Assembly (NCBI GenBank): GCA_017993835.1
Contig: JAGOLX010000038.1
Coordinates: 1-59,453 of the forward strand
Direction of reading: 5' to 3'
Length of the DNA stretch: 59,453 nt
Source: Phycisphaerae bacterium
GTDB taxonomy: Bacteria > Planctomycetota > Phycisphaerae > Sedimentisphaerales > Anaerobacaceae
In this document: in pieces, positions 1 through 59,453 of the stretch
How positions within the stretch are numbered: the first letter of the stretch is position 1
How the letters are laid out: each line of letters starts with the position of its first letter
The notes under the pieces: model-generated
Database searches by the model: none
The model's input: only the letters and a program-made list of their open reading frames with translations
What the model was told of the DNA's origin: nothing
Position numbers and translations under genes: made by a program

Positions 1-2708
1 TCCGCGGAGACCAGGATCCGGAAATCGAGCGGGAAACCGTCGTAGGACTGGTCGATCTCGCTCGATTCGACGAACGGCTCGGAGCAATGCGTGTGCTGCC
101 AGGCGTCGCCATGATCGAGGGGCCAGACGCGAATGGTCTTGGTGTCCACGGCCTGCCCGAGATCCACCTGGACCCATTCGGTGTGGGCGCCGTCGTCGTA
201 GAGGTTGCTGGTCCAGCCGCGATGCCAGCTTCGCGTGGTGAAGCGGACCCCGTCGGTCAGCTTGGTGATGTCCCAGTTGCTGGCCTCCTGCTCCGGCTTG
301 AAGTTGCTCGACGCAGTCACCGGCTTGTTCAGGGCGACGTTCCAATAGGGTTGCGGGCCGGGCAGTCCTTCGGACGGCGCAACGGTGTACGTCTTGCCCG
401 CCTCGGTCCCGAAGGTGCAGATCTGGCCGTAGGGTCGCTGCTCGACGGAGATTTCGGGCTTGTTACCCTGGCCGTCATCGATGGCGAGCGTCCGCCCAGG
501 CCAGGGGTTGAGCAGGCTGCACGGCCTGCCCTTCTCGCTGACGATGGTGATCGGCTGGCAGACGTTGTCCTTCTTCATCGCGGAGACGAGGAATGCCCCA
601 TTCGCACGGATCGTGACGAACTTGGCCTCCGGGTAATGCCAGCAGGGGAACAGACGCAGGAAACCCTCCTGGCTCTGCAGGAGCATGGCATTGATGCCTT
701 CCGCGACGCCGGCGCCCTCGACGTTGCCGCCGCCACTGCGGAAGTTGTTCACGCCGATGCTGCGGAAGTAGCCGCGGCATCGTCGGATGATCTCCGGCGG
801 GTGGTGGGCAAGACGGGCGGCCATGGAGAAGATCTGCGGCGGATTGTTCAGCCACTCGACGTAGTACTGCGGCTTGACGATCAGCGTGTTGCGGGCCACC
901 GACAGCAGCTTCGGGTCGGAACTCAGGCCCACCTGCTCGCCCGGAAAGACCGGATAGAGCACCCAGTCCTGCTCGGTCAGGAAGGGATTCAGGGTCGCCT
1001 CGCTCCAGGCGAAGACCTTCCGGCCGTAGGCGTGGCTCATCGGGTACTCCGCCATGTTCACGAGGAAATCCTTCCAACGGGCGATGTCCGCGTCGCTGTA
1101 GCCGGTGTCCACGCCCGCGGCCTTCAGCGCCTGCGTCATGTCGATCATGCCCTGGTAGAACCGTCGAAGGAAGGCCAGACCGGTGATGCCGTTGTAGTTG
1201 TCGTTCGCGGAACCTTCCATGGGCTTGCTGTCCACGATCACGTACCGCGGCGTGCCGTTCGGACGGGTCTCCTTGTTCTTCTGGAGGTCGCTGTCCCAAT
1301 AGGCGGCCACGTCCTTGAGGAACGGGTACATGGTCTTGAGCCATTCCAGATCGTGAGTCATGTAGTAGCGGGTAATCAGGTTCAGCGAAGCCTCGACCGC
1401 GTGGGTTCGCTGGCCCAGGGTAACCGGCTCGTTCAGGTGCCCCGGCGCGGTCGCGATGAAGAAGAGCGTGCCCGGAAGCCCGGCGGCCTTGGCCTGTCTC
1501 TGGCCGAAGACGTTCGCCTCCAGGACCGTCCGGTCGTACGGCTCGGAAAGGTCCACCCGGTTCGTCGAGTATGCTCCGTAGAACAGCGCCTCGTTGTTGT
1601 AGTTCCAATGGTAGTCTCCGCCCCAGGGGACGCTGTCGTTGACGGGGAATCCATTGCAGCCGACGGGGTATTTGCCGACGCGGACGCAACAGCCGAAGAC
1701 GTACATGCAGCCGTAGTAGGTCCGCTCGATGATCGGCTCGGCATCCAGGCGGACGTAGGATCTCCGCCAGTAGGCGTCCCACCAGGCGCGATGGGCCTGG
1801 ACCTGTTCCTCGACCTGGGCCCGCGTCAGGGCCATCAGAGCGGCCATCGCCTCCGGCTTGGGATCGGCGGGGTCCATCGTGATCGGCAGGCCGGTGCTGT
1901 GGACCTTGGTAACGACCAGCAGGGTCCGACCGGGCTCGACGGCGAGCAGTTGGGCCGCTTTGACCTGCAGGTCGTTCTTGTCGTAGTCGATGGCGGTGTC
2001 GATCTCGGTCTTGCACTCGGCGTCGAAGGGCCGGGTGGCCGAGACCGCCCACATGCGAAACTGCTTGCTGCCGAAGTCGTTGTGATCGGGTGGAACGTGC
2101 GTCTTGCGGCTGGCCCACGTCACAATCGGGCTCTCCGTGTCGAGCCCGGCGGCCACCTCGAACGGCTCGGCCCGAACGGCAAATTGGTCGGCGCACGTCT
2201 CGATCCGCAACACGAGCGGCTTGGCGCCCCGATGCTCGATCCAGTTCACCAGGATGTTGTCCGACTCGTGCGGCACCACCGAACGGATCAGGGTGACTTC
2301 CTGGTCCTTGGTCAGCGTCGTGGTCACCTCGGCATGGTGCATGTCCACCGACTGCTGGAACTTGGCGCCCGCCATCTCCGGCATCACGAGGTTCACGTAC
2401 CCCGCCAGGACGTTGCTGCTCTGCTTGAGGGCCTTGTCGGCGCACTTGTCCCGCCAGAAATCGGTCTTGCCCAGATGGAAGGTCATGCACTCGGGCATGC
2501 CCGAGAGGGTCGCCATGAGATTGCCGTTGCCCATCACGGGGAAGGCATCCATGACCGCATAGGTGGAGACCGACGCCGCCAGCTTGGGCTCCGTGCTTGG
2601 GGTGACACAGCGGTCCAGGATCATCTTCACCTCATCTTGATCCGCTCCCAAGGCGACCACGGCCGGCAGCAGACAGATCGAGGCAAGGATGCAGCAGTTG
2701 TTTCTCAT
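1..2708 (-). CDS. GH95-like secreted glycosidase with C-terminal discoidin domain (3' end cut by window edge)
   Basis: The frame opens at ATG 2708 after an AGGAG ribosome site about 6 bases upstream and stays open to the left edge (902 codons visible, no stop). Residues 1-21 are a signal peptide ending near ALGA. The middle resembles the six-hairpin fold of GH95 alpha-fucosidases/galactosidases: around residue 365 the motif DYHWNYNNEA lines up with the DYHxNxN motif that carries the two catalytic asparagines, and a later stretch (INAMLLQSQEGFLRLFP) matches the conserved C-terminal part of the family. The acidic catalytic region is poorly recognisable, so substrate is open. The last visible part (from about residue 800, KPVTASSNF onward) is an F5/8 type C (discoidin) sugar-binding domain. 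Likely periplasmic or secreted polysaccharide degradation. It diverges from the HAF-repeat gene. Confidence 0.75.
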   Translation of the reverse strand, partial: MRNNCCILASICLLPAVVALGADQDEVKMILDRCVTPSTEPKLAASVSTYAVMDAFPVMGNGNLMATLSGMPECMTFHLGKTDFWRDKCADKALKQSSNVLAGYVNLVMPEMAGAKFQQSVDMHHAEVTTTLTKDQEVTLIRSVVPHESDNILVNWIEHRGAKPLVLRIETCADQFAVRAEPFEVAAGLDTESPIVTWASRKTHVPPDHNDFGSKQFRMWAVSATRPFDAECKTEIDTAIDYDKNDLQVKAAQLLAVEPGRTLLVVTKVHSTGLPITMDPADPKPEAMAALMALTRAQVEEQVQAHRAWWDAYWRRSYVRLDAEPIIERTYYGCMYVFGCCVRVGKYPVGCNGFPVNDSVPWGGDYHWNYNNEALFYGAYSTNRVDLSEPYDRTVLEANVFGQRQAKAAGLPGTLFFIATAPGHLNEPVTLGQRTHAVEASLNLITRYYMTHDLEWLKTMYPFLKDVAAYWDSDLQKNKETRPNGTPRYVIVDSKPMEGSANDNYNGITGLAFLRRFYQGMIDMTQALKAAGVDTGYSDADIARWKDFLVNMAEYPMSHAYGRKVFAWSEATLNPFLTEQDWVLYPVFPGEQVGLSSDPKLLSVARNTLIVKPQYYVEWLNNPPQIFSMAARLAHHPPEIIRRCRGYFRSIGVNNFRSGGGNVEGAGVAEGINAMLLQSQEGFLRLFPCWHYPEAKFVTIRANGAFLVSAMKKDNVCQPITIVSEKGRPCSLLNPWPGRTLAIDDGQGNKPEISVEQRPYGQICTFGTEAGKTYTVAPSEGLPGPQPYWNVALNKPVTASSNFKPEQEASNWDITKLTDGVRFTTRSWHRGWTSNLYDDGAHTEWVQVDLGQAVDTKTIRVWPLDHGDAWQHTHCSEPFVESSEIDQSYDGFPLDFRILVSA

Positions 2709-2840
2709 GTCGAACTCCTCTTGTGTACCCGGCAAATCCCAGACCCAGCGACGCGAGCGGCGTAACGGATCCGCACCCAAGGACAGGTCCTTACCGCCTG
2801 CCAACCCCAGATGGCTCCGCGCGGACTTCGTGCATTCCTC

Positions 2841-2870
2841 TATATGCCTTCACGGACCCCTGCTTGTCAA
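2841..2870 (-). promoter_or_regulatory. Candidate sigma-70 promoter for the GH95-like gene
   Basis: On the minus strand a consensus -35 TTGACA (2870-2865) is followed after 18 bases by CATATA (2846-2841). This leaves a leader of roughly 125 bases before the ATG at 2708. Position and -35 match are good; the -10 is imperfect. Confidence 0.45.
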
Positions 2871-2988
2871 GGAACTTGTGGTCAGTCGCCACTTCGAAGC
2901 GCACAACCCGCCGGAATCGAGGGGAATTCGCCGCGCGATCCCCCACGTCGAGGGAGCATCCCCGTGATCACAAGGTTCAGAGTGGGTT

Positions 2989-3016
2989 CCCCAAACGCGA
3001 TGCACCGCGTTTGGGG
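2989..3016. repeat. Perfect 11-bp stem-loop between divergent genes
   Basis: CCCCAAACGCG (2989-2999) and its exact complement CGCGTTTGGGG (3006-3016) enclose a 6-base loop. It lies upstream of both the GH95-like gene and the HAF gene, so it cannot be an ordinary terminator of either. It could be an operator or a REP-like palindrome. The rest of 2709-3186 holds no convincing gene. Confidence 0.6.
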
Positions 3017-3099
3017 TCCCAGTTCCGCCATCAGGCGGCTCAAGACCGCGTAAACGCGGAACTCCAAACGGCCGCCTTTCTTCTTCGCAGGAGATCTTG

Positions 3100-3105
3100 T
3101 ATAAT
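3100..3105 (+). promoter_or_regulatory. Candidate -10 box upstream of the HAF gene
   Basis: A consensus TATAAT preceded by TG sits 82 bases before the proposed GTG start at 3187. The corresponding -35 (TTTCTT, about 3077) is weak. Confidence 0.35.
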
Positions 3106-3186
3106 CCAGGTCGCGGCAGCACCTGGACGAGAATCGAGGGGTTGTGGGCGGCGATACGCCGACTGCCCGCTGGGAAAGGACGCGCG

Positions 3187-4275
3187 GTGACACACCTGAG
3201 AAGGCGGAAGATCCTGGCTGCGGTTTCCGTAGCGGCGTTCCTGGCCATCGGGTACCTGGTTTGGCGCCTCTGGTCGTCGCCGGCCTTGTACCGCATGACC
3301 ATCCTGCCCTCCCTTGGCGGACGGTACACAGAGCCCTATAGCCTGAATGATCTTGGTCAAGTCGTCGGAATGGAGCAAGTATCCACCGCCGATCAGCGCA
3401 TCTTCCTCTGGGATCGTCGGACCGGCATCCAGGACCTCGGCCGGGCAACCGGAGATCCACTCATCATCAACAACGCGGGACAAGTCGCCGGGACCATGAT
3501 GGTAGATCCCAACCACCGCGAGGCCTTCCTATGGGAGCCAGGCAGAGGCAGAACCATGCTCGGCACACTTGGGGGCAGGATGAGTATCGCCGAGGCAATG
3601 AACAATCACGGGCAAATCATCGGGCTCTCCCAAAACGCCCCTGGCTCCCTGCGTGCCTTCCTCTGGGATGGGGAGACAGGCATGAGGGAGTTGACCGCCC
3701 CCGATGGGAGTCGCTGCGACCCGGTGAGCATCAACGATGCCGGACAGATTCTCGTGATGGCGTTCAAGAAGCCACGAGTAATGCCCGGCCCGTGGTTTCT
3801 TCTCGACCCGAACGGATCGAGACCGCTCGATACGATCCCGGCGGACGCCTGGCTCACCAGCATCAACACAGGCTCCTGCATGATCGGCGTCGAGAGAGCC
3901 AGCGGTACCCTGCCTTGCTTGCTCCTCGGGGACGGACAGGGAACCTGGAGACGCCTGTCCCCCATGAACAGCCACGGCAACATGACCAGACTCAATGACA
4001 GGAACCAGATCGCCTTCACGGAGTTCACTCGCAGCCGATGGAAGGACCTGCGCGACCGGCTCTTCCGCCCGCGTTTCCCTCGTGATGAGACAGCATCCTA
4101 TCTCTGGGACCCGGCTCGCGGGCGAATCTCGCTCGATAGGTACGTACGCGGCATGGATCAGTTCCTCGTCGTGGACCTGAACAACGAGGGCTGCATCGTG
4201 GGGATAGCCGAGACCGAAGATGGCAGCACCCGGTCGGTCCTGCTGGAGCCGATCCCAGAGCGTTGGGGCAAGTGA
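3187..4275 (+). CDS. HAF-repeat membrane-anchored extracellular protein
   Basis: I chose GTG 3187 because GGAAAGGA lies just upstream and because the N-terminus then reads as a short basic stretch followed by a hydrophobic anchor (residues about 7-24). An in-frame ATG at 3097 would add 30 residues without signal character and would start at the -10 box. The 362-residue product contains several HAF-type repeats, each with a pattern like AFLW(D/E)...G...LG followed by an (A/S)(I/M)N(N/D)xGQ(V/I)xG motif (for example IINNAGQVAGT, AMNNHGQIIGL, SINDAGQILVM). Such proteins are predicted to form a beta-propeller-like extracellular domain; no enzymatic function is known. Expected on the outside of the cytoplasmic membrane. 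Confidence 0.75.
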   Translation: MTHLRRRKILAAVSVAAFLAIGYLVWRLWSSPALYRMTILPSLGGRYTEPYSLNDLGQVVGMEQVSTADQRIFLWDRRTGIQDLGRATGDPLIINNAGQVAGTMMVDPNHREAFLWEPGRGRTMLGTLGGRMSIAEAMNNHGQIIGLSQNAPGSLRAFLWDGETGMRELTAPDGSRCDPVSINDAGQILVMAFKKPRVMPGPWFLLDPNGSRPLDTIPADAWLTSINTGSCMIGVERASGTLPCLLLGDGQGTWRRLSPMNSHGNMTRLNDRNQIAFTEFTRSRWKDLRDRLFRPRFPRDETASYLWDPARGRISLDRYVRGMDQFLVVDLNNEGCIVGIAETEDGSTRSVLLEPIPERWGK

Positions 4276-4416
4276 TCCACAGAGAGGGCAAGCCGCCGGG
4301 TCTCTGGTGAGTTGTGACAGACAAGTTCGGTAGTGCGTACCACCGCTTTGGCGGACTTCGTTCGCTTGGCTCGGAGTTCCTTCAGGTGACAGTACAGTAA
4401 TGTAGCCCAGCCGCCT

Positions 4417-4470
4417 CCGGCTGGGATCACCCCCGGGCTGAGATCACCTCCCGGCTGGGATCACCCCCGA
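4417..4470. repeat. Three imperfect tandem units (GGCTGGGATCACC type)
   Basis: Units at about 4417-4435, 4436-4451 and 4452-4470 share GGCTG(G/A)GATCACC. The first and third are identical over 19 bases. No coding role seen. Confidence 0.6.
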
Positions 4471-4524
4471 GGGCGGGGGTGCCACATGGTTCGATTGCCG
4501 ATCTTGCTCGCCAAAACTCATCAG

Positions 4525-4545
4525 GGTGCGTGGTACGCACCCTAC
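4525..4545. repeat. 21-bp palindromic repeat, copy 1
   Basis: The core is GGTGCGT-GGT-ACGCACC followed by CTAC. It is identical over 21 bases to 11391-11411. It is a REP-like palindrome and both copies are extragenic. Confidence 0.75.
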
Positions 4546-4602
4546 GAAGAGACTGTACGAGAGACTGCCGGGCCATCGCGCATGGGTATGGCGGAGCGGC
4601 TT

Positions 4603-4671
4603 GTAGTGTGCCCGCAAGGGCATATCCTCTCGCATCCGAAGAAGATAGCGCCTCACGGCGTCACTACGAAC
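4603..4671. repeat. Dispersed repeat with GTAGTG/CACTAC ends, copy 1
   Basis: It starts GTAGTG and ends CACTAC, with an inner AAGGGCA-ATCCTC block and CTCACGGCGTCACTACGAA at the end. The reverse complement of 38237-38302 matches it along most of its length, best over the last 20 bases. Confidence 0.6.
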
Positions 4672-4826
4672 TGCTGCACTACCCTGTGGCCATGCGATGT
4701 TCACATCCGCACGCAATGGCGAGACGCGAGCTGGTTAGTTTCTTGCGTGAAGTGGCGTTTCTCTGGTCTAATGGCCGCCGGTATGATGCGCTAGAATCGT
4801 CGGCCAACTGCATTTAGGAGAATGCC

Positions 4827-6818
4827 ATGAACCGGATCGTGCTGCATTTGTGCGTCGCCCTCTTGAGCGTCGTCCTGTGCTCGACAACGCTCGGTCAAGT
4901 CCAACTGACCGTCCGCGCGGACCAGCCGGGGGCGAAGATCAGTCCCACGATGTTCGGCATCTTCTTCGAAGACATCAACTTCGGCGCCGACGGCGGGCTC
5001 TACGCCGAGCTGGTCAAGAACCGCGCGTTCGAGTTCCCCGAGCCGTTGATGGCCTGGAGCGAGGTCAAGCCGGAGGGAGCCAGTGGCGTGGTCGAGGTCC
5101 TGAACCAGGACCCGTTCAACGCCGCCAGCCCGCACTACATCCGCATCAAGGCCGAGGCCGCCGGCTACGGCGTCGTGAACGAAGGTTTCGCCGGGATGGG
5201 CAGCAAGAAAGGCGAGGAGTACGTGTTCTCTGCCTATGGCCGCGACGCCACGCGCAAAGCCGTACTGCGCGTCGAGTTGGTCGCCCCAGGTGGGCAGGTC
5301 CTGGCAAAGACCACGGTGAAGGGATTCGGCGCCGGTTGGGCGAAGAAGTCCGCGACCCTGCGACCCTCCGCGACGGAGGCCAAGGCCCGACTGCAGGTCC
5401 TCCTGGACGCGCCCGGCTCGGTGGACCTCGACCTGATCTCGCTGTTCCCTGACGGGACCTGGAAGGACCGTCCCAACGGCCTGCGGGCCGACCTCGTGCA
5501 GTGGCTCGCGGACCTCAAGCCCGGCTTCCTGCGTTTCCCCGGCGGTTGCATCGTCGAGGGTCGCTACCTCAGCACGCGGTACCAGTGGAAGAACACGATC
5601 GGCAAACCCGAGGACCGCAAGCTCATCATCAACCGATGGAACGACGAGTTCAGGCACCGCCCGGCTCCCGATTACTTCCAGACCTTCGGTCTGGGCTTCT
5701 ACGAGTACTTCCTGCTCTGCGAGGACATCGGCGCCGAGCCCATGCCCATTCTCAACTGCGGCATGGCCTGCCAGTTCAACTCCAGGGAGCTTGCCCCGCT
5801 CGACGAGCTCCAGCCGTACATCCAGGACGCCCTCGACCTGATCGAGTTCGCCAATGGTCCCGCCACCAGCACCTGGGGCGCCAAGCGGGCCGAGATGGGC
5901 CATCCCAAACCGTTCAACGTCAAGTACCTCGGCGTCGGCAACGAGCAATGGGGACCGCAGTACATCGAGCGGTATGTGCCCTTCGTCAAGGCCCTCAAGG
6001 AGAAACACCCCGAAGTGCAGTTGATCGGCGCCACCGGCTCCGACCCCCAGATCTTCCCGAATGGACCCGCGGAAGTCGAGTTCCTCCAGAAGAAGCTCAA
6101 GGAACTCAGAGCCGACATCATCGACGAGCACTTCTACCGAAACCCCGACTGGTTCCTGGACAGCGCGGGCCACTACGACAGTTATGAACGAAGCGGCTCG
6201 AAGGTGTTCGTGGGCGAGTACGCGGCTCAGAGCGTGGGCGTCGCCAGTCCCAACAATCGCAACAACCTCAAGTGCGCCCTGTCCGAAGCGGCGTTCATGA
6301 CCGGCCTGGAGCGTAACGCAGACCTGGTCACCATGAGTTGCTACGCGCCGCTGTTCGGACACCTGGACCGCTGGCAGTGGACGCCGGACCTGATCTGGTT
6401 CGACAACCTCCAGTCCTATGCCACGCCGAACTACTACGTCCAGCAGCTCTTCAGCCGCAATCGCGGCGATACCCTGCTGCCCGTCGAGATCACCGGCCAG
6501 GAGCCGCCGTCCAGCAAGCAGCCGGGCCTGTACGTGACTTCCAGCCGGGATGCCAAGCCGGAAGACATCATCCTGAAAGTGGTGAACAGCGCCGCGGAGC
6601 CCAGAGCAGCGTCTATCAAGATTGAGGGTGTCCGGCGTCTCGGACGCCGAGGCATAGCGACCGTCCTGGCGGGCGAAAAACTCACCGACGAGAACTCGCT
6701 GGCCGAGCCGAAGAAGCTGGCCCCGGTCATAAGTCAATTGAATGGCGTGAGCACATCGTTCGCGCACACGTTCCCGGCCTATTCGCTGACGGTGCTTCGC
6801 TTGCAGACACTGAGGTAG
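4827..6818 (+). CDS. GH51 alpha-L-arabinofuranosidase, secreted
   Basis: This enzyme removes terminal alpha-L-arabinofuranosyl groups from arabinoxylan or arabinan. The 663-residue product has a signal peptide (residues 1-23, cleavage near TLGQ). The GH51 N-terminal motif (ISPTMFGIFFEDINFGADGG, about 39-58) is followed by an inserted carbohydrate-binding-like beta domain (about 85-205), a TIM barrel (LKPGFLRFPGGCIVEGRY at 230), the acid/base Glu in GVGNEQWG (E373), the nucleophile Glu in VFVGEYAAQ (E464), and a C-terminal beta sandwich. The start has a TAGGAG site 8 bases upstream. It converges on the GH130 gene with a 59-bp gap, so it is not part of the mannan operon but probably shares its hemicellulose diet. 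Confidence 0.93.
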   Translation: MNRIVLHLCVALLSVVLCSTTLGQVQLTVRADQPGAKISPTMFGIFFEDINFGADGGLYAELVKNRAFEFPEPLMAWSEVKPEGASGVVEVLNQDPFNAASPHYIRIKAEAAGYGVVNEGFAGMGSKKGEEYVFSAYGRDATRKAVLRVELVAPGGQVLAKTTVKGFGAGWAKKSATLRPSATEAKARLQVLLDAPGSVDLDLISLFPDGTWKDRPNGLRADLVQWLADLKPGFLRFPGGCIVEGRYLSTRYQWKNTIGKPEDRKLIINRWNDEFRHRPAPDYFQTFGLGFYEYFLLCEDIGAEPMPILNCGMACQFNSRELAPLDELQPYIQDALDLIEFANGPATSTWGAKRAEMGHPKPFNVKYLGVGNEQWGPQYIERYVPFVKALKEKHPEVQLIGATGSDPQIFPNGPAEVEFLQKKLKELRADIIDEHFYRNPDWFLDSAGHYDSYERSGSKVFVGEYAAQSVGVASPNNRNNLKCALSEAAFMTGLERNADLVTMSCYAPLFGHLDRWQWTPDLIWFDNLQSYATPNYYVQQLFSRNRGDTLLPVEITGQEPPSSKQPGLYVTSSRDAKPEDIILKVVNSAAEPRAASIKIEGVRRLGRRGIATVLAGEKLTDENSLAEPKKLAPVISQLNGVSTSFAHTFPAYSLTVLRLQTLR

Positions 6819-6877
6819 AATCCGAGGCGCCCTCGCGACACAAGGCCGGGACGGCCTCGCCACTTCGGATTCTGCTC

Positions 6878-8065
6878 CTACGGTTTCGGCATGATGTCCA
6901 GGTTCCGGCGGATCAGTTCGATCCTCTGCTGCACACAGGCGCCCGAACGGAGCGGGTCCGACGGCGTGTTCATGCAGTAATCGACCAGCTTCTCGACCGT
7001 CGTCGTCGCGACGTGGCAGCGAGTGTCGCTGGAGGCATAGTAGAGGAAGATCTGCCCGTTCGGCCGGGCCACCCAGCCGTTGGAGAAGGTGACATTCGAG
7101 ACATCGCCCACGCGTTCCTCGCCCTGGGGGGCGAGCAGGTATCCGCCGGGCTCGTGAATAAGCCGGCTCGGGTCTTCGAGCGAGGTCATGAACGCGTACA
7201 GCACGTAGCGCAGGCCCGCCGCGGTGTTCCGCACGCCGTGGGCCAGGTGCAACCAGCCTTCCGCGGTCTTGATCGGCGCGGGTCCAAGGCCATTCTTGAC
7301 CTCGTTGATCGTGTGGTACTTGCGGTCCTGGACGATCTTCTCCTGACCGAGGACCGCGTGCTCGATGTTGTCCGCGAGGGCCCAGCCGATCCCGCCGCCG
7401 GAGCCGGCGTCGATGAAACCATCCTGTGGACGGGTGTAGAAGGCATATTTCCCGTGGATGAACTCGGGGTGCAGCACGACATTCCGCTGCTGCGGCGAGC
7501 GGGTCTTGAGATCATCGAGCCGCTGCCAGGTCTTGAGGTCCTTCGTGCGTGCGATGCCGCACTGGGCGACCGCGGAAGATAGGTCGCCTCGCGGAGCCAG
7601 CGGGTCCTTGCGCTCGGTGCAGAACAGGCCGTAGATCCAGCCGTCTTCGTGGCAGACCAGACGCATGTCGTACACGTTGACGTCGGGATCGTTCGTCTCG
7701 GGCATCACAATCGGGTAATCCCAGAAGCGGAACCGGTCGACGCCGCTGGGGCTCTCCGCGACCGCGAAGAAGCTCTTACGGTCCGCGCCCTCGACGCGAG
7801 CGACGAGAAGGAACTTGCCATCCAGCTCGATGGCCCCGGGATTGAACGTGGCGTTGATGCCCAGACGCTCCATCAGGTGCGGATTCGTCGCGTGGTTCAG
7901 GTCGTATCGCCAGAAGACCGGCGCGTGCTCAGCGGTCAGCACCGGGTACTTGTATCGTTCGAAGACGCCGTTGTTGACATCAACGGGCCGGTTGGGCCGA
8001 TTGACGAGGGCCTCATACTCCGAGAACAACTTCTTCAATTTGGCGTCAAACTGTTCGTGTGTCAT
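6878..8065 (-). CDS. GH130 phosphorylase, probably 4-O-beta-D-mannosyl-D-glucose phosphorylase
   Basis: It catalyses phosphorolysis of mannosyl-glucose to mannose-1-phosphate and glucose in the cytoplasm. The product has 395 residues and no signal peptide; its length and sequence fit GH130 subfamily 1. It has the family five-bladed propeller pattern: [19 protein letters not shown] (about 75-93), the general acid Asp in NVYDMRL (D133), [20 protein letters not shown] and the basic phosphate-binding residues of that region. It is the last gene of the minus-strand mannan operon, directly after the epimerase that would make its substrate. Subfamily assignment rests on context and length; a beta-1,4-mannooligosaccharide phosphorylase is the main alternative. 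Its ribosome site (GGGGGA) directly abuts a dispersed palindromic element. Confidence 0.88.
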
Positions 8066-8083
8066 ATTCGAGTCCCCCTTGGG

Positions 8084-8172
8084 ATTTACTATTTACGATT
8101 TACTATTTGCGATTGGATCGTACGCCCGGTCGCAGAACCAAATGGCAAATCGTAAATCGTAAATCATAAATT
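8084..8172. repeat. ATTTACGATTTAC palindromic element, copy 1
   Basis: The left arm (8084-8116) reads TTTACTATTTACGATTTACT and on; the right arm (about 8144-8172) is its imperfect complement (AAATCGTAAATCGTAAATCA). About 30 bases lie between them. It sits between the epimerase and phosphorylase genes. The right arm supplies the last Leu codon and the TGA stop of the epimerase; the left arm ends just before the phosphorylase ribosome site. A second copy lies between gap and pgk. Confidence 0.8.
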
Positions 8173-9486
8173 GTGGATCCGTCTGATGATCTCCAGGCAG
8201 CATCGCCCATTGTGGTATGGCCCCTTCCAGGCGGAGACCTTGGGCTGCGCCGGGTCGGGCGTGCCATCGGGCCGGATGCACCAGAACCACTCGCCGTGCT
8301 GGTGGTCCACGACCTTGTCCTGGATGAACTGCCAGCACCGCATCGCGGCGTCGCGAAACGCGGCGTCCCCGCTGAGCTGCCAGGCGTTCCAGAATCCGAC
8401 GACCGCCTCCGCCTGCGGCCACCATTCCTTGTTCGGATTGATGATCCGCCCGTTGCGGCCTTCGTAGAGCAGCCCCCCGTCCGCGTCGAGCCCTTCCTTC
8501 AGCGCCGCCCGAGCCATCTTGGCCGCCAGGCTCCGCACCTCCGTTGTCAGTCTCGTGACGCGGGCATCCTTCTCCTGCTTCTCCGCGGGAGAAACGAGCG
8601 CGTCCCACCCGTTGGAAAGGCCTCGCGACAGGAGCACCTCCGCCGCTTCGCACAGCAGCCAACTGCCCTCGATGTCGTGCCCGAAGGTGTAGCTGTCCGA
8701 CCGGGGGGTCCAGATCTCGTCGAAGAAGTGCTGGAAATGGGTGTGCTCGCGATTGACGATGTGTCGTCGGAACACGTCGATCAGATCCTGGAGGCTCGCG
8801 GCGAGGACAGCGCGTCTTCGTTCCTCCTTCTCGAAGCCGCCCGCCGGACGGCCTCGCGACGAGGGCGACCATACCCGCAGCAGATTCGTGTAGCCCTCCA
8901 GGACGTGCAGATGGTTGTTCATCGACTTCTTCTCGTTCATGTCCTTGTCGCTGAGCCGCATGTCCTCGCAGGGACGCCAGTCTCGCGACATGACCTCGAA
9001 GTACCCGCCATATTCCTCGTCGTCGGTGTGGGCCTCCATGAGATCGAAGACATCGACCGCCTGACGCAGCGCGCGGGGCTCGTTGAACGTGCGATAGTAC
9101 TCCGCCATCGCGTAGATGCAGAACGCCTGGCCGTAGATCTTCTTCTTGTCGTCGAGCACAGCCCCGCGCGGATCGAGTTCCCAGAAGTACCCGCCGTGCT
9201 GCTGGTCCAGGAAGTGGTCCGTCAGGTACTCGTAGGCCCGCTGCGCCAAGGCTCGGTCCTTCTCCTCCTTCGTGTAGCGATAGAAAGCGCTGAACGACCA
9301 CAGGATGCGGGCGTTCAGGATCAGGCCCTTGGGCGCATCCTCCTGGACTCGCAGGTCGTTGGACATCTGCCCGATGAAACCGCCATGCCGACTATCGAGG
9401 GTACGACTGCGCCAGAACGGCAGGATGTCTTCGAGCAGTTCCTGGCGAACGCTCGCAGCGAATTGTGCGTCAGTCCACTCGCCCAT
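8164..9486 (-). CDS. AGE-family epimerase, probably cellobiose 2-epimerase
   Basis: It would convert beta-1,4-mannobiose to mannosyl-glucose (and cellobiose to glucosyl-mannose) in the cytoplasm. The 440-residue product has an N-acylglucosamine 2-epimerase (alpha/alpha)6 barrel without signal peptide. Recognisable family blocks are GLILNARILWSFSAFYR (about 54-70), GGYFWELD, KKIYGQAFCIYAMAEYYR, the His-containing MNNHLHVLEGYTNLLR (about 189-204), FGHDIEGSWLL and WWPQAEAVVGF. The extra inserted region compared with renin-binding-protein-type members, and the neighbouring GH130 gene, favour cellobiose 2-epimerase over GlcNAc 2-epimerase. Its start overlaps the end of the GH5 gene by 17 bases, suggesting translational coupling. 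Its C-terminal codon and stop come from the dispersed repeat. Confidence 0.88.
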   Translation of the reverse strand: MGEWTDAQFAASVRQELLEDILPFWRSRTLDSRHGGFIGQMSNDLRVQEDAPKGLILNARILWSFSAFYRYTKEEKDRALAQRAYEYLTDHFLDQQHGGYFWELDPRGAVLDDKKKIYGQAFCIYAMAEYYRTFNEPRALRQAVDVFDLMEAHTDDEEYGGYFEVMSRDWRPCEDMRLSDKDMNEKKSMNNHLHVLEGYTNLLRVWSPSSRGRPAGGFEKEERRRAVLAASLQDLIDVFRRHIVNREHTHFQHFFDEIWTPRSDSYTFGHDIEGSWLLCEAAEVLLSRGLSNGWDALVSPAEKQEKDARVTRLTTEVRSLAAKMARAALKEGLDADGGLLYEGRNGRIINPNKEWWPQAEAVVGFWNAWQLSGDAAFRDAAMRCWQFIQDKVVDHQHGEWFWCIRPDGTPDPAQPKVSAWKGPYHNGRCCLEIIRRIHNL

Positions 9487-11368
9487 GATCGATCTCGACC
9501 CTCGAAAGCTGCGCCTCGGACAGAAACTCGATCTTCACGTAATCGCAATCTGCTTCCGTGGGATCTGCGAACTGGAGCCGGGCCTTCAAGAAGCCGTAGG
9601 CGTCATCACCCTGGGTTGCAGTGCCCTGAGTCGTTGACTCCACGGGCTGGAACGTCCGGCCGTCCTTCGAGAAGTGGATGCGAATGGCCGGCTGATCGGA
9701 CTGCGTAAAGACAAATGCCCGGACCGCGCTGACGCCGCCGGGGGCGTAGTAGATAATGGCGACCTGGGGCGCGCCGGCAAGCCGGTGGCAGTCCTCCTTG
9801 AACTTGCGGGCCTCGTTCTCCGCAAAGACAAGCTTGCCCTCCTTCGCAAAGATCCGCGAGTCATTCCACAACTCATCGACCAGCGTGCGATGCGTCATGC
9901 GGACCGGTCCGACCACATTCGACGGCTCGGACGATCCCGCTGTGTTGCGAGCGACGACACGGTAGAAGTACCGCCTTCCCGGTTGGAGCGAGGGATCCGC
10001 GAATGGGGGTCGATACTGAACCTGGGCTTCGCAGACACCTGTGCCGACGGTCGTCCAGGGCCCCTGCACGGCCTCGGCCCGCTGGACATCGTAGGACTCG
10101 GCCCCCACGGCTCCCTGCCAGCTCATCAGACCGCCTTCGGTGACCGACAGCAGTCTCGGTGCGGCGGGCTTCGGCAACGGCGGCACTGTCACGCCCTGGA
10201 TCGCAAACGCCCGCTCGCGGACAAGGTGCATGAACCGGCGCTCGTCGTACTTCTCGCCGATCGGGAAACCGGGCCAATGATAGGCTTTGAAGAGATCGCC
10301 GCCGTAGGGCTCGTGATGCCAGTAGAAGCCGCCCTCACGAGACCGGTACCGCAGGCTCCAGAGCAGCCCTCCGGCCAGGTTCTCCCGGTCAACGACATCC
10401 ATGACCACGCAGAGGGCGTCGGTGCCGAGGAACCCGAACTCGCCCAGGAAGTAGGGCTTCTTGCCTCTGGCCATCTCGGCGCTCTTGCGGACGTTGTCGA
10501 TCATCGCCCGCGGGTCGTTCTCGTAGTGGTGCGTCGTGACGAAGTCGATGCTCGGATCATCCAGGGAGGACTGGAGCAGGACGCTGCGATGCGTGCCGTC
10601 GAGGACCAGGTGGTTCGAGTCGAGGCTCTTGATATGTGCGGCGATCTCCTTTACCCAGGCGGCGGGCGACTTCAGCTCGTTGCCCGTCTCCCAGGCGAGA
10701 ATCGCCTTGTCGTCGCAGTAGCGGACCCCTGTGATCGTGTTCACGCGATTGAGCACGTACGTGACGATGTCCTTGTAGTCCTGGATCAACTGCGGATCGG
10801 TCCAGATCTCCTCGGCTTTCTTGCCGCGAAAGCCCGCCAGCTCTGCGGTGCCGCCCCACCAGCTCCATTGGTCCACGAAGGGCAGGATCAGGCGGACGCG
10901 GTGACGGTGGGCCAACGCGATCACCCGGTCGAGGGTCGCAAACGCCTCCTCGTTGAATTGCCCCGGTCCGAGGATGTATCGCGGCAGACTGGGCGGGTCG
11001 CCGGGCTTCTTGACCGACAGCGTGTAGCTGCGGACGACCTGCCCGCCCATCTGCTCGATGGTCCCGAGGGCGTCGTCGATCTCGAACTGGTCGGGAAGGC
11101 GGAAGGGCATGCCGCAATCGAACCGCATGTCGTCCTCGACGTAGTGCAGGTTGGGGATGTTGAAGGAGAGGAACCGGAATGTGCGGTCCCCATCCTTCAG
11201 GACGTCGCCGTCCCGGCGGATGAAGTTCTCGAACCCCTGGGCGCCGACCTGCCGTTGCGGCTGGGCTGTGCATGACAGGCACAGAGCGACAACCAACAGC
11301 ACCGACCATCGAGCCGATCCTGCGACCGGCCAACACCGTCCGAACACATGGCAACGCGACATAGGCAT
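9470..11368 (-). CDS. GH5-type endo-beta-mannanase-like enzyme with FN3 domain
   Basis: The product has 632 residues. The N-terminus is a signal peptide with a Cys at residue 33 (ALCLSC), which could be an atypical lipobox. A (beta/alpha)8 GH-A barrel follows (about 45-400), with the acid/base Glu in AWETGNEL (E231) and the nucleophile Glu in YFLGEFGF (E310). This spacing and the WxTGNE pattern fit GH5 subfamily 7-like mannanases. Around 415-500 is a fibronectin type III domain, then a C-terminal beta domain (about 505-632) of unknown role. It would act outside the cytoplasm, cutting beta-mannan into the oligosaccharides taken up by the neighbouring symporter. ATG 11362 (residue 3) is better placed relative to GGAAAGG than ATG 11368, so the true start may be two codons later. 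Confidence 0.82.
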   Translation of the reverse strand: MPMSRCHVFGRCWPVAGSARWSVLLVVALCLSCTAQPQRQVGAQGFENFIRRDGDVLKDGDRTFRFLSFNIPNLHYVEDDMRFDCGMPFRLPDQFEIDDALGTIEQMGGQVVRSYTLSVKKPGDPPSLPRYILGPGQFNEEAFATLDRVIALAHRHRVRLILPFVDQWSWWGGTAELAGFRGKKAEEIWTDPQLIQDYKDIVTYVLNRVNTITGVRYCDDKAILAWETGNELKSPAAWVKEIAAHIKSLDSNHLVLDGTHRSVLLQSSLDDPSIDFVTTHHYENDPRAMIDNVRKSAEMARGKKPYFLGEFGFLGTDALCVVMDVVDRENLAGGLLWSLRYRSREGGFYWHHEPYGGDLFKAYHWPGFPIGEKYDERRFMHLVRERAFAIQGVTVPPLPKPAAPRLLSVTEGGLMSWQGAVGAESYDVQRAEAVQGPWTTVGTGVCEAQVQYRPPFADPSLQPGRRYFYRVVARNTAGSSEPSNVVGPVRMTHRTLVDELWNDSRIFAKEGKLVFAENEARKFKEDCHRLAGAPQVAIIYYAPGGVSAVRAFVFTQSDQPAIRIHFSKDGRTFQPVESTTQGTATQGDDAYGFLKARLQFADPTEADCDYVKIEFLSEAQLSRVEIDHGRVD

Positions 11369-11390
11369 GCCTTTCCATTCCAGAGTGAGC

Positions 11391-11411
11391 GGTGCGTGGT
11401 ACGCACCCTAC
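11391..11411. repeat. 21-bp palindromic repeat, copy 2
   Basis: Identical to 4525-4545. It lies in the 98-bp gap between symporter and GH5 genes of the mannan operon, 22 bases before the GH5 start. Confidence 0.75.
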
Positions 11412-11466
11412 AAATCGCGCGTGGCAGCAGGGAGCGTATCACGCGCCATCTTCTACGCACGGACCA

Positions 11467-13329
11467 TCAGCCGGCCGCGGGTTCTTCCCTGTCCAACCGA
11501 TCGTACCAGCTCTTTTTGAGAACTGCCGAGGTCACGACGATGACGCCGCCGACGACCGCCGCCGCAGGCCAGTTCATCAGCACAACATACATGGGCAGAA
11601 GCACCAGCGCCGTCTGCCAGATCGTACCGACAACCACGTTGAACGCATCGCGACGGAAGCTGCGGTTCACCGGGAAGCTCGGGTCCTGAGCGAGAACCTT
11701 CGCGCGGATCGGTCCCCAGAAGCCCCACGGCCGGACGTTGCGATAGAACGCGATCAGCGTCTTCTCATCCGTCGGCTTCGTCGCGTATGTGCCGATCAGG
11801 CAACCGATCAGCGACAGCACGAACAGCACCGGGAAGTAGTACAACGGGAGCATGTCTTTGAACGGCGCGATCCGCGGAAACAACAACGCCGGAACCAGGC
11901 CCGCGAGCATGCCCCAGAAGTACCCGTGCCCGTTGAACCGCCACCAGTACCATTTGAGCATGTTGGCCGCGACATAGGCGCCGTAGAGACCCGAGACGAT
12001 CCACTGGAGCATTCTGTCAACCGTCCTGGCGTCGGGAGCAAACATCCCGATGAGGATGGACACGGTCACGATGACGATGCCGGTGGCATAGCTCATGACG
12101 CTCACCTCGCGGTTGCCCGCGCGAGGCCGGAGATACTTGAGATAGAAATCGTTCATGATATAGGCCTGGGCGGCGTTCAGAGTGCCGGCGAACGTCCCCA
12201 GGAAGGCCGCCAGGAGCCCGGCCAGCAGGCATCCCATCAGGCCCACCGGCACGAACTGACTCATCGCCGCGGGCAGGACCTTCTCGAAATCCACCTGATT
12301 GTCCACCAGCAACCCGCCCTGGATCTGGCTGTAGTACAGAAGGCCGAGCACCGCGAAACCGACCACCAGGAGATACCGCACAGGGAACAGGACCACCGAG
12401 ACGAAACCACTCATGAGAGCCGCCTGGCGCGGGCTGCGGGTCGAGAGGATCTTCTGCATGTCGTAGTTGGGGGCCGGGCCGGCGGAACTGGCCATGATCC
12501 CCTTGAAGAGCATCAACATCATGATGATGCTGAACCACGAGAATTGATCCGCAGCAATCTTGCGATTGGCTTCTTCGATGATGCCGGTCCAGTCCAGGCC
12601 CAGTTTCCAGCCGAAGAACGGGTTCAGCCAGCCATCGGGCACATGGAGAACGCCCGACGACAAATGGTGCATGGCGATGCCCGCGACGGCAATCGCGGAG
12701 ACCGTCATGATGGCGTACTGAATGACGTCCGCCAGCACGATGCTGGTCATCCCTCCCAGGACGGTGTAGACGACCGCGGCCAGAGTGAACACGATGCCGT
12801 AGAGGTGCGGGACGTACCGGTCGGGCACCTCGAAGGGCACGTACGGCGAGACTGTCTCCCACGGAATGAATTCCTCCATGAACTTGCCCAGCCCGACGAA
12901 GCCATAGACCATGAAGCCCAGGCAGCCGATGATGGCGAAGGCCACGACGACCGTGTGGGACAACCGGGCGCCGGCACCCTGCCCGAATCGCGTGCCGATC
13001 CACTGGGCGCCGGTCGTGACGTTCGATCGCCGCAGCCAGGCGGAGAGGAACATCATCAGAAAGATCTGGTTGAACGTCGGCCACAGCCAAGGCAGCCAGA
13101 CGCTCTTGAGGCCGTAGATGAACATAATGGCCACGAGCCACATCGTGCCGGAGATGTCGAACATCCCCGAGGCGTTCGACAGGCCCAGCAGGTACCAGGG
13201 CAGCTCCTTGCCGCCGAGGAGATAGGAGCTGAGGTTCTTCGACGCCCGCCGGCTCAGAAACACGCCGATCAGGGTGACGCTCAGCAGGTACGCGAGCACG
13301 ATTGCGATGTCGATGCCATGCAGCTTCAT
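11467..13329 (-). CDS. Sodium:solute symporter (SSS family)
   Basis: The 620-residue membrane protein has 13 or more predicted helices, beginning at IDIAIVLAYLLSVTLIGVFL (residues 6-25). The N-terminal RRASKNLSSYLLGGKELPWY block is typical of the sodium/solute symporter family, and the early NASGMFDISGTMW segment corresponds to the helix 1 sodium/substrate region. The C-terminus (from about residue 500) has extra helices and a cytoplasmic tail, as in planctomycete and Bacteroidetes sugar symporters. It sits between the unknown secreted protein and the mannanase in the same direction, so it probably imports mannobiose or another mannooligosaccharide; this is inferred from position. Start ATG 13329 has a GGAG site 8 bases upstream. 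Confidence 0.9.
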   Translation of the reverse strand: MKLHGIDIAIVLAYLLSVTLIGVFLSRRASKNLSSYLLGGKELPWYLLGLSNASGMFDISGTMWLVAIMFIYGLKSVWLPWLWPTFNQIFLMMFLSAWLRRSNVTTGAQWIGTRFGQGAGARLSHTVVVAFAIIGCLGFMVYGFVGLGKFMEEFIPWETVSPYVPFEVPDRYVPHLYGIVFTLAAVVYTVLGGMTSIVLADVIQYAIMTVSAIAVAGIAMHHLSSGVLHVPDGWLNPFFGWKLGLDWTGIIEEANRKIAADQFSWFSIIMMLMLFKGIMASSAGPAPNYDMQKILSTRSPRQAALMSGFVSVVLFPVRYLLVVGFAVLGLLYYSQIQGGLLVDNQVDFEKVLPAAMSQFVPVGLMGCLLAGLLAAFLGTFAGTLNAAQAYIMNDFYLKYLRPRAGNREVSVMSYATGIVIVTVSILIGMFAPDARTVDRMLQWIVSGLYGAYVAANMLKWYWWRFNGHGYFWGMLAGLVPALLFPRIAPFKDMLPLYYFPVLFVLSLIGCLIGTYATKPTDEKTLIAFYRNVRPWGFWGPIRAKVLAQDPSFPVNRSFRRDAFNVVVGTIWQTALVLLPMYVVLMNWPAAAVVGGVIVVTSAVLKKSWYDRLDREEPAAG

Positions 13330-13395
13330 GCGAAACTCCGTGGTCCTCGAAGGTTGATTGTTGAAAGGAGGTAATACCCGCTTTCACCGTCGGCG

Positions 13396-15840
13396 TCAAT
13401 CTCTGAGCATCTGGAGAACTGCCACATCCTCGGGGTCGAGCGTCAAGGCAATCCGACCATTCGTCCGGTCGATCTCTCGCCCGCCGACGAGGTCGGTGAC
13501 AGCATCGTCGGCCTTCATCTCGACCGTGACGGAGACGGCCTGGCGCCGGTCGGTGTCGTTGAAGACCGTCAGGTATCGGTCGCCATACCGTTCGACGTAG
13601 ACCCCGTCGCAGTCCGACCGGGCGAGCGTCACCGGCTCCCAACCCGCCTCCGCGACGACTTTGCACAACGGGACGTATTTCTTGAAGAGCGGCCGATCCC
13701 GCTCATAGAGCTCGGGCCGGCTAAAGTAGTGGCCCTGGGAGGCGTTGTGACTGAAGAAGCCCGGGAACATGCCGTAGGCGAGACACCGTTTCATGTATCG
13801 CTCGACGTGGTTGTACGAGAAACGCTCGAACTCGCTGTTCATCAGGAAGCAGTAGGGTTTGCCTTTGCACAAGGCCCGCCGATAGAGCAGTTCGGAATCG
13901 GACATGGGACGCCAGGAGCCGCCCGGGTTCCAGTCGGTCTCCGTGCCCAGCACGTCCAGCATGGGGGCAAGCCAGCACAGGCCGCCCGGCGTTGCGTTGG
14001 CCATCATGTACCTGCCCATCCCGTGGACATCCCGAGCGATCGCGCGAACGTACTCGAACGCGATCAGGCCGCGAAAGACCGCGGGCTTGCGCTCGTCGAG
14101 CGAGAAGACCAGCGGCGTCTGGGCGGCGAGGAAGTGCTCGCGGCGAAAGTCCAGTTCGTTCGTGACATACCCTTCGCTCGAATCGATGTACTCCCCGTCC
14201 AGGTTCGAGCTGCGACCAGGACCGTACAGCTCCTCGCGGAGGCGCGGGTTCCATTTGTTCTTGAAGTCCGTCGCATCGCCCATGACGGCGGGCATCGAGT
14301 TCATGCTCCAGACCGCGCCGTTGCACCATGGCGTATCGAGCAACCTCGCGGCGAACTGGCCCGTCTCGTCGTGGAAACCGCTCGTGAACAGGGCTTGCGC
14401 GTGCGGGTCCTTGCGCTCGTCCGCAAGCCGCTTCGCCTCCGCCAAGGCTTCGTCGAGGTTTCGCGCCATTCCCTCCTTCATGGACATCCACCAGGTCATG
14501 GGCTCGGTGTAGCGGAACGTGAGGATCTCGTGCCGGTCGTCCCAGGCGGTCTCGTTGTCGCCCTCCTTGAATCGGAAGCCGAAATCCCGCCAGCCGTTCA
14601 CGTCGCTGATTTTGGCGAAGGGCATCCACAAGCCCTGCGTCGGAATGCGACAGGCGAATTGCTCGGGGAACAGCTCGTAGAACCGCGCGAGCGCGCCGCG
14701 GAAACCCCATGTCGCGTCGAAGCGGAACTTGCAGAATCGCAGGTGAGCGACCGGCTTCTCGGCGGCAAGACCGATGTCGTACGCCAGGAACAGCTCGTGC
14801 GTACCGGCGTTGAATCCCACGCGGAAGAACGCGGGATGCGCCATGTCGATGCCCAGAGCCATGCCCCCCTCCGCGCCGGCCACCGCTCCCAGGGGATAAC
14901 GGGACATGCGGCCGTTCGTACCCGCGGCGTACCTCGTCGCATCGAGATACTCGCGTCCCTCCGCGACGGACACGCTATGACGCGGATCGCGAAGCCATCG
15001 ACACTCGGCGGCCGGCAGCGGCACCGAGTAGACCAGCGTGACAGCACGGTCCTCGCCCGACGTATCCTGCAGCGTCACGTCGAAGAACGTGGCGCCGGCA
15101 TCTTCCTGACTTCGGCAATCGAGCTTGAGGTCCAGGGCGCTGCGTTCGATGGAGACGAAATCCGTCTCGGCGGCCACGTCGCGGACCTGGAACCCTTCGG
15201 CCGCCTCCACGGTCGGCTCGATGGGGACCCCATCGAAGAGAAAGACGCGGACCACCTTCAGTTCGGCGCCACGGAACCACGCTTTGCCGGCGTGTCCGCG
15301 AAGCAGCATGTAGAAAGACACCGACGCCACCGGCTTCTCCGGGAACACGAGGACCTGGGCCTTCTGCCAGTCGTGCGTGCCGACGGTCCAGGAATCCACC
15401 TGGCCCCAGAGGGGGGTGCCGTCGGTGTACTGCAGATCGAGGTACAGGGAGTAATCGGAGTCGCGGGCGCCGCCGACGCCCTCGGCCCTGCTCCACGCGA
15501 CCGCGAGAATCGGCTCGGGCGTCGTCTGGTTCAGGACGACCGTCTGGGAGACTCCTCGCTGGACGCGCGTGTCCGCGCCGTTGTCGCAGAGGAAGAGATC
15601 GCCCTCGCGGACGAAGCCTTTCTCGTAGGGTCTCCAGGCGCCGGGCTGGAGCAGGTTCTCGCCGGACTGGTCGAACTTCAGGACCTTCTTCACGACGCTC
15701 CCGTCGCGGGCGTCCGGCACCGAGGCTCGCAGGTCCGCGAGCGCAAACGGCGTCCAGGCCGCTGCGCCGACGATCAAGGAGACTGTGAACCTCACGCCGG
15801 GCCGATGCGCCGCCCATTTCGCCACTTTGTCGTGCTGCAT
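13396..15840 (-). CDS. Secreted 814-aa protein of unknown family, putative glycosidase
   Basis: First gene of the mannan operon, with an AAGGAG site upstream of ATG 15840. I do not recognise a named family. Residues about 10-36 are a hydrophobic signal segment. Residues about 50-240 look like a beta-sandwich carbohydrate-binding domain (SWTVGTHDWQKAQVLVFPEKPVASVSF...), 240-400 a further beta domain, and 400-740 a likely TIM barrel with many aromatic residues. Around residue 550 is an acidic cluster LDGEYIDSSEGY, and near 640 LGTETDWNPGGSW; both are candidate active-site loops. The C-terminus (YLTVFNDTDRRQAVSVTVEM...ALTLDPEDVAVLQM) is a beta domain like those ending GH-A and GH36-type glycosidases. 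Operon context suggests action on mannan or a side chain. Function not proven. Confidence 0.7.
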   Translation of the reverse strand: MQHDKVAKWAAHRPGVRFTVSLIVGAAAWTPFALADLRASVPDARDGSVVKKVLKFDQSGENLLQPGAWRPYEKGFVREGDLFLCDNGADTRVQRGVSQTVVLNQTTPEPILAVAWSRAEGVGGARDSDYSLYLDLQYTDGTPLWGQVDSWTVGTHDWQKAQVLVFPEKPVASVSFYMLLRGHAGKAWFRGAELKVVRVFLFDGVPIEPTVEAAEGFQVRDVAAETDFVSIERSALDLKLDCRSQEDAGATFFDVTLQDTSGEDRAVTLVYSVPLPAAECRWLRDPRHSVSVAEGREYLDATRYAAGTNGRMSRYPLGAVAGAEGGMALGIDMAHPAFFRVGFNAGTHELFLAYDIGLAAEKPVAHLRFCKFRFDATWGFRGALARFYELFPEQFACRIPTQGLWMPFAKISDVNGWRDFGFRFKEGDNETAWDDRHEILTFRYTEPMTWWMSMKEGMARNLDEALAEAKRLADERKDPHAQALFTSGFHDETGQFAARLLDTPWCNGAVWSMNSMPAVMGDATDFKNKWNPRLREELYGPGRSSNLDGEYIDSSEGYVTNELDFRREHFLAAQTPLVFSLDERKPAVFRGLIAFEYVRAIARDVHGMGRYMMANATPGGLCWLAPMLDVLGTETDWNPGGSWRPMSDSELLYRRALCKGKPYCFLMNSEFERFSYNHVERYMKRCLAYGMFPGFFSHNASQGHYFSRPELYERDRPLFKKYVPLCKVVAEAGWEPVTLARSDCDGVYVERYGDRYLTVFNDTDRRQAVSVTVEMKADDAVTDLVGGREIDRTNGRIALTLDPEDVAVLQMLRD

Positions 15841-15993
15841 GTTCCTACCGCTCCTTTCACAGGGACATCATACCAGAATCCGCAGGTCGATCAACTCGTT
15901 GGGGATGGCGTTGGACTGTATCCATCGATATACTCTCCGGCGGACTTGACGGACGAAACTCGACGTGCGGCGACAATCGAGGGTGTTGGGGCC

Positions 15994-16758
15994 ATGGACA
16001 GCGACCGATTCGATGACTTGTTGAGAGATTCGAGGTTCATTCCCGGCGTCTACAACTACTGCGACCGGTGGTGTGAACGATGCCCGTTCACCTCGCGGTG
16101 CATGAACTACGCCCTGGGCGAGGAGGAGCGATCCGAGGCCTCCCGATCGAAGGACGCCGAGAACGAGGCGTTCTGGGACAAGTTGCAGGAGACCCTTGAG
16201 GCCGCCATGGAGATGGTCGAGGAGCAGGCGGAGGAGATCGATTTCGACATCGACGAGGAGGACTTCGAGGAGAGCCTCCGCGAGCAGGAAGAGATCCACG
16301 AAGCAACCGAATCGCAGACCTTCTGCCGGGTCGCCAGAAAGTACATCGACATCGTCGACAACTGGTTCCATGCGAACGAGGGTCTTCTCGACAGGCCGGA
16401 CGTCCTCGCGGGGGCCACCGCTCACGAAGCGGTAAACCTCCACGATTGTCTCGAAGTCATCCGCTGGTATCAGCCGCAGATCTGTGCCAAGCTCCACCGG
16501 GCGGCCGGCGGCGCCATCCGCGCCGAGATGGAGGATCTCGAGTGCCTCCAGGAGGACGCCGACGGCTCCGCCAAGGTCGCCCTCCTCGGCATCGAGCGAT
16601 CCATCGCGGCCTGGGGGACCCTCCTGCGTCGCTTCCCCGACCACGAGGACGCGATCTTCGCGGTGGGCACGCTCAAACGCCTGTTACGACAGGTGGATGC
16701 CGCCTTCCCCCACGCAAGAGCCTTCCGCCGTCCGGGGTTCGACACAGGGGAACCATAG
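15994..16758 (+). CDS. Conserved hypothetical protein with N-terminal Cys cluster
   Basis: The 254-residue product starts at ATG 15994; the open frame continues far upstream but that part is antisense to the 814-aa gene. Near the N-terminus (residues about 18-34) is YCDRWCERCPFTSRCMNY, a CxxxCxxCxxxxxC arrangement that could bind a metal or an Fe-S cluster. It is followed by an acidic helical stretch (about 70-110, rich in Glu/Asp) and a helical C-terminal domain. No signal peptide, so cytoplasmic. I have seen similar Cys-rich N-termini in hypothetical proteins of other bacteria but know no function. It stands alone: the upstream gene points the other way. Confidence 0.7.
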   Translation: MDSDRFDDLLRDSRFIPGVYNYCDRWCERCPFTSRCMNYALGEEERSEASRSKDAENEAFWDKLQETLEAAMEMVEEQAEEIDFDIDEEDFEESLREQEEIHEATESQTFCRVARKYIDIVDNWFHANEGLLDRPDVLAGATAHEAVNLHDCLEVIRWYQPQICAKLHRAAGGAIRAEMEDLECLQEDADGSAKVALLGIERSIAAWGTLLRRFPDHEDAIFAVGTLKRLLRQVDAAFPHARAFRRPGFDTGEP

Positions 16759-16809
16759 CCGCGGGCGTGACCCGATTCTCTGGCAGACTGCAACTCGGTC
16801 AGCGGCAAT

Positions 16810-16919
16810 GCACAGTCCCGACTCTGTCATCCTGAGCGGTAGCGAAGGATCTGGGCCGGGTAAGAGAATGAACCACGTTCGCGTTCGTCGCCCAGATGCT
16901 TCACTTCGTTCAGCATGAC
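16810..16919. repeat. GTCATCCTGAGC dispersed inverted repeat, copy 1
   Basis: The element begins CACAGTCC, contains TGTCATCCTGAGCG and AGCGAAGGATCTGG, and ends CCAGATGCTTCACTTCGTTCAGCATGAC, which pairs with the beginning. A second copy of the same layout is at 25452-25578. It occupies most of the 16759-17000 gap, in which I see nothing else. Confidence 0.8.
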
Positions 16920-17000
16920 AATCCCAGCGTGGGCGTCAGAAAACCTGGTCACACCTGAAAGCAATGCAGGGATGACCGGAGTCCTCTCTTTACCACTCGG

Positions 17001-17189
17001 TCACCTATTCCGATTGCGTTCTGCCGTTGTCGAGACACGTCGGGGTTTCCGGGTGACCACTCGTTGGCCGGATTGCTTCTCGATCCTTTTCTGGTAGGCA
17101 CACATCTTCTTCAGATTGTAGTCGAACCACCGAGCATGTTCGTCCCTGGCCTTCCACGTTCCTTCAAGCATGGGATCGGAGTCTCTCAT
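17001..17189 (-). CDS. Small basic protein downstream of the SNF2 helicase
   Basis: The product has 62 residues. Support is a strong AAGGAG site 8 bases before ATG 17189 and a position only 21 bases after the helicase stop in the same direction. The sequence (MRDSDPMLEGTWKARDEHAR...) ends in an Arg/Lys-rich tail (KPRRVSTTAERNRNR) that could contact nucleic acid. I do not recognise a family. Confidence 0.55.
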   Translation of the reverse strand: MRDSDPMLEGTWKARDEHARWFDYNLKKMCAYQKRIEKQSGQRVVTRKPRRVSTTAERNRNR

Positions 17190-17210
17190 GGCACTTACTC
17201 CTTGTTGCCG

Positions 17211-20200
17211 TCAGCGGTTCCGCAGCAGGTCGATCAGCTCGTCGGCGGTGAGGGTGTGGGCGGTGTCGGTGCCTTCGAGGAGCGAATCCGCCAGGTCCCG
17301 CTTGGCGTGGTGGAGCTGGACGATCTTCTCCTCGATCGTGTCCGCCGCGACCAGGCGATAGATGGTCACCGGTCGGGTCTGGCCGATGCGATGGGCCCGG
17401 TCGGACGCCTGGTCCTCGACCGCGGGGTTCCACCAGGGGTCCATGTGGATCACGTAGTCCGCGGCGGTGAGGTTCAGGCCCAGGCCGCCGGCCTTGAGCG
17501 AGATCAGGAACAGGTCGCCCTCGCCATTCTGGAATGCATCGATCCGTTTTTGGCGGGTCTTGGCGGGAGTTGCGCCGTCGAGGTACTGGTAGCGGATCTT
17601 CCGATCGTCCAAGTGCTCGCGGAGCAGCGTCAGGTGATCGACGAACTGGGAGAAGACGAGGGCCTTGTGCTGGTTTTCGAGCAGCTCGTCCACGAGTTCC
17701 GCGAAGGCTTCGAGCTTCGAGCCGGTCAGGCCGCAGTTGGGCATGACGAGCCGGGGATTGCAGCAGCAGCGGCGCAGCTTCATCAGCTCCGCGAGGACCT
17801 GGATGTGGGCCTGGCCCTTGTCCATGTGCTTGGCGCCTTCGAGCCGCTCCAGGGCCCGCTGGCGGAGCGACTCGTGCAGCGCCCGCTCCTCGGGACTGAG
17901 TTCGACCAATCGCAGGCTCTCGGTTCGCGGCGGCAGGTCTTCGAGCACCTGCGACTTGGTCCGCCGCAGGATGAACGGCTGCACGATCGCCTTGAGGATG
18001 TGACTGGCGTGCGGGTCGTGTCCACCCTCGATGGGCCGGACGAACCGCTCGCGGAATCGCTCCTCGGAGCCGAGCAGGCCGGGATTGATGAAGCGAAAGA
18101 GGTTCCAGAGCTCCGCCAGGCGGTTCTCGATGGGCGTGCCGGTGCAGATCATGCGAAAGCCGCCGGTCAGGTTCATCGCGGCGGATGACCGCTTCGTCGC
18201 GGCGTTTTTGATCGCCTGGGCCTCGTCCAGGACGATGGTCGCGAACTGCACGTCCTTGATCGCGTCGGCCTCCTGCTGGAGCAGCGTGTACGAACAGATC
18301 GCCAGGTCGAACGGGCCGAGCGCCTTGAGGACGTCCTCTCTGCGGCCCAAGTCGCCGATGCCGAAGCGGACGGGACGCAGGGTGGGCGCGAAGCGCTGCG
18401 CTTCGGAAACCCAGTTGGCACAGACGCTGGTGGGAGCCGCGACCAGGGTGGGACCCTGCGATGCCCGATGCAGGATCAGCGCCAGGGCCTCGATGGTCTT
18501 GCCCAAGCCCATGTCGTCGGCCAGGCACGCGCCGACCCCCCACTCGGCCAGGCGGGCCAGCCAGACGAAACCGTCCCCCTGATATGGGCGGAGGGTCGCC
18601 TGCAGGGTCGACGGGATCGCAGGCTGGTACTTCTCGACCGCTCGAATCCGCTCGATGTGGGCGTCGAACTCCGCGTCCGCGTGGAACTCGCCGATCTCGT
18701 CCTTCCACTGCTCCAGGCCGATGGCCGCCAGCGGGTGCACACGGAGCGTGTTGCCCTTGCCTACGAACTGCCCGCCTGCGGAGAACCACTGGAGCTGCTT
18801 GCGAAGCTGGCGGGTCAACGCGATGTACTGGTCCTTGCCCAGGGCGATGAACCGCGTGTCGGCGTTCTCGATCTCGTCCAGCAGGGTCCGCATCTGGACC
18901 ATGAGGTCCTTGTCCACCTGGACCTCGCCTTTGACTTCGAACCAATTCTGGGCGGAGTGGATCGAGAGATGGAACTGTTGCGGCGAGAGCGATCGCACGG
19001 TGATCGGGTCGCCCTTGGGCCACTCGACGGTCAGGACGTCCGACGAAACCGCCTGCAGCTTCTCCAGCAACTCCAGCGCTTCCTCGGGGTCTTCGAGGGT
19101 CCAGACGTAGCTGCTGCAGCCTTCGGCGTCCAGGACCTTGACGGCCTCGAATGCCTGCGAGGCCCGCTCGGTCTCTTCCGCAAGGCGCCGACGGGTTTGG
19201 AGGGTCTTGCCTCCCGTGAACTCGACCAGATGCGAGTTGCCGGCGCCGGGCGGGAACGCCCGCGGAGACTGGTCGCCCAATGGGACAACCACCATCTCCG
19301 CCCGCAAACCCTGCTCCAAGCGTTGCAGACGCAGGCGCGGGCGGCAGTCCGGCTCGACCGCCTCCGCGTCGCCGGCAGCCAGCGCCACACCCGACTGGAT
19401 GGCGACGTGGCGGGAGAGCCCCTGAAGCCGAGCGAGCGCCTCGTTGGCGCGGTCCTTGGGAATCCCCACCCCTTCCGGACCCAGGATCTGGGCCATTCTC
19501 CTGTGCACCGGCTCGAACACGATCACTCGCACGCGGGTCAGCGATTCCCTGACGACCAGGCTGGCGGCGCCCTCATCGTGCAGGCGCGGATCGGGATACG
19601 GGTCCATGCAAATGCAGAGCCGGTCGCCCTTGGGCACGATGTGCACCTCCGGCTGGGCCGACACGATCTCGACCGGCAGATGCGGCGCATCCTCCCAGAA
19701 GACGTTCGGGTGCCCCGCCAGGGCCCGCAGGGCGACGCCGCTATCCAGGCGGTACATCAGATCGTAATAACTGTGTTTGACCATGATGGCCCCCAGGACG
19801 GCCTTGTCCTGGTCCGTCAGGAAATCGAAATCCCGGCTGTTCCGCTCGATCAGTCGAGAGACCGCGATCTCCCGGCCCTTCGTCCAGGCGCCCGTCTTGG
19901 TCCGCTTCTGTTCGACCGGCACGACCGCGATCTGGTCGTGACCCCACTGTCGGAGCTTCCACACCAGGCGACGGGAGGAATCGGCAGGCCCATGGGCGAC
20001 CTGCTCGGCATCGCGGAGGAACTGCTCGAGGGCCGTGACCCGGCTCTCCCAGATCTCCTTGATGGGCCAGAGTTCGGACAGGTCCTTCGCTCCCGTCTCC
20101 TGAAAAAAGGCGTCCACCTGAGCCCCCAGAGCAAGGACATCCAGGCCCAGCTTGTTCGCCAGACGTGCGATCTGCATCTCCGGCCACAGAGCCCCGTTCT

Positions 20201-21515
20201 CCTGGCACTCGCGAAGACAGCTCTCCAGGTCGGACACGAGCTTGCTCTTGTCGGACTTGACCGCCTTGTTCTGCGATCTGTAGAGCTGACCCAGCAGGCG
20301 CATCAGATGGGTGCAGACCCAGATCAAGGGCACGCTCTCACGGTAAAGGGGTAAGCCTCCATCCTGCAAGTCGTCTGCGATATTGCGGCCTTCGTACCAC
20401 AACAAGAGCATCGCCAGGAGACGATAGGCCTGGGAGTAGCCGCCGTAGCCCCTGCCCGTATCGAGCCATGTCAGCCAGGTCCGAGCCTGCTGGTGGTCCT
20501 CCGGCCGGTCGGATTGAACCAGCAGCAGTGCATGGAGAAAGGCCGGGAAGCTACTGAGGTAGTCGAGCTGTGCGGTCTTGCTCTTGCCGGCCTGGCGCTG
20601 GGCCTGTTCGTAGGCATGTCGAGCCTCCTCGATCCGACCCGACAGCAGCTCCAGCATCCCGCGGACGATCCAGGTATCCAGGTCGGCGAAGGTCTCCAAA
20701 ACGGCCCGGGCGGCGGCAAAGTCGCCTGCCAGCAGGTCCCGCTCCGCGATGTGGACGACGCATCGCTGCAGAAGGGACTTGTCCAGGCGCTGGCGGTTGG
20801 CGGCCAGCCAGGTTCGCGCGTAGGCGAAGACGGGGTGATTCAGACGCAGGTAGAGCGTCCGCTGATGCAGACCCGCAGACAGGACCAGGTCGCGATACTG
20901 CGGGATCAGCCGCTCGATGCAGGCCGGCTGGAACGGGTCCATACAGACGACGAGCAACACGTCGACCACAGAGGCGATCCGGTCGTCCTGACTGCACAGC
21001 CCGGCCAGGCGCTTCAACTCATCCTGGTCGTTGTCTTCCAGGGCCAGGAAGACATCCCGGCACGCGTGATGGAACGAGACGAATCGCCGCCGGCCCCACC
21101 GGTACTCCCAGGAATCCAGGCCGACCAGGGCAGGCACCGCCCGTTGCAGCGCCACGGCGAACCGTCGGAGCCATCCCTTGTTGCGGGCCGCCTCGATGAC
21201 GGTTGCGCGGATCGCGGGCGGGCAGGACGCCGGCTCGCTGCCCACAGAACTGATCTGGCCGCGCTCCTTCAGACGCTGGGTACACACCCCCAGCTTCTGG
21301 ATCGTGATGCCCGACCCGTCGCGCATGGTCATCCCGACCTGCTTGAGCGCCCGCGCCAGGTCGTTCTTCGACAGCGGCCCGAAGGACAGGGCATACATCA
21401 ACAGCGCCGCTTCCTCGATACTCGAGGGCAGGCCCACCTCAAACAGTCGGGACTTGCCTTCCGCCGATTTCGAGTCGTGTTGCCCGCCGCGGAACCGATC
21501 CGCCGTCACATCCAT
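17211..21515 (-). CDS. SNF2/RapA-type DEAD/DEAH-box helicase, 1434 aa
   Basis: ATG 21515 follows an almost perfect Shine-Dalgarno (GGAGGTGAT). The C-terminal about 480 residues are a complete SNF2 ATPase: Walker A in LADDMGLGKTIEAL (about 998-1005), motif Ia VAAPTSVCANWVSEAQRF, Walker B DEAQ in VLDEAQAIKN (about 1097), CTGTPIENRLAELWNLFRF, motif V region SLKAGGLGLNLTAADYVI and motif VI RAHRIGQTRPVTIYRLV (about 1372). The first about 900 residues are a long accessory part: an N-terminal helix-turn-helix-like segment (MYALSFGPLSKNDLARAL), a TPR-like helical region (about 250-430), and a beta-rich segment before the motor. Such proteins are DNA translocases that remodel nucleoprotein or stalled polymerase; the exact job here is unknown. 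No defence-system partner is adjacent. Confidence 0.92.
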   Translation of the reverse strand: MDVTADRFRGGQHDSKSAEGKSRLFEVGLPSSIEEAALLMYALSFGPLSKNDLARALKQVGMTMRDGSGITIQKLGVCTQRLKERGQISSVGSEPASCPPAIRATVIEAARNKGWLRRFAVALQRAVPALVGLDSWEYRWGRRRFVSFHHACRDVFLALEDNDQDELKRLAGLCSQDDRIASVVDVLLVVCMDPFQPACIERLIPQYRDLVLSAGLHQRTLYLRLNHPVFAYARTWLAANRQRLDKSLLQRCVVHIAERDLLAGDFAAARAVLETFADLDTWIVRGMLELLSGRIEEARHAYEQAQRQAGKSKTAQLDYLSSFPAFLHALLLVQSDRPEDHQQARTWLTWLDTGRGYGGYSQAYRLLAMLLLWYEGRNIADDLQDGGLPLYRESVPLIWVCTHLMRLLGQLYRSQNKAVKSDKSKLVSDLESCLRECQENGALWPEMQIARLANKLGLDVLALGAQVDAFFQETGAKDLSELWPIKEIWESRVTALEQFLRDAEQVAHGPADSSRRLVWKLRQWGHDQIAVVPVEQKRTKTGAWTKGREIAVSRLIERNSRDFDFLTDQDKAVLGAIMVKHSYYDLMYRLDSGVALRALAGHPNVFWEDAPHLPVEIVSAQPEVHIVPKGDRLCICMDPYPDPRLHDEGAASLVVRESLTRVRVIVFEPVHRRMAQILGPEGVGIPKDRANEALARLQGLSRHVAIQSGVALAAGDAEAVEPDCRPRLRLQRLEQGLRAEMVVVPLGDQSPRAFPPGAGNSHLVEFTGGKTLQTRRRLAEETERASQAFEAVKVLDAEGCSSYVWTLEDPEEALELLEKLQAVSSDVLTVEWPKGDPITVRSLSPQQFHLSIHSAQNWFEVKGEVQVDKDLMVQMRTLLDEIENADTRFIALGKDQYIALTRQLRKQLQWFSAGGQFVGKGNTLRVHPLAAIGLEQWKDEIGEFHADAEFDAHIERIRAVEKYQPAIPSTLQATLRPYQGDGFVWLARLAEWGVGACLADDMGLGKTIEALALILHRASQGPTLVAAPTSVCANWVSEAQRFAPTLRPVRFGIGDLGRREDVLKALGPFDLAICSYTLLQQEADAIKDVQFATIVLDEAQAIKNAATKRSSAAMNLTGGFRMICTGTPIENRLAELWNLFRFINPGLLGSEERFRERFVRPIEGGHDPHASHILKAIVQPFILRRTKSQVLEDLPPRTESLRLVELSPEERALHESLRQRALERLEGAKHMDKGQAHIQVLAELMKLRRCCCNPRLVMPNCGLTGSKLEAFAELVDELLENQHKALVFSQFVDHLTLLREHLDDRKIRYQYLDGATPAKTRQKRIDAFQNGEGDLFLISLKAGGLGLNLTAADYVIHMDPWWNPAVEDQASDRAHRIGQTRPVTIYRLVAADTIEEKIVQLHHAKRDLADSLLEGTDTAHTLTADELIDLLRNR

Positions 21516-21902
21516 TCCGAGATCACCTCCAATGCCTGGGATCTCCCGAGCGCCGGCCCGAACATCCGCCCTCCGGGATCGGGTTCGGACCGAGGCTCGT
21601 GAATCCCGTAATCCTTCAGTCTACCCGAAGGGGCGCCCGCTGTGCAAGGCGTTGGTCGGCCTGGAAAGGCTTTTGTCGCCCGGCCGACGGAATCATTGCA
21701 GACGAAAAGAGGTCCCGGCCGAAAGACAATGGTGGCAATTGGTCATCGCACCCCGCTCGACAATTTGGGGTAAATAGCGCGATTCCGGCATGTGAGGTTT
21801 TGCAGTCGGCGCCCAGTGTGATAAGATACAAAGCTGTGTCGGTCCGCGGAACGCGCCGTTGTCGCGACCGGCGACAAGGATGGAAGGTTTTGGATCTCTA
21901 CT
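21516..21902. other. Divergent intergenic region, helicase/alaC
   Basis: No gene seen. It must contain promoters for both the SNF2 helicase (leftward) and alaC (rightward). A candidate for alaC is TTGCAG (21800-21805), 16 bases, TAAGAT (21822-21827), about 70 bases before the ATG. Confidence 0.4.
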
Positions 21903-23144
21903 ATGAAGAAGAGCAGCAACAACGACGACTATCGCATCGTACCGGCGGAGCGGATCACCCGCCTGCCGCCTTACCTGTTTGCACGCATCAACGCCCTCAA
22001 GCTCGCCAAGAGGCAGCAAGGGGCCGATATCATCGACCTCGGGATGGGCAACCCGATGGACAGCGCCCCGCAGATCGTGATCGAAAAGCTTTGCGAGGCC
22101 GCTCGCGACCCGCGCAACCATCGATACAGCGCCTCCCGGGGGATCAAGAACCTCCGAGCGGAGGTGGCCAAGAAGTACGCCCGCAAGTGGGGTGTCGATC
22201 TCGACCCGGATAGCGAGGTCCTCGCGTGCATCGGGTCGAAGGAGGGGTTCAGCCATCTGTGCCTGGCGATGCTCGGGCCCGGCGACACAGCCATCGTGCC
22301 CGATCCGGCCTACCCCATCCACTGCTACGGCGTCGTCCTGGCGGGCGCCAACGTCATCACGATCCCGCTGGGAAACGACCAGGCGTTCCTCGACACCATC
22401 GCGATGGTCTGCGAGCGCCTGTTCCCCAAGCCCAAGCTGCTGATCCTGAACTATCCGCACAACCCGACCGCCATGACGGTCGATCCCGGCTTCTTCGAAC
22501 CCATCGTCGATCTGGCCAAGCACTTCAAGTTCCAGGTCCTCCACGACTTTGCCTACGGCGAGACCCTCTTCGACGGCTACAAGGCCCCCAGCTTCCTGGC
22601 GACCAAGGGCGCCAAGGACGTCGGCGTCGAAATGACCACGATGAGCAAGCCCTATAACATGGCCGGTTTCCGCGTTGGTTTCATGGCGGGCAACAAACAG
22701 ATGATCGAGTACCTGGCGACGATCAAGGGCTACTACGACTACGGCATGTTCCAGGCGATCCAGATCGCCGGCATCATCGCGATGCGCCACTGCGAGAAGG
22801 ACGTCGCCGCGCAGAACGCCAAGTACCAGCTCCGCCGGGACGTCGTCTGCGACGGTCTGGAGCGCCTCGGCTGGCAGGTGGAGAAACCCCGGGCCAGCAT
22901 GTTCGTCTGGGCGAAAGCCGCGGCGGAGCACCTCAACGGCAAGGGCACGATCGACTACGCCATGGATCTGCTGGAGCACGCAGAGGTCGCCATCGCCCCC
23001 GGCCGGGCCTTCGGCGAGTACGGCGAGGACTACTTCCGCATCGCCCTGGTCGAGAACGAGCACCGGCTGCGCCAAGCCATCCGCAACATCAAGCGATTCA
23101 CCGAGCAGAGACCCATCCGAAAGGCCAAGGTCGCGAAAAAGTAG
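21903..23144 (+). CDS. alaC: Alanine aminotransferase AlaC (class I/II, PLP-dependent)
   Basis: It transfers the amino group between glutamate and pyruvate, forming alanine and 2-oxoglutarate, in the cytoplasm. The product has 413 residues, the usual length. It follows Escherichia coli AlaC closely throughout: RLPPYLFARINALK (about 20-33), DIIDLGMGNP, RYSASRGIKNLR, ACIGSKEGFSHLCLAML, PDPAYPIHCYG, NYPHNPTA, and the PLP-lysine block TTMSKPYNMAGFRVGF with Lys249. Arg in YFRIALVENEHRLRQAIRNI would bind the substrate carboxylate. LL-diaminopimelate aminotransferase is the nearest alternative, but the SK(S/P)YNMAG and GSKEG blocks favour AlaC. The ribosome site is weak. The basic C-terminal tail (RKAKVAKK) is slightly longer than usual. 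Confidence 0.9.
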   Translation: MKKSSNNDDYRIVPAERITRLPPYLFARINALKLAKRQQGADIIDLGMGNPMDSAPQIVIEKLCEAARDPRNHRYSASRGIKNLRAEVAKKYARKWGVDLDPDSEVLACIGSKEGFSHLCLAMLGPGDTAIVPDPAYPIHCYGVVLAGANVITIPLGNDQAFLDTIAMVCERLFPKPKLLILNYPHNPTAMTVDPGFFEPIVDLAKHFKFQVLHDFAYGETLFDGYKAPSFLATKGAKDVGVEMTTMSKPYNMAGFRVGFMAGNKQMIEYLATIKGYYDYGMFQAIQIAGIIAMRHCEKDVAAQNAKYQLRRDVVCDGLERLGWQVEKPRASMFVWAKAAAEHLNGKGTIDYAMDLLEHAEVAIAPGRAFGEYGEDYFRIALVENEHRLRQAIRNIKRFTEQRPIRKAKVAKK

Positions 23145-23169
23145 GCAATCGCAGCGGCCGGTCACTCCG

Positions 23170-23206
23170 CGTCCCATCCCAGGAGTCCTGTCCGTCCTAT
23201 GGGACG
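23170..23206. terminator. Possible stem-loop between convergent genes
   Basis: CGTCCCAT (23170-23177) pairs perfectly with ATGGGACG (23199-23206) across a 21-base loop, 26 bases after the alaC stop. No T-run follows, so intrinsic termination is doubtful. Confidence 0.3.
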
Positions 23207-23234
23207 AATGGGGCCAGCAGGATCCTTCCCTCGA

Positions 23235-23867
23235 TTAGCATTGAGGTCCCGAACGCGGGTTCATGAAGTCCGCGCCGCGAGCTTCTCGTTGTCCCTCTGG
23301 CGGACACTGCGGACCTCGTTGCGGATCGGGGTCGTGCAGCCAGAGGATCCAGATCACGACGGCCAGCACGATGAAACCCGGCAACCCCGTCATGCCGGAC
23401 GTCAAGTCGCTGCCTCCGCGGACGAGCACAACGGACAGGCCGTAGGTCGCGTTCAGTGTTCCGTGGACGATTGCCGCCGCAATCACGGATCGAGCCTTCA
23501 CGCGGATGTAGCTGAAGATCGGCGCCAGGAGCATGCCCTGCATGTGTGGCGAGTACTCGACGCCGGGCAGGAGCAGACTGACTCCCAACGTGGCGAACGC
23601 CGCAACCGGTGGCAACAGCCATGCGATCAGGAACCATCGGTTGAGTCGAAAGGAAATCCCCAGCGGCTCTCGGACGGGCTCGCGATAGATCCCTCGCTGG
23701 ACCAGGATCGCCATGCACAGGGGGACGAACATGTAGGCCGCGCCAACCGCTGTCCCGGCGGGCGTATACCACCGCCCGCCCAGCGTGAAGAACAGTAGCG
23801 CCAGCGACCAGTTGACGAGGAACGTCAACCCGACGAACAGCACCGATCTTCGGACATGCCTGTTCAT
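23235..23867 (-). CDS. CPBP (CAAX-type) membrane protease homologue lacking its catalytic core
   Basis: The 210-residue product has about five membrane segments. It shows the family N-terminal part (WFLIAWLLPPVAAFATLGVSLLLPGVEYSP) and the C-terminal motif IAAAIVHGTLNATYG, the third conserved block of CPBP/Abi proteases. Between them, at about residue 112-116, the sequence runs directly from EYSPHMQG into MLLAPIFSYIRVKA. The EExxxR and FxxxH blocks that normally lie between, about 90-100 residues in relatives, are missing, and the frame is intact. This looks like a clean internal deletion, so the protein is probably catalytically dead even if expressed. It converges on alaC and is 16 bases downstream of the slipin gene start region's operon end. 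Confidence 0.7.
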   Translation of the reverse strand: MNRHVRRSVLFVGLTFLVNWSLALLFFTLGGRWYTPAGTAVGAAYMFVPLCMAILVQRGIYREPVREPLGISFRLNRWFLIAWLLPPVAAFATLGVSLLLPGVEYSPHMQGMLLAPIFSYIRVKARSVIAAAIVHGTLNATYGLSVVLVRGGSDLTSGMTGLPGFIVLAVVIWILWLHDPDPQRGPQCPPEGQREARGADFMNPRSGPQC

Positions 23868-23888
23868 GAGAGTGTGATATCGCGGCCG

Positions 23889-24872
23889 CTACGATTCCGC
23901 AGGCGTTTCGGGTTTGTTCCTGCCCTTGTCGAGGTGGGTTTGGCTCAGGGCCGCCAGGCCGCCCATCGCGCCAAGGTTCATGGTCTCCAGGGCGGAGCTG
24001 GGCACGATAACCATCGAGCCTTTCTCCTTGAGACCCTCGAAGAGCATGTTCATACCGCGAAGGTGCATGGCCATCGGGTTGGCTTCGTACTGCTTGGCTG
24101 CCTGCGCGAATTTCTCGGCGATCTCGGTCTCCGCGGTGCCGAGGATGATTCGTGCCTGGCGTTCCCGCTCGGCCTGCGCCTGCTTGGACATGGCATTTTC
24201 CAGGTCCCTCGGGATGATGATGTCGCGGATCTCGACCGATTGGATGGTGATGCCCCAGGGATTGGTCTTCTCGTCGAGGATCTCCTTCAGGCGGTTGCCC
24301 AGTTCGCCGCGATGGGTGAGCATGTCGGCCAGCTCGTGCGTGCCGATGATGTCCCGCAGAGCCGTCTGAGCCGACAGCACAATGGCCAGGTAGAAATTTT
24401 CGACTTCAAGGATCGCTTTTTTCGCGTCCCAGACCATCCAGAAGCAGATGGCGTCCACGTTCACCGGGACGGTGTCCTTGGTGAGCGTCGATTCGGAGTT
24501 GAAGTCCGTGGCGCGGATGCGCATGTCCACCGTTTGCACGATGCTCTCGACGATGGGGACGACGAAGAACATGCCCGGCCCCTTGAGCCGGTGGAACCTG
24601 CCCAAGCGGAGAATGACGGCGCGGTCCCACTGGTTGACGACCTTCAGAGCGAACAAGATGTAGACCGCGATGAAGATCGTCACGCCCGCCACCACCGGAT
24701 GGATGACGGTCCACTGTCCTGTGACGTAGCGATTGACGACGAACCCGGCCAGCAGAATCACGATCGCGGCTAGAAACGCCGGCAGGTTCATCTCCGCACT
24801 GGGGATCTTGAAGCTCTCCACATACTTGCGCGCAGCCGCTACGGGCTCTATGGTCCTACTCTTGGGTCTCAT
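23889..24872 (-). CDS. Slipin, SPFH/Band 7 membrane protein
   Basis: The product has 327 residues. Two hydrophobic segments (about 29-47 and 58-77) are followed by the SPFH domain with the typical slipin run VVNQWDRAVILRLGRFHRLKGPG (about 78-100) and VDMRIRATDF, VNVDAICFWMV, ALRDIIGTHELADML, and an Ala/Gln/Glu-rich coiled coil (AMSKQAQAERERQARIILGTAETEIAEKFAQAAK, about 229-262). Slipins are stomatin relatives that oligomerise in membrane microdomains. The usual NfeD-type partner is not adjacent; instead the gene overlaps the GntR regulator by 17 bases, so it is the likely target of that regulator. Confidence 0.9.
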   Translation of the reverse strand: MRPKSRTIEPVAAARKYVESFKIPSAEMNLPAFLAAIVILLAGFVVNRYVTGQWTVIHPVVAGVTIFIAVYILFALKVVNQWDRAVILRLGRFHRLKGPGMFFVVPIVESIVQTVDMRIRATDFNSESTLTKDTVPVNVDAICFWMVWDAKKAILEVENFYLAIVLSAQTALRDIIGTHELADMLTHRGELGNRLKEILDEKTNPWGITIQSVEIRDIIIPRDLENAMSKQAQAERERQARIILGTAETEIAEKFAQAAKQYEANPMAMHLRGMNMLFEGLKEKGSMVIVPSSALETMNLGAMGGLAALSQTHLDKGRNKPETPAES

Positions 24873-25242
24873 GGTTCGGTCTCCTTTGCAGGTATTCGAC
24901 GATGTCGGTGAGCGTCAGGTTGTATTGATGTCCGCGAGCGACCAACTCGTCGCAGATCTGTCGCAACATGCGTTGTTTCTCCGCGGCGCCAATCTCGACC
25001 TGCTGGTGGCTCACGAAGGTCCCGGTGCCCTGTTGGGTGTCCAGGATACCGAGCAGCTCCAGATCGGAGTACGCCTTTCGCACGGTGTTGGGATTGATTT
25101 CGAGCTGCACCGCCAGATCCCGCACGGTGGGCAACTGCTCGCCGGGCAGGAGCCGGCCGGAAGCGATGCCGAAGCGGATCTGGTCCACGATCTGACGGTG
25201 GAACGGCACGCCGCTCTTGAGGTCCAGCTTGAAGCGAATCAT
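24856..25242 (-). CDS. GntR-family (YtrA-type) transcriptional regulator
   Basis: The product has 128 residues. I chose ATG 25242 because GAGGAG lies 7 bases upstream and because MIRFKLDLKSGVPFHRQIVDQIR is the normal N-terminus of YtrA-type GntR proteins; a longer frame from 25272 has no such support. The winged helix covers residues about 10-78 (GIASGRLLPGEQLPTVRDLAVQLEINPNTVRKAYSDLELLGIL...GTGTFVS) and is followed by a short helical tail rather than a large ligand-binding domain. It overlaps the slipin gene and presumably represses the pair. YtrA relatives often control ABC transporters in response to cell-envelope stress, which is not what lies downstream here. Confidence 0.88.
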   Translation of the reverse strand: MIRFKLDLKSGVPFHRQIVDQIRFGIASGRLLPGEQLPTVRDLAVQLEINPNTVRKAYSDLELLGILDTQQGTGTFVSHQQVEIGAAEKQRMLRQICDELVARGHQYNLTLTDIVEYLQRRPNHETQE

Positions 25243-25287
25243 ATGCGTTCTCCTCGGTTGTACTACAGTCACTCATATATAGACGTT

Positions 25288-25327
25288 TAGTGTACTATTC
25301 TTATAGCACATTATTCGCACCAGTCAA
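25288..25327 (-). promoter_or_regulatory. Promoter and candidate operator of the GntR-slipin operon
   Basis: On the minus strand TTGACT (25327-25322) and TATAAG (25305-25300) are separated by 16 bases. Directly downstream, across the expected start site, is TAGTGTACTA (25288-25297 on the + strand), a partial dyad with TAGT/ACTA arms that could be the autoregulatory GntR site. This is the most AT-rich stretch of the region. Confidence 0.5.
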
Positions 25328-25451
25328 GAAGAAAAACCGGATTCTACACAGATAAGGACAGAAGGTGGGAACGTGAGAAGGTGAGAAGGTAAGAAGGTCG
25401 GACAGCCCGGCAGCTCTCCAGGCTCGTTTTCCTGCCCCGCGATGTCATGTG

Positions 25452-25578
25452 CACAGTCCGCGATCTGTCATCCTGAACGCAGCGGAGCGAAGGATCTGGC
25501 CCGGGAATGAGACGCCGGTCTTGATGCGGATCAGGCTTCTCCTCCAATGCCCGGATGCTTCACTCCATTCAGCATGAC
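25452..25578. repeat. GTCATCCTGAGC dispersed inverted repeat, copy 2
   Basis: Same layout as 16810-16919: CACAGTCC, TCTGTCATCCTGAACG, GCGAAGGATCTGG, then a variable middle, then CCGGATGCTTCACTCCATTCAGCATGAC. The ends form an imperfect inverted repeat; the middle is longer than in copy 1. Confidence 0.8.
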
Positions 25579-25728
25579 AGGAGTACGCCGGGTTCTCCTC
25601 TGGAAATAGACGGACGGACAACGGAGCAAAACGCGCCAAGTCGTGTACTGGACAAGACTTGTGTGCAACGTGGCGAAGCGGCACCATTTCCATCCCCTTC
25701 GGGTGGGCCAAAGGACCATGAACGGCTC

Positions 25729-25763
25729 CGCGGGAATGACAACCCAGGGTCTCTGTGAACCCC
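25729..25763 (-). repeat. 35-bp dispersed repeat, copy 1
   Basis: Reverse complement of 39977-40011 with three mismatches in 35. It contains GTCATTCCCGCG, a motif common in bacterial extragenic repeats. Confidence 0.7.
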
Positions 25764-25845
25764 TGCGGCACACGCGCGAATACGATCCTGCACCCTCTGA
25801 TTCGGCTCGCCCCCAAGAAATCTTTTCCGCCGCGAGATTTTCTGC

Positions 25846-25874
25846 TTGCACTCTTTACATCTGTAGAGTAGTCT
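25846..25874 (+). promoter_or_regulatory. Promoter with BlaI/MecI operator between -35 and -10
   Basis: TTGCAC (25846-25851) and TAGTCT (25869-25874) are 17 bases apart. Inside the spacer lies TACA-TC-TGTA (25856-25865), the BlaI/MecI/CopY core operator, extended to an imperfect dyad CTTTACA/TGTAGAG. The BlaI gene starts 30 bases downstream, so the operon is very likely autorepressed by BlaI. Confidence 0.8.
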
Positions 25875-25903
25875 CGTCAATGTTAAAGCGAAAGGAGGTT
25901 CGT

Positions 25904-26302
25904 ATGGCGACGAGAGATCACGAGCTGACCGAGGCCGAATGGGACATCATCCAGGTCGTGTGGGAGCGACAGCCATGCGCCGCGCCGACCGTCCAGGAGG
26001 AATTGGCCAGCCGCAAGAAATGGACCTATAGCACGGTCAAAACCCTCATGGACCGCATGGTCGCCAAGGGTCTGCTCACGACCGAGCGAATCCGCAACCT
26101 CATGCTGTACCGCTCGGCGATCAGCCGACGCGACGCTCAGCGAGGCGAACTGATGAAGGCCGTCACACGGGCGTTCGGCGGGGCCTTCACCCCCATGATG
26201 CAGTTCATGCTCGACAACGACGCGCTGTCTCGCAAGGAGCTTGACGATCTCGAATCGTTGATCCGCAAGAAACGCCGCACCGGCAAAGCGGAGGAGAAGT
26301 GA
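25904..26302 (+). CDS. BlaI/MecI/CopY-family transcriptional repressor
   Basis: The product has 132 residues. ATG 25904 follows AAAGGAGG, an excellent ribosome site; the frame is open further upstream but that would run through the operator. The winged helix is at about 7-75 (LTEAEWDIIQVVWERQPCAAPTVQEELASRKKWTYSTVKTLMDRMVAKGLLTTER) and the C-terminal dimerisation helices follow (ELMKAVTRAFGGAFTPMMQFM...LDDLESLIRKK). In the classical system the M56 receptor triggers cleavage of BlaI in its C-terminal half. The downstream gene, 57 bases away, is exactly such an M56 protein. No beta-lactamase or PBP gene is nearby, so the inducer is probably not a beta-lactam in the usual sense. Confidence 0.93.
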   Translation: MATRDHELTEAEWDIIQVVWERQPCAAPTVQEELASRKKWTYSTVKTLMDRMVAKGLLTTERIRNLMLYRSAISRRDAQRGELMKAVTRAFGGAFTPMMQFMLDNDALSRKELDDLESLIRKKRRTGKAEEK

Positions 26303-26359
26303 TGCGTTCGGTGTAACGAAACGATCCCTCAGGCGTCCTCAAGAAGCGGAGGTTCAGCC

Positions 26360-29300
26360 ATGAACACGATAGTCGAAACCATCAATGCGGCGGGCCGGGC
26401 ATTCGTCGGTTTCTCGCTGCCCATGCTGATCCAGTCGAGCGTGCTGATTGTGATCCTGCTGGGGGTCGATGCCGTCCTGCGACGCAAGGTCCGCGCGGTC
26501 TTTCGATACTGGATTTGGCTGCTCGTCCTGGCCAAGCTCGTCCTGCCGCCGTCGCTGGGCTCGCCCATGAGCGTCGGCACCTGGTTTGGCGACAAGCTCG
26601 AAGTCCCGACGATGCTGCCGTTCGAACCAGAGCCTCCCTCGGCGGAGCCGTCCCCCCTCGTATCCGCGATCCTCTCGGCGCCGGACCCGATGTTCCGGCA
26701 GCCTCCCCTGTCGCCGCCGCAGGCTGCTGGACCCACGGCGCCGCCGCCAACCGTCGAAGCAAGCGCACCGGTCCAAACGCCGATGGTCTCTCTGAGTTGG
26801 CAAGGCCTGACGCTGCTGGCGTGGGCGGCTGTGGCGATCGCCTTGACGCTGTTGCTCGTGCAACGCGCATTCTTTGTGCGAGGGCTCGTCGGTCAGGCCC
26901 AAGAGGCGAATCGTGCCCTGCTGGACGCGATGGAGGACTGCCGCGGTCGTCTTGGCCTGCGCAGGCGGATCGGTCTTCGGCTCTCGCCCAACGCCAGCAG
27001 TCCGGCGGTGTGCGGACTTCTTCACCCGACGGTTTTGATCCCGCAGTCACTCGCCCCCAGGCTGCATTCGCACGACTTGCACGCGGTGCTCCTCCATGAG
27101 CTGGCCCACGTCAAGCGAGGCGACCTCTGGGTCAATCTCGCCCAAACGCTGCTTCAGATCGCGTACTTCTACAATCCGCTGCTCTGGCTGGCGAACGCGA
27201 TGATCCGACGGACCCGCGAGCAGGCGGTGGATGAGACGGTCCTCGTCGCCATGGGCGAAACCGCCAAGCAGTATCCCGAGATCCTGGTCAACATCGCGAA
27301 GCTGGCCTTCAGACGCCGGCCCGCGCTGAGCCTGCGTCTGATCGGCGTGGTCGAGTCCAAGAGCGCCCTGACCGGCCGGATCAAGCACATCCTCAGCCGC
27401 CCGATCCCCAAGACGGCCAAACTCGGTATCGTCGGTCTGCTGGTGATCGGCTTGGTTGCGGCCATCCTGTTGCCTATGGCCGCGGACGAACGCTCAGCCA
27501 GTCCGCCCGATGTGGACCAGGAGCAACCATCCATTTTCACTCGGACTCTGCCCAACGGCGTGACGGTCGAACTGCTCGGCGTCTGCGAACACCCCGGCGA
27601 AGGCAAGAGCTGGTGGCGACCGGATGGCGACGGCCTGCTGGCGGAGATCCCCTATCGCACCGGTAGAACCACTCTCGCCCCCTCCCCGGAAGATGTCGCA
27701 TACAAGTTCGCCGTTCGCCTGCATCGCGTTCCCAGGCAAGGACTCGGCAGCATCATGGTCATCCCGTCATTGGGCACGTTAGCCGGCAACATCCCCAGTG
27801 CCACGAGTGGCCGCTTCATCGACGATCTGTACTGGGCCGAGGTCGCTCTGCCGAGGGGCCAGCAGGAATGCTCGATCTGCTGCGTTGTCGCGACCGGTGC
27901 GTGGGAGACCACGGCGCGGATGCCCGTGGAGGCTTTGAACGGTCAGGGGGTGACGATCCGAGGGGTGACATTCTCCTCGCCTGCCGATGACCCGGAAACG
28001 GATGCGACGATCTCTGTCTCCTGCAACATCGGGGATTGGCTCTCGAGGGTAGTGGCGGTTACGGCCGAGGGTCGCGTCATCGGCATTCCTTCCGTTCAAT
28101 GCAATCGCCCACCCCAGACTCGGATTCGCCAGGCGATCGTGCAATTCCCGGGATTGACTCTCGCTGAGATCGAGGAGTTCCAGTTCCAGAGGAGGCCCTG
28201 GAGGTGGGTCGAATTCGAGAATGTCTCGCTTCAGCCCGGTCACAAGACCGATGTCCGGATCAACGCGGCGTCGGAAGACGTCGGCGACGCTGTGCCGGAG
28301 GGCATGGTCGGCACGTGGCGTCTGGAGAATCCCGAGGGCGATGACCAGCAGATGGCGGTCTTCCCCGATGGTCGCGTCCTCGTGCTGTACCCCGACGGGC
28401 ACGAAGACCGAACGCACTACTGCAACGGCTTCCTGACCTTGGGGAACCATGGCTGTGTCCGTGTCCAGACGATTCTGCGGGCCAATGGTACGATTCTGCA
28501 ATACCTCACCGGGGAGGACGGCGACTTGTTTGCCAGGCGATGGAGACGGGTCGCCGCCCAGCCGACGGCCGGCGCGATCAGTCGCGAGATCGTGCTGCCC
28601 GATGTGGACCATGAAGCGGTGATGCTCGATCTGGCGACGGGACAGTTCGTGCCGACGCCGCGAGTCGAGCCGCCGGAGCGGCTCCTGGAGACCATCAAGG
28701 AGCTGGGCAAGGGCGATCTCGTGCTGGACGGCCAGTCCCTGATCCTGGTCCGCGGCGCGACCTCGAAGCAGGCCCAGGAGGGCCCGGAAGGCCTCGTCAA
28801 GATCATCAGGATCGGTTCCCCTCTGCCTCAGATTGTCACTGTCACGGCCGCCGACGGCACGCAGTATCGAATCGACGTTCGCTCCGTCGACGACAAGGCA
28901 TGCACATTCACGTACTCTCCGATCTCCACGGCCGGGGGCGCCAGCGGAGGCGCCCCTGGTGAGCCCGCCACGCCGGACACGAAGCCGTCAGACTCCGGCC
29001 TTGTCGCCCGGCTTGCGAACGGCGTGACCATTGAGTTGCTCGGAGTCTGCGAGCATCCGAACGAAAGCAACCAATGGTGGCGGGCGGACGGCTTGCCATT
29101 ACAGAAGGCCCCGTGCTACAACTCTGGCCTCTCCCGGCGTCCTTCCCGTGAAGGGACTGTGTACGCGTTTGCCATTCGCATGGATTCTGTGCCGGAGGGT
29201 ATGCAGACCGTTGTCGCAATCCCTTCCTCCCATGCCTTAATGAGCTCCGACTCTTCCCAGGATGAGTATGGCCGTCTGATCGAAGACATCTGGTGGGTGG

Positions 29301-32300
29301 AAGCCGTCTTGCCCGAAGTCCGAAGAACCTGCACGGTTCGCTGCGAGGTGGGGAACCGAACATGGGTCGAGTTCCAGGGCGTTTCGCTACAACCCGGCCG
29401 CAAGACCCGCGTCGAAGTCCGCATGGAGCCCAGGCGACCCTACGCAGGAACGAGTATCCCCGGTGACAAAGAGGAACAGACGCGGGCAAATGCTCCTGCC
29501 CGGGAGATTCTCCTGCCGGAGGTGAACCGCCGCAGGGTCATTCTCGATCTGGCCACAGGTAAATTACTTCCCTTGCCGTCGGTGGAGACAGAACCTCAGA
29601 AGATTCAGCAGGCACTGCGCACACGGGACAAAGGCGACGTCGTGTACGACGTCGATCTCCTTGATCGTACGCTTGTCCTTCTGCGCGACGCCACGTCCGA
29701 GCAAGGCTGGGCGGAGATTGGGAAGTCATTCACCACCGGCTATTTCGTCGCCAGAGACGTCCCGGAAACCTTGAATGTCACAACCAGGGAGGGCCGGCAA
29801 TATGAGATCACAGTCCTCTCGGCGAATCCGCATGACTGCACGCTGAGGTACTCACCGATTTCGGCCGACCGGGACGTTGGCGGAGACATCCTTGCCGGGC
29901 ATACAACAGCGGACGCGGCGACGGCGGCAAATGCCTCCGATTCTGGCCTTGTCGCCCAGCTTGCGAACGGTGTAACCATCACCCTGCTGGCGTACTCACG
30001 ACTGGGCGAGGCGGGTTTGGAATGGTGGACGCCGCGAGGCGAGCGAACGGCGATCCCCGGCGTCTACGAGGCCGACGTCGAGGGACATGGCACTGTCCTC
30101 GCGTTGCGGGCTGAGCCGATGCCGGAGGTGGGCGTCTTCGCGTCGCTCTGCCAGCCGCCCGATGTGAAGCAGGAACTGAAACCTGTCTGGCGCGTCGGTG
30201 ACGGCGACATCTGGCTCGTCCCCCTGGGGGAGGGACGCAGCTATGTCAACGTCGAGCTCATGGCTCAGGTCCGCGACCCGATCGTCGCGAAAGCAGTTGC
30301 CAGGGAGGGGTTCTCCTTGCCCGTCGGATTCCAAGCCGATCAGCAGGGCGCCGCGTGGATCAGCGATGTGAATCAAGTGGACTCCGACTCGACGGCGTTT
30401 TCGGCGCCCGCGGGCCCGGACGCACCAGGTGTTGTGGCTGCTCTGGATGTCTCGGGTCAGGTTCATTCGCTGCACCGTGTGCGAAGGGGTGACCTTGAGA
30501 CGATGTACGGTTTGGAGCTCTCAGGACGCAGGCGATACGAGACAGACATACCCCTGGACCGTTTCGCAGGCATTGTGGTGGAGGGGTACAGCGAACGGGC
30601 GGCCTTGATGAGACTGGGGAACCTCTCATTGCGTCCGGGGCAGCCGACCCAGGTCCGCGTCGAGGTGGAACCTGGGCTGCGAGGGCCCTGGTGGCATCGT
30701 AGCGAGTCCGACTCCAAACTCGACGATTTCTGTGGACGTCTCGTGGGGTACGCGGAGGCTCACGGCGGCTCGTATCCCGCGAATGAGTCTGCCCTGCGAG
30801 CCGTCTGTTCTGATGAGCTCTGGACCTGGTTGCAGGGGCACGTGGTCTATCTCGGCGCCGGCAAGTCCCCGACACGCGACGAAGGCGTGCCCATCGCCTA
30901 CGAAAGGACACTGCTGTCCTTCGGCTTCGGCACCCACATGCTCTACTCCGACGGCAACGTGGAATTCGTGGTTCCTTCGAAGCTCAAGGAACTTGGTATC
31001 CCGACGGGTGATGACCGCAGGAAACAGGGGGATCCCGACGCAAAGCAGAAGATGAACCAGCTTGCTCTGGCCATCAACAAGTTTGCAGACAACCACCAGG
31101 GAAATCTGCCTGTGGCGCTTTCGGCTCTCTCGTCGTATCTGGACGACCCTCAGACCCGCGCCTGGCTCGACGAGAATGTCACCTACGTCGGCAAAGGGAA
31201 CGTGAACCGTCGCGGGGCAGGTTCGATAGTTACCGCCTTTGAGAGGAACCCCCAGCCGACGGGCGAACGTTACGTCCTGTTCCTGGACTACCACATCGAG
31301 CTGGCCGGGCCGCAACGGCTCGCGGAATTGAACATCGAGAATGCCGGCCAGGTCAAGGGCGGCCCATTGGAGTTTCGAATCGCGGTGGACCTCGCGAGTC
31401 TGGACTCGGTCGCCATCGAGCGGTATCAACAGGCGCTCGTGAACGGCAACAACCCGCCGGAAGCGGATTTCGCGTGGTTCCCCACCCGGGCGGGCATGAC
31501 CGGTTTCCCCCAGGTGCCCGCCCAGGAGCGCGAGGGCACAACGTATGTACTGCTGTGGAACAAGCCGCCTCATGTGATTTTACCGAGCCAGGACTGGGGA
31601 CTGGACAAGGTCTACAGGACTACCGATGCCAATGGCAGATCCGCCATCGGGTTGACTCTGAACCAGAAGGGCGCCTCCCTCTTCCACGACATCACCGCAG
31701 TGAATGTGGGACGCCCTCTCGCGATCCTCGTTCACGGCGAGGTGGTTTCGATGCCGCATATCATGTCACCCCTTGATGGCAGGTCTGCTCTAATCACCGG
31801 CAGTCTCACCGAACGGGAAGTGGCCGACATGATGGCGACCCTGCGCCCGGTACGGGAAACCACCACCGACAGAGACGGTGCGACAGCAGGACCGCTCGGA
31901 CGATATACGCTATCGTTCGATGGCGTCGATGACTGCCTGATCGTTCCTGCCAGTCCGTCGCTGAGGTTGAAGCCGCCGTTCTTCATCGAGGTGTGGGCCA
32001 GGCCGGACTACTCCGCTCCTTCTTCGTCCTCGCCTGAGGACAGGACAGGGGCGCTTGCGATGTGCCTGATTCGACAGGGCAGGGAATTGCGTGGCGCATC
32101 AAGGCCTGAGGTGGATGAGACCGAGAAGGCCAACGCGGACGGATGGCCTCCGCTGCCTCGCGACAGAGTCACGCTTACCAACCTCCAGTCCGGCGGCTTC
32201 ATGGGTCTTGTGCGAGGGGGATTCTTCGCGGTCCAGGAGAATGGAAAAGCGATGCAGACGGGCATTCTCCGCAAGAACCAACTGGGCGTGGACCGTGCCG

Positions 32301-35300
32301 GCTGGCAGCACTTCTATGTATCGCTCGACGACGCATCAGAGTATGTGCCGTCTGACGGTCCGCTCGTGATCGGCGGAGACCTCGCGCCCCATATCCCCGC
32401 TTTCAAAGGGCAGATCGCGGAGATCCGTATCTGGAACGGCGTGCCGCGCGGCCGGGACACTCGATATGTGGGGACTACCTCCGTGACGGGCACCGAGCCC
32501 AACCTCGTCGCCTGCTGGACCTTCGAGGAGGGCACTGGCCAGATCGTCCGCGACATCAGCCGCAACGGAAACCACGCACGTCTGGGTAATTCCGGCGATG
32601 CAGACGATGCCGATCCAACTTGGATTGACTTGATGCAGACAGACCCGGTTGCGGCGAGGGCCAATGTGACGCTCACGCTGGGCGGCGATGACCCGCTTGG
32701 GCTCTTCTACAACGAGCATGGCCTGTGGTTCGAGCTGGACAATCACGGATCTGACTCCGTCGAGATCAATCCCCACCCCTTGGATCAGGACGAGAATCGC
32801 AGGGGCGAGTGGGGATATGTCGAGGTGCTCGCGGAGGACGGCACCTCAGTGACCTACAAGCGGCGAGAATCCCCTCCCAGCGTGCATAAGATCCCGCCCG
32901 GAAAGCGATACAAGGTCCAGGACTTCCTGAATGGCATGCCCTTGAGAGAGAGCGGTCCCGGTGTCTACAAGGTCCGTCTGACGTTGCGCGTGCGGAACGC
33001 GCGGACGGACGAGGTCGCGTTCGTCCCATCAAATTGGCACACGTTCCGCGTCACGCCGGCGGGTCGTTGGCCGGACCAGGTGCGAGGACCCTATGTGGAA
33101 CTCCGCGAGGCGGAGGCATTCGCAGCGACGTGCAACTACGGACACGGCTCCCACGATGAGGCGATCCAGCGGCTGCTCTCGCTCGCGGAGAAGTACACCG
33201 GCACGAAGTACGCGCTGGAGGCATACTTCACCGCGGCCGACCAGGCAAATACCGCGTCCTACGGACCCGGCGATCTGGCCGCCTATCAGGCCAAGCGAAG
33301 GGAGTATCACAGGGAGATCGTGAAACGCTGGCCGGACGTGGTCAATCATTACACGATCTACGCCCGGCTGCATACGTACTTCGGGATGCCTGAGTCCGAA
33401 TTCATCCAGTCACGCCGGGAGACGTACCGGTGGCTGTTGTCCATTACGGAAGAACAGAAGATCGCCAGCATCCGAGCTTACGGGGCCTTTACGGTCCGGC
33501 CCTCGGACGAGCCAACGGACGAGAACCTTCGTCAGAGTCTGCTGTCCTTGAATCAGTACATCAGCCAGACGAAGCAGATGCTCGAGACGAGCATTCCGGA
33601 CATCGCGGCAGACGCGTCGACGCCCCCAGCCGGGTCGGAGACGCTGACGAACACAGTCCGAGATGCGACTCCGAACACTCTCGCTGCGGCATTGGCCAGT
33701 GATCGCGTGAAAGGGCGAGCAGAGGGCGGTCTCGCCTGGCAGCGGACGGATCGGTATGTCCCGCCGGACCCCGATGGGTTCTTCCCGGATGATCCGGAAG
33801 GCGGCAAGAGACTCGATTCGCTCTTTCAGGCTGTGGACAAGGACGCACGCTCGGATGACGAGATCCTCTCGACCGTGCGCCAGGGTTTCCGACGCACGAC
33901 CCAGCATCGCACGCTCGTCCTCTCCTGGATCGGAAATCGGTACATCTGGAACAAGGACCCGCAGAATGCTCAGGCAATCGAGATCATGTACCACGCGGCG
34001 CCGCTCGAACAGCATTACGCAGTCTATTTCGGCCTGTCCGTCACTCGCCACAAGACGCCCAACATCCTGCGAACGCTGGCCGACATCTGCATGCGTGGCG
34101 AAGAGGTCGGACGGATCACCTGGGGCCTCGGCGACCAACGGGACGCAATGCTGGCGTATATCACGCCGCACTTGCAGGACAGCGACCCCGACAAGCGTCA
34201 GACCGCCGAGCTGCTCGTGAAGCACTTCAAAGGCGAACTGGACTTTGAACAATGGCAACGCGAGAAACGCGACGAGCAGGCGAGAGCCAGGCTGGGCGAT
34301 CAATTGCCTCAGATCAGGCAGACGCTTCTTGCCGGGGACAGCGAGGCACGCCGCCAGGCCTTTGTCACGCTGGCACGCAGCGGCGGGTCCGTCCTGGATG
34401 ATTCATTCCTGCCGGCCCTGCAGGCTGCGGCCTCCGACCCGAGCTCGGAGGTCCGCAACGACGTCGTTCGCACCGTCGGCGGGCGGTGGATCTGGTCGGC
34501 CCAGCAGCAGGACCCGAACGCCATCGCATTAACGCTGCGCCTCTCGTCGGATTCCGACCGCGAAGTGCGGTACAACGCGGTCTACTACGGCCTGTCTACC
34601 GTGCGGGACAAGAGCGATGCGGTCGTCCGACGGCTGGTGGAAATGGCCCTGGCCGAGCACGAGAACAATCTCTACGGCCGGATCGTTTGGGGTCTCAAGG
34701 GACCCATGCAGGCCACCCCTGCGTCGTTCACGCAGGCGCTCGCGGAACACCTCGACCGCGCCAAAGCGGATTTGCACTACGCTGCTTCCGTCTATCAGCT
34801 TCACCGCGACGTCCTGGGGACGGAGCCTGCCGACGACTGGGGTCTGGCGAGAGTCCGAGATCGCTATCCGGACGATTTGTTTGTCATCCCATTCTCCGCC
34901 CGGGAGCCATTCAAACCGGCGGACGCCGATGCGCTCTGGACCGAGTTCTCCGCGGCGCTGCCCGCAGGTGTCACGGCCGAGCGGCTCGCAGGCTGGTACG
35001 ATAGCAGAGCGACCGTCTGCCGCGCGAAGATCCGCGGAAAGGAGCGTGCCGAAGCGGTCCGAACCGCCATTGAGAACCACCCCCGCCTCCGCGCGGGCGA
35101 GATCACGCCGTTGACCGTGCCGATGCAGTTGTTCCTGGAGGAGAGAGGCAGTCCCGCAAGCACGCGGGCGCAAGTCGCGTCGCCTCAGCCGCGAGCGGAA
35201 TCCGGGACAGAAACGCCGACTGGGCCGGGCCCGATCCAGCAGAAGATCGACGCGGCCGCCCCAGGCGACACGATCCGGCTGGAAGCAGGCACCTACCACG

Positions 35301-36433
35301 AACGCCTGCGGATCGACAAACCGCTCACGCTCGAGGGCGCGGGCTGGGACAAGACGACCGTGACAATGGAGAGTCGAATGCCCGAATCGAAGGAACAGGC
35401 CGCAGACCTGGCGGCCCTGTCGGTCCTGTCCGTCGTCGGGACGCGGGACGTGACCATTCGCGGCATCAAGTTCACCGCGCCTGGCCGGCGCCTGCGAGGC
35501 GCGTCCCTCCCGACCGCCGTCGTCTCGCTCAACCGATGCGGAGCATGGCTCACGGACTGCGCCGTGATCGGCGGGCCGGGGGACGGAATCCACGTCCTCG
35601 ACGAGTCCAACGTGGCGATGCAGCGATGCCTGGTGGCTGCGGTCTGGGGGACCGGCGTCCGCGTCGGCTCCCCGAAAGACGTGTCCGAAGCGAGCATCGC
35701 AGACAGTGACATCCGCAACTGCCACTACGCAGGCATCCGCATCGCGAAGGGCAACCAGGCGACCGTCGAGCGGTGCCGGGTCTCGGGCGCCGCCTGGCAC
35801 GGGATTCGTTACGACGACGCGTCGCCGGTGATCGCAGGCAATCTGATTTTCGCCAGCGCCCGCTCCGGCATCTACGCCTCCGGCCGGACGCAGGCGACCA
35901 TCAAAGGAAACCTCTTCTGGGCCAACGAGATGTGCGGCATGTCCTGCTGGTTCCAGGACAACGACCGGATCGAAGGCAACACCTTCGTCCAGAACAAGCG
36001 CTCGGGACTCGAAATCATCGGCGCCTCGAAGCCGGACGTTCGCAACAACATCTTCTACGCCAGTCCCGCGGGCGTCTCTCTCGGCGACGTCGCCGATGAT
36101 TCGCCCTTCGCCAAGTCCGACGGCGCGGCGCCGCTCGAAGGCAACATCTTCTGGACCAACGAGCAGGCGATTCGGCGCGGAGGCGGTGCCGTCACCGAAC
36201 AGGCCGCGGTGCTCGATGAGAAGGCGGGCGTCTCCTTCGACCCGCGATTCGTAGCGCCGGACGCCAGGGACTTCTCGCTGAGGGCGGACTCCCCCGCCCG
36301 GAAGAAGGGCATCGGCGCCGCCGACCTGATCCCATTCGCCAGTCCCTGGCCGATCCAGCCGGAGGAATCGGCCATCATCCCGCGAGGGGACACCCGCGAT
36401 TCCCGCCAGTGGCGCGATCCGCTGGTCCAGTAG
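26360..36433 (+). CDS. Giant BlaR1-like M56 membrane metallopeptidase with multidomain extracytoplasmic sensor (3357 aa)
   Basis: ATG 26360 follows GGAGG. Residues 1-375 are an M56 domain with four membrane segments (about 17-37, 48-63, 148-167, 355-374), the zinc motif HELAH (246-250, in HELAHVKRGD) and the distal Glu region REQAVDETVL. After the last helix about 2980 residues lie outside. In order: a module opening NGVTVELLGVCEHP (about 397), repeated at about 885 and, diverged, about 1200; companion blocks with VMLDLATGQF and VILDLATGKL (about 742 and 1047); a SecD P1-head-like domain (about 1725-1830, GRSAIGLTLNQKGASLF...VGRPLAILVHG); a LamG-like domain (about 1850-2077, SFDGVDDCLIV...CWTFEEGTG); a beta domain; TPR-like helices (about 2270-2375); two related HEAT-like blocks (about 2500-2640 and 2665-2790); a NosD-type right-handed beta-helix (about 2956-3307). 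BlaR1 itself has about 600 residues. It probably senses an envelope or carbohydrate signal and inactivates the upstream BlaI. Confidence 0.9.
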   Translation: MNTIVETINAAGRAFVGFSLPMLIQSSVLIVILLGVDAVLRRKVRAVFRYWIWLLVLAKLVLPPSLGSPMSVGTWFGDKLEVPTMLPFEPEPPSAEPSPLVSAILSAPDPMFRQPPLSPPQAAGPTAPPPTVEASAPVQTPMVSLSWQGLTLLAWAAVAIALTLLLVQRAFFVRGLVGQAQEANRALLDAMEDCRGRLGLRRRIGLRLSPNASSPAVCGLLHPTVLIPQSLAPRLHSHDLHAVLLHELAHVKRGDLWVNLAQTLLQIAYFYNPLLWLANAMIRRTREQAVDETVLVAMGETAKQYPEILVNIAKLAFRRRPALSLRLIGVVESKSALTGRIKHILSRPIPKTAKLGIVGLLVIGLVAAILLPMAADERSASPPDVDQEQPSIFTRTLPNGVTVELLGVCEHPGEGKSWWRPDGDGLLAEIPYRTGRTTLAPSPEDVAYKFAVRLHRVPRQGLGSIMVIPSLGTLAGNIPSATSGRFIDDLYWAEVALPRGQQECSICCVVATGAWETTARMPVEALNGQGVTIRGVTFSSPADDPETDATISVSCNIGDWLSRVVAVTAEGRVIGIPSVQCNRPPQTRIRQAIVQFPGLTLAEIEEFQFQRRPWRWVEFENVSLQPGHKTDVRINAASEDVGDAVPEGMVGTWRLENPEGDDQQMAVFPDGRVLVLYPDGHEDRTHYCNGFLTLGNHGCVRVQTILRANGTILQYLTGEDGDLFARRWRRVAAQPTAGAISREIVLPDVDHEAVMLDLATGQFVPTPRVEPPERLLETIKELGKGDLVLDGQSLILVRGATSKQAQEGPEGLVKIIRIGSPLPQIVTVTAADGTQYRIDVRSVDDKACTFTYSPISTAGGASGGAPGEPATPDTKPSDSGLVARLANGVTIELLGVCEHPNESNQWWRADGLPLQKAPCYNSGLSRRPSREGTVYAFAIRMDSVPEGMQTVVAIPSSHALMSSDSSQDEYGRLIEDIWWVEAVLPEVRRTCTVRCEVGNRTWVEFQGVSLQPGRKTRVEVRMEPRRPYAGTSIPGDKEEQTRANAPAREILLPEVNRRRVILDLATGKLLPLPSVETEPQKIQQALRTRDKGDVVYDVDLLDRTLVLLRDATSEQGWAEIGKSFTTGYFVARDVPETLNVTTREGRQYEITVLSANPHDCTLRYSPISADRDVGGDILAGHTTADAATAANASDSGLVAQLANGVTITLLAYSRLGEAGLEWWTPRGERTAIPGVYEADVEGHGTVLALRAEPMPEVGVFASLCQPPDVKQELKPVWRVGDGDIWLVPLGEGRSYVNVELMAQVRDPIVAKAVAREGFSLPVGFQADQQGAAWISDVNQVDSDSTAFSAPAGPDAPGVVAALDVSGQVHSLHRVRRGDLETMYGLELSGRRRYETDIPLDRFAGIVVEGYSERAALMRLGNLSLRPGQPTQVRVEVEPGLRGPWWHRSESDSKLDDFCGRLVGYAEAHGGSYPANESALRAVCSDELWTWLQGHVVYLGAGKSPTRDEGVPIAYERTLLSFGFGTHMLYSDGNVEFVVPSKLKELGIPTGDDRRKQGDPDAKQKMNQLALAINKFADNHQGNLPVALSALSSYLDDPQTRAWLDENVTYVGKGNVNRRGAGSIVTAFERNPQPTGERYVLFLDYHIELAGPQRLAELNIENAGQVKGGPLEFRIAVDLASLDSVAIERYQQALVNGNNPPEADFAWFPTRAGMTGFPQVPAQEREGTTYVLLWNKPPHVILPSQDWGLDKVYRTTDANGRSAIGLTLNQKGASLFHDITAVNVGRPLAILVHGEVVSMPHIMSPLDGRSALITGSLTEREVADMMATLRPVRETTTDRDGATAGPLGRYTLSFDGVDDCLIVPASPSLRLKPPFFIEVWARPDYSAPSSSSPEDRTGALAMCLIRQGRELRGASRPEVDETEKANADGWPPLPRDRVTLTNLQSGGFMGLVRGGFFAVQENGKAMQTGILRKNQLGVDRAGWQHFYVSLDDASEYVPSDGPLVIGGDLAPHIPAFKGQIAEIRIWNGVPRGRDTRYVGTTSVTGTEPNLVACWTFEEGTGQIVRDISRNGNHARLGNSGDADDADPTWIDLMQTDPVAARANVTLTLGGDDPLGLFYNEHGLWFELDNHGSDSVEINPHPLDQDENRRGEWGYVEVLAEDGTSVTYKRRESPPSVHKIPPGKRYKVQDFLNGMPLRESGPGVYKVRLTLRVRNARTDEVAFVPSNWHTFRVTPAGRWPDQVRGPYVELREAEAFAATCNYGHGSHDEAIQRLLSLAEKYTGTKYALEAYFTAADQANTASYGPGDLAAYQAKRREYHREIVKRWPDVVNHYTIYARLHTYFGMPESEFIQSRRETYRWLLSITEEQKIASIRAYGAFTVRPSDEPTDENLRQSLLSLNQYISQTKQMLETSIPDIAADASTPPAGSETLTNTVRDATPNTLAAALASDRVKGRAEGGLAWQRTDRYVPPDPDGFFPDDPEGGKRLDSLFQAVDKDARSDDEILSTVRQGFRRTTQHRTLVLSWIGNRYIWNKDPQNAQAIEIMYHAAPLEQHYAVYFGLSVTRHKTPNILRTLADICMRGEEVGRITWGLGDQRDAMLAYITPHLQDSDPDKRQTAELLVKHFKGELDFEQWQREKRDEQARARLGDQLPQIRQTLLAGDSEARRQAFVTLARSGGSVLDDSFLPALQAAASDPSSEVRNDVVRTVGGRWIWSAQQQDPNAIALTLRLSSDSDREVRYNAVYYGLSTVRDKSDAVVRRLVEMALAEHENNLYGRIVWGLKGPMQATPASFTQALAEHLDRAKADLHYAASVYQLHRDVLGTEPADDWGLARVRDRYPDDLFVIPFSAREPFKPADADALWTEFSAALPAGVTAERLAGWYDSRATVCRAKIRGKERAEAVRTAIENHPRLRAGEITPLTVPMQLFLEERGSPASTRAQVASPQPRAESGTETPTGPGPIQQKIDAAAPGDTIRLEAGTYHERLRIDKPLTLEGAGWDKTTVTMESRMPESKEQAADLAALSVLSVVGTRDVTIRGIKFTAPGRRLRGASLPTAVVSLNRCGAWLTDCAVIGGPGDGIHVLDESNVAMQRCLVAAVWGTGVRVGSPKDVSEASIADSDIRNCHYAGIRIAKGNQATVERCRVSGAAWHGIRYDDASPVIAGNLIFASARSGIYASGRTQATIKGNLFWANEMCGMSCWFQDNDRIEGNTFVQNKRSGLEIIGASKPDVRNNIFYASPAGVSLGDVADDSPFAKSDGAAPLEGNIFWTNEQAIRRGGGAVTEQAAVLDEKAGVSFDPRFVAPDARDFSLRADSPARKKGIGAADLIPFASPWPIQPEESAIIPRGDTRDSRQWRDPLVQ

Positions 36434-36471
36434 AGTATACCGAGGGCATGGAGGGCACTGAGTAGAGTCCC

Positions 36472-36518
36472 TTAGAACGTGTGTGCTACGACGACCTGCC
36501 TTTTCATACACGTTCTAA
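36472..36518. repeat. Perfect 11-bp inverted repeat with 25-base loop
   Basis: TTAGAACGTGT (36472-36482) and ACACGTTCTAA (36508-36518) are exact complements, beginning 39 bases after the M56 stop. No T-run follows, so it is a poor terminator; it resembles a REP/MITE end pair. From 36519 to 36810 I see nothing convincing. Confidence 0.65.
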
Positions 36519-36810
36519 GACGCGGTAGCGAGGGCGCCCTGCACAACCGGGGGTTCTGCTCGTTCGGGGTTCCCGAGTCCTGAATGTACTGGCTGGGTCG
36601 AAACGCCGCCGGCACAGAGCGAATCCGCTGTGACCCGATGGCCCGGAAGCCGGCCAGTCCCGTGGCGTATCAGGTCGCCACGGCGCCGCAAGTACGCGGC
36701 AGCACCTGCAGAACCTGGGGGCGGTTCCACCCGCTTGTCTCGCGGAATGTGGTGGCCGATCGACCGTACCGCGGCAGCTACGTCTTCAACAACTGACCAG
36801 CCGCATGACT

Positions 36811-36845
36811 GAAAAGGGGCTGCACACGATACCGGTGCAGCCCCC
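36811..36845 (-). terminator. Intrinsic terminator of the PEP-CTERM gene
   Basis: On the minus strand GGGGCTGCAC (36844-36835), a 9-base loop, GTGCAGCCCC (36825-36816) and then TTTT. It lies 29 bases after the stop at 36874: a textbook rho-independent terminator. Confidence 0.9.
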
Positions 36846-36873
36846 GATACCGACAGAACCGTCCTTGTCTCGC

Positions 36874-37542
36874 CTACAGCGTCCGACGTCTGCGAAGCCA
36901 ACTGACGAGGCCTGCGCCAACGCTGCCCAACAGGACAGCGGCTGGGGCAGGAATCGCTGCCGTGCCCTCGACAAGAGAGAAATTGTCGACAAACGCGTAC
37001 ATGTTATATTCCGCCCCATTTCTTACTGTAAGAAATGACGCGTCGACAGACGCAACAAAACTGTAATCGAATTGCGTCCATTCCGTCTCGCTGGTGGGCG
37101 CCCCAGAGAAGATCAGTGTGCCAAAACTCGATGCGCTGTCGGAAAGCCCGATCTCGACTGATCCCCAACCCGATCCCTGTTTGCTCGCGGCAAAGAACTG
37201 CAGAACGTATGCGTTTCCGCTGACAACGGGTGACAAGAGATCGAGTGAGAAGGCGTCAGCATATGTTGGATAACCCCCATATTGATGGAGACCCAGTTTC
37301 CAGTTCCCACTCTGCGGCGCGATTCCGAAGTCCAGCCCGGTAACCAGATCGATCTCCTGAGAATTGCCGAACGCAGTTGCATCAGCTACTGTCGCGTCGA
37401 AGGTAGCATTCGACATGTTGAAGATGGTCGCGACGGCGGTGTTGTCTTCAATATCGCCATTGGCAATCACGTTCGCCTGCGCCGCTCCAGCCACCGCCAA
37501 AACCATGAGTGCCAGTGCACAAGTTGTTCCGAACTTCTTCAT
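36874..37542 (-). CDS. PEP-CTERM sorting-signal protein
   Basis: The product has 222 residues and starts at ATG 37542 after GGAGGAG. Residues 1-23 are a signal peptide (ALALMVLAVAGAAQA). The body (24-195) is a beta-rich domain of unknown function, with a predicted jelly-roll pattern (GNWKLGLHQYGGY...TEWTQFDYSFVASVDASFLTVRN). The C-terminus IPAPAAVLLGSVGAGLVSWLRRRRTL is a PEP-CTERM signal: a PxP-type motif, a transmembrane helix and a basic end. An exosortase would cleave and anchor it; none is in this window. It is monocistronic with its own terminator. Confidence 0.88.
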   Translation of the reverse strand: MKKFGTTCALALMVLAVAGAAQANVIANGDIEDNTAVATIFNMSNATFDATVADATAFGNSQEIDLVTGLDFGIAPQSGNWKLGLHQYGGYPTYADAFSLDLLSPVVSGNAYVLQFFAASKQGSGWGSVEIGLSDSASSFGTLIFSGAPTSETEWTQFDYSFVASVDASFLTVRNGAEYNMYAFVDNFSLVEGTAAIPAPAAVLLGSVGAGLVSWLRRRRTL

Positions 37543-37954
37543 TCAAGTCTCCTCCAGAATTCGTATTGCCTGTCGGGCACACACCTGCCATAGGGGGAAC
37601 GTGCTCACCCCGGGAAGTCCAAACGATTGAGCTAGCTTGCATCCCAGCCGATCCTGCCATTTTACCACCGACTGTCAAGAGGCTACTGCCCACATTACCT
37701 CTACCGGGCTTCTGCATTCGGGAATTCCGGGGACGCCGAACCTGTTTCGACTGGTTTGTGGAGGCAAGAAGGCGGTAGAAGAGCCCGCTGGAGACACGGG
37801 GGAGGGTATGGGCAGGCGAGAAGACCAGGAATAAGGTGGGCACAGCCTGCCCTGCCGCTGTCGCAATTCGCGCACACCTCCACCCTGCCAGCGGTTGTAG
37901 GACTTCTCTTCATCCTCCATGCTTCTATGGCGACGACGGGGGCTGCTAACTGCC

Positions 37955-38135
37955 CTTTCTCCCTCCTCGTCTCCTGCCACGGCGCGTGGACCTCGGCCCG
38001 CCGCTCGGGCGGCCATTCCTTCGGGAAGTTCACTCTGGTGAACTCGCCAAACGCCTCGACCGCGGCACGGTCAGGGGCCCGTGCCGCATCGACTTCATCC
38101 TGGAAACAGCCAACTGGGCGGACGCGACCGTCGAC
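37955..38135 (-). pseudogene. Relic of an HNH-AP2 endonuclease gene
   Basis: In one minus-strand frame this stretch reads CFQDEVDAARAPDRAAVEAF then GEFTRVNFPKEWPPERRAEV, clearly homologous to the C-terminus of the intact gene at 40376-41089 (CKDEIEAARTYDRAAVEECG, EFARVNFPQEWPPERRAEVH). The HNH part and N-terminal Cys region are absent and there is no proper start, so this is a decayed or partial copy. Confidence 0.75.
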
Positions 38136-38236
38136 ACGGGACTGGACGAAGATCTCTACCTCTGCTTGCGGCACGGAGCAATCGCATGTCCCCCTGTGCG
38201 GCATATCTCTCGGACTACACAGGCGAAATGGCCAGG

Positions 38237-38302
38237 TTCGTAGTGACGCCGTAAGGCGTTGTCTGCCGCGATCGGGAGGATGTGCCCTTACGAGCACCCT
38301 GC
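38237..38302 (-). repeat. Dispersed repeat with GTAGTG/CACTAC ends, copy 2
   Basis: Inverted relative to 4603-4671. Shared blocks include CGTAGTGACGCCGT(A/G)AGGCG and GGATGTGCCCTTACG (reverse complement of the other copy's AAGGGCA-ATCCTC block). Confidence 0.6.
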
Positions 38303-38451
38303 AAGCCGATCGATCCTGTGATATGCAATTGCCCTCGCTTGCGGCAGCGGACCCTTGAAGGAACCCAGTCGCCTGGATAAGATCGCTGTCGTCGCGGTCA
38401 CGATGGCCCGTTCTGAAGTTCCGCGGGGGAGACCCCGGGCAAGGAGACGCT

Positions 38452-39873
38452 ATGATATGCTTCGAGACGATCGGCGCGCACGCGGACAACGGCGTGGTTC
38501 GTCCCACGCGCCCGTCCCGTGAAACCGCCCAGAGACCTTGGTTGAGGGGAAGTAGCGGTGTGCCGGTCGCGATAATCGTCTGCCTGTTCGTGGCCGCCGC
38601 AGGTGGTGCCGATCCCCTGCTCTTCGACACGAACGACGCAGGTGCGACCTCGCGGGACATCGGGCCCGTCAACCCGTGCAAAGTCGTTCCTCTCGATCCC
38701 GAGTACGGCGGGCAATGGGTCGTCGCCGCCGATCTCGACGCCGATGGCCAAGTCGAATTCGTCGCCTGCGAGAACCACAATGTCGGCGATGTACACTACA
38801 CATCCGCCGCGGTGGCGCAGGATCTCGACGGCGCCGTCCTTTGGCGATGGGGCAATCCAAACATCGGACGAAAGCACTGGCATCACGATGTCGCGTGCCA
38901 GATCCATGACTGGGACGGCGACGGGCAGCCCGAAGTCGTCCTCGCGACGCAAGGCGCCATCGTCGAACTCGACGGGCGGACCGGGCGGGAAAAACGCCGG
39001 ATTCGAATCCCCGAGGAGGCCACCGACTGCATCGCCTTCGCGGATCTCAGCGGGCGAGGCCGGCCCACCGACGTCCTGGTCAAGGACCGCTACCGCAACA
39101 TCTACGCATACGACCGCTCGGGCGAGTTGCTCTGGCACGTCACCGATCCCGGCGGCTATCGCACCGCTCACCAGGCTCGCCCGATCGATCTCGACCGCGA
39201 CGGCAGGGACGAAATCGCCGCCGGCTACGCCATGCTCAATGCTGACGGTTCGATCCGCTGGGTATTCAAGTCCTCCACAATCGATCTGAACCGAGGCCAT
39301 CTGGATTGCATCCGACTCCTCCGTCAGGGCGACAAACCCGAAGACGCCCGCCTGGTCCTCACGCTCTGCGGCGCCAACGGCATCGCCATGATCGACGGCA
39401 ACGGCAAGACCCTCTGGGAACGGGCAGGCAGTCACTACGAGTCCATCGACGTCGGGCGCGTTATGCCGGAGCGCGCGGGATTGCAGATCCTCGTGGATAT
39501 CGATCACCAGCCCTTCGGTAAGGGACCGCTGTGCCTCCTCGATGAAGCGGGCGTCCTGCTGGGCCGAATCAACACCGAGTACGCTCGCCATCACGACCTG
39601 CTCGACTGGGATGGCGACGGCTTCGACGAGATCTTCAACGCCCACAGCGGCGTGATCTACGACAGCGACGGGCGGCGCATCGCCACCCTTGCCGCCCCGC
39701 CGGCTGCGGACAAAGGCGAGCGGAGCATCCTCGCCGGCGACTTCACAGGCGACGGCGTCATGGACGTCGCCCTTGTCACGACCACCGCCGTCTATGTATT
39801 CAAAAACGACAAGGGCGTCCAGCGCACAGGCCGCATCGGTTTGGGAACCGAGCTCAACTTCACGTTCTATTGA
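38452..39873 (+). CDS. Secreted FG-GAP/rhamnogalacturonan-lyase-11-like propeller protein
   Basis: The product has 473 residues. ATG 38452 has a good AAGGAG site; an in-frame GTG at 38560 (residue 37) also has GAGGGGA and would give a compact signal peptide (VPVAIIVCLFVAAAGGA), so the start is undecided. The mature part is a beta-propeller with repeated Asp-rich calcium-type loops: DLDADGQVEFV, DWDGDGQPEVV, DLDRDGRDEIA, DWDGDGFDEIF, DFTGDGVMDVA. The order of blades and the motif RGHLDCIRL followed by VMPERAGLQILVDID resemble PL11 rhamnogalacturonan lyases, but it is shorter than most and catalytic residues cannot be assigned. Pectin side-chain binding or lysis is possible. Confidence 0.75.
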   Translation: MICFETIGAHADNGVVRPTRPSRETAQRPWLRGSSGVPVAIIVCLFVAAAGGADPLLFDTNDAGATSRDIGPVNPCKVVPLDPEYGGQWVVAADLDADGQVEFVACENHNVGDVHYTSAAVAQDLDGAVLWRWGNPNIGRKHWHHDVACQIHDWDGDGQPEVVLATQGAIVELDGRTGREKRRIRIPEEATDCIAFADLSGRGRPTDVLVKDRYRNIYAYDRSGELLWHVTDPGGYRTAHQARPIDLDRDGRDEIAAGYAMLNADGSIRWVFKSSTIDLNRGHLDCIRLLRQGDKPEDARLVLTLCGANGIAMIDGNGKTLWERAGSHYESIDVGRVMPERAGLQILVDIDHQPFGKGPLCLLDEAGVLLGRINTEYARHHDLLDWDGDGFDEIFNAHSGVIYDSDGRRIATLAAPPAADKGERSILAGDFTGDGVMDVALVTTTAVYVFKNDKGVQRTGRIGLGTELNFTFY

Positions 39874-40375
39874 CCCTCCGGATCGGCGAAACACGCCGTC
39901 CTGGCAGGAAGACGCGCCGATCGCACCAGATTGTGGCCCTCATGTGGGTGCATGACCGTACCCGCGTGCGTGCAACGGGGTTCACGGAGACCCTCGATTG
40001 TCATTCCCGCGAAAAGCCTGCCCTCGACCTGATCGGGGGCGGGAATTCACTCATCAGGTCGCGCCCAGTCCCACGGTTCCAGGGTTCCTGCTTGGCTTGG
40101 AGCGGCCTTCGGCCGCAACCCAAAGAGCAACAGCCGAAAGCAACGAAAAAGGGGGTGAAAAGGGGGAAAACCGCCGCCTCCTCGTCTTCATTTTTCGCCT
40201 TCTTTCGTTTCTTTCGGCTCAATTCCCCTTTCTTCTTGCGGCTCGTCTTGCCGGGAAAACAAGATGTCGCGCCATTGCAGTGCAGGAATGACAGAGTCGC
40301 AGCAATATCTCGTCGCTCTGCGGGAGGTCGCAACTGCGGTCATGCACTCCTCTCATGTCTCCGGTGCCAGGCGCC
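39874..40375. other. Intergenic region, no gene seen
   Basis: It contains the second copy of a 35-bp repeat (39977-40011) and a purine/pyrimidine-biased stretch (about 40140-40260, AAAAGGGGG and its complement). No supported gene. Confidence 0.55.
39977..40011 (+). repeat. 35-bp dispersed repeat, copy 2
   Basis: It reads GGGGTTCACGGAGACCC then GATTGTCATTCCCGCG. It matches the reverse complement of 25729-25763 at 32 of 35 positions. Confidence 0.7.
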
Positions 40376-41089
40376 TCACTCCTTCTTGGCCGTCTTCAGC
40401 CACGCCGCGTGGACTTCCGCCCGCCGCTCGGGAGGCCATTCCTGGGGGAAGTTCACTCTGGCGAACTCCCCGCATTCTTCGACTGCCGCCCGGTCGTAGG
40501 TCCGCGCCGCCTCAATCTCGTCCTTGCAGAAGCCGAGCCAGCGATGTACGCCGCCGAAGTCGCATTGGGCGAAGTACTTACCGTGCCGTCGGCTATAGGA
40601 GACACCCTTGAACTGAGAGCAGGCGCCGCGCTGCTTTCGCAGGTTGCCCTGGTTCTCCTTGCGGGTGCAGACGCGGAGATTGAACCGGCAGTTGTTGGCC
40701 TTGTTGCCGTCTGCATGATCCACGACCATCCCGTCGGGCGGCTGCATAATCTCGCGGTGCATGAAGATCTGCTTGCCCCTGCCGGACCGCGCAGGGTACC
40801 CGCCGCTGGTGATGTGCCAGTTCCATCGACTGAGCCACTCGTAGTCCGCGGCGTCCACGTAGGCGTAGAGGCCCTCCGTCAATGGAATGAGCCGGACGTC
40901 GCCGCCGGGTGGATCGGACTTGCGCCGGTAGTTCTTGCAGACCACGCCGGGGACGTCGTGCAACTGGCCCGGCCACTGGGGGTGGTTCGCGCATCGCGGC
41001 ACGATCGGCTGGTCCAGAGACAGCCACCGCAGCCACACTTCCGGATCGCAGACGGAATAAATGCAGTTGTGACAATTCGGTCCCGACAT
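40376..41089 (-). CDS. HNH endonuclease with AP2-like DNA-binding domain
   Basis: The product has 237 residues. ATG 41089 is chosen for its GGAAAGGA site. The N-terminus has a Cys cluster (CHNCIYSVCDPEVW, then VPRC and VCKNYR, residues 6-55) that may bind zinc. In the middle is an HNH motif (IFMHREIMQPPDGMVVDHAD, then GNKANNCRFNLRVCTRKEN), and the C-terminal third is an AP2/ERF-like fold (SQFKGVSYSRRHGKYFAQCD...FCKDEIEAARTYDRAAVE). This arrangement is known from free-standing homing endonucleases of phages and bacteria. A decayed partial copy lies 2.3 kb away. Confidence 0.85.
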   Translation of the reverse strand: MSGPNCHNCIYSVCDPEVWLRWLSLDQPIVPRCANHPQWPGQLHDVPGVVCKNYRRKSDPPGGDVRLIPLTEGLYAYVDAADYEWLSRWNWHITSGGYPARSGRGKQIFMHREIMQPPDGMVVDHADGNKANNCRFNLRVCTRKENQGNLRKQRGACSQFKGVSYSRRHGKYFAQCDFGGVHRWLGFCKDEIEAARTYDRAAVEECGEFARVNFPQEWPPERRAEVHAAWLKTAKKE

Positions 41090-41515
41090 GGTTGGTCCTT
41101 TCCATTCGCTCGCCGGTTGTCGGTTCTCAGTTCTCGCAAGGCGTCGGCCCACCCGCCTGCAGCGGCCCGACCGATGCTCCGACGACCCGCATCATTCACC
41201 GTTCATAATACACCCAGAATAGTTGCCTGTACACACAAATATGCACAAATAACCATTTCATTCACGCAAGTCCTTGTCAGCAAGGGAGTAAGGGCGTCAT
41301 TTTTCTTGCCGCAACAGCCAGGATGCAGAGGGGCTGATGGGGGCCACAGAGGGCACCGAACACACAGAGGCGAACTTGTCAGGTTCAGGCGCGGCGATAG
41401 CCGGTAGGGTGGGCTCCGCCCACCGTCTTCGGGCTCAATGCTCACTCAGAAGCGGGCGAAACGCGGGTGCAGACGGAGGTTCGACAAGGTCCTGGCAAAG
41501 GTCCCCGAGGGAGTG
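41090..41515. other. Intergenic region next to the RAYT unit
   Basis: No gene seen. It contains a GTGGGC palindrome (41403-41430) and fragments of ACACAGAGG-type repeat text. Confidence 0.5.
41403..41430. repeat. GGTAGGGTGGGC palindromic repeat
   Basis: GGTAGGGTGGGCTCCGCCCACC followed by GTCTTC, split here as GGTAGGGTGGGC and TCCGCCCACC. Related copies are at 42643-42668 (shortened), 45431-45458 (inverted, including the GTCTTC tail) and 50175-50196. Confidence 0.8.
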
Positions 41516-42593
41516 AAAGGGGTCAGGCTTTGGATATAGGTGTTCCGAGCGTCCGCCAGAGTCCCGGGTACCGGCGACTCTTGCGTTCCTGCGCGATTGC
41601 CTTGCTGAGCCCGTAGAGGTTGCCCATGTGCATGGTCTCGCGGAACCAGCGGTTTGTGACGCCGCAATGCTGCTTGATCCAGCCTGCGAGCACCACCTTC
41701 CAGGCGGCAAGTTTGCGGTCCGATTGCAGATCCGCCCGGGTCTTGCCCAAACGCCGAAGTCCCTCCTGCAGAAGTGCTTCCGCTCGTTCCTCACCGTAGT
41801 CCGCCAACTCGACCCCGCTGCCCAACGCGGGACGTCCCTTCTCCAGCTTCTGGATCAGGGCCCTCTTGCCTTCCCGTGTCCCGATGTACCAACCCCGGCA
41901 TAACTGCTGATGCAGTGCCGCCCGATCTGTGGGGTCCTGGGCTTCGGTCATTACCAAATACCGCTGGTAGCATCGCATTCCCGCCCGCGTCGGCTGGAGC
42001 CCGCCAGCCAAGTGCAACCAGTCTGAATTCACCAGGCACGCCGGACGTATCCGGCGGAAGAACTTGGGAAAACTGCTCAGTTCGTGGTCTCCCAACGTGT
42101 CCACGCGCTGAAGGCCCGCTCGCACAGGATTCAGATGAATGTAGTTGACCACCCGAAGCAGCGAATCACCCGCCTCGATCAGCAGGGCCTTGTAGCGCCC
42201 CTGGAACACGTGACCGCGGTCGTGCACCAGCCGATTGAACCGGTTGGCAAATGTGCTCTGCAACCACTGCATCCCTGCGGCCAGCCGCCCGTCGCGGGTC
42301 TGGACGCAAAGGTGATAGTGATTCGACATGAGCACGTACGCGTGCAGACGCCAGCCGAAACGCTCGCACGCATCGAAGAGCGTCTGCTCAAACGATGCGC
42401 CGGAGCCGGCGACCGCGAAGACGTCCTGACGGTAGTTGCCACGATTGAGCACGTGGTACACCGCTCCGGCATATTCAATTCTCGGGAGCCGAGCCATGAT
42501 CGTACCTTATCAGACCCTACTCCTCCGCGTCAACACCTATACCCAAAGCCTGACCCCTTTTCTTCTCCCCAAAGCCTGACCCCTTTTCTTCTC
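41516..42593. mobile_element. RAYT transposase unit with 29-bp terminal inverted repeats
   Basis: The left end 41516-41544 (AAAGGGGTCAGGCTTTGG then ATATAGGTGTT) is the reverse complement of 42532-42560 with one mismatch. Between them lies a single REP-associated tyrosine transposase gene. At the right side the inner 25 bases (CCAAAGCCTGACCCC then TTTTCTTCTC) are repeated once more, 42543-42567 and 42569-42593, one base apart. The stop codon of the transposase lies inside the left repeat. Confidence 0.85.
41523..42497 (-). CDS. REP-associated tyrosine transposase (RAYT, Y1_Tnp family)
   Basis: The product has 324 residues. The N-terminal Y1 transposase domain shows ARLPRIEYAGAVYHVLNRGN (residues 2-21), the HUH motif as SNHYHLCVQT, and the conserved block HVFQGRYKALLIE...VVNYIHLNPVRAGL. 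The C-terminal extension (about 190-324) is helical and typical of the longer RAYT type. These enzymes nick single-stranded palindromic DNA and are associated with spread of extragenic palindromes. The last codons (ISKA) and stop fall within the left terminal repeat, so the gene and its ends have moved as one piece. Confidence 0.93.
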   Translation of the reverse strand: MARLPRIEYAGAVYHVLNRGNYRQDVFAVAGSGASFEQTLFDACERFGWRLHAYVLMSNHYHLCVQTRDGRLAAGMQWLQSTFANRFNRLVHDRGHVFQGRYKALLIEAGDSLLRVVNYIHLNPVRAGLQRVDTLGDHELSSFPKFFRRIRPACLVNSDWLHLAGGLQPTRAGMRCYQRYLVMTEAQDPTDRAALHQQLCRGWYIGTREGKRALIQKLEKGRPALGSGVELADYGEERAEALLQEGLRRLGKTRADLQSDRKLAAWKVVLAGWIKQHCGVTNRWFRETMHMGNLYGLSKAIAQERKSRRYPGLWRTLGTPISKA

Positions 42594-42642
42594 GAAACCA
42601 CAGAGGCGAATCCCTCACGCGTAGCCGCGGAGGCAATCGGGA

Positions 42643-42668
42643 GGGGTAGGCTCCGCCCGCCGTCTTCC
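42643..42668. repeat. Shortened GTGGGC-type palindrome
   Basis: GGGTAGGCTCCGCCCGCCGTCTTC-type copy, 50 bases right of the RAYT unit; the other flank carries the full copy at 41403-41430. Split form: GGGTAGGCTCC and GCCCGCCGTCTTC. Confidence 0.6.
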
Positions 42669-42741
42669 TGGGGGCGGCGAGAACGCCAAAACAAATGACC
42701 TGCCTCCTCGGCCTGAGGCGGCGGATCTTCGCAACCATCTG

Positions 42742-42770
42742 TTGACCGATCGCACGCTCCGTGCTATGCT
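42742..42770 (+). promoter_or_regulatory. Sigma-70 promoter of the small ORF-astacin operon
   Basis: TTGACC (42742-42747), 17 bases, TATGCT (42765-42770). The expected start site is about 42777, just before the GGAGG ribosome site at 42787. Confidence 0.65.
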
Positions 42771-42797
42771 TTCTTCTGCCAGCGAAGGAGGTTGGAA

Positions 42798-43043
42798 ATG
42801 TTGGCCGTGCCCGGCATCAGAGAATCCGAGGCAGAATTTCCGCAACGCGAGCGGCCAAGTCGGGAGAGCCAGGGAGGAAATCGCGTCTGTCGGGTCCACA
42901 TCGTAGAATCCAGCTACGTCGAGGGCACTCATCCAGGAATTCAGATCCGGGCTCGGGTCCTCCGCACACGGAAGGTCGCTCAGCCCTGCGGCTCTGTGGA
43001 GGCTGCACGATCAGGCATTTATGGATTAGGAGATAGAATATGA
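42798..43043 (+). CDS. Small hypothetical protein coupled to the astacin gene
   Basis: The product has 81 residues and is unrecognised. Support: consensus-like promoter, AAGGAGG six bases before ATG 42798, and a TGA stop (43041-43043) overlapping the next gene's ATG (43040) as ATGA, the signature of translational coupling. It contains a single Cys pair region (NRVCRVHIVESSYVEGTHPG, then VAQPCGSV) and no signal peptide. It might be a leader cistron rather than a functional protein. Confidence 0.5.
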   Translation: MLAVPGIRESEAEFPQRERPSRESQGGNRVCRVHIVESSYVEGTHPGIQIRARVLRTRKVAQPCGSVEAARSGIYGLGDRI

Positions 43044-44920
43044 CCGGTCATAGACTCGTCACCTCATCGACTCGGAGTCCGCTCGTATCCGAAGGAGTTC
43101 TGTTGGTTGTTCTCTGTGCCTTTGTCGCCTCGCTCCCCAGGAGGGTCGTCTTTGCCGCAGAGGAGGCCTTCGACATCTTGCCCTGGACGGACGGGATCGT
43201 GTACTACAAGTTCGACGATGGTTCGGTCGGTCCCGTGGCCGTGCACGCGGACGACCAGGCGAAGATCGAGAACGAGATGGCGACATGGGAACAGGCACTG
43301 ACCCTTGCCGACCCGAGCGGCTCGGGAACGAAACGATACATCGACTTCCGCCCGTGCGGCAACACTCCCCGGACAAACTATCTTCTCGTTCGATACAATC
43401 ACCTGAATGCAGACGGGACGGAGGCCGAGTGCAACAACATGCCGGACCCGGTCGGCATGGAAGCCCGAGATCCCGATGGTCATCCTGAGAACGAGAACGA
43501 CGATGGGGTCACGGAACTGCACTTTCGACGGGGGACGTGTCCCGCCGAGGCGGACGCGACCCATTTGTCGCTGCCCGTCCCCGCGAGCGCAAGGACGAAC
43601 CAGCCTGACCGCATCATTCTCCACGAGTTGGGCCACGCCCTGGGTTTCTGGCATGAGTTCAACCGCGAAGACGCCGATCGGTGGTTGATCGAGGTTCCCG
43701 ATGAAGATGGGGATGTCTTCGCCGATTCATTCGGGACGAAGGCGGGTCTCATGCCGGCGTTGGGCAATTACGACTATGATTCGATCATGCATTACGGCTC
43801 GGGGAAGATCGGAGGCGCCCCTGACTATAACGACTACCTCGATAACACGTTCGACAAGGGCATCCAAAAGGCCGTGCTTTCCGAACGAGACAAATCCCGC
43901 CTTCTGCAGTACCTGGCGCACGAGCGATATCCCAACTGGGGTTTTTTCAAGTCCCTCAGCTCTCAGTCACGGTACGATCCGGATGAGCTGCCCGACCCCT
44001 ATCTGGTGGAGGGCGTCGAAGCGATGGGGACACCGGCAATCGCCTACCAGAGCCCCGGCAATTACACCCTGTTCGCCCGCGGTTCCGACAACTGCATCTA
44101 TTGTCAGGAGTATTGGACCGCGACGAACAATCTTCCGGTGGTGGACCGTTGGCGTTCCATTGGATCGCGTTTCAGTTCCGATCCGGCCGCGGTCTCGCGG
44201 GCTGCCGACAGATACGATGTCGTCGCTGTCAACGATCAAGGAGACGTTCAGCGCATCAAATACATCGAGGGAGTCTGGTACGAACCGCTGACCATCCGGG
44301 GCGGGCACCCCACGGGCGGGCTCAAGCAGGACGACAATGGGAACTACATAGGCCCAGCCATTGCCTCGCGAGGCGCCAACCTGCTGGAGGTATTCGTCGT
44401 CCGCAGCGACGGGCGTCTGGCGGTGACCACATGGAGCAACAACACCTGGGGGCAGTGGCGTACGCTCGACGATGGCTATGACATAACCGCGCAACCGGCC
44501 GCGGTCGCTCTCTCCGATGCGGAGATCCAGCTCGCCATCAACGAGAGCCATGTGTTCCTGTACGAACCCCTTCTGACATTTGCTCCCCTGGTGCCGTCGT
44601 TTTCCGTGGGCATCGCCAAGGCCGCCACAGCGAACGATGCCCCGCCTGCGATAGCCACGCGGGGCGGCCAGACCAGTCGTTATCGCGTGCTCATCGCGAA
44701 CTCCTACGGCCGCATATCTCACCGGACTGCCACCGGGGACTGGATGGAAATTGGCGGGATCCTCAAGCCCGGCACGGGACCGGCCGCTGTGGCAACCGGA
44801 GATTACTCGTTCAGACTCCTCATGAACGGCGAAGATGCCACCGGGTGCGATCTCTCCTACTCCTCAGGGCCCGGCCGCGACAGTCGCCCAGGCGGCCTCT
44901 GGATAAGAGATTGCGATTGA
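43040..44920 (+). CDS. Astacin-like (M12A) secreted metalloprotease with C-terminal lectin-like propeller
   Basis: The product has 626 residues and a TAGGAG ribosome site. The signal segment is about residues 17-40 (EGVLLVVLCAFVASLP...VVFAA). The catalytic domain (about 45-300) carries the complete astacin zinc signature HELGHALGFWHE (about 195-206) and the Met-turn SIMHYGS (about 251-257). The remaining about 300 residues form repeats such as GTPAIAYQSPGNYTLFARGSDNCIY, SDPAAVSRAADRYDVVAVNDQGDVQ, GPAIASRGANLLEVFVVRSDGRL and PPAIATRGGQTSRYRVLIANSYGRI, a pattern of PLL-like lectin or sialidase-type beta-propellers. It is expected outside the cell, degrading proteins while bound to glycans. Confidence 0.9.
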   Translation: MTGHRLVTSSTRSPLVSEGVLLVVLCAFVASLPRRVVFAAEEAFDILPWTDGIVYYKFDDGSVGPVAVHADDQAKIENEMATWEQALTLADPSGSGTKRYIDFRPCGNTPRTNYLLVRYNHLNADGTEAECNNMPDPVGMEARDPDGHPENENDDGVTELHFRRGTCPAEADATHLSLPVPASARTNQPDRIILHELGHALGFWHEFNREDADRWLIEVPDEDGDVFADSFGTKAGLMPALGNYDYDSIMHYGSGKIGGAPDYNDYLDNTFDKGIQKAVLSERDKSRLLQYLAHERYPNWGFFKSLSSQSRYDPDELPDPYLVEGVEAMGTPAIAYQSPGNYTLFARGSDNCIYCQEYWTATNNLPVVDRWRSIGSRFSSDPAAVSRAADRYDVVAVNDQGDVQRIKYIEGVWYEPLTIRGGHPTGGLKQDDNGNYIGPAIASRGANLLEVFVVRSDGRLAVTTWSNNTWGQWRTLDDGYDITAQPAAVALSDAEIQLAINESHVFLYEPLLTFAPLVPSFSVGIAKAATANDAPPAIATRGGQTSRYRVLIANSYGRISHRTATGDWMEIGGILKPGTGPAAVATGDYSFRLLMNGEDATGCDLSYSSGPGRDSRPGGLWIRDCD

Positions 44921-45550
44921 AGGGGGGACTTCGGGACGTCAAACTGGGCTTTGCATGAATAGAAATGCCCCCCGCGCCTGACTGTGATCGCCTGTCATTT
45001 CGCGGTCGGCTCTGAATCGTCCACCTCAAACAAGTACGGCCCCCCCGGAATTCCGGACAGATCGCGGGGGGACCTGCCGCCGGGCGTGGACCTCGGCCCG
45101 GCACCGGGGAATGGAACGGGGGAATGGAACGGTGTCAGGTACATTTTGGGCGTGCGGGCGAAGGTGTGGATTCTGAACGTCTGCCGCATTTCGGCGTCAC
45201 CAGCGGAGAAGAGGCCGCGGTAATGGGTGTCTCCGCCAGTATCCTCGAAGGCGTCAGAAAAGAGAGTGTTGTCTCAAGCGGAGCCGCAGGGACGCGGAGG
45301 GAAGACGGGGAGAAGGTGAGAAGATCAGAACGTGAGAAGGTCGGAGTCGTGGTTCGGCGAATTCGGGGGTCCGCCCATGCCTTCCGTGCTCTGCGTCTCC
45401 GCGCGAGTCGATGGCGATTCTATCGAGAAGGAAGACGGTGGGCATAGCCCACCCTACCGCTCTCGCCATCACCATGACAGGTAATTCCTTATCCCACAAG
45501 AGGTTACAGGGTTTCTCTGTGGCCTCTGCGTCTCGGTGGTGAGGACGGGA
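44921..45550. other. Intergenic region with transposon-end and repeat remnants
   Basis: No credible gene. At 45128-45150 is GAACGGTGTCAGGTACATTT, a phrase like the GGGGTCAGG ends of the RAYT unit. At 45308-45346 is the GAGAAGGTGAGAAG simple repeat also present near 25368. A GTGGGC palindrome is at 45431-45458. GCGTGGACCTCGGCCCG near 45075 matches the AP2 relic and may be a tiny fragment of it. Confidence 0.5.
45431..45458 (-). repeat. GGTAGGGTGGGC palindromic repeat, inverted copy
   Basis: GAAGACGGTGGGCATAGCCC then ACCCTACC; its reverse complement equals 41403-41430 except at the two central bases. Confidence 0.8.
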
Positions 45551-46399
45551 TCACTTCTGGGTGTAGTCGATAATGCGGGCGATCTCGCTTCGCAGGTCTT
45601 TGCGGTGGACGATCATATCGACGAAGCCGTGCTCGAGCATGAACTCCGCGGTCTGGAAGCCGTCGGGCAGCTCGACCTTGATGGTCTCCGCGATCGTGCG
45701 GGGGCCGGCGAAGCCGATCAGGGCGCCCGGCTCGGCGACGATCACGTCGCCCAGCATGGCGAAACTGGCGGTGACGCCGCCGGTGGTGGGGTCGGCCAGG
45801 ACGGAGATGAACAGGCCCTTGGCCTCGTCGAGTCGGGCCATGGCGGCGGACGTCTTGGCCATCTGGCCGAGCGAGACGACGCCCTCGTGCATGCGGGCCC
45901 CGCCGGAACAGCTTACGACGATCAAGGGGAGCGACTCTTCGATGGCCTTGTCGACCGCGACGCAGAGCTTCTCGCCCACGACGGCGCCCATCGAGCCCAT
46001 GAGAAAGTTGGGCTCCATGATGCCCAGGACCACACCGCGGCCTTTGATGAAGGCCTTGCCGATGAGGATGGCCTCCTTCATGCCGGACTTCTTCTCGTCG
46101 TCTTTGACCCGCTGTTTGTAGGTCGTGCCGCGATACTTGAAGTCGAGCGGGTCGGCGGTGGTCATGTCCTCCAAGATCTGCTGGAACGTGCCCTCGTCCG
46201 CGAGGTACTCGATGCGGGTCAGCGCCCCGACGCGGAAGTGGTACTCGCACTCCGGACAGACGTTGAGGTTCTTCTCGACCGCGCTGCGGTAGAGCATGTG
46301 CTCGCAACTGGGGCACTTCATCCAGAGCCCCTCGGGCATTTCCTTGCGCGGTCGCAGCGAGAAACCGTTCCAGTTCTTGGCTTTCTTTGTCATGAGCAT
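45551..46399 (-). CDS. accD: Acetyl-CoA carboxylase carboxyltransferase subunit beta
   Basis: It forms malonyl-CoA together with AccA by carboxyl transfer from biotin. The product has 282 residues. The zinc ribbon CPSCEHML...VCPECEYHFR (about 29-56) is complete. The carboxyltransferase core shows GMKEAILIGKAFIKGRGVVLGIMEPNFLMGSMG, SCSGGARMHEGVVSLGQMAK, ADPTTGGVTASFAMLGDVIVAEPGALIGFAGPR and LPDGFQTAEFMLEHGFVDMIV. It is the last gene of the gap-pgk-rpe-accD run, 27 bases after rpe. No accA is in the window. The start is ATG 46399 or ATG 46393; neither has a strong ribosome site, which suggests coupling to rpe. Confidence 0.95.
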   Translation of the reverse strand: MLMTKKAKNWNGFSLRPRKEMPEGLWMKCPSCEHMLYRSAVEKNLNVCPECEYHFRVGALTRIEYLADEGTFQQILEDMTTADPLDFKYRGTTYKQRVKDDEKKSGMKEAILIGKAFIKGRGVVLGIMEPNFLMGSMGAVVGEKLCVAVDKAIEESLPLIVVSCSGGARMHEGVVSLGQMAKTSAAMARLDEAKGLFISVLADPTTGGVTASFAMLGDVIVAEPGALIGFAGPRTIAETIKVELPDGFQTAEFMLEHGFVDMIVHRKDLRSEIARIIDYTQK

Positions 46400-46426
46400 G
46401 AGTGTACCAGATTGCTGTCGGAAAAG

Positions 46427-47107
46427 CTACGGGAGCCGTTTGCAGGCGTCGCGAATGGCCTGGATGGCGGCCAGGCGGTCGGACTTGCCGAAGATGGCGT
46501 TGCCCGCGACGAGGGTGTCGGCGCCGTAGGAGACGACGATCGGGGTCGTCCGGGCGTCGATTCCGCCATCGACCTCGACGCGGATGCTGGGCCCGACCAT
46601 CTTGCGGACCGCGATGACTTTGCGTGCAGCGTCTTCCATGAACTCCTGGCCACCAAAGCCTGGCCGGACCGTCATGACCAGCACCATGTCGCACAGCGGA
46701 GCCACCTTCGCGATCGATTCCACCGGCGTTTCCGGGTTCAGCGTGATCCCGGCGGTGCAGCCCAGGTCGTGGATTCTGTCCACCATCCGCTCCGACTCGT
46801 CGGTCACCTCGATGTGAAACGTGATATTGTCCACGCCGGCCTTCGCAAAGGCCTCAATGTACTTGGCCGGCTCGCTGATCATGAGATGACTGTCAAAGAA
46901 AAGATCGCTATATTTGCGGATCTTGGCAATCACGACCGGGCCTATTGTGATGTTCGGCACAAAATGGCCGTCCATGACGTCGAGATGGAGCATCTTCACA
47001 CCCGCGGCGGTCACGCTCGCGATCTCGTCCGCCAGTTTGGCGAAGTCCGCACTGAGAATGGATGGAGCGATCTCAACTGTGCCGGGGCTGGGCAGTGCCC
47101 TTTTCAT
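46427..47107 (-). CDS. rpe: Ribulose-phosphate 3-epimerase
   Basis: It interconverts ribulose-5-phosphate and xylulose-5-phosphate in the pentose phosphate pathway. The product has 226 residues from ATG 47107, which has a GAGGGGATG site; a longer frame to 47161 lacks one. Motifs: IAPSILSADFAKL (about 12), the metal-binding HLDVMDGHFVPNITIGP, DSHLMISEP, TFHIEV, MTVRPGFGGQEF and VEVDGGID, all as in active enzymes. A stem-loop separates it from pgk upstream. Confidence 0.96.
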   Translation of the reverse strand: MKRALPSPGTVEIAPSILSADFAKLADEIASVTAAGVKMLHLDVMDGHFVPNITIGPVVIAKIRKYSDLFFDSHLMISEPAKYIEAFAKAGVDNITFHIEVTDESERMVDRIHDLGCTAGITLNPETPVESIAKVAPLCDMVLVMTVRPGFGGQEFMEDAARKVIAVRKMVGPSIRVEVDGGIDARTTPIVVSYGADTLVAGNAIFGKSDRLAAIQAIRDACKRLP

Positions 47108-47165
47108 GGAGTCATCCCCTCTTGCGTCTGTCTTCAGTTGCGACACCGGAGAGCCAGACATACAA

Positions 47166-47198
47166 ACGAGAGCGCATGCTCGTCACATGCGCTCTCGT
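47166..47198 (-). terminator. Strong 13-bp stem-loop between pgk and rpe
   Basis: ACGAGAGCGCATG (47166-47178) pairs perfectly with CATGCGCTCTCGT (47186-47198) around a 7-base loop. On the minus strand it is followed by TTTGTATGT. It begins 37 bases after the pgk stop and ends 59 bases before rpe, so it is either a leaky terminator or an mRNA stabiliser. Confidence 0.7.
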
Positions 47199-47234
47199 AC
47201 TCATTCGTCGTGATCCCCTGTGGGGTTCACCTGT

Positions 47235-48473
47235 CTACTTGTCATTCAGGATCTCAATGGCCTTGAATTTCTTGCCTTCGAGGAATTCGAGGGAGGCGCC
47301 GCCGCCGGTCGAGATGTGGCTGATCTTCTTCTGGAGGCCGAGCTGTTCGATGGCACTGGCGCTGTCGCCGCCGCCGACGATGCTCTTGGCCCCGTTTTCG
47401 GTCGCCTTGGCGACCGCCTGGGCGATGGCCTTGGTTCCTTGGTCAAAGGGCGGGATCTCGAAGACTCCCATCGGCCCGTTCCAGACGATCGTCTTGGCGT
47501 CAACGATCTTGGCCGCGAACTCCTTGGCGGCCATAGGACCGATGTCCACCGCCTGCCAGCCGGGATCGATATCGCCGACCGCAGTCCGATGCTCGGTGCC
47601 GGCCTCCAGCTTGCGAACGACCGCGTGGTCCGGCGGGAGCAGGACTTCGCAGCTCATGTCCGCCGCTCGGTCCAGCAGCTCCTGGGCCTTGTCCAGGAAA
47701 TCGTCCTCGACCCGGCTGCCGCCGATGGCCTTGCCGCGAGTCTTCAAGAACGTATAGGCCATTGCCCCGCCAATGACGATGCGATCAACTTTGCCGATGA
47801 GGTTCTCGATGACGCCGATTTTGTCGGAGACCTTGGCGCCGCCGAGGATGGCGACGAACGGGTGCACCGGGTTGCTGATGGTGTCGCCGAGGAACCTGAG
47901 TTCCTTCTCGATCAGGAAGCCGGTCACTCGCGGCTTGCCTTCCATCACCTGCGGCACCGTGTACATCGAGGCATTATCCCGGTGGGCGGTGCCGAAGGCG
48001 TCATCCACGTAGATGTCCGCCATGGCGGCCAGCTTCCTGGCGAAGTTGTCCTTCGCCTCGCGAAGCTGCTTGTCCTCCTTGGCGGCCTTGTCCTTGATGA
48101 CCTCTTCCCGATTGAAACGGAGGTTCTCGAGCAGCAGGACGTCGCCGGTCTTGAGGGCCGCGGCCTTGGCCGTGGCGTCCGGACCGACGCTGTCGTCGGC
48201 AAAGATCACCTTCTTGCCCAGCAGCTCGGAGAGCCTCACCGCCACCGGCTTGAGGGTATACGCGTCGTCCCTCGCGCCTTCGGGCCGACCCAGGTGACTC
48301 ATCAGGATCAGGGTGCCGCCGCGATCCAGCACGTTCTTGATCGTGGGCAGCGCCTTGACGATGCGGTCGTCACTGGTGATGTTGCCGTTATCGTCCTGCG
48401 GGACGTTGAAATCGACTCGCATCAGGACTTTCTTGTCCTTGACCTCGATATCAGCAACCGTCTTCTTGGCCAT
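47235..48473 (-). CDS. pgk: Phosphoglycerate kinase
   Basis: It makes ATP and 3-phosphoglycerate from 1,3-bisphosphoglycerate in glycolysis. The product has 412 residues. ATG 48473 follows AAAGGGGA, and MAKKTVADIEVKDKKVLMRV is the usual N-terminus. Motifs: LMRVDFNVPQDD, LILMSHLGRPEG, LLLENLRFNREE, DAFGTAHRDNASM, ILGGAKVSDKIGVIENLI, WNGPMGVFE and the C-terminal GGGDSASAIEQ nucleotide loop. It lies downstream of gap in the same direction, with a dispersed palindromic element between them. Confidence 0.97.
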   Translation of the reverse strand: MAKKTVADIEVKDKKVLMRVDFNVPQDDNGNITSDDRIVKALPTIKNVLDRGGTLILMSHLGRPEGARDDAYTLKPVAVRLSELLGKKVIFADDSVGPDATAKAAALKTGDVLLLENLRFNREEVIKDKAAKEDKQLREAKDNFARKLAAMADIYVDDAFGTAHRDNASMYTVPQVMEGKPRVTGFLIEKELRFLGDTISNPVHPFVAILGGAKVSDKIGVIENLIGKVDRIVIGGAMAYTFLKTRGKAIGGSRVEDDFLDKAQELLDRAADMSCEVLLPPDHAVVRKLEAGTEHRTAVGDIDPGWQAVDIGPMAAKEFAAKIVDAKTIVWNGPMGVFEIPPFDQGTKAIAQAVAKATENGAKSIVGGGDSASAIEQLGLQKKISHISTGGGASLEFLEGKKFKAIEILNDK

Positions 48474-48483
48474 AAAATCCCCT

Positions 48484-48594
48484 TTGAATTTACTATTCAC
48501 GATCTACGATTTGCTGTCGCCGCTTCGGGGGACCCCCCGCGACAACGGCCTCAGAATCCCGAATCGTAAATCGTCAATCATAAATCGTAAATCA
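48484..48594. repeat. ATTTACGATTTAC palindromic element, copy 2
   Basis: The left arm (GAATTTACTATTCACGATCT) and right arm (about 48562-48594, AATCGTAAATCG then TCAATCATAAATCG) are imperfect complements. The element lies between the gap stop and the pgk ribosome site. It has the same orientation, boundaries and operon placement as 8084-8172; the middle portions differ. Confidence 0.8.
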
Positions 48595-49736
<1,142 letters not shown>

Positions 49737-50223
49737 GGATTTATTGACCCTTGTCGGCATGCCAGGAACAGCGTCTGGCTGCTCTGCACGATATGACGCC
49801 TCCCGCCGGCCTTTGGGCCGGGAAATGGCGGTTATCAACGCGAGGGTCCGAAAATACGTACTTCTACGGATGGAATTCCCTTACCCCAGTGGGTACAATA
49901 GAATCATGGCCGGCGGCCGGGGAGCGGGGTTTCCCTGCTTCCGTACTGCCGTTGGCTGTTTCCACGCCGAGGCGCTGTCCATGCGAGGCTCTCGACAACG
50001 GAGGTGAAGAAGATGCACGCCGCACCATGTCATTGCGAGCGCAGCGCGGCAATCTCGTCCCAGGGGTTGCTTGGGGCCGGGCTATATTCGCCACGGAACG
50101 ACTCGAAACCGCAGATACACGCTGATGAACGCGGTCAGTCAGGATCGACTCGCGCAGAGGCGCGGGGACGCAGGGGTAGGGTGGGCTGTGCCCACCGTTC
50201 ACCAAACGAATCGGAGGCAGAAC
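49737..50223. other. Intergenic region upstream of the GLUG gene
   Basis: No gene seen. It contains TGTCATTGCGAGCGCAGCG (about 50029), a motif common in bacterial extragenic repeats, and a GTGGGC palindrome at 50175-50196 that ends 28 bases before the GLUG start codon. Confidence 0.5.
50175..50196. repeat. GGTAGGGTGGGC palindromic repeat
   Basis: GGTAGGGTGGGC-TGTGCCCACC; same family as 41403-41430, with a shortened tail (GTTC in place of GTCTTC). Confidence 0.8.
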
Positions 50224-52710
50224 ATGGTCACTCCAAGTAGATCCCAGACGTATGGCGCAACAGTGTTCTTTTTCCTCTTGGTTATCGTCTCGACCGCCAC
50301 GGCCAAATACAGCGGCGGGAGGGGGGAGCCGAACGACCCCTACCAGATCGCCACGGCTGCCGACCTGATCGCCCTCGGCGAGAACCCCAACGACTACGAC
50401 AAGCATTTCATCCTAAGCGCCGATATCGACCTGGACCCCAACCTGCCCGGCGGCAAGGTCTTCGACAGGGCCGTCATCGCGCCGGATACTGACCCAGCCA
50501 ATTACTGGTCGGTATTCGATGGAAGCTCGTTCACCGGCGTCTTCGACGGCGCCGGGCACACAGTCTCACACCTGACGATCACGGGTGGGAGCTATCTCGG
50601 CCTATTTGGCCAAGTTGGCCAATGGGATGCGCCTGCTGGCGAGATTAGAAACCTTGGGGTCGCAGATGTGAACATATTCAGTTCTGGCAGCTATGTTGGC
50701 GGGCTAGTGGGATCAAATGGCCGATTGTATAGCGATGGTGGTACTATGACACACTGCTATAGTACCGGCTCGGTCAGTGGAGATAAGTCTGTTGGGGGCC
50801 TCGTGGGAAGCAATAGGGGGGAGGTTGCCAACTGCTACAGCACAGGTACGGTCCGCGGAGGCAGCTCTATCGGCGGGCTGTTGGGTGAAAACGGTGGGGA
50901 TGTTATCAACTGCTACAGCAAAAGTACAGTTGTCGGAGATTATGATTCTGTTGGTGGATTGGTCGGCACAAACGGCGGACCCTACCTTGCTCTGTTTCAC
51001 GTTCTTCCCTGCGGTTCTATCATCCAGTGCTATAGCACAGGGGCAGTTACCGGCACGGAGGATGTCGGAGGCCTCGTAGGCGCTAATCCGGGGAATGTTC
51101 TTAATTGCTACAGCACAAGTGCAGTCAGTGCAGATAGTGCTGTCGGCGGGTTGGTCGGCGTGAATTGGGTAATGCCCTATCATGATACTAATGCCACAAT
51201 CGATGGCCGTATTGCCAACTGCTACAGCACTGGTGTGGTCATTGGCAATTCTGATGTCGGTGGTCTTGTGGGAGTTGGAGCTCTATTTTACAGCAACGAA
51301 GACCATGTGATCCGTTCGTTCTGGGACACACAGACCTCGGGCCAGACAACCAGCGACGGCGGTACAGGTTTACCTACTGCCGAGATGCAGACGGCCAGCA
51401 CGTTCCTCGACGCCGGCTGGGACTTAGTGGGCGAGACTGAAAACGGCCCCAATGACGTCTGGAAGATCGTCGAAGGCCAAGTATACCCACTCCTGTCCTG
51501 GCAGAAATACGGCGGCGGAACGGGCGAGCCTAACGATCCCTATCTCATCTACACGGCCGAGCATCTGAACGCCTTCGGGGCCGAGCCGAACGACTACTAC
51601 AAGCACTTCAAGCTCATGGCGGACATCGACCTGTCTGGACATATGTATGACAGGGCTGTAATCCCGGGATTTGGCGGCGTCTTCGACGGAAACGACCACA
51701 TAATCTCGAATCTGACGATCGAAGGTGGAAGTGGCCTGGGTCTATTCGGGCGACTCAAAGGCTACGGCGGCGCTGGCGAGGTCACAAACCTGCGACTGGA
51801 CGCCGTAAAGGTCAGTGGCATGTCGTATGTCGGTGGCCTCGTGGGCTACAACTCGCATGGCAGCATCGTCACAAGCCACAGCAGCGGCTCGGTCACCGGC
51901 GATTTCTTTGTCGGCGGCCTCGTGGGACACAACGAGGGTACTCTCGCCCAGTGCAACAGCACCGGCGTGGTTGACGGCAACGACGATGTCGGCGGCCTCG
52001 TGGGTTGGAACTCGGGCAGCATCGGCACAAGCCACAGCAGCGGCTCGGTCATAGGGAATGACTCTGTCGGTGGCCTTGCGGGCACAAGCAGTGGGGAGGT
52101 TACCGACTGCTTTAGCACGAGTACGGTTAGTGGAGGTGACCGCGTTGGTGGGTTGATTGGTAGGGGCTACATGTTCGCGCGTTATGGACTTCATCGCGGC
52201 ATTGTGGACCGCTGCTACAGTACCGGTACGGTCGAAGGTTCTTGGGGTGTTGGTGGGCTCGTGGGAGGGAATGGAGGGGAGGTTACCTGCTGCTACAGTA
52301 CGAGTACCGTCAATGGAGACGGCGATGTGGGTGGCCTGGTCGGTATGAATTGGGGAAGCTACACCTTCGGCGTTCCACACTTTTTCACCGGACTTATCGC
52401 CCAATGCTACAGCACCGGCTCGGTCAGCGGAAACGACGATGTCGGCGGTCTTGTGGGATCGAATACGGACGTGTATTATGGTGATGAAGGCGCCGTGAGC
52501 TACAGTTTCTGGGACATCGAAACATCGGGGCAGGCAGCCAGTGCCGCCGGCACAGGCAAGACCACAGCCGAGATGCAGACGGCCGCGACCTTCCTCGACG
52601 CCGGCTGGGACTTCGTGGGCGAGACGGCCAACGGGACCGAGGACATCTGGTGGATCAACGAAGGGAAGGACTATCCGAGATTGTGGTGGGAGCTGATTCC
52701 TGAGAATTGA
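50224..52710 (+). CDS. Secreted GLUG-repeat protein, adhesin-like
   Basis: The product has 828 residues. ATG 50224 has a GGAGG site; the open frame extends upstream through repeat DNA and is not used. The signal peptide is residues 1-27 (ATVFFFLLVIVSTATA). The protein consists of two halves, each opening with a (G/E)PNDPYxIxTAxxLxAxGxxPNDYxKHF block (residues about 33 and about 434) and each closing with a FWDxxTSGQxxSxxGTG...AEMQTAxTFLDAGWDxVGE block. Between them are many GLUG repeats of the form VGGLVGxNxGxVxNCYSTGxVxG, which build a beta-helix-like rod. GLUG proteins act as surface adhesins in some bacteria. The second half appears to be a duplication of the first. Confidence 0.9.
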   Translation: MVTPSRSQTYGATVFFFLLVIVSTATAKYSGGRGEPNDPYQIATAADLIALGENPNDYDKHFILSADIDLDPNLPGGKVFDRAVIAPDTDPANYWSVFDGSSFTGVFDGAGHTVSHLTITGGSYLGLFGQVGQWDAPAGEIRNLGVADVNIFSSGSYVGGLVGSNGRLYSDGGTMTHCYSTGSVSGDKSVGGLVGSNRGEVANCYSTGTVRGGSSIGGLLGENGGDVINCYSKSTVVGDYDSVGGLVGTNGGPYLALFHVLPCGSIIQCYSTGAVTGTEDVGGLVGANPGNVLNCYSTSAVSADSAVGGLVGVNWVMPYHDTNATIDGRIANCYSTGVVIGNSDVGGLVGVGALFYSNEDHVIRSFWDTQTSGQTTSDGGTGLPTAEMQTASTFLDAGWDLVGETENGPNDVWKIVEGQVYPLLSWQKYGGGTGEPNDPYLIYTAEHLNAFGAEPNDYYKHFKLMADIDLSGHMYDRAVIPGFGGVFDGNDHIISNLTIEGGSGLGLFGRLKGYGGAGEVTNLRLDAVKVSGMSYVGGLVGYNSHGSIVTSHSSGSVTGDFFVGGLVGHNEGTLAQCNSTGVVDGNDDVGGLVGWNSGSIGTSHSSGSVIGNDSVGGLAGTSSGEVTDCFSTSTVSGGDRVGGLIGRGYMFARYGLHRGIVDRCYSTGTVEGSWGVGGLVGGNGGEVTCCYSTSTVNGDGDVGGLVGMNWGSYTFGVPHFFTGLIAQCYSTGSVSGNDDVGGLVGSNTDVYYGDEGAVSYSFWDIETSGQAASAAGTGKTTAEMQTAATFLDAGWDFVGETANGTEDIWWINEGKDYPRLWWELIPEN

Positions 52711-52755
52711 CAAAGCCCGTCCTATACGAGCCGGGTCCGCAGCCGCGTCTCTGAC

Positions 52756-53055
52756 TCAGGGAAGACGTTGACGCCACTTGTCCGGATCTCTTGCGGTGTG
52801 CATGACGGCATAGACAACCACCGTGGGCGTTGCGTACTCATAGAAGACCGCGTAGGGGAATCGACGCACCAATCCTCGCCGATACTGTTGATGTACGACA
52901 GGGTGCATCTCAGGCAATCGGCAGATCGCGGCAATGCAGGCGTCGACACAAGTCAGGAGTTCTTCTCCCAGGCCGGTCCGCCGCGATTCATACCACGCGG
53001 AAGCCTCCGCGAGATCCTCCACGACTTCCGGCGCGATGACCAACTCAGCGGCCAT
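52756..53055 (-). CDS. ParE/RelE-family toxin
   Basis: The product has 99 residues with the plasmid-stabilisation fold: LVIAPEVVEDLAEASAWYESRRTGLGEELLT at the start and RRFPYAVFYEYATPTVVVYAVMHTARDPDKW at the end. ParE members poison gyrase and RelE members cut mRNA; these two cannot be separated here, though the WYE...GLGEEL pattern favours ParE. The start overlaps the antitoxin gene by 11 bases, the usual coupled arrangement. Confidence 0.88.
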   Translation of the reverse strand: MAAELVIAPEVVEDLAEASAWYESRRTGLGEELLTCVDACIAAICRLPEMHPVVHQQYRRGLVRRFPYAVFYEYATPTVVVYAVMHTARDPDKWRQRLP

Positions 53056-53275
53056 GGCGGTCCCGAACCCTGCGTCTAACCTCTTCCCATGTCAGTCCTG
53101 AGGCAGGGTTTTTCATCAGGTTCGCCTTCCTCCGCGCCAATTCCTCCTTTTGCCAGTCGTGGACCGGTATGGCCTCCGGAGTTGCTGCAAGATCATCCCA
53201 CAAATCCTGTACGAGTTGAAGCTTCTCTGCCGGGCTCAGGTCAAAGATGGAGGTTGCCGGATTCACCGATATCAC
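53045..53275 (-). CDS. Addiction-module antitoxin (TIGR02574-type)
   Basis: The product has 76 residues: FDLSPAEKLQLVQDLWDDLAATPEAIPVHDWQKEELARRKANLMKNPASGLTWEEVRRRV is the standard putative addiction-module component normally paired with ParE/RelE toxins. The 53275 start is a GTG. An in-frame GTG three codons later (53266) is better spaced from AGGAG. A TATAAT lies just upstream, so the transcript would have a very short leader. Confidence 0.88.
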   Translation of the reverse strand: MISVNPATSIFDLSPAEKLQLVQDLWDDLAATPEAIPVHDWQKEELARRKANLMKNPASGLTWEEVRRRVRDRHGR

Positions 53276-53437
53276 TCCTGCATTATACTGTCAGTCTAGC
53301 CGACACATGCTTGATGGTCAACGAGAAAGCCCGCGCCACTTCTCCAACACTCTTTCAGACGAGGCGGGTCCGCAGACCTGCCTTCGCCGGAAGAACCTGC
53401 CTCTCATCCGCTGAGACGAACAGTTCCTCCCCGCAGT

Positions 53438-54142
53438 TCACCCCCTTCGGATGCGGCGGCGCCCCGCCTTTGCCGGCTCCTTCCGCGGCCGGCCCACCGG
53501 CAACGGCCGGACCCGCCGGCCCAGCAGCGTCTCCAGCTTGCTCACGAACCCATCGCTGCCCAGCGGCCTGCCCGTATGCGTCCGCAGACGGATTTTCGCC
53601 ATCTCGTCCTGCGTCAACCCCTCCGCCAGTTCCTTGCGCCAGCCCTGTGCGGAGAACTGCTTGTACCACCACGCGAGGTTCAGCAGTTCGGATTGGGCCC
53701 TCTCATCCGTATGGGCCGTCGCACTGGACCACTCGTACGTCCACGCCCGCCGGCACAGCCTCGCCCGCACCGGATTGAGCTCGATGTACTTCATCGCCTG
53801 CCACAGGTGCCGCCCGTCGAGGGCACAGGAATGGAAGCGACCCTGCCAGAGGTGCCCCGACCGCTTGTGAAAGCGATTGATGTACTGGCTGTAGAGGACG
53901 TGGGTCCGCCCGATCCCCTTGGCCAGGGAATCCTCCGCATGGGGGATCGCGACGATGTGCACGTGGTCGGTCATCAGGCAGTAGCCCAGGATCTCCAGGC
54001 CGTACTTGCCCGCCTGTGCCTGGAGGATCTCCAAGTACACCCGCCGGTCGTCATCGACCATGAAGACCGGCTCGCGGTTGTTCCCGCATTGGGTGATGTG
54101 GTGGGCACATCCAACGGCAATAGCTCGGGCCATTCTGGGCAT
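53438..54142 (-). CDS. REP-associated tyrosine transposase (Y1_Tnp family), second copy
   Basis: The product has 234 residues. The N-terminus is PRMARAIAVGCAHHITQCGNNREPVF, the HUH motif is MTDHVHIVAIP, and the conserved blocks INRFHKRSGHLWQGRFHSCALD and MKYIELNPVRARL follow. It belongs to a different branch from the transposase at 41523-42497: it is shorter, with a basic C-terminal tail (RPRKEPAKAGRRRIRRG). No clear inverted repeats were seen at its ends. The 10-bp tandem array at 54204-54249 lies upstream of its start. Confidence 0.9.
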   Translation of the reverse strand: MPRMARAIAVGCAHHITQCGNNREPVFMVDDDRRVYLEILQAQAGKYGLEILGYCLMTDHVHIVAIPHAEDSLAKGIGRTHVLYSQYINRFHKRSGHLWQGRFHSCALDGRHLWQAMKYIELNPVRARLCRRAWTYEWSSATAHTDERAQSELLNLAWWYKQFSAQGWRKELAEGLTQDEMAKIRLRTHTGRPLGSDGFVSKLETLLGRRVRPLPVGRPRKEPAKAGRRRIRRG

Positions 54143-54203
54143 GGTACCACTCTACAGCCTCACCCCACCCCTTGTCAACCACAAAAAACGGTAGTTGTCC
54201 CCA

Positions 54204-54249
54204 GTACCCAGTACCCCCCAGTACCCCCCAGTACCCCCCAGTACCCCAG
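54204..54249. repeat. 10-bp tandem repeat array (GTACCCCCCA)
   Basis: Three exact GTACCCCCCA units (54211-54240) flanked by the shorter GTACCCA and the variant GTACCCCAGC. It is a short tandem repeat between the second RAYT gene and the GH89 block, not a CRISPR (no spacers). Confidence 0.85.
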
Positions 54250-54401
54250 CGTCGCCTTCCCTTCACCATGTTCCTGGTCCAAGGCGAAAAATCCCAGGGG
54301 CCTGGGGACAGAACCCCCAGGCTCCCGAGCACCACTATGCTATCGAATCGCTCGTGCCATCTCCGAAGGCCCGTGTTGCGCTTCACATGTTAATGCGCCT
54401 T
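54247..54401 (+). repeat. 155-bp direct repeat flanking the GH89 gene, left copy
   Basis: It begins CAGCGTCGCCTTCC, contains GTTCCTGGTCCAAGGCGAA and ATCGCTCGTGCCATCT, and ends TTCACATGTTAATGCGCCTT. The same sequence with scattered differences and equal length occurs at 57221-57375. Its end abuts the GH89 stop codon (54400-54402). Confidence 0.85.
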
Positions 54402-57003
54402 ACTTCTCAAAGGCCATTACTTCCACCAGGTGTCGGCCGGCGTTCGCGGAGTTGTGTGTTTGCGTCACCCGGATGTATCGCACGGGTCGAGGCTTGAAAC
54501 GGCATGCGTATCCTTCCCTTGTGGAGAGTTCCCTGTTGTTCGTCATGTCGGCAACTACATCCCATACTTTTCCGTCAGCGGAGGTTTCCACGGTAAAACC
54601 ATAGTAGCGTTCGTCCCCGAAGAAGCCCACAACGACGACTTGGCCGACCGTGGCAGGTTCAAGAAGATCGACCTGCCACCACGCGTCGCCGGGATGTTGG
54701 AGTACATCGGTAGCCCAATAGCTATTCGGACTGTCGCTCTGTCCGTCGTTAGCCAAGTGTGCTGGATAGCCCGGCAGCACATGCGAGCAGGTCGCTGGCT
54801 TGCCCGTGGTCAGGCTGGGCGCATTGGGTCTGAGAGCCTCCTGGTATTTCTCCCACAGTCGGCGGGCCACTGCCACGCTATCGCCGCTTGGCTGCGTGGG
54901 ATACGTTTCCTGTCCGTCCGACCATTTGACCATCCACTGTCGCAGCTTCCGGCCGAATGCTTCCTCATCAAAGGGCTCTCCTCCCGCAAGCGACTTACCG
55001 ACTTCGCCCAAATACCATTCCCATCGTTTCAGATAGTAGCCGGTCAACATGCCGGACCAGAGCTTGCGCGCATAGTCATCGATCTGCGGACCCTGTCCCC
55101 ACAGCGTCAGTACACGTCGCGCATTCCACTGAAGGACATGTCGTTCCTCATCGCTGATCCCCCACCGTTTTGCATCTTCCAGCCAGCACCCCAGAAGGAA
55201 CTCCTTGCGTGTGGCCAGGAGTTCATCCACGTCGCGAATCAACTCCAGAAACCGCTCGGCACTCTCCCTGAATCCCGGCACGTTCCTGGCCTTGTAAGCG
55301 ACGACAATATCGCTGTACAATTGGGCCGCATGATTGACCAATACTTGGCGGGCCACGTTGACCAAATCAAAACGGTACGTATCAACCTGCCCCAGTGAAT
55401 CCGATGCCTGAGCCAGATCGTGCCAGGCTTGGGCCAAACGCACGTTGCTGTACGACGCACCCGCATCTGCGTCGTTGAGAGTCGGCGCCCGTTCAATGAT
55501 AGAATCGCCATGATTCTGGCTATTGAATACTGTGTTCTGGAGGACGTGCCAGGCGCGTCGGACATCAGGATGAGGTTGGCCATAGCGGTAGTGTGCGTAC
55601 TCCTCGATCCACTTGTCCGGATCGAGAGGTACATCCTCCCAGGCCATCTGGAACATCAGATCATAGGTCACGGGGTTGCAGTCGAGCGCTTCGTTGACAA
55701 ATCCAAGCCCAATCAGGTGGCCGCCGTTTGGATCGTGACGAGCGGAGATCAGGCCCCGGTTATTCTCATTCAGCGCCCCTCCCAGGCGGACGGCGCCGCC
55801 AAAGGTCTGCACGTTGCACCACAGCCAGGGCTTGCCCAAAAAGGCATCGGTCTGACTCCACATGGGTGTCGATTCGCAGAACAGATCCAGCAAGAGCATA
55901 CGTTCGTCCGGGATGGCATTGAGAAAGGCCTGGAGGCGGGGCTGTGTCCAAAAACTCCGTTGGTTCATGAACGCCCATCCCTGCAATACCCAGACGGCCT
56001 GTTCATCGCTCTGAGCCATACCGCGATAGATGGCCTGGCTCAGAGCGCTCAGATACGGGAGATCACCTTTCGGGGGCACCATTTCGATGAAGGTATCAGC
56101 CGCATAGAGGTGGTCCGTGCCGAAGCGTTTGAATTGCTCCTCGTGCCATAGGCGTGCAATCTGTTCAAATCGGGCATCAAGGGGATCCAGAAGTGACGTC
56201 TCCCATTCAACCCAGTGCACAGTGTGCACCGTCGCGTCTGGATACTTCTGCGTGATTGCAGCCGGCACATGACCGGTGAACCCCTGAAGCACGGGCGTCA
56301 TGTCCAGTTCCCGCTGCCGCGCAAGGATTCTCTTCTGGAGTTCTTCGTGTCGGTCGATCCAGTGTTGGCTCAGGGGGCCGCCCCACCCATCCAGGCAACC
56401 CATCCACTGAAAAGGCAGATAAGGAGGGCCGGCAAGATACTCGGTTATTTCTCCATCACTCATGCCCAAGCGACGACACACGGCCTGCCATACTGCCTCT
56501 TGGCCGGTGATAGCCAGGGGCGTATTCACGCCGTTCAGGGCCATCCAGTCGATGAGCCGTTCCCACTGGCTGAAATCCCACCACGGCAATGAATAGCCGA
56601 AGCAACAATAGTTCAAAAAGTAGCGGCGCCGTGCCCAAGCCGTGCGCCGGATCTTCTGTTCCACCAGTGGCAAGGGATCGGGCAGAGCAAGCTGGCTGCC
56701 ACACCAGGAAACGTGACAATGACAGTAGTTCTTGAGATACCAGTTCAATCCCATGGCCAGAGACACCGCATTGTTGCCGCGGATGGTCACCTTCCCTGGG
56801 GAGGTCTCAACCTCGAAGACGTCCCTCCCGTCATCTGGCGGGATCACCGCGAACCCAAACGCGTCCCCGTGCTGATATGTCGGCAACAGCCGATTCAGCA
56901 GAGCTTGGGCCGCTTTGACAGATGGGTCTACCGTACTGCCCAATGTGGATGTAACATGGATTAGCAGGAGAAGGAGAAGCGTCTTATGCAGTCGCATCGT
57001 CAT
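54400..57003 (-). CDS. GH89 alpha-N-acetylglucosaminidase with C-terminal discoidin domain
   Basis: It removes terminal alpha-linked GlcNAc from glycans. The product has 867 residues with a signal peptide (residues 1-22, LLLLLLIHVTSTLG). The NAGLU N-terminal domain (about 27-110, including AVSLAMGLNWYLKNYCHCH) precedes the barrel: RRRYFLNYCCFGYSLPWWDFSQWERLIDWMALNGVNTPLA. By comparison with human NAGLU, the acid/base Glu lies in DTFIEMVPPKGDLPYL (near residue 307) and the nucleophile in GLGFVNEALDCNPV (near residue 437). The helical C-terminal NAGLU domain follows, and from about 725 an F5/8 type C domain (ATCSHVLPGYPAHLANDGQS...YWQVDL-like WWQVDLLEPATVGQVVV). The gene is an isolated unit bounded on both sides by 155-bp direct repeats. 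Base use is somewhat less GC-rich than the neighbours. Confidence 0.92.
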   Translation of the reverse strand: MTMRLHKTLLLLLLIHVTSTLGSTVDPSVKAAQALLNRLLPTYQHGDAFGFAVIPPDDGRDVFEVETSPGKVTIRGNNAVSLAMGLNWYLKNYCHCHVSWCGSQLALPDPLPLVEQKIRRTAWARRRYFLNYCCFGYSLPWWDFSQWERLIDWMALNGVNTPLAITGQEAVWQAVCRRLGMSDGEITEYLAGPPYLPFQWMGCLDGWGGPLSQHWIDRHEELQKRILARQRELDMTPVLQGFTGHVPAAITQKYPDATVHTVHWVEWETSLLDPLDARFEQIARLWHEEQFKRFGTDHLYAADTFIEMVPPKGDLPYLSALSQAIYRGMAQSDEQAVWVLQGWAFMNQRSFWTQPRLQAFLNAIPDERMLLLDLFCESTPMWSQTDAFLGKPWLWCNVQTFGGAVRLGGALNENNRGLISARHDPNGGHLIGLGFVNEALDCNPVTYDLMFQMAWEDVPLDPDKWIEEYAHYRYGQPHPDVRRAWHVLQNTVFNSQNHGDSIIERAPTLNDADAGASYSNVRLAQAWHDLAQASDSLGQVDTYRFDLVNVARQVLVNHAAQLYSDIVVAYKARNVPGFRESAERFLELIRDVDELLATRKEFLLGCWLEDAKRWGISDEERHVLQWNARRVLTLWGQGPQIDDYARKLWSGMLTGYYLKRWEWYLGEVGKSLAGGEPFDEEAFGRKLRQWMVKWSDGQETYPTQPSGDSVAVARRLWEKYQEALRPNAPSLTTGKPATCSHVLPGYPAHLANDGQSDSPNSYWATDVLQHPGDAWWQVDLLEPATVGQVVVVGFFGDERYYGFTVETSADGKVWDVVADMTNNRELSTREGYACRFKPRPVRYIRVTQTHNSANAGRHLVEVMAFEK

Positions 57004-57220
57004 TGGTACTCCAGAGGCTATTCGTTTCTTGTCTGCTCACGGCCTTCCTTTCTTGATTCATCGTCGACAAGCATGTTAACCATACCTCGCACGGATGACC
57101 ATCCAAATTGATAAGCAGTCTACCCTCCGAATGTCCCTCGCTGGGGAAACTGAGGACAACTACTTCTCTTTGGACGTCGCACTGTCGCGGCCCGGGGACG
57201 TGGGCGACATGGTCGGCACC

Positions 57221-57375
57221 CAGCGGCGCCTTCCGTTCACCACGTTCCTGGTCCAAGGCGAAGAATCCCCAGGGCCTGGCGACGGCATCCCCAGTCTCAT
57301 CAAGCTCGCTGTGCTATCGGATCGCTCGTGCCATCTCTGAACGCCCATGTTGCGGTTCACATGTTAATGCACCTT
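57221..57375 (+). repeat. 155-bp direct repeat flanking the GH89 gene, right copy
   Basis: Same orientation and length as 54247-54401; it begins CAGCGGCGCCTTCC and ends TTCACATGTTAATGCACCTT. The stretch 57004-57220 between the GH89 start and this repeat holds no gene. Confidence 0.85.
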
Positions 57376-57381
57376 TTGCAC

Positions 57382-57411
57382 TTGAATTCGCCGTCGGAAT
57401 GGCGGTATACT
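57382..57411 (+). promoter_or_regulatory. Promoter of the poly-chagasin gene
   Basis: TTGAAT (57382-57387), 18 bases, TATACT (57406-57411), about 70 bases before the ATG. It begins directly after the right 155-bp repeat. Confidence 0.55.
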
Positions 57412-57483
57412 CATGCGTTAGGAAGCTGAAAATCCTGACGGGCAGAAGGCATATGAGAACTAACGGACAAAAGGAGGTTTACC

Positions 57484-59025
57484 ATGTGTAGATCATCATT
57501 CCTCATCGTTCTGTGTGTTCTGGCCGTGGGCCATTCATCTCTCCTGTACGCCGACAGCCAGGAGGAGGTGACGGCGGTCGTAGGCGAAGAGTTCACCGTC
57601 GCGCTGGCGTCGAATCCCAGCACGGGCTACAGCTGGTCCCTGGCCGGGTCCCTGCCGAGCTGGCTGGTGCAGGTCGACAAAACCTACATCGCCGACAACC
57701 CCGGGATGATCGGCGGGGGCGGCACGGAGTACTGGACGTTCCGAGCCACAGGTGCCGGCAGCACGACGTTGACCTTTCAGTACATGCAACCCTGGGTCGG
57801 CACGCCTATCGAAGAGCACATTGTCCTAGTCACCGCCCAAACCCCGACCGATACAGAGAAGATCGACGTGATCGTAGGCAAAGAGTTTACGGTCGCACTG
57901 GCGTCGAATCCCAGCACGGGTTATGGCTGGTCCCTGGCCGGGTCCCTGCCGAGTTGGCTGGTGCAGGTCGACAAGACCTACGTCGCCGACAACCCCGGGG
58001 TGATCGGCGGGGGCGGCACGGAGTGCTGGACGTTCCGAGCCACAGGTCCCGGCAGCACGACGTTGACCTTTCAGTACATGCAACCCTGGGTCGGCACGCC
58101 TATCGAAGAGCACGTTGTCCTAGTCACCGCCCAAACCCCGACCGATACAGAGAAGATCGACGTGATCGTAGGCGAAGAGTTTACGGTCGCACTGGCGTCG
58201 AATCCCAGCACGGGCTACAACTGGTCCCTGGCCGCGTCCCTGCCGAGTTGGCTGGTGCAAGTCGACAAAACCTACGTCGCCGACAACCCCGGGATGATCG
58301 GCGGGGGCGGCACGGAGTACTGGACGTTCCGAGCCACAGGTGCCGGCAGCACGACTCTGACCTTCCAGTATGAGCGTCCATGGGAAGGCACGCCCATTCA
58401 AATACACATTTGCCGCGTCGCCGCCAGTCCGCTGACGAACGCGCAGAACATCTTCGTGGCGGCAGGCGAGGACTTCACAGTCGCACTGGCGTCGAATCCC
58501 AGCACGGGGTATTCCTGGGCTCTGGCCCAATCCCTGCCGAGCTGGCTGGTGCAAGTCGATAAGACCCACGTCACCACCAACCCAGGGGTTACTGGCGGCG
58601 GCGGCACAGAGTATTGGAAGTTCCGGGCCGACACAGCCGGCAGCACGACTCTGACCTTCCAGTACAAGCGTCCATGGGAAGGCACGCCCGTCAAGGTACG
58701 CGTCTGTGAGGTTACCGCCATATCGCCGACCGACGCGGAGAACCTCTTCGTGGTGGCAGGCGAAGATTTCACAGTGGCACTTGCGTCAAATCCCAGCACG
58801 GGGTATTCCTGGGCCTTGGCCCAGTCCCTGCCGAGCTGGCTCGTGCAAGTCGATAAGACCTACGTCGCTACCAACCCGGGGGTGATCGGCGGCGGCGGTA
58901 CAGAACACTGGACATTCTGGGCCACGGCGGCCGGAAACGCGGCTCTGATATTCCAGTATGAGCGTCCCTCGGGAGGTACACCCCTCAAGGTACACGTCTG
59001 CAAGCTCACCGCCGCAGAGCAATAG
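57484..59025 (+). CDS. Secreted protein of five tandem chagasin-type (I42) cysteine protease inhibitor domains
   Basis: The product has 513 residues; ATG 57484 follows AAGGAGG. Signal peptide 1-23 (FLIVLCVLAVGHSSLLYA). The rest is five repeats of about 98 residues (starting near 27, 122, 220, 318 and 416). Each has the chagasin loop motifs: NPSTGY(S/G/N)W for loop L2, GGGGTE(Y/C/H)W for L4, and a PW-type L6. L6 is QPWVG in domains 1-2, RPWEG in 3-4 and RPSGG in 5. In chagasin these three loops block the active site of papain-like proteases. Domains 1-3 are nearly identical at DNA level (period 294 bases), indicating recent duplication. Likely an extracellular multi-headed inhibitor. Confidence 0.88.
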   Translation: MCRSSFLIVLCVLAVGHSSLLYADSQEEVTAVVGEEFTVALASNPSTGYSWSLAGSLPSWLVQVDKTYIADNPGMIGGGGTEYWTFRATGAGSTTLTFQYMQPWVGTPIEEHIVLVTAQTPTDTEKIDVIVGKEFTVALASNPSTGYGWSLAGSLPSWLVQVDKTYVADNPGVIGGGGTECWTFRATGPGSTTLTFQYMQPWVGTPIEEHVVLVTAQTPTDTEKIDVIVGEEFTVALASNPSTGYNWSLAASLPSWLVQVDKTYVADNPGMIGGGGTEYWTFRATGAGSTTLTFQYERPWEGTPIQIHICRVAASPLTNAQNIFVAAGEDFTVALASNPSTGYSWALAQSLPSWLVQVDKTHVTTNPGVTGGGGTEYWKFRADTAGSTTLTFQYKRPWEGTPVKVRVCEVTAISPTDAENLFVVAGEDFTVALASNPSTGYSWALAQSLPSWLVQVDKTYVATNPGVIGGGGTEHWTFWATAAGNAALIFQYERPSGGTPLKVHVCKLTAAEQ

Positions 59026-59453
59026 CCGAACCTGGACGCTCTCGAGACCGGGGCTCCGGATACAGGCGGATACAGGGAACAGCTGGCGTTTTTGAGTCTC
59101 CCTATATCGCATACTGATCGCCCACGATCCATCCCACACCCTACACGCGATGGCCGTCCGCATCCCTCACGGCCTTCTTCACCACGGAGGACGCCGGGCA
59201 CACGAGGCCTTCGCCCTCATGCGGCTTCTTCCATCCTACACCGTCAATTCCTACCGCCATATTGCCCGATCCGGGCGAAATTGTCAAGAAGAAGCAACCG
59301 ACAGGCGGATGGGATTCGTCATGCTGAGCTGTCACGGATCGGGTTAAGACCAGCCACCGGGGATCGGGTCAAAACCAGCCAGTGTTCTTTGCCATTTCGT
59401 ACCCGTTCTGTCCTCGCCCTGCAAGGGAATTTGTGGTGACCAATCCATTCGAT
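59026..59453. other. Terminal stretch without a supported gene
   Basis: Short open frames lack ribosome sites or family resemblance. At about 59335-59383 is a two-unit repeat, GATCGGGTTAAGACCAGCCA and GATCGGGTCAAAACCAGCCA, 24 bases apart, resembling transposon-end or extragenic repeat text. Confidence 0.5.

Follow-up and report, generated by a model that had tools for sequence, protein, structure and literature searches.

A BlaI-M56 gene pair with a giant modular ectodomain: a candidate autoregulated proteolytic switch in Phycisphaerae

BlaI/BlaR1 is the textbook case of repressor-cleavage signalling, and to our knowledge signalling of this type is known almost only for antibiotics and copper. 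The gene pair analysed here, from a Phycisphaerae bacterium (GCA_017993835.1), shares with the staphylococcal pairs BlaR1/BlaI and MecR1/MecI a BlaI-type repressor, a TACA-N2-TGTA-type operator, a four-helix M56 protease with HEXXH and EXXXD motifs and a C-terminal part predicted to lie outside (PMC9834060). Unlike those pairs, which expose one penicillin sensor domain, it carries about 2980 residues outside without a penicillin sensor, no beta-lactamase target was found for it, and the cleavage-site residues are apparently not conserved in either protein (for BlaI this is tentative). Cyanobacterial PetR/PetP likewise places a BlaI-family regulator under a BlaR1-family protease that serves a non-beta-lactam signal, but it is one pair only, whose response to copper and target genes, petE and petJ, are known, and a giant modular ectodomain is not reported in the commentary describing it (PMC7896320). 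A BlaR1-similar M56 protease without an equivalent penicillin sensor has also been noted in M. tuberculosis; no large ectodomain is described for it in the same structural paper of S. aureus BlaR1 (PMC9834060).

The window, that is, the whole stretch of DNA analysed, comprises 59,453 nucleotides of contig JAGOLX010000038.1, from an assembly in 115 contigs; the promoter, genes and modules of the pair lie on its forward strand, and the operators are given without strand. A BlaI-type repressor of 132 aa (25904..26302; winged-helix domain Penicillinase_R PF03965, E=6.9e-29) is followed by a giant M56 protein of 3357 aa (26360..36433; ORF and Pfam), whose frame starts with ATG behind a GGAGG ribosome-binding site and runs stop-free through 3357 codons. 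Codon-position GC was coding-like throughout this frame, with GC3 at 0.70-0.87. The first-pass annotation had described a repressor with an operator in its own promoter, then an M56 peptidase with an intact HELAH motif and about 2980 residues beyond the last membrane helix, all of which was confirmed by Pfam, the open reading frame, hydropathy and the promoter sequence. It had also reported that no penicillin-binding domain is present, and Pfam and NCBIfam searches of the giant protein indeed gave no penicillin-binding or class D domain at E<=1. Among the 20 window proteins tested, no beta-lactamase or mecA-type target gene was detected. Judged by sequence, the pair belongs to the M56 and BlaI families, is BlaR1/BlaI-like in its anatomy and, by the tests made, is not a beta-lactam receptor.

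As in BlaI/MecI repressors, a TACA-N2-TGTA-type operator lies in the repressor's own promoter. The core promoter (25846..25874) consists of a -35 element TTGCAC (25846-25851), a 17-bp spacer holding the operator, and a -10 element TAGTCT (25869-25874), and related promoters are laid out alike. Operator O1, CTTTACATCTGTAGAG (25853..25868), thus has its core TACATCTGTA (25856-25865) between the two elements. The dyad is conserved across the clade of this M56 protein: the perfect form TACANNTGTA occurred in 31 of the 32 clade promoters, in most of them some 35 bp ahead of BlaI, and the extended operator CTYTACANNTGTAGAG at up to one mismatch in 30 of the 32. By chance, the short perfect dyad was found in 23 of 3000 random windows (<1%). 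In the source genome, 8 of the 15 BlaI promoters carried the dyad at one mismatch or fewer, located 36-44 bp ahead of the start, compared with about 2% of random windows. A second element, O2 (CTCGTCAATGTTAAAG, 25873..25888), lies 20 bp downstream of O1; its position is conserved in the aligned clade promoters and 9 of 14 specified bases match, which makes it a possible weak second operator.

The protease core matched Peptidase_M56 (PF05569, E=3.6e-45) over residues 21-344. Alignment to S. aureus BlaR1 (8exp) placed the HELAH zinc motif at residues 246-250 (27095..27109) and the third ligand, E287, in EXXXD. Both motifs, HEXXH and EXXXD, were kept, together with an aspartate that lies five residues beyond HEXXH, the tyrosine after EXXXD and an arginine near the end, and these signature residues, the ones named in the structural paper (PMC9834060), were invariant across eight relatives. 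Hydropathy predicted exactly four membrane segments (14-41, 44-62, 147-178 and 349-378); the final 2980 residues contain no further one. At the BlaR1 autocleavage pair, the alignment to 8exp showed Arg-Leu in place of Ser-Phe. The BlaI cleavage site, which we take to be Asn-Phe, appears as Phe-Met here, a difference that we treat as tentative.

Beyond the last helix the protein is a chain of modules, which we delimited mainly with profiles of our own; in the similarity search, this tail served as the query. Beta module 1 (residues 393-634, 27536..28261) is followed by a 'lip' module (645-740, 28292..28579; profile from 5 proteins), a first 'ab' copy (754-855, 28619..28924), a half copy of the beta module (883-1002, 29006..29365), a second 'ab' copy (1060-1167, 29537..29860) and a diverged beta module (1191-1444, 29930..30691). 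The beta modules had been called triplicated, too loose a term for one full, one half and one diverged copy. No Pfam family matched any of the 47 members of the beta module. Its AF2 model (pLDDT 84) was nearly all beta, and structure searches of the PDB gave no close match (best Foldseek E 0.023; for one half, 94 residues at a best VIA Z of 8.1). We therefore claim no fold family for it. Within the source genome this module is confined to three M56 proteins; in relatives most copies sit inside M56 frames, and some stand alone as membrane or secreted proteins.

Two pilin-like modules (residues 1452-1547 and 1563-1659, 30713..31336; AF2 pLDDT 92.3) come next. They have no Pfam match, and their structural matches are topped by type IV pilins, at a modest Z (6xxd in VIA, Z 6.6, 86 residues, rmsd 3.4). 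A SecD P1-head-like module (1703-1829, 31466..31846; PF22599 SecDF_P1_head, 1.7e-15 over 1753-1829) shares about 35-47% identity with frames of about 1240 aa that are probable SecDF genes of the order. The LamG-like module (1842-2091, 31883..32632) has clear relatives in other giants and a weak Pfam score (Laminin_G_3, 0.16), and the Ig-like and TPR-like region after it (2095-2448, 32642..33703) was absent from the other M56 proteins collected. The chain closes with a HEAT-repeat module (2458-2820, 33731..34819; HEAT_2, 3.9e-6 over 2654-2741), 62% identical in the relative L238, and a right-handed beta-helix module (3022-3352, 35423..36415; Beta_helix PF13229, 2.9e-20; NosD, 1.3e-13). By Pfam, the domain list drawn up at first reading stands for the SecD P1-head-like, HEAT and beta-helix parts and is marginal for LamG; it had missed the two pilin-like modules.

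The arrangement is not isolated. The source genome encodes 17 M56 and 15 BlaI genes, mostly paired, and the protein described here is the longest of the 17. M56 proteins were found in 46 of 60 related genomes, and an M56-clade scan of genome contigs yielded 137 relatives, 80 of them retained, nearly all in Phycisphaerae/Sedimentisphaerales assemblies; BlaI stood directly upstream of almost all of them. The survey of planctomycete genomes proposed earlier thus shows the pair in many related genomes. BlaI-M56 pairs with proteins of 2000-4353 residues recur in related Phycisphaerae/Sedimentisphaerales, the longest frames among relatives being 4353, 4134, 4038 and 3606 aa. A frame listed at 4219 aa for genome G061 was discarded, since direct reading gave 4038 aa ending in HEAT. 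Outside the order, M56 frames listed as longer than 2000 aa were rare in a sample of 149 genomes from across the phylum. The papers searched contained nothing on M56 ectodomains in planctomycetes, and the giant BlaI-M56 class is undescribed in Pfam and in the literature searched. The proposal of an undescribed system holds in that respect and in the recurrence of the arrangement; what changes is that the locus is a member of a modular class reaching 4353 aa. We regard this class as a candidate major signalling class for these planctomycetes.

The switch and the ectodomain evolve very differently. The modules recur across other M56 proteins in varying order and number: profiles built on the protein studied here, applied to a set that includes some loci fetched twice, counted the beta module in 55 proteins (86 domains), the pilin-like module in 21 (43), SecD in 13, LamG in 10, HEAT in 9 and the beta-helix in 6. 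LamG precedes HEAT here and in L238, and follows it in L178 and L241. In other giants, CarboxypepD_reg, AhpC-TSA, Clp_N and transglutaminase domains also occur. Clp_N is usually found in cytoplasmic Clp ATPases; two giant M56 proteins (L238:2330-14443 and L241:3150-13967) carry it in their ectodomains. Among 92 nonredundant receptors, pairs with 60-70% identity in the M56 core had a median of 11% of the ectodomain alignable, and 46% of such pairs had less than 10% of it in common. Mapped onto the M56 tree, the giant state shows at least 10 changes, the beta module 21 across its 33 carriers and the SecD-like module 7 across its 8. BlaI and M56 distances are correlated (r=0.72 over 73 pairs; maximum 0.16 in 2000 permutations), a correlation that is partly shared descent. 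The conservation of the switch against the ectodomain is a direct observation, as are the genes, the catalytic residues and the operator. The ectodomain is a mosaic of shuffled modules that would evolve by swapping and fusing, so the receptors probably differ in what they perceive while relying on the same switch. One genome holds about 15 pairs of this switch, joined to ectodomains of very large size whose rate of change far exceeds that of the protease. This makes it testable whether almost any ectodomain is able to drive a BlaR1-type protease.

We further searched the source genome for other operators, using one 16-bp pattern at up to two mismatches, a setting at which weaker sites could exist besides those found. 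At up to one mismatch the extended operator occurred once, in the BlaI-M56 promoter, and at two mismatches there were fewer sites than for the reversed-pattern control; it was likewise single-copy in several other clade genomes. The genome-wide TACA-N2-TGTA scan suggested earlier as a way to define a regulon revealed none: the 10-bp dyad gave 23 sites, compared with 43 for its reversed control, and 7 of the 23 fell in five BlaI promoters, with nearly all of the rest intragenic. By the 16-bp test, therefore, no external target gene is visible and the operon is the sole output to be seen in this genome, which would amount to a self-amplifying control over how much giant protein is made.

These results lead us to favour, at a probability of roughly 60%, a BlaR1-type autoregulated proteolytic switch with a rebuilt, hypervariable ectodomain. 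BlaI dimers on O1, and perhaps also on O2, would sit between the -35 and -10 elements and hold the two-gene operon low. The M56 protein would span the membrane four times, with its protease on the cytoplasmic side and an external part of about 2980 residues. If the ectodomain changed, whether by ligand binding, contact or mechanical load, the change would pass through the last helix and activate the protease, BlaI would be cut and the operon would turn on. We infer the action of the protease on BlaI, induction by an outside event and the ligand; of the readings considered, the best supported is a giant, variable receptor that controls itself. The earlier label of a new envelope-sensing system is plausible by analogy.

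The strongest competitor, unlikely in our judgement, treats the ectodomain mainly as a product and not as a sensor: signal peptidase would cut the chain behind the last helix, leaving the M56 part as an autoregulated anchor and the giant part as an adhesin-like protein, at the surface or shed. The last helix (residues 349-378, 27404..27493; hydropathy and motif count) holds the clade motif LLPMA, and LP[MLI]A closes it in 72 of 98 nonredundant relatives. A small residue stands at +2 after the motif in 60 of these 72 (Ala in 44), compared with 21 at +1 and 11 at +3, so that an A-x-A, signal-peptidase-I-like site appears to follow the helix in most relatives and ectodomain shedding is possible. 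S. aureus BlaR1 is itself shed through an SpsB cut in the matching linker (PMC9834060), which speaks for a product, as do the operon's standing as sole visible carrier of the operator and the occurrence of the HEAT and beta-helix part as its own gene in the same-genus locus L085. However, shedding of BlaR1 is turnover and not delivery, and the protein studied here reads LLPMA-A-D instead of A-x-A, which weakens the case for shedding in this member.

Locus L085 (genome G003) also bears on whether the giant frame is real or a chance or assembly fusion without function, a reading that we consider improbable. L085 is colinear with our protein from an 'ab' module through SecD, LamG, HEAT and beta-helix, but the part corresponding to residues 2454-3355 is a separate 895-aa gene, whose beta-helix module is 63% identical to ours. 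Its receptor part has an in-frame TAG and a frameshift and terminates after a thioredoxin-like domain; an intergenic region containing a long inverted repeat separates it from the 895-aa gene. At the position where that gene starts, our protein carries a linker. The contig (L085:1-7840) begins inside the receptor, so the M56 part falls outside it. Separate encoding of the C-terminal part in close relatives, named in the first-pass annotation as grounds for giving up its proposal, was thus found for the last ~900 residues in L085. M56 and the HEAT and beta-helix modules share one frame in L238 and L235. Against a meaningless fusion stand the independent giants of up to 4353 aa in many genomes, with in-frame HEAT or beta-helix, the coding composition along the entire frame and its distance from the contig ends. 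Because a same-genus genome encodes these ~900 residues in a gene of their own, our protein probably grew by fusion, and the L085 arrangement suggests how such giant proteins may grow.

It is hardly probable, in turn, that the receptor is tuned to a single defined envelope event (protein-export stress, for instance) by way of its SecD-like module. The presence of this module and its resemblance to the order's probable SecDF genes would fit, but it comes and goes on the tree and is absent from the close relatives L235, L238 and L178. Translocation stress, one of the triggers offered at first reading, gains no special support, since the SecD-like module is one of many interchangeable ones. An ordinary beta-lactam sensor with a diverged sensor domain is the least credible reading: the BlaI/M56 pairing and the operator type would suit it, but no penicillin-binding match was obtained, the blaR1 model matched at positions 106-321 of 585 only, and no beta-lactamase lies among the neighbours tested.

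Some clade genomes hold the 16-bp operator in tens of copies (66, 68, 30 and 30, with 0-3 for the reversed control). Though suggestive of a regulon, these copies were not taken for one: 39 of the 40 fetched head a dispersed repeat of about 240 bp, and the fortieth is a BlaI promoter. Conservation of the repeat starts exactly at the operator, and its layout (operator, four bases and a TACA half site) is similar to that of certain BlaI promoters in those genomes. The repeat is intergenic, with a spurious frame beginning MQNKPNFRKSQMNVN, and was seen at L277-L316 (G063, G218) and also in G062, G219, G020, G021 and G011. A wider and more doubtful form of the favoured reading would tie these strands together as a constant-variable receptor class, in which a conserved operator-repressor-protease switch, each copy chiefly self-controlling, carries a giant module-fused ectodomain shed by signal peptidase, and in which some relatives have the operator at the head of the repeat, tens of copies genome-wide. 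If this were true, the operator-headed repeats would give the repressor a genome-wide set of binding sites in those relatives.

Elsewhere in the window, we noted glycan-use genes at 4827-13329 (alpha-L-arabinofuranosidase, GH130, epimerase, GH5-like and sodium symporter) and an alpha-N-acetylglucosaminidase, also for glycan use, at 54403-57003. Further genes encode an SNF2-type helicase of 1434 aa (17214-21515), a protein with a partial astacin-type metalloprotease domain (43040-44917) and a protein with five chagasin-type (I42) peptidase inhibitor stretches (57484-59022).

Follow-up and report, generated by a model that had tools for sequence, protein, structure and literature searches.

Transposases of the RAYT type are usually presented as domesticated proteins. 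Related to them is an element type that has already been described, the TIRYT, a tyrosine transposase accompanied by inverted repeats instead of REP hairpins. As described, the TIRYT/TIRtron consists of a Y1 gene lying between long inverted repeats that carry a GGGGWSAS motif, overlap the 3' end of the gene in some cases and also occur elsewhere in the genome, alone, paired or grouped (Di Nocera et al. 2013, PMC3733652). Transposases of TnpAREP subclass 2.1 are long proteins with an extra C-terminal HTH domain, similar to Bac_DnaA_C, HTH_23 or HTH_28, and have no REPs nearby; the subclass is said to match RAYT group 1 (Bertels et al. 2017), and its identity with the TIRYTs is called probable (Quentin et al. 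2018, PMC6006769).

A Y1 transposase gene between inverted repeats

In the window, i.e. the whole stretch of 59,453 nucleotides that was analysed, we found a gene of this kind enclosed by two arms of 29 nt each, which are complementary at 28 of 29 positions, lie 987 nt apart and both contain GGGGTCAG (Table 1). Exact 14-mer inverted pairs spaced by 300-3000 nt are rare in the window, where only the element and one unrelated pair provide them, and the end sequence recurs in relatives of the gene, from which we conclude that the arms did not arise by chance. The earlier note had described these arms as near-perfect repeats with a single mismatch and had placed the TGA of the transposase inside the left one, and both observations hold. 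Its interval of 41516-42593 does contain the element, but also includes an extra tip, whereas the element proper ends at 42560. Likewise, the tandem duplication it had seen at the right end is real, namely a perfect repeat of 26 nt (42542-42567 and 42568-42593), which is equivalent to 25 bases repeated one base apart; however, the repeat unit is made up of the arm's outer 19 nt and 7 nt of flank (TCTTCTC) rather than the inner 25 bases. No evident microhomology is present at the borders of this duplication. Between the arms, the Y1 gene is the only gene.

Table 1 Position and basis of the features assigned to the element in the window.
Feature	Position	Strand	Basis
Whole element, probable TIRtron, 1045 bp	41516..42560	(-), gene strand	Inverted repeat pair bounding the ORF
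Downstream terminal inverted repeat; codes C-terminal TPISKA and TGA at 41523-41525	41516..41544	(-)	
Y1/HUH transposase P0001, 324 aa; HYH (residues 60-62) and Tyr119 intact	41523..42497	(-)	Pfam, NCBIfam, alignment, model
C-terminal domain, modelled DnaA-domain-IV-like fold, residues 237-324	41526..41789	(-)	AF2 model and structure alignment
HUH-Y1 catalytic core, residues 12-121	42135..42464	(-)	Pfam and structural match
Putative -35 box (TTGACG) for the transposase gene, immediately internal to the upstream repeat	42528..42533	(-)	Inference
Upstream terminal inverted repeat	42532..42560	(-)	Inverted repeat pair
Outer, second copy of tip and flank, repeating the 26 nt of 42542-42567 exactly and in tandem	42568..42593	(-)	

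The encoded protein, P0001, matches the Pfam family Y1_Tnp (8.5e-11), and the residues H60, H62, Y119 and N123 are invariant in an alignment of 22 sequences. It thereby shares with the TIRYTs a RAYT-like Y1 domain with the HUH motif and the catalytic tyrosine. The core of the model matches those of E. coli TnpAREP (4ER8) and of IS200/IS605 transposases; a search of the PDB by sequence yielded nothing useful, and a search of PHROGs gave no match. The C-terminus is modelled as a fold resembling domain IV of DnaA. When this domain was modelled on its own (AF2 pLDDT 89), it aligned to the DNA-binding domain of DnaA in 3PVP with a VIA-align Z of 8.9 (rmsd 2.8, 87 aligned residues) and to 1J1V with a Z of 8.5, and its top structural matches were all DnaA entries (Z 8.9, 8.5, 8.3, 7.6 and 7.4, the next unrelated fold reaching 3.9). 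Since the Foldseek E-values for the same DnaA matches are weak (1.4 and above), we base the assignment on the consistency of the top matches and on the aligned relative L042, the only relative that matches the Bac_DnaA_C profile by sequence; P0001 itself does not match this profile.

The ends of the element were compared with those of the better known groups. As single strands, the ends fold weakly (-1.4 to -2.7 kcal/mol, z -0.6 to -2.3). A REP is a hairpin whose base carries a GT[AG]G tetranucleotide, and inspection of the flanks revealed no GTAG-tagged hairpin. The element has the HUH-Y1 core in common with E. coli TnpAREP/RAYT and its REPs or REPINs, but its two ends form an inverted pair and lack the tagged hairpin. 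The earlier note had called the gene a RAYT transposase; we gave up a REP-flanked (REPtron) reading in favour of a TIRYT in view of the weak end folds, the missing hairpin and a score of 62.5 bits against NCBIfam REP_Tyr_transpos, which is below the equivalog cut-off of 80. Membership in the IS200/IS605 family (IS608, ISDra2) was also rejected despite the common core and fold, as the ends of that family are subterminal single-stranded hairpins and those of the window element are terminal inverted repeats with only weak single-strand folds; moreover, the window unit has no second gene.

Taken together, the GGGGTCAG tips, the lack of an end hairpin and the modelled DnaA-domain-IV-like C-terminus indicate that the window element belongs to the TIRtrons, as an autonomous unit of ~1 kb that resembles an IS and codes for a HUH/Y1 transposase of the TIRYT (TnpAREP subclass 2.1) type, a reading to which we assign a probability of roughly 80%. 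As in the TIRtrons, the window arms are long inverted repeats carrying GGGGWSAS. The likeness to subclass 2.1 was judged by the features described for it, i.e. the C-terminal HTH and the absence of REPs, the HTH being represented in P0001 by the modelled fold only, with no Pfam match.

Ends and gene copies in related genomes

Homologues were gathered by protein search (one genome collection; relatives and phylum), and a GGG-tipped inverted pair was found close to the gene in 48 of the 115 loci with a homologue. We kept 43 distinct loci and set five aside as duplicates or doubtful. In most of the 43, ~50-80 nt separate the upstream tip from the ATG, and at the other end of the gene the downstream tip is located at the stop codon or overlaps it; the stop codon falls inside the downstream arm in 33, in many of them as the TGA of TGACCCC, and in 23 the upstream arm is followed by TTGAC, which could represent a -35 box. 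This survey shows that near-perfect arms with an embedded stop codon are ordinary for the TIR-flanked class; a recent move, which had previously been suggested from the exact ends, is thus not supported by them or by the stop codon within the repeat. The tip GGGGTCAGGCTTT is largely kept in the closest relatives (Planctomycetota, Opitutales) at protein identities of 47-65%, and the conservation of the tip while the identity drops to 47% argues that the ends are functional. These closest homologues come from different orders and a different phylum. Plasmids contained only distant homologues (at most 42% identity). Viral contigs contained no relative of the protein and 55 exact matches of the 15-nt end, none of which had the extended end or a partner.

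As proposed earlier, further copies of the ends were sought with and without the gene, and both kinds were detected. The genome of the window holds one intact gene copy and three further ends of about arm length without a gene (C17, C27, C102). In four genomes of the same genus (G003, G004, G007 and G008), ends without the gene were identified, and a reversed control pattern gave none. They include an 85-bp gene-less end pair, or mini-element, in G004, a diverged gene-less pair of ~74 bp in G008, and a 5' remnant in G007, in which the end is followed by the first 11 codons. Repeats that occur elsewhere, here as three solo ends and as the pairs in G004 and G008, are also a property of the TIRtrons. 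The mini-element of G008 (C139, L155 ~1450-1530) lies at the edge of a repeat that is dispersed in this genome, and other copies of the repeat begin within a few bases.

The richest picture is provided by G052, a genome of the same family, with 22 homologous matches and 15 ends (control: 0). Its copies are 94.8-98.6% identical to the copy on C420 and are located at other places, and two copies of a second subfamily are 94% identical, with homology ending at the upstream tip. In general, homology between copies extends no further than the inverted repeats or a few bases past them; in one pair, ~7 nt beyond the tip are shared. In an internal-deletion derivative of 120 bp on C355, the first and the last codons are joined directly and both ends are retained, the downstream tip being diverged. 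Two contigs, C420 and C427, carry close homologues with degraded repeats. At the C420 locus (L074), a TIRYT end of a different subfamily (GAACTTAAGTTCTTAAGGGTCGACCC type) lies upstream of the gene, just outside the degraded upstream end.

Comparison of these genomes, most of which are fragmented MAGs, supports the view that units with such ends move, based on the gene-less ends, the two-ended mini-elements and the scattered gene-bearing copies of G052. The two-ended gene-less derivatives are comparable to REPINs. Gene-less internal-deletion derivatives and several gene-bearing copies within one relative, together with the tandem copies of flank and tip found at many ends (see below), appear to be additions to the TIRtron description (PMC3733652). 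For the family, the suggestion of a unit moving as a whole is thus supported by the gene-bearing copies of G052 and the gene-less ends, but a recent move of the window copy is not: a DNA search with its flanks in nine genomes of the genus found no clean empty site, so the insertion in the window is not dated. We conclude that the data support a spread of gene-bearing and gene-less units in the family. In G007, synteny with the right-hand side of the window is limited to a metalloprotease homologue (49% protein identity), the other neighbours searched being absent. For the mini-elements of G004 and G008, flank alignments were one-sided and no clean empty site was found; G000 and G006 align to the left flank of the G004 mini-element up to ~8 nt from the tip and lack the element, and the right flank is not homologous.

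The gene might instead be a domesticated, vertically inherited RAYT-like gene that is itself immobile and mobilises small end-bearing repeats in trans, its own ends serving only in regulation or binding. REP-flanked RAYTs have been described as vertical, single-copy genes (PMC8049555; PMC6006769), and the presence of just one intact gene in the own genome would fit, as would the existence of gene-less ends. However, a protein search of eight genomes of the same genus found no close homologue, the best match having 40% identity over most of the length, so that its distribution is patchy and it does not occupy a conserved locus, as the earlier note would have expected of a gene that does not move. 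Moreover, gene-bearing copies and fragments that are 94-99% identical are present at many places in G052, and the phylogenetic positions of the closest homologues do not suggest vertical inheritance either. We therefore regard a domesticated gene as unlikely. It is far less probable still that the repeats belong to an unrelated transposase and that the Y1 gene is a passenger. DDE elements typically have long inverted repeats, which would agree with this idea, but in the 43 loci the ends co-occur with the Y1 protein family at fixed distances, the stop codon mostly lies inside the arm, and there is no other gene between the arms.

Tandem copies of flank and tip

The duplication at the right end of the window element is one instance of a pattern that we refer to as stutter, defined as an exact tandem repeat of at least 12 nt at a tip, mostly consisting of part of the tip and the adjacent host flank. 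With this threshold, which was chosen after examples had been seen, stutter was detected at 20 of 85 element ends (24%), distributed over 15 of the 43 loci, compared to 10 of 288 control windows taken from intergenic parts of the same loci (3.5%; Fisher p 9e-8, the windows of one locus overlapping and not being independent) and one of 1700 shuffles. A second set, composed of gene-less ends and G052 ends, displayed stutter at 6 of 23 ends. Neither set represents a blind test, since the pattern was first spotted while reading some of the same loci, and since the second set was gathered by end sequence and not by repeats, but with some flanks read before the count.

The most likely origin of the outward tandem copies is that the tip is processed repeatedly and leaves them as by-products, a reading that we hold with low confidence. 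Slippage during normal replication, or microhomology in G-rich sequence, could generate them with no role of the transposase, and we give this explanation somewhat less than even odds: the repeat units are short, often contain G/C runs, and are also present in some of the control windows. Still, the frequencies in both sets of ends exceed the 3.5% of the control, whose matches are derived from two loci only (L053 and L073), which themselves hold further tips, one of them being rich in these, and the lack of evident microhomology at the borders of the 26-nt duplication also speaks against this explanation.

Proposed mechanism and surroundings of the element

Under the mechanism that we propose, the DnaA-domain-IV-like C-terminus would bind the duplex inverted repeats and the Y1 domain would cleave and rejoin single strands at the GGGG tips, by which the unit, or a deleted two-ended derivative, might reach new intergenic sites by copying or by moving. 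Since a putative promoter sits in the upstream end and the stop codon is supplied by the downstream one, the gene fills the element almost from tip to tip. The protein pairs a HUH nuclease for single strands with a modelled, DnaA-like domain that would bind duplex DNA, which offers a testable explanation of how hairpin-free ends could be recognised. As a tentative and rather doubtful extension, TIRYTs could form a distinct, actively mobile HUH class that recognises duplex repeats via the DnaA-domain-IV-like domain, in which cleavage at the GGGG tip makes the outward tandem copies of flank and tip as a scar of one-ended processing, and arrays of tips could be the origin of REP-like clusters. 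Movement of TIRYT units runs against the usual view of such transposases as tame, and within the TIRYT clade, the step from an autonomous element to REP/REPIN-like repeats becomes testable.

Several further features were observed in the window. A second Y1/RAYT-like ORF (53438-54142, minus strand, 234 aa) is 31% identical to P0001 over the N-terminal part, and no GGGGTC inverted pair was seen around it. The other exact 14-nt inverted pair is located at 50473 and 53027, ~2.5 kb apart. To the left of the element, an ORF on the minus strand (40376-41152) resembles HNH-type endonucleases by eye and belongs to a family that has several copies both in the own genome and within the genus. A palindromic repeat (GGGTGGGCTCCGCCCACC type), which is dispersed in genomes of the genus, flanks the element on both sides in the same orientation (41392-41430 and 42640-42667), and the segment 39946-40350 has many copies of 75-95% identity across the own genome, representing a dispersed intergenic repeat family.

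Follow-up and report, generated by a model that had tools for sequence, protein, structure and literature searches.

The window analyzed here is an entire contig of 59,453 bases, taken from the 6.37-Mb genome of a planctomycete host, probably of class Phycisphaerae, that is available as a draft of 115 contigs with an estimated completeness of 99%. Close to its end, at positions 57484-59025 of the forward strand, a single frame with an ATG start encodes a protein of 513 amino acids, which the frame and its Pfam match identify as a five-domain inhibitor of the I42 (chagasin) type. A Shine-Dalgarno sequence, AAAGGAGG (57470-57477, forward strand), is legible six bases before the ATG. The hydrophobic N-terminus, MCRSSFLIVLCVLAVGHSSLLYA|DS, reads by eye as a Sec signal peptide that likely comprises residues 1-23 (57484-57552, forward strand) with probable cleavage after LYA, in agreement with the sequence-only reading, which had placed a signal peptide in front of five domains. 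A Pfam search of the 513-residue protein found no other recognised domain, anchor or partner domain.

The divergent neighbour is an alpha-N-acetylglucosaminidase gene (NAGLU glycosidase; 54400-57003, reverse strand), beyond which lies a Y1 transposase; no operon partner of the inhibitor gene is visible among the neighbouring genes. A direct repeat of about 157 bases flanks the glycosidase gene on both sides (57219-57375 and 54245-54401, 85% identical) and has weaker copies on the host contigs C27, C34 and C40; possibly it represents a dispersed non-coding element tied to Y1 transposases. The array itself is located inside the contig, which ends 428 bases past the gene. The last 125 bases (59329-59453) recur with 98-100% identity at the ends of five other host contigs; hence, the assembly breaks at a repeat other than the I42 array. 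Elsewhere in the window, a frame of 3357 amino acids (26360-36433) shows an odd combination of an M56 (BlaR1-type) peptidase domain, a SecDF P1-head segment, HEAT-like repeats and a right-handed beta-helix. A protein of 626 amino acids (43040-44920) matches the astacin (M12A) metallopeptidases, and an 879-residue GLUG-repeat protein (50071-52710) is devoid of I42.

Five chagasin-type domains and their binding loops

The five domains occupy positions 57556-57849, 57850-58143, 58144-58437, 58438-58731 and 58732-59022, all on the forward strand. They are in-register copies whose starts are 294 nt, i.e. exactly 98 amino acids, apart in each of the four intervals. The Pfam profile PF09394 (Inhibitor_I42; MEROPS family I42, chagasin) matches the protein in five stretches with 394.2 bits (E 1.5e-120; cut-off 27.2), and in a profile search of the genome the single domains score between 74.5 and 93.1 bits each against the same cut-off. 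A chance origin of the five-domain match is excluded, and the proposal of five tandem chagasin/I42 domains holds. A Pfam match to the falstatin family I71 was set aside (22.3 bits at a cut-off of 22.1, over only 36 residues), as were the remaining weak Pfam matches, which lie below their cut-offs. The sole NCBIfam match below 0.001, an O-acetyl-ADP-ribose deacetylase, was rejected with 31 bits against a cut-off of 271; weaker NCBIfam matches lie far under their own cut-offs and were likewise rejected.

The closest solved sequences are those of the Pseudomonas aeruginosa ICP (2wgn, E 1.2e-11) and, next to it, chagasin (2h7w, E 2.3e-10). An AlphaFold2 model of domain 3, based on an alignment of 57 family domains, reaches a pLDDT of 92.8 and superimposes on chagasin (2oul/2nnr) with Z 12.0 and an rmsd of 2.3-2.4 over 94 residues; unrelated Ig-like structures score Z of about 8 and below. 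The assumption of an I42 Ig-like fold, as opposed to some other fold, is thus upheld. In a tandem model of domains 2 and 3, both domains are predicted confidently (pLDDT 89) and their orientation to each other is not settled (pTM 0.56), which is what beads on a string would give. In Ig-like tandems the preceding domain lies near the BC/FG loop end of the next one; the inner heads might therefore be partly hindered.

Chagasin binds C1 peptidases in a 1:1 ratio through the loops L2, L4 and L6 (PMC2607524). In the array, L2 reads NPSTGY identically in all five domains, so that the NPTTG motif appears as NPSTG; among relatives, serine and threonine are equally frequent at that site (20/52 each). 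L4 reads IGGGG in four domains and TGGGG in domain 4, so that the GxGG motif is present as GGGG in every copy. The claim that L2 and L4 are conserved throughout is therefore correct for L2 to the letter and for L4 nearly so. L6 is QPW in domains 1 and 2 (57787-57795 and 58081-58089), RPW in domains 3 and 4 (58375-58383 and 58669-58677) and RPS in domain 5 (58963-58971); the alignment of the domains confirms this succession, which had been noticed before. The proline is kept in 5/5, domains 3 and 4 match the chagasin motif RPW/F, and no head departs from RPW by more than one residue. Over the whole domain, the five copies agree at 50 of 95 positions: 8/9 in L2, 8/10 in L4, 4/8 in L6 and 0/9 in the last strand. 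The changes are concentrated in the last strand, the linker and L6. A pattern scan of the 57-domain alignment was dropped because the domains are too diverse.

In 52 other domains of the family, the L6 arginine is found 47 times and the tryptophan 44 times; glutamine replaces the arginine in three of them and serine replaces the tryptophan in none, which makes QPW and RPS uncommon variants of this loop. In chagasin, R91 bonds to enzyme residue 18, and the mutation W93A lowers the affinity for cathepsin L 100-fold while cruzipain inhibition stays in the same range, i.e. L6 residues matter in a target-dependent way (PMC2607524). From this contact and this effect it follows that changes in L6 can shift specificity, or may merely weaken the head. 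That the L6 variation broadens the target range is a possible reading of the sequences.

Growth of the array and its occurrence among genomes

In domain register, DNA identity falls with distance: it amounts to 90% between domains 1 and 2, 86% between 2 and 3, 83% between 1 and 3, and 69-80% for all other pairs, with 80% between 4 and 5 and 69% between 1 and 5. (A value of 95% from the repeat search belongs to a register shifted by 22 nt and not to the domain register.) At sites where domains 1 and 3 differ, domain 2 equals domain 3 at the first 17 (nt 1-48 of the domain) and domain 1 at all 29 informative sites from nt 213 onwards; the five sites in between are mixed, and the middle of the domain (77-133 nt) alternates between domain 1-like and domain 3-like sites. 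One breakpoint explains 49 of the 51 informative sites, and none of 100,000 permutations does as well. Domain 2 is a mosaic that resembles domain 3 in its 5' part and domain 1 in its 3' part. This is the product expected if domain 3, then the second domain, recombined with domain 1 of another copy, and it shows how such arrays grow. The array clearly grew by in-frame recombination within the gene, probably an unequal crossover in the conserved central part of the domain, although gene conversion would leave much the same pattern in domain 2. The earlier suggestion of recent expansion or gene conversion, drawn from the high identity of domains 1-3, is thereby narrowed to in-frame recombination. 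Pairwise dN/dS among the copies lies between 0.25 and 0.57, i.e. below 1 for every pair, which indicates purifying selection; diversifying selection on the domain as a whole is not indicated for any pair.

The statement that I42 inhibitors are usually single-domain proteins is only partly right. It agrees with public loci, where the best 80 of 265 relatives confirmed in a domain-alignment search contain 84 I42 frames, 80 with one domain and 4 with two. It is too strong in view of the archaeal phylum of Methanothrix, where I42 occurs in 181 of 392 genomes and two-domain frames are frequent, and of the two-domain proteins in the genus of the host. In a sample of the host phylum, I42 is present in 33 out of 392 genomes, and more than two matches per frame are seen only in the five-domain protein; in a sample of the order, 20 out of 161 genomes have a match, and two congeners possess two-domain proteins. 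Elsewhere the number of domains reaches three at most among the matches listed, namely in a 392-residue frame from the Methanothrix phylum (G670:C2:76329-77267). The search for further multidomain I42 proteins thus leaves five as the highest domain number found across the genomes searched. A scan with the protein alone found no close relative of the whole 513-residue protein in public genomes, and open-access papers yielded no report on multidomain chagasin proteins of bacteria. A DNA search of plasmids with the gene gave no match, protein searches of plasmids and phages gave one distant partial match each, and viral contigs gave no confirmed match; none of these searches points to a mobile element or a virus as carrier of the gene. 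The domain is of a known kind, the array is longer than any other found in the genomes searched, and the protein does not constitute a new class of system.

The closest relative belongs to a congener, the MAG Prado173 (L058, L077), with 56% identity over residues 5-219. Like the protein described here, it begins with a signal-like N-terminal segment followed by two I42 domains; unlike it, it continues with an FGE-sulfatase domain (PF03781), of which no remnant was traced downstream of the five-domain gene in the window. Another congener has two I42 domains after a 225-residue segment without Pfam match. The second I42 of the host (contig C50) forms the C-terminus of a GLUG-repeat protein, and the same holds for a GLUG protein of the congener G464. 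Several large GLUG or PD40 propeller proteins of the host family carry I42 as their C-terminal module (L057:1965-4736, L060:152-2905, L063:4615-6030, L067:4901-6370), where it perhaps shields surface proteins from proteases; a purely structural role at this place is also possible and counts against an inhibitor reading. Within this family, I42 is evidently a module joined to various extracellular domains.

Chagasin of Trypanosoma cruzi (I42.001; PDB 2nqd, 2oul) shares the fold (Z 12 over 94 residues) and the loops NP(T/S)TG, GxGG and RPW with the five-domain protein, but is a single domain of 110 residues without repeats or the L6 variants QPW and RPS. The Pseudomonas aeruginosa ICP (PDB 2wgn), a bacterial I42 inhibitor and the best sequence match in the PDB, is likewise a single domain. 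The archaeal proteins resemble ours in carrying their domains in tandem in one frame, but they belong to a different phylum and have, among the matches listed, no more than three domains. In function, the comparison extends to the kininogens and plant multicystatins (cystatin family I25), which block papain-like proteases with several heads of differing strength, although their fold and family are unrelated to I42; the Ki values of kininogen segments range from over 100 nM to 0.005 nM (PMC7863939). If its heads bind proteases, the five-domain protein would be a bacterial counterpart of these inhibitors on the chagasin fold.

Possible targets and rival explanations

The host draft assembly contains no match to Peptidase_C1 (PF00112), while the same search was positive in 3 control genomes; in an assembly estimated to be 99% complete, a C1 gene could still have been missed. 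Of eight congeners, four do have the peptidase, and in one of these four I42 occurs as well. In the phylum sample of 392 genomes, 9 of the 33 I42 genomes possess C1 (odds ratio 1.47, p 0.37), and in the order sample of 161 genomes 8 of 20 do (p 0.45). The association is not significant in either direction in either sample, and these co-occurrence statistics neither support nor reject a role against foreign proteases. For the host, the lack of a Peptidase_C1 match makes foreign targets the simplest reading, and neighbours or predators as their source fit both this lack and the putative signal peptide. We regard action on foreign papain-like proteases as the likeliest role and give a secreted, multi-headed inhibitor of such proteases, with its presumed export, inhibition, stoichiometry, foreign targets and differing affinities, a probability of about two in three. 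According to this model, the protein would leave the cell by the Sec pathway as five chagasin domains strung together flexibly; each of them would offer its L2 loop (NPSTGY), flanked by L4 (GGGG) and L6 (xPW), to the catalytic cysteine, so that one polypeptide might bind several protease molecules, most likely those of other organisms. The array would have expanded from fewer domains by in-frame unequal crossing-over in the conserved L2-L4 region. Domains 1 and 2 (glutamine for R91) and domain 5 (serine for W93) would probably not bind with the same affinity as the RPW domains 3 and 4, a situation comparable to that of the three segments of kininogen. If the heads bind proteases, the array would also be a natural series of five versions of one scaffold, distinguished mainly by L6 and the strands next to it, in which the contribution of L6 to specificity would lend itself to a direct test. 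It is doubtful, though conceivable, that the array is remodelled by in-frame unequal crossing-over into heads of different L6 specificity with which a C1-less bacterium blocks a changing set of foreign papain-like proteases.

In a variant of the inhibitor reading, repetition could serve avidity or dosage instead of breadth: the copies would simply raise the yield of inhibitor from each transcript and each export event, and the differences in L6 would be near-neutral drift or partial decay, with domain 5 as the weakest head. To this we assign somewhat less than an even chance. It would explain why L2 is identical and L4 near-identical in all copies, why the tryptophan is retained in four of five heads, and why changes gather not only in L6 but also in the linker and the last strand; the RPS of domain 5, the freshness of the mosaic domain 2 and the dN/dS values, which reveal no diversifying selection on the whole domain, point the same way. 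Glutamine and serine nevertheless depart from an L6 motif that most relatives preserve (R 47/52, W 44/52), and the glutamine is kept in two copies, although domain 2 has it from domain 1. An assembly artefact that hides a domain number other than five appears quite improbable. The draft state in 115 contigs and the 90% identity of domains 1 and 2 would permit it, and the mosaic could be a short-read chimera; yet the contig break is caused by another repeat at a distance from the array, each unit has private differences at many sites, contrary to a simple collapse of 294-nt units, and the alternating sites in the middle of domain 2 are not a single clean switch.

Tandem Ig-like repeats are common in surface proteins, and the domains could be cell-surface spacers or binding modules for adhesion or structure that have lost inhibition, as C-terminal I42 modules in GLUG and PD40 proteins, the I42 domains beside an FGE-sulfatase domain and the undetected Peptidase_C1 of the host might suggest. 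We consider this unlikely, given that L2 and L4, two of the three protease-binding loops and of no need to a spacer, belong to the best-conserved segments of the array, and that neither an anchor nor a partner domain is recognised in the protein. Largely disfavoured, and the least probable, is a role in controlling a cysteine peptidase of the cell itself, in the way chagasin controls cruzipain: the Peptidase_C1 search that succeeded in the control genomes was negative in the host, and the neighbours of the gene are a NAGLU glycosidase and a Y1 transposase. In its favour, C1 and I42 genes adjoin each other in some genomes of the phylum, e.g. at G328:C207 (8355-8969 and 9257-9508) and G252:C203 (1514-2137 and 2604-2858); this juxtaposition in distant genomes implies that endogenous and non-endogenous arrangements both exist in the phylum.
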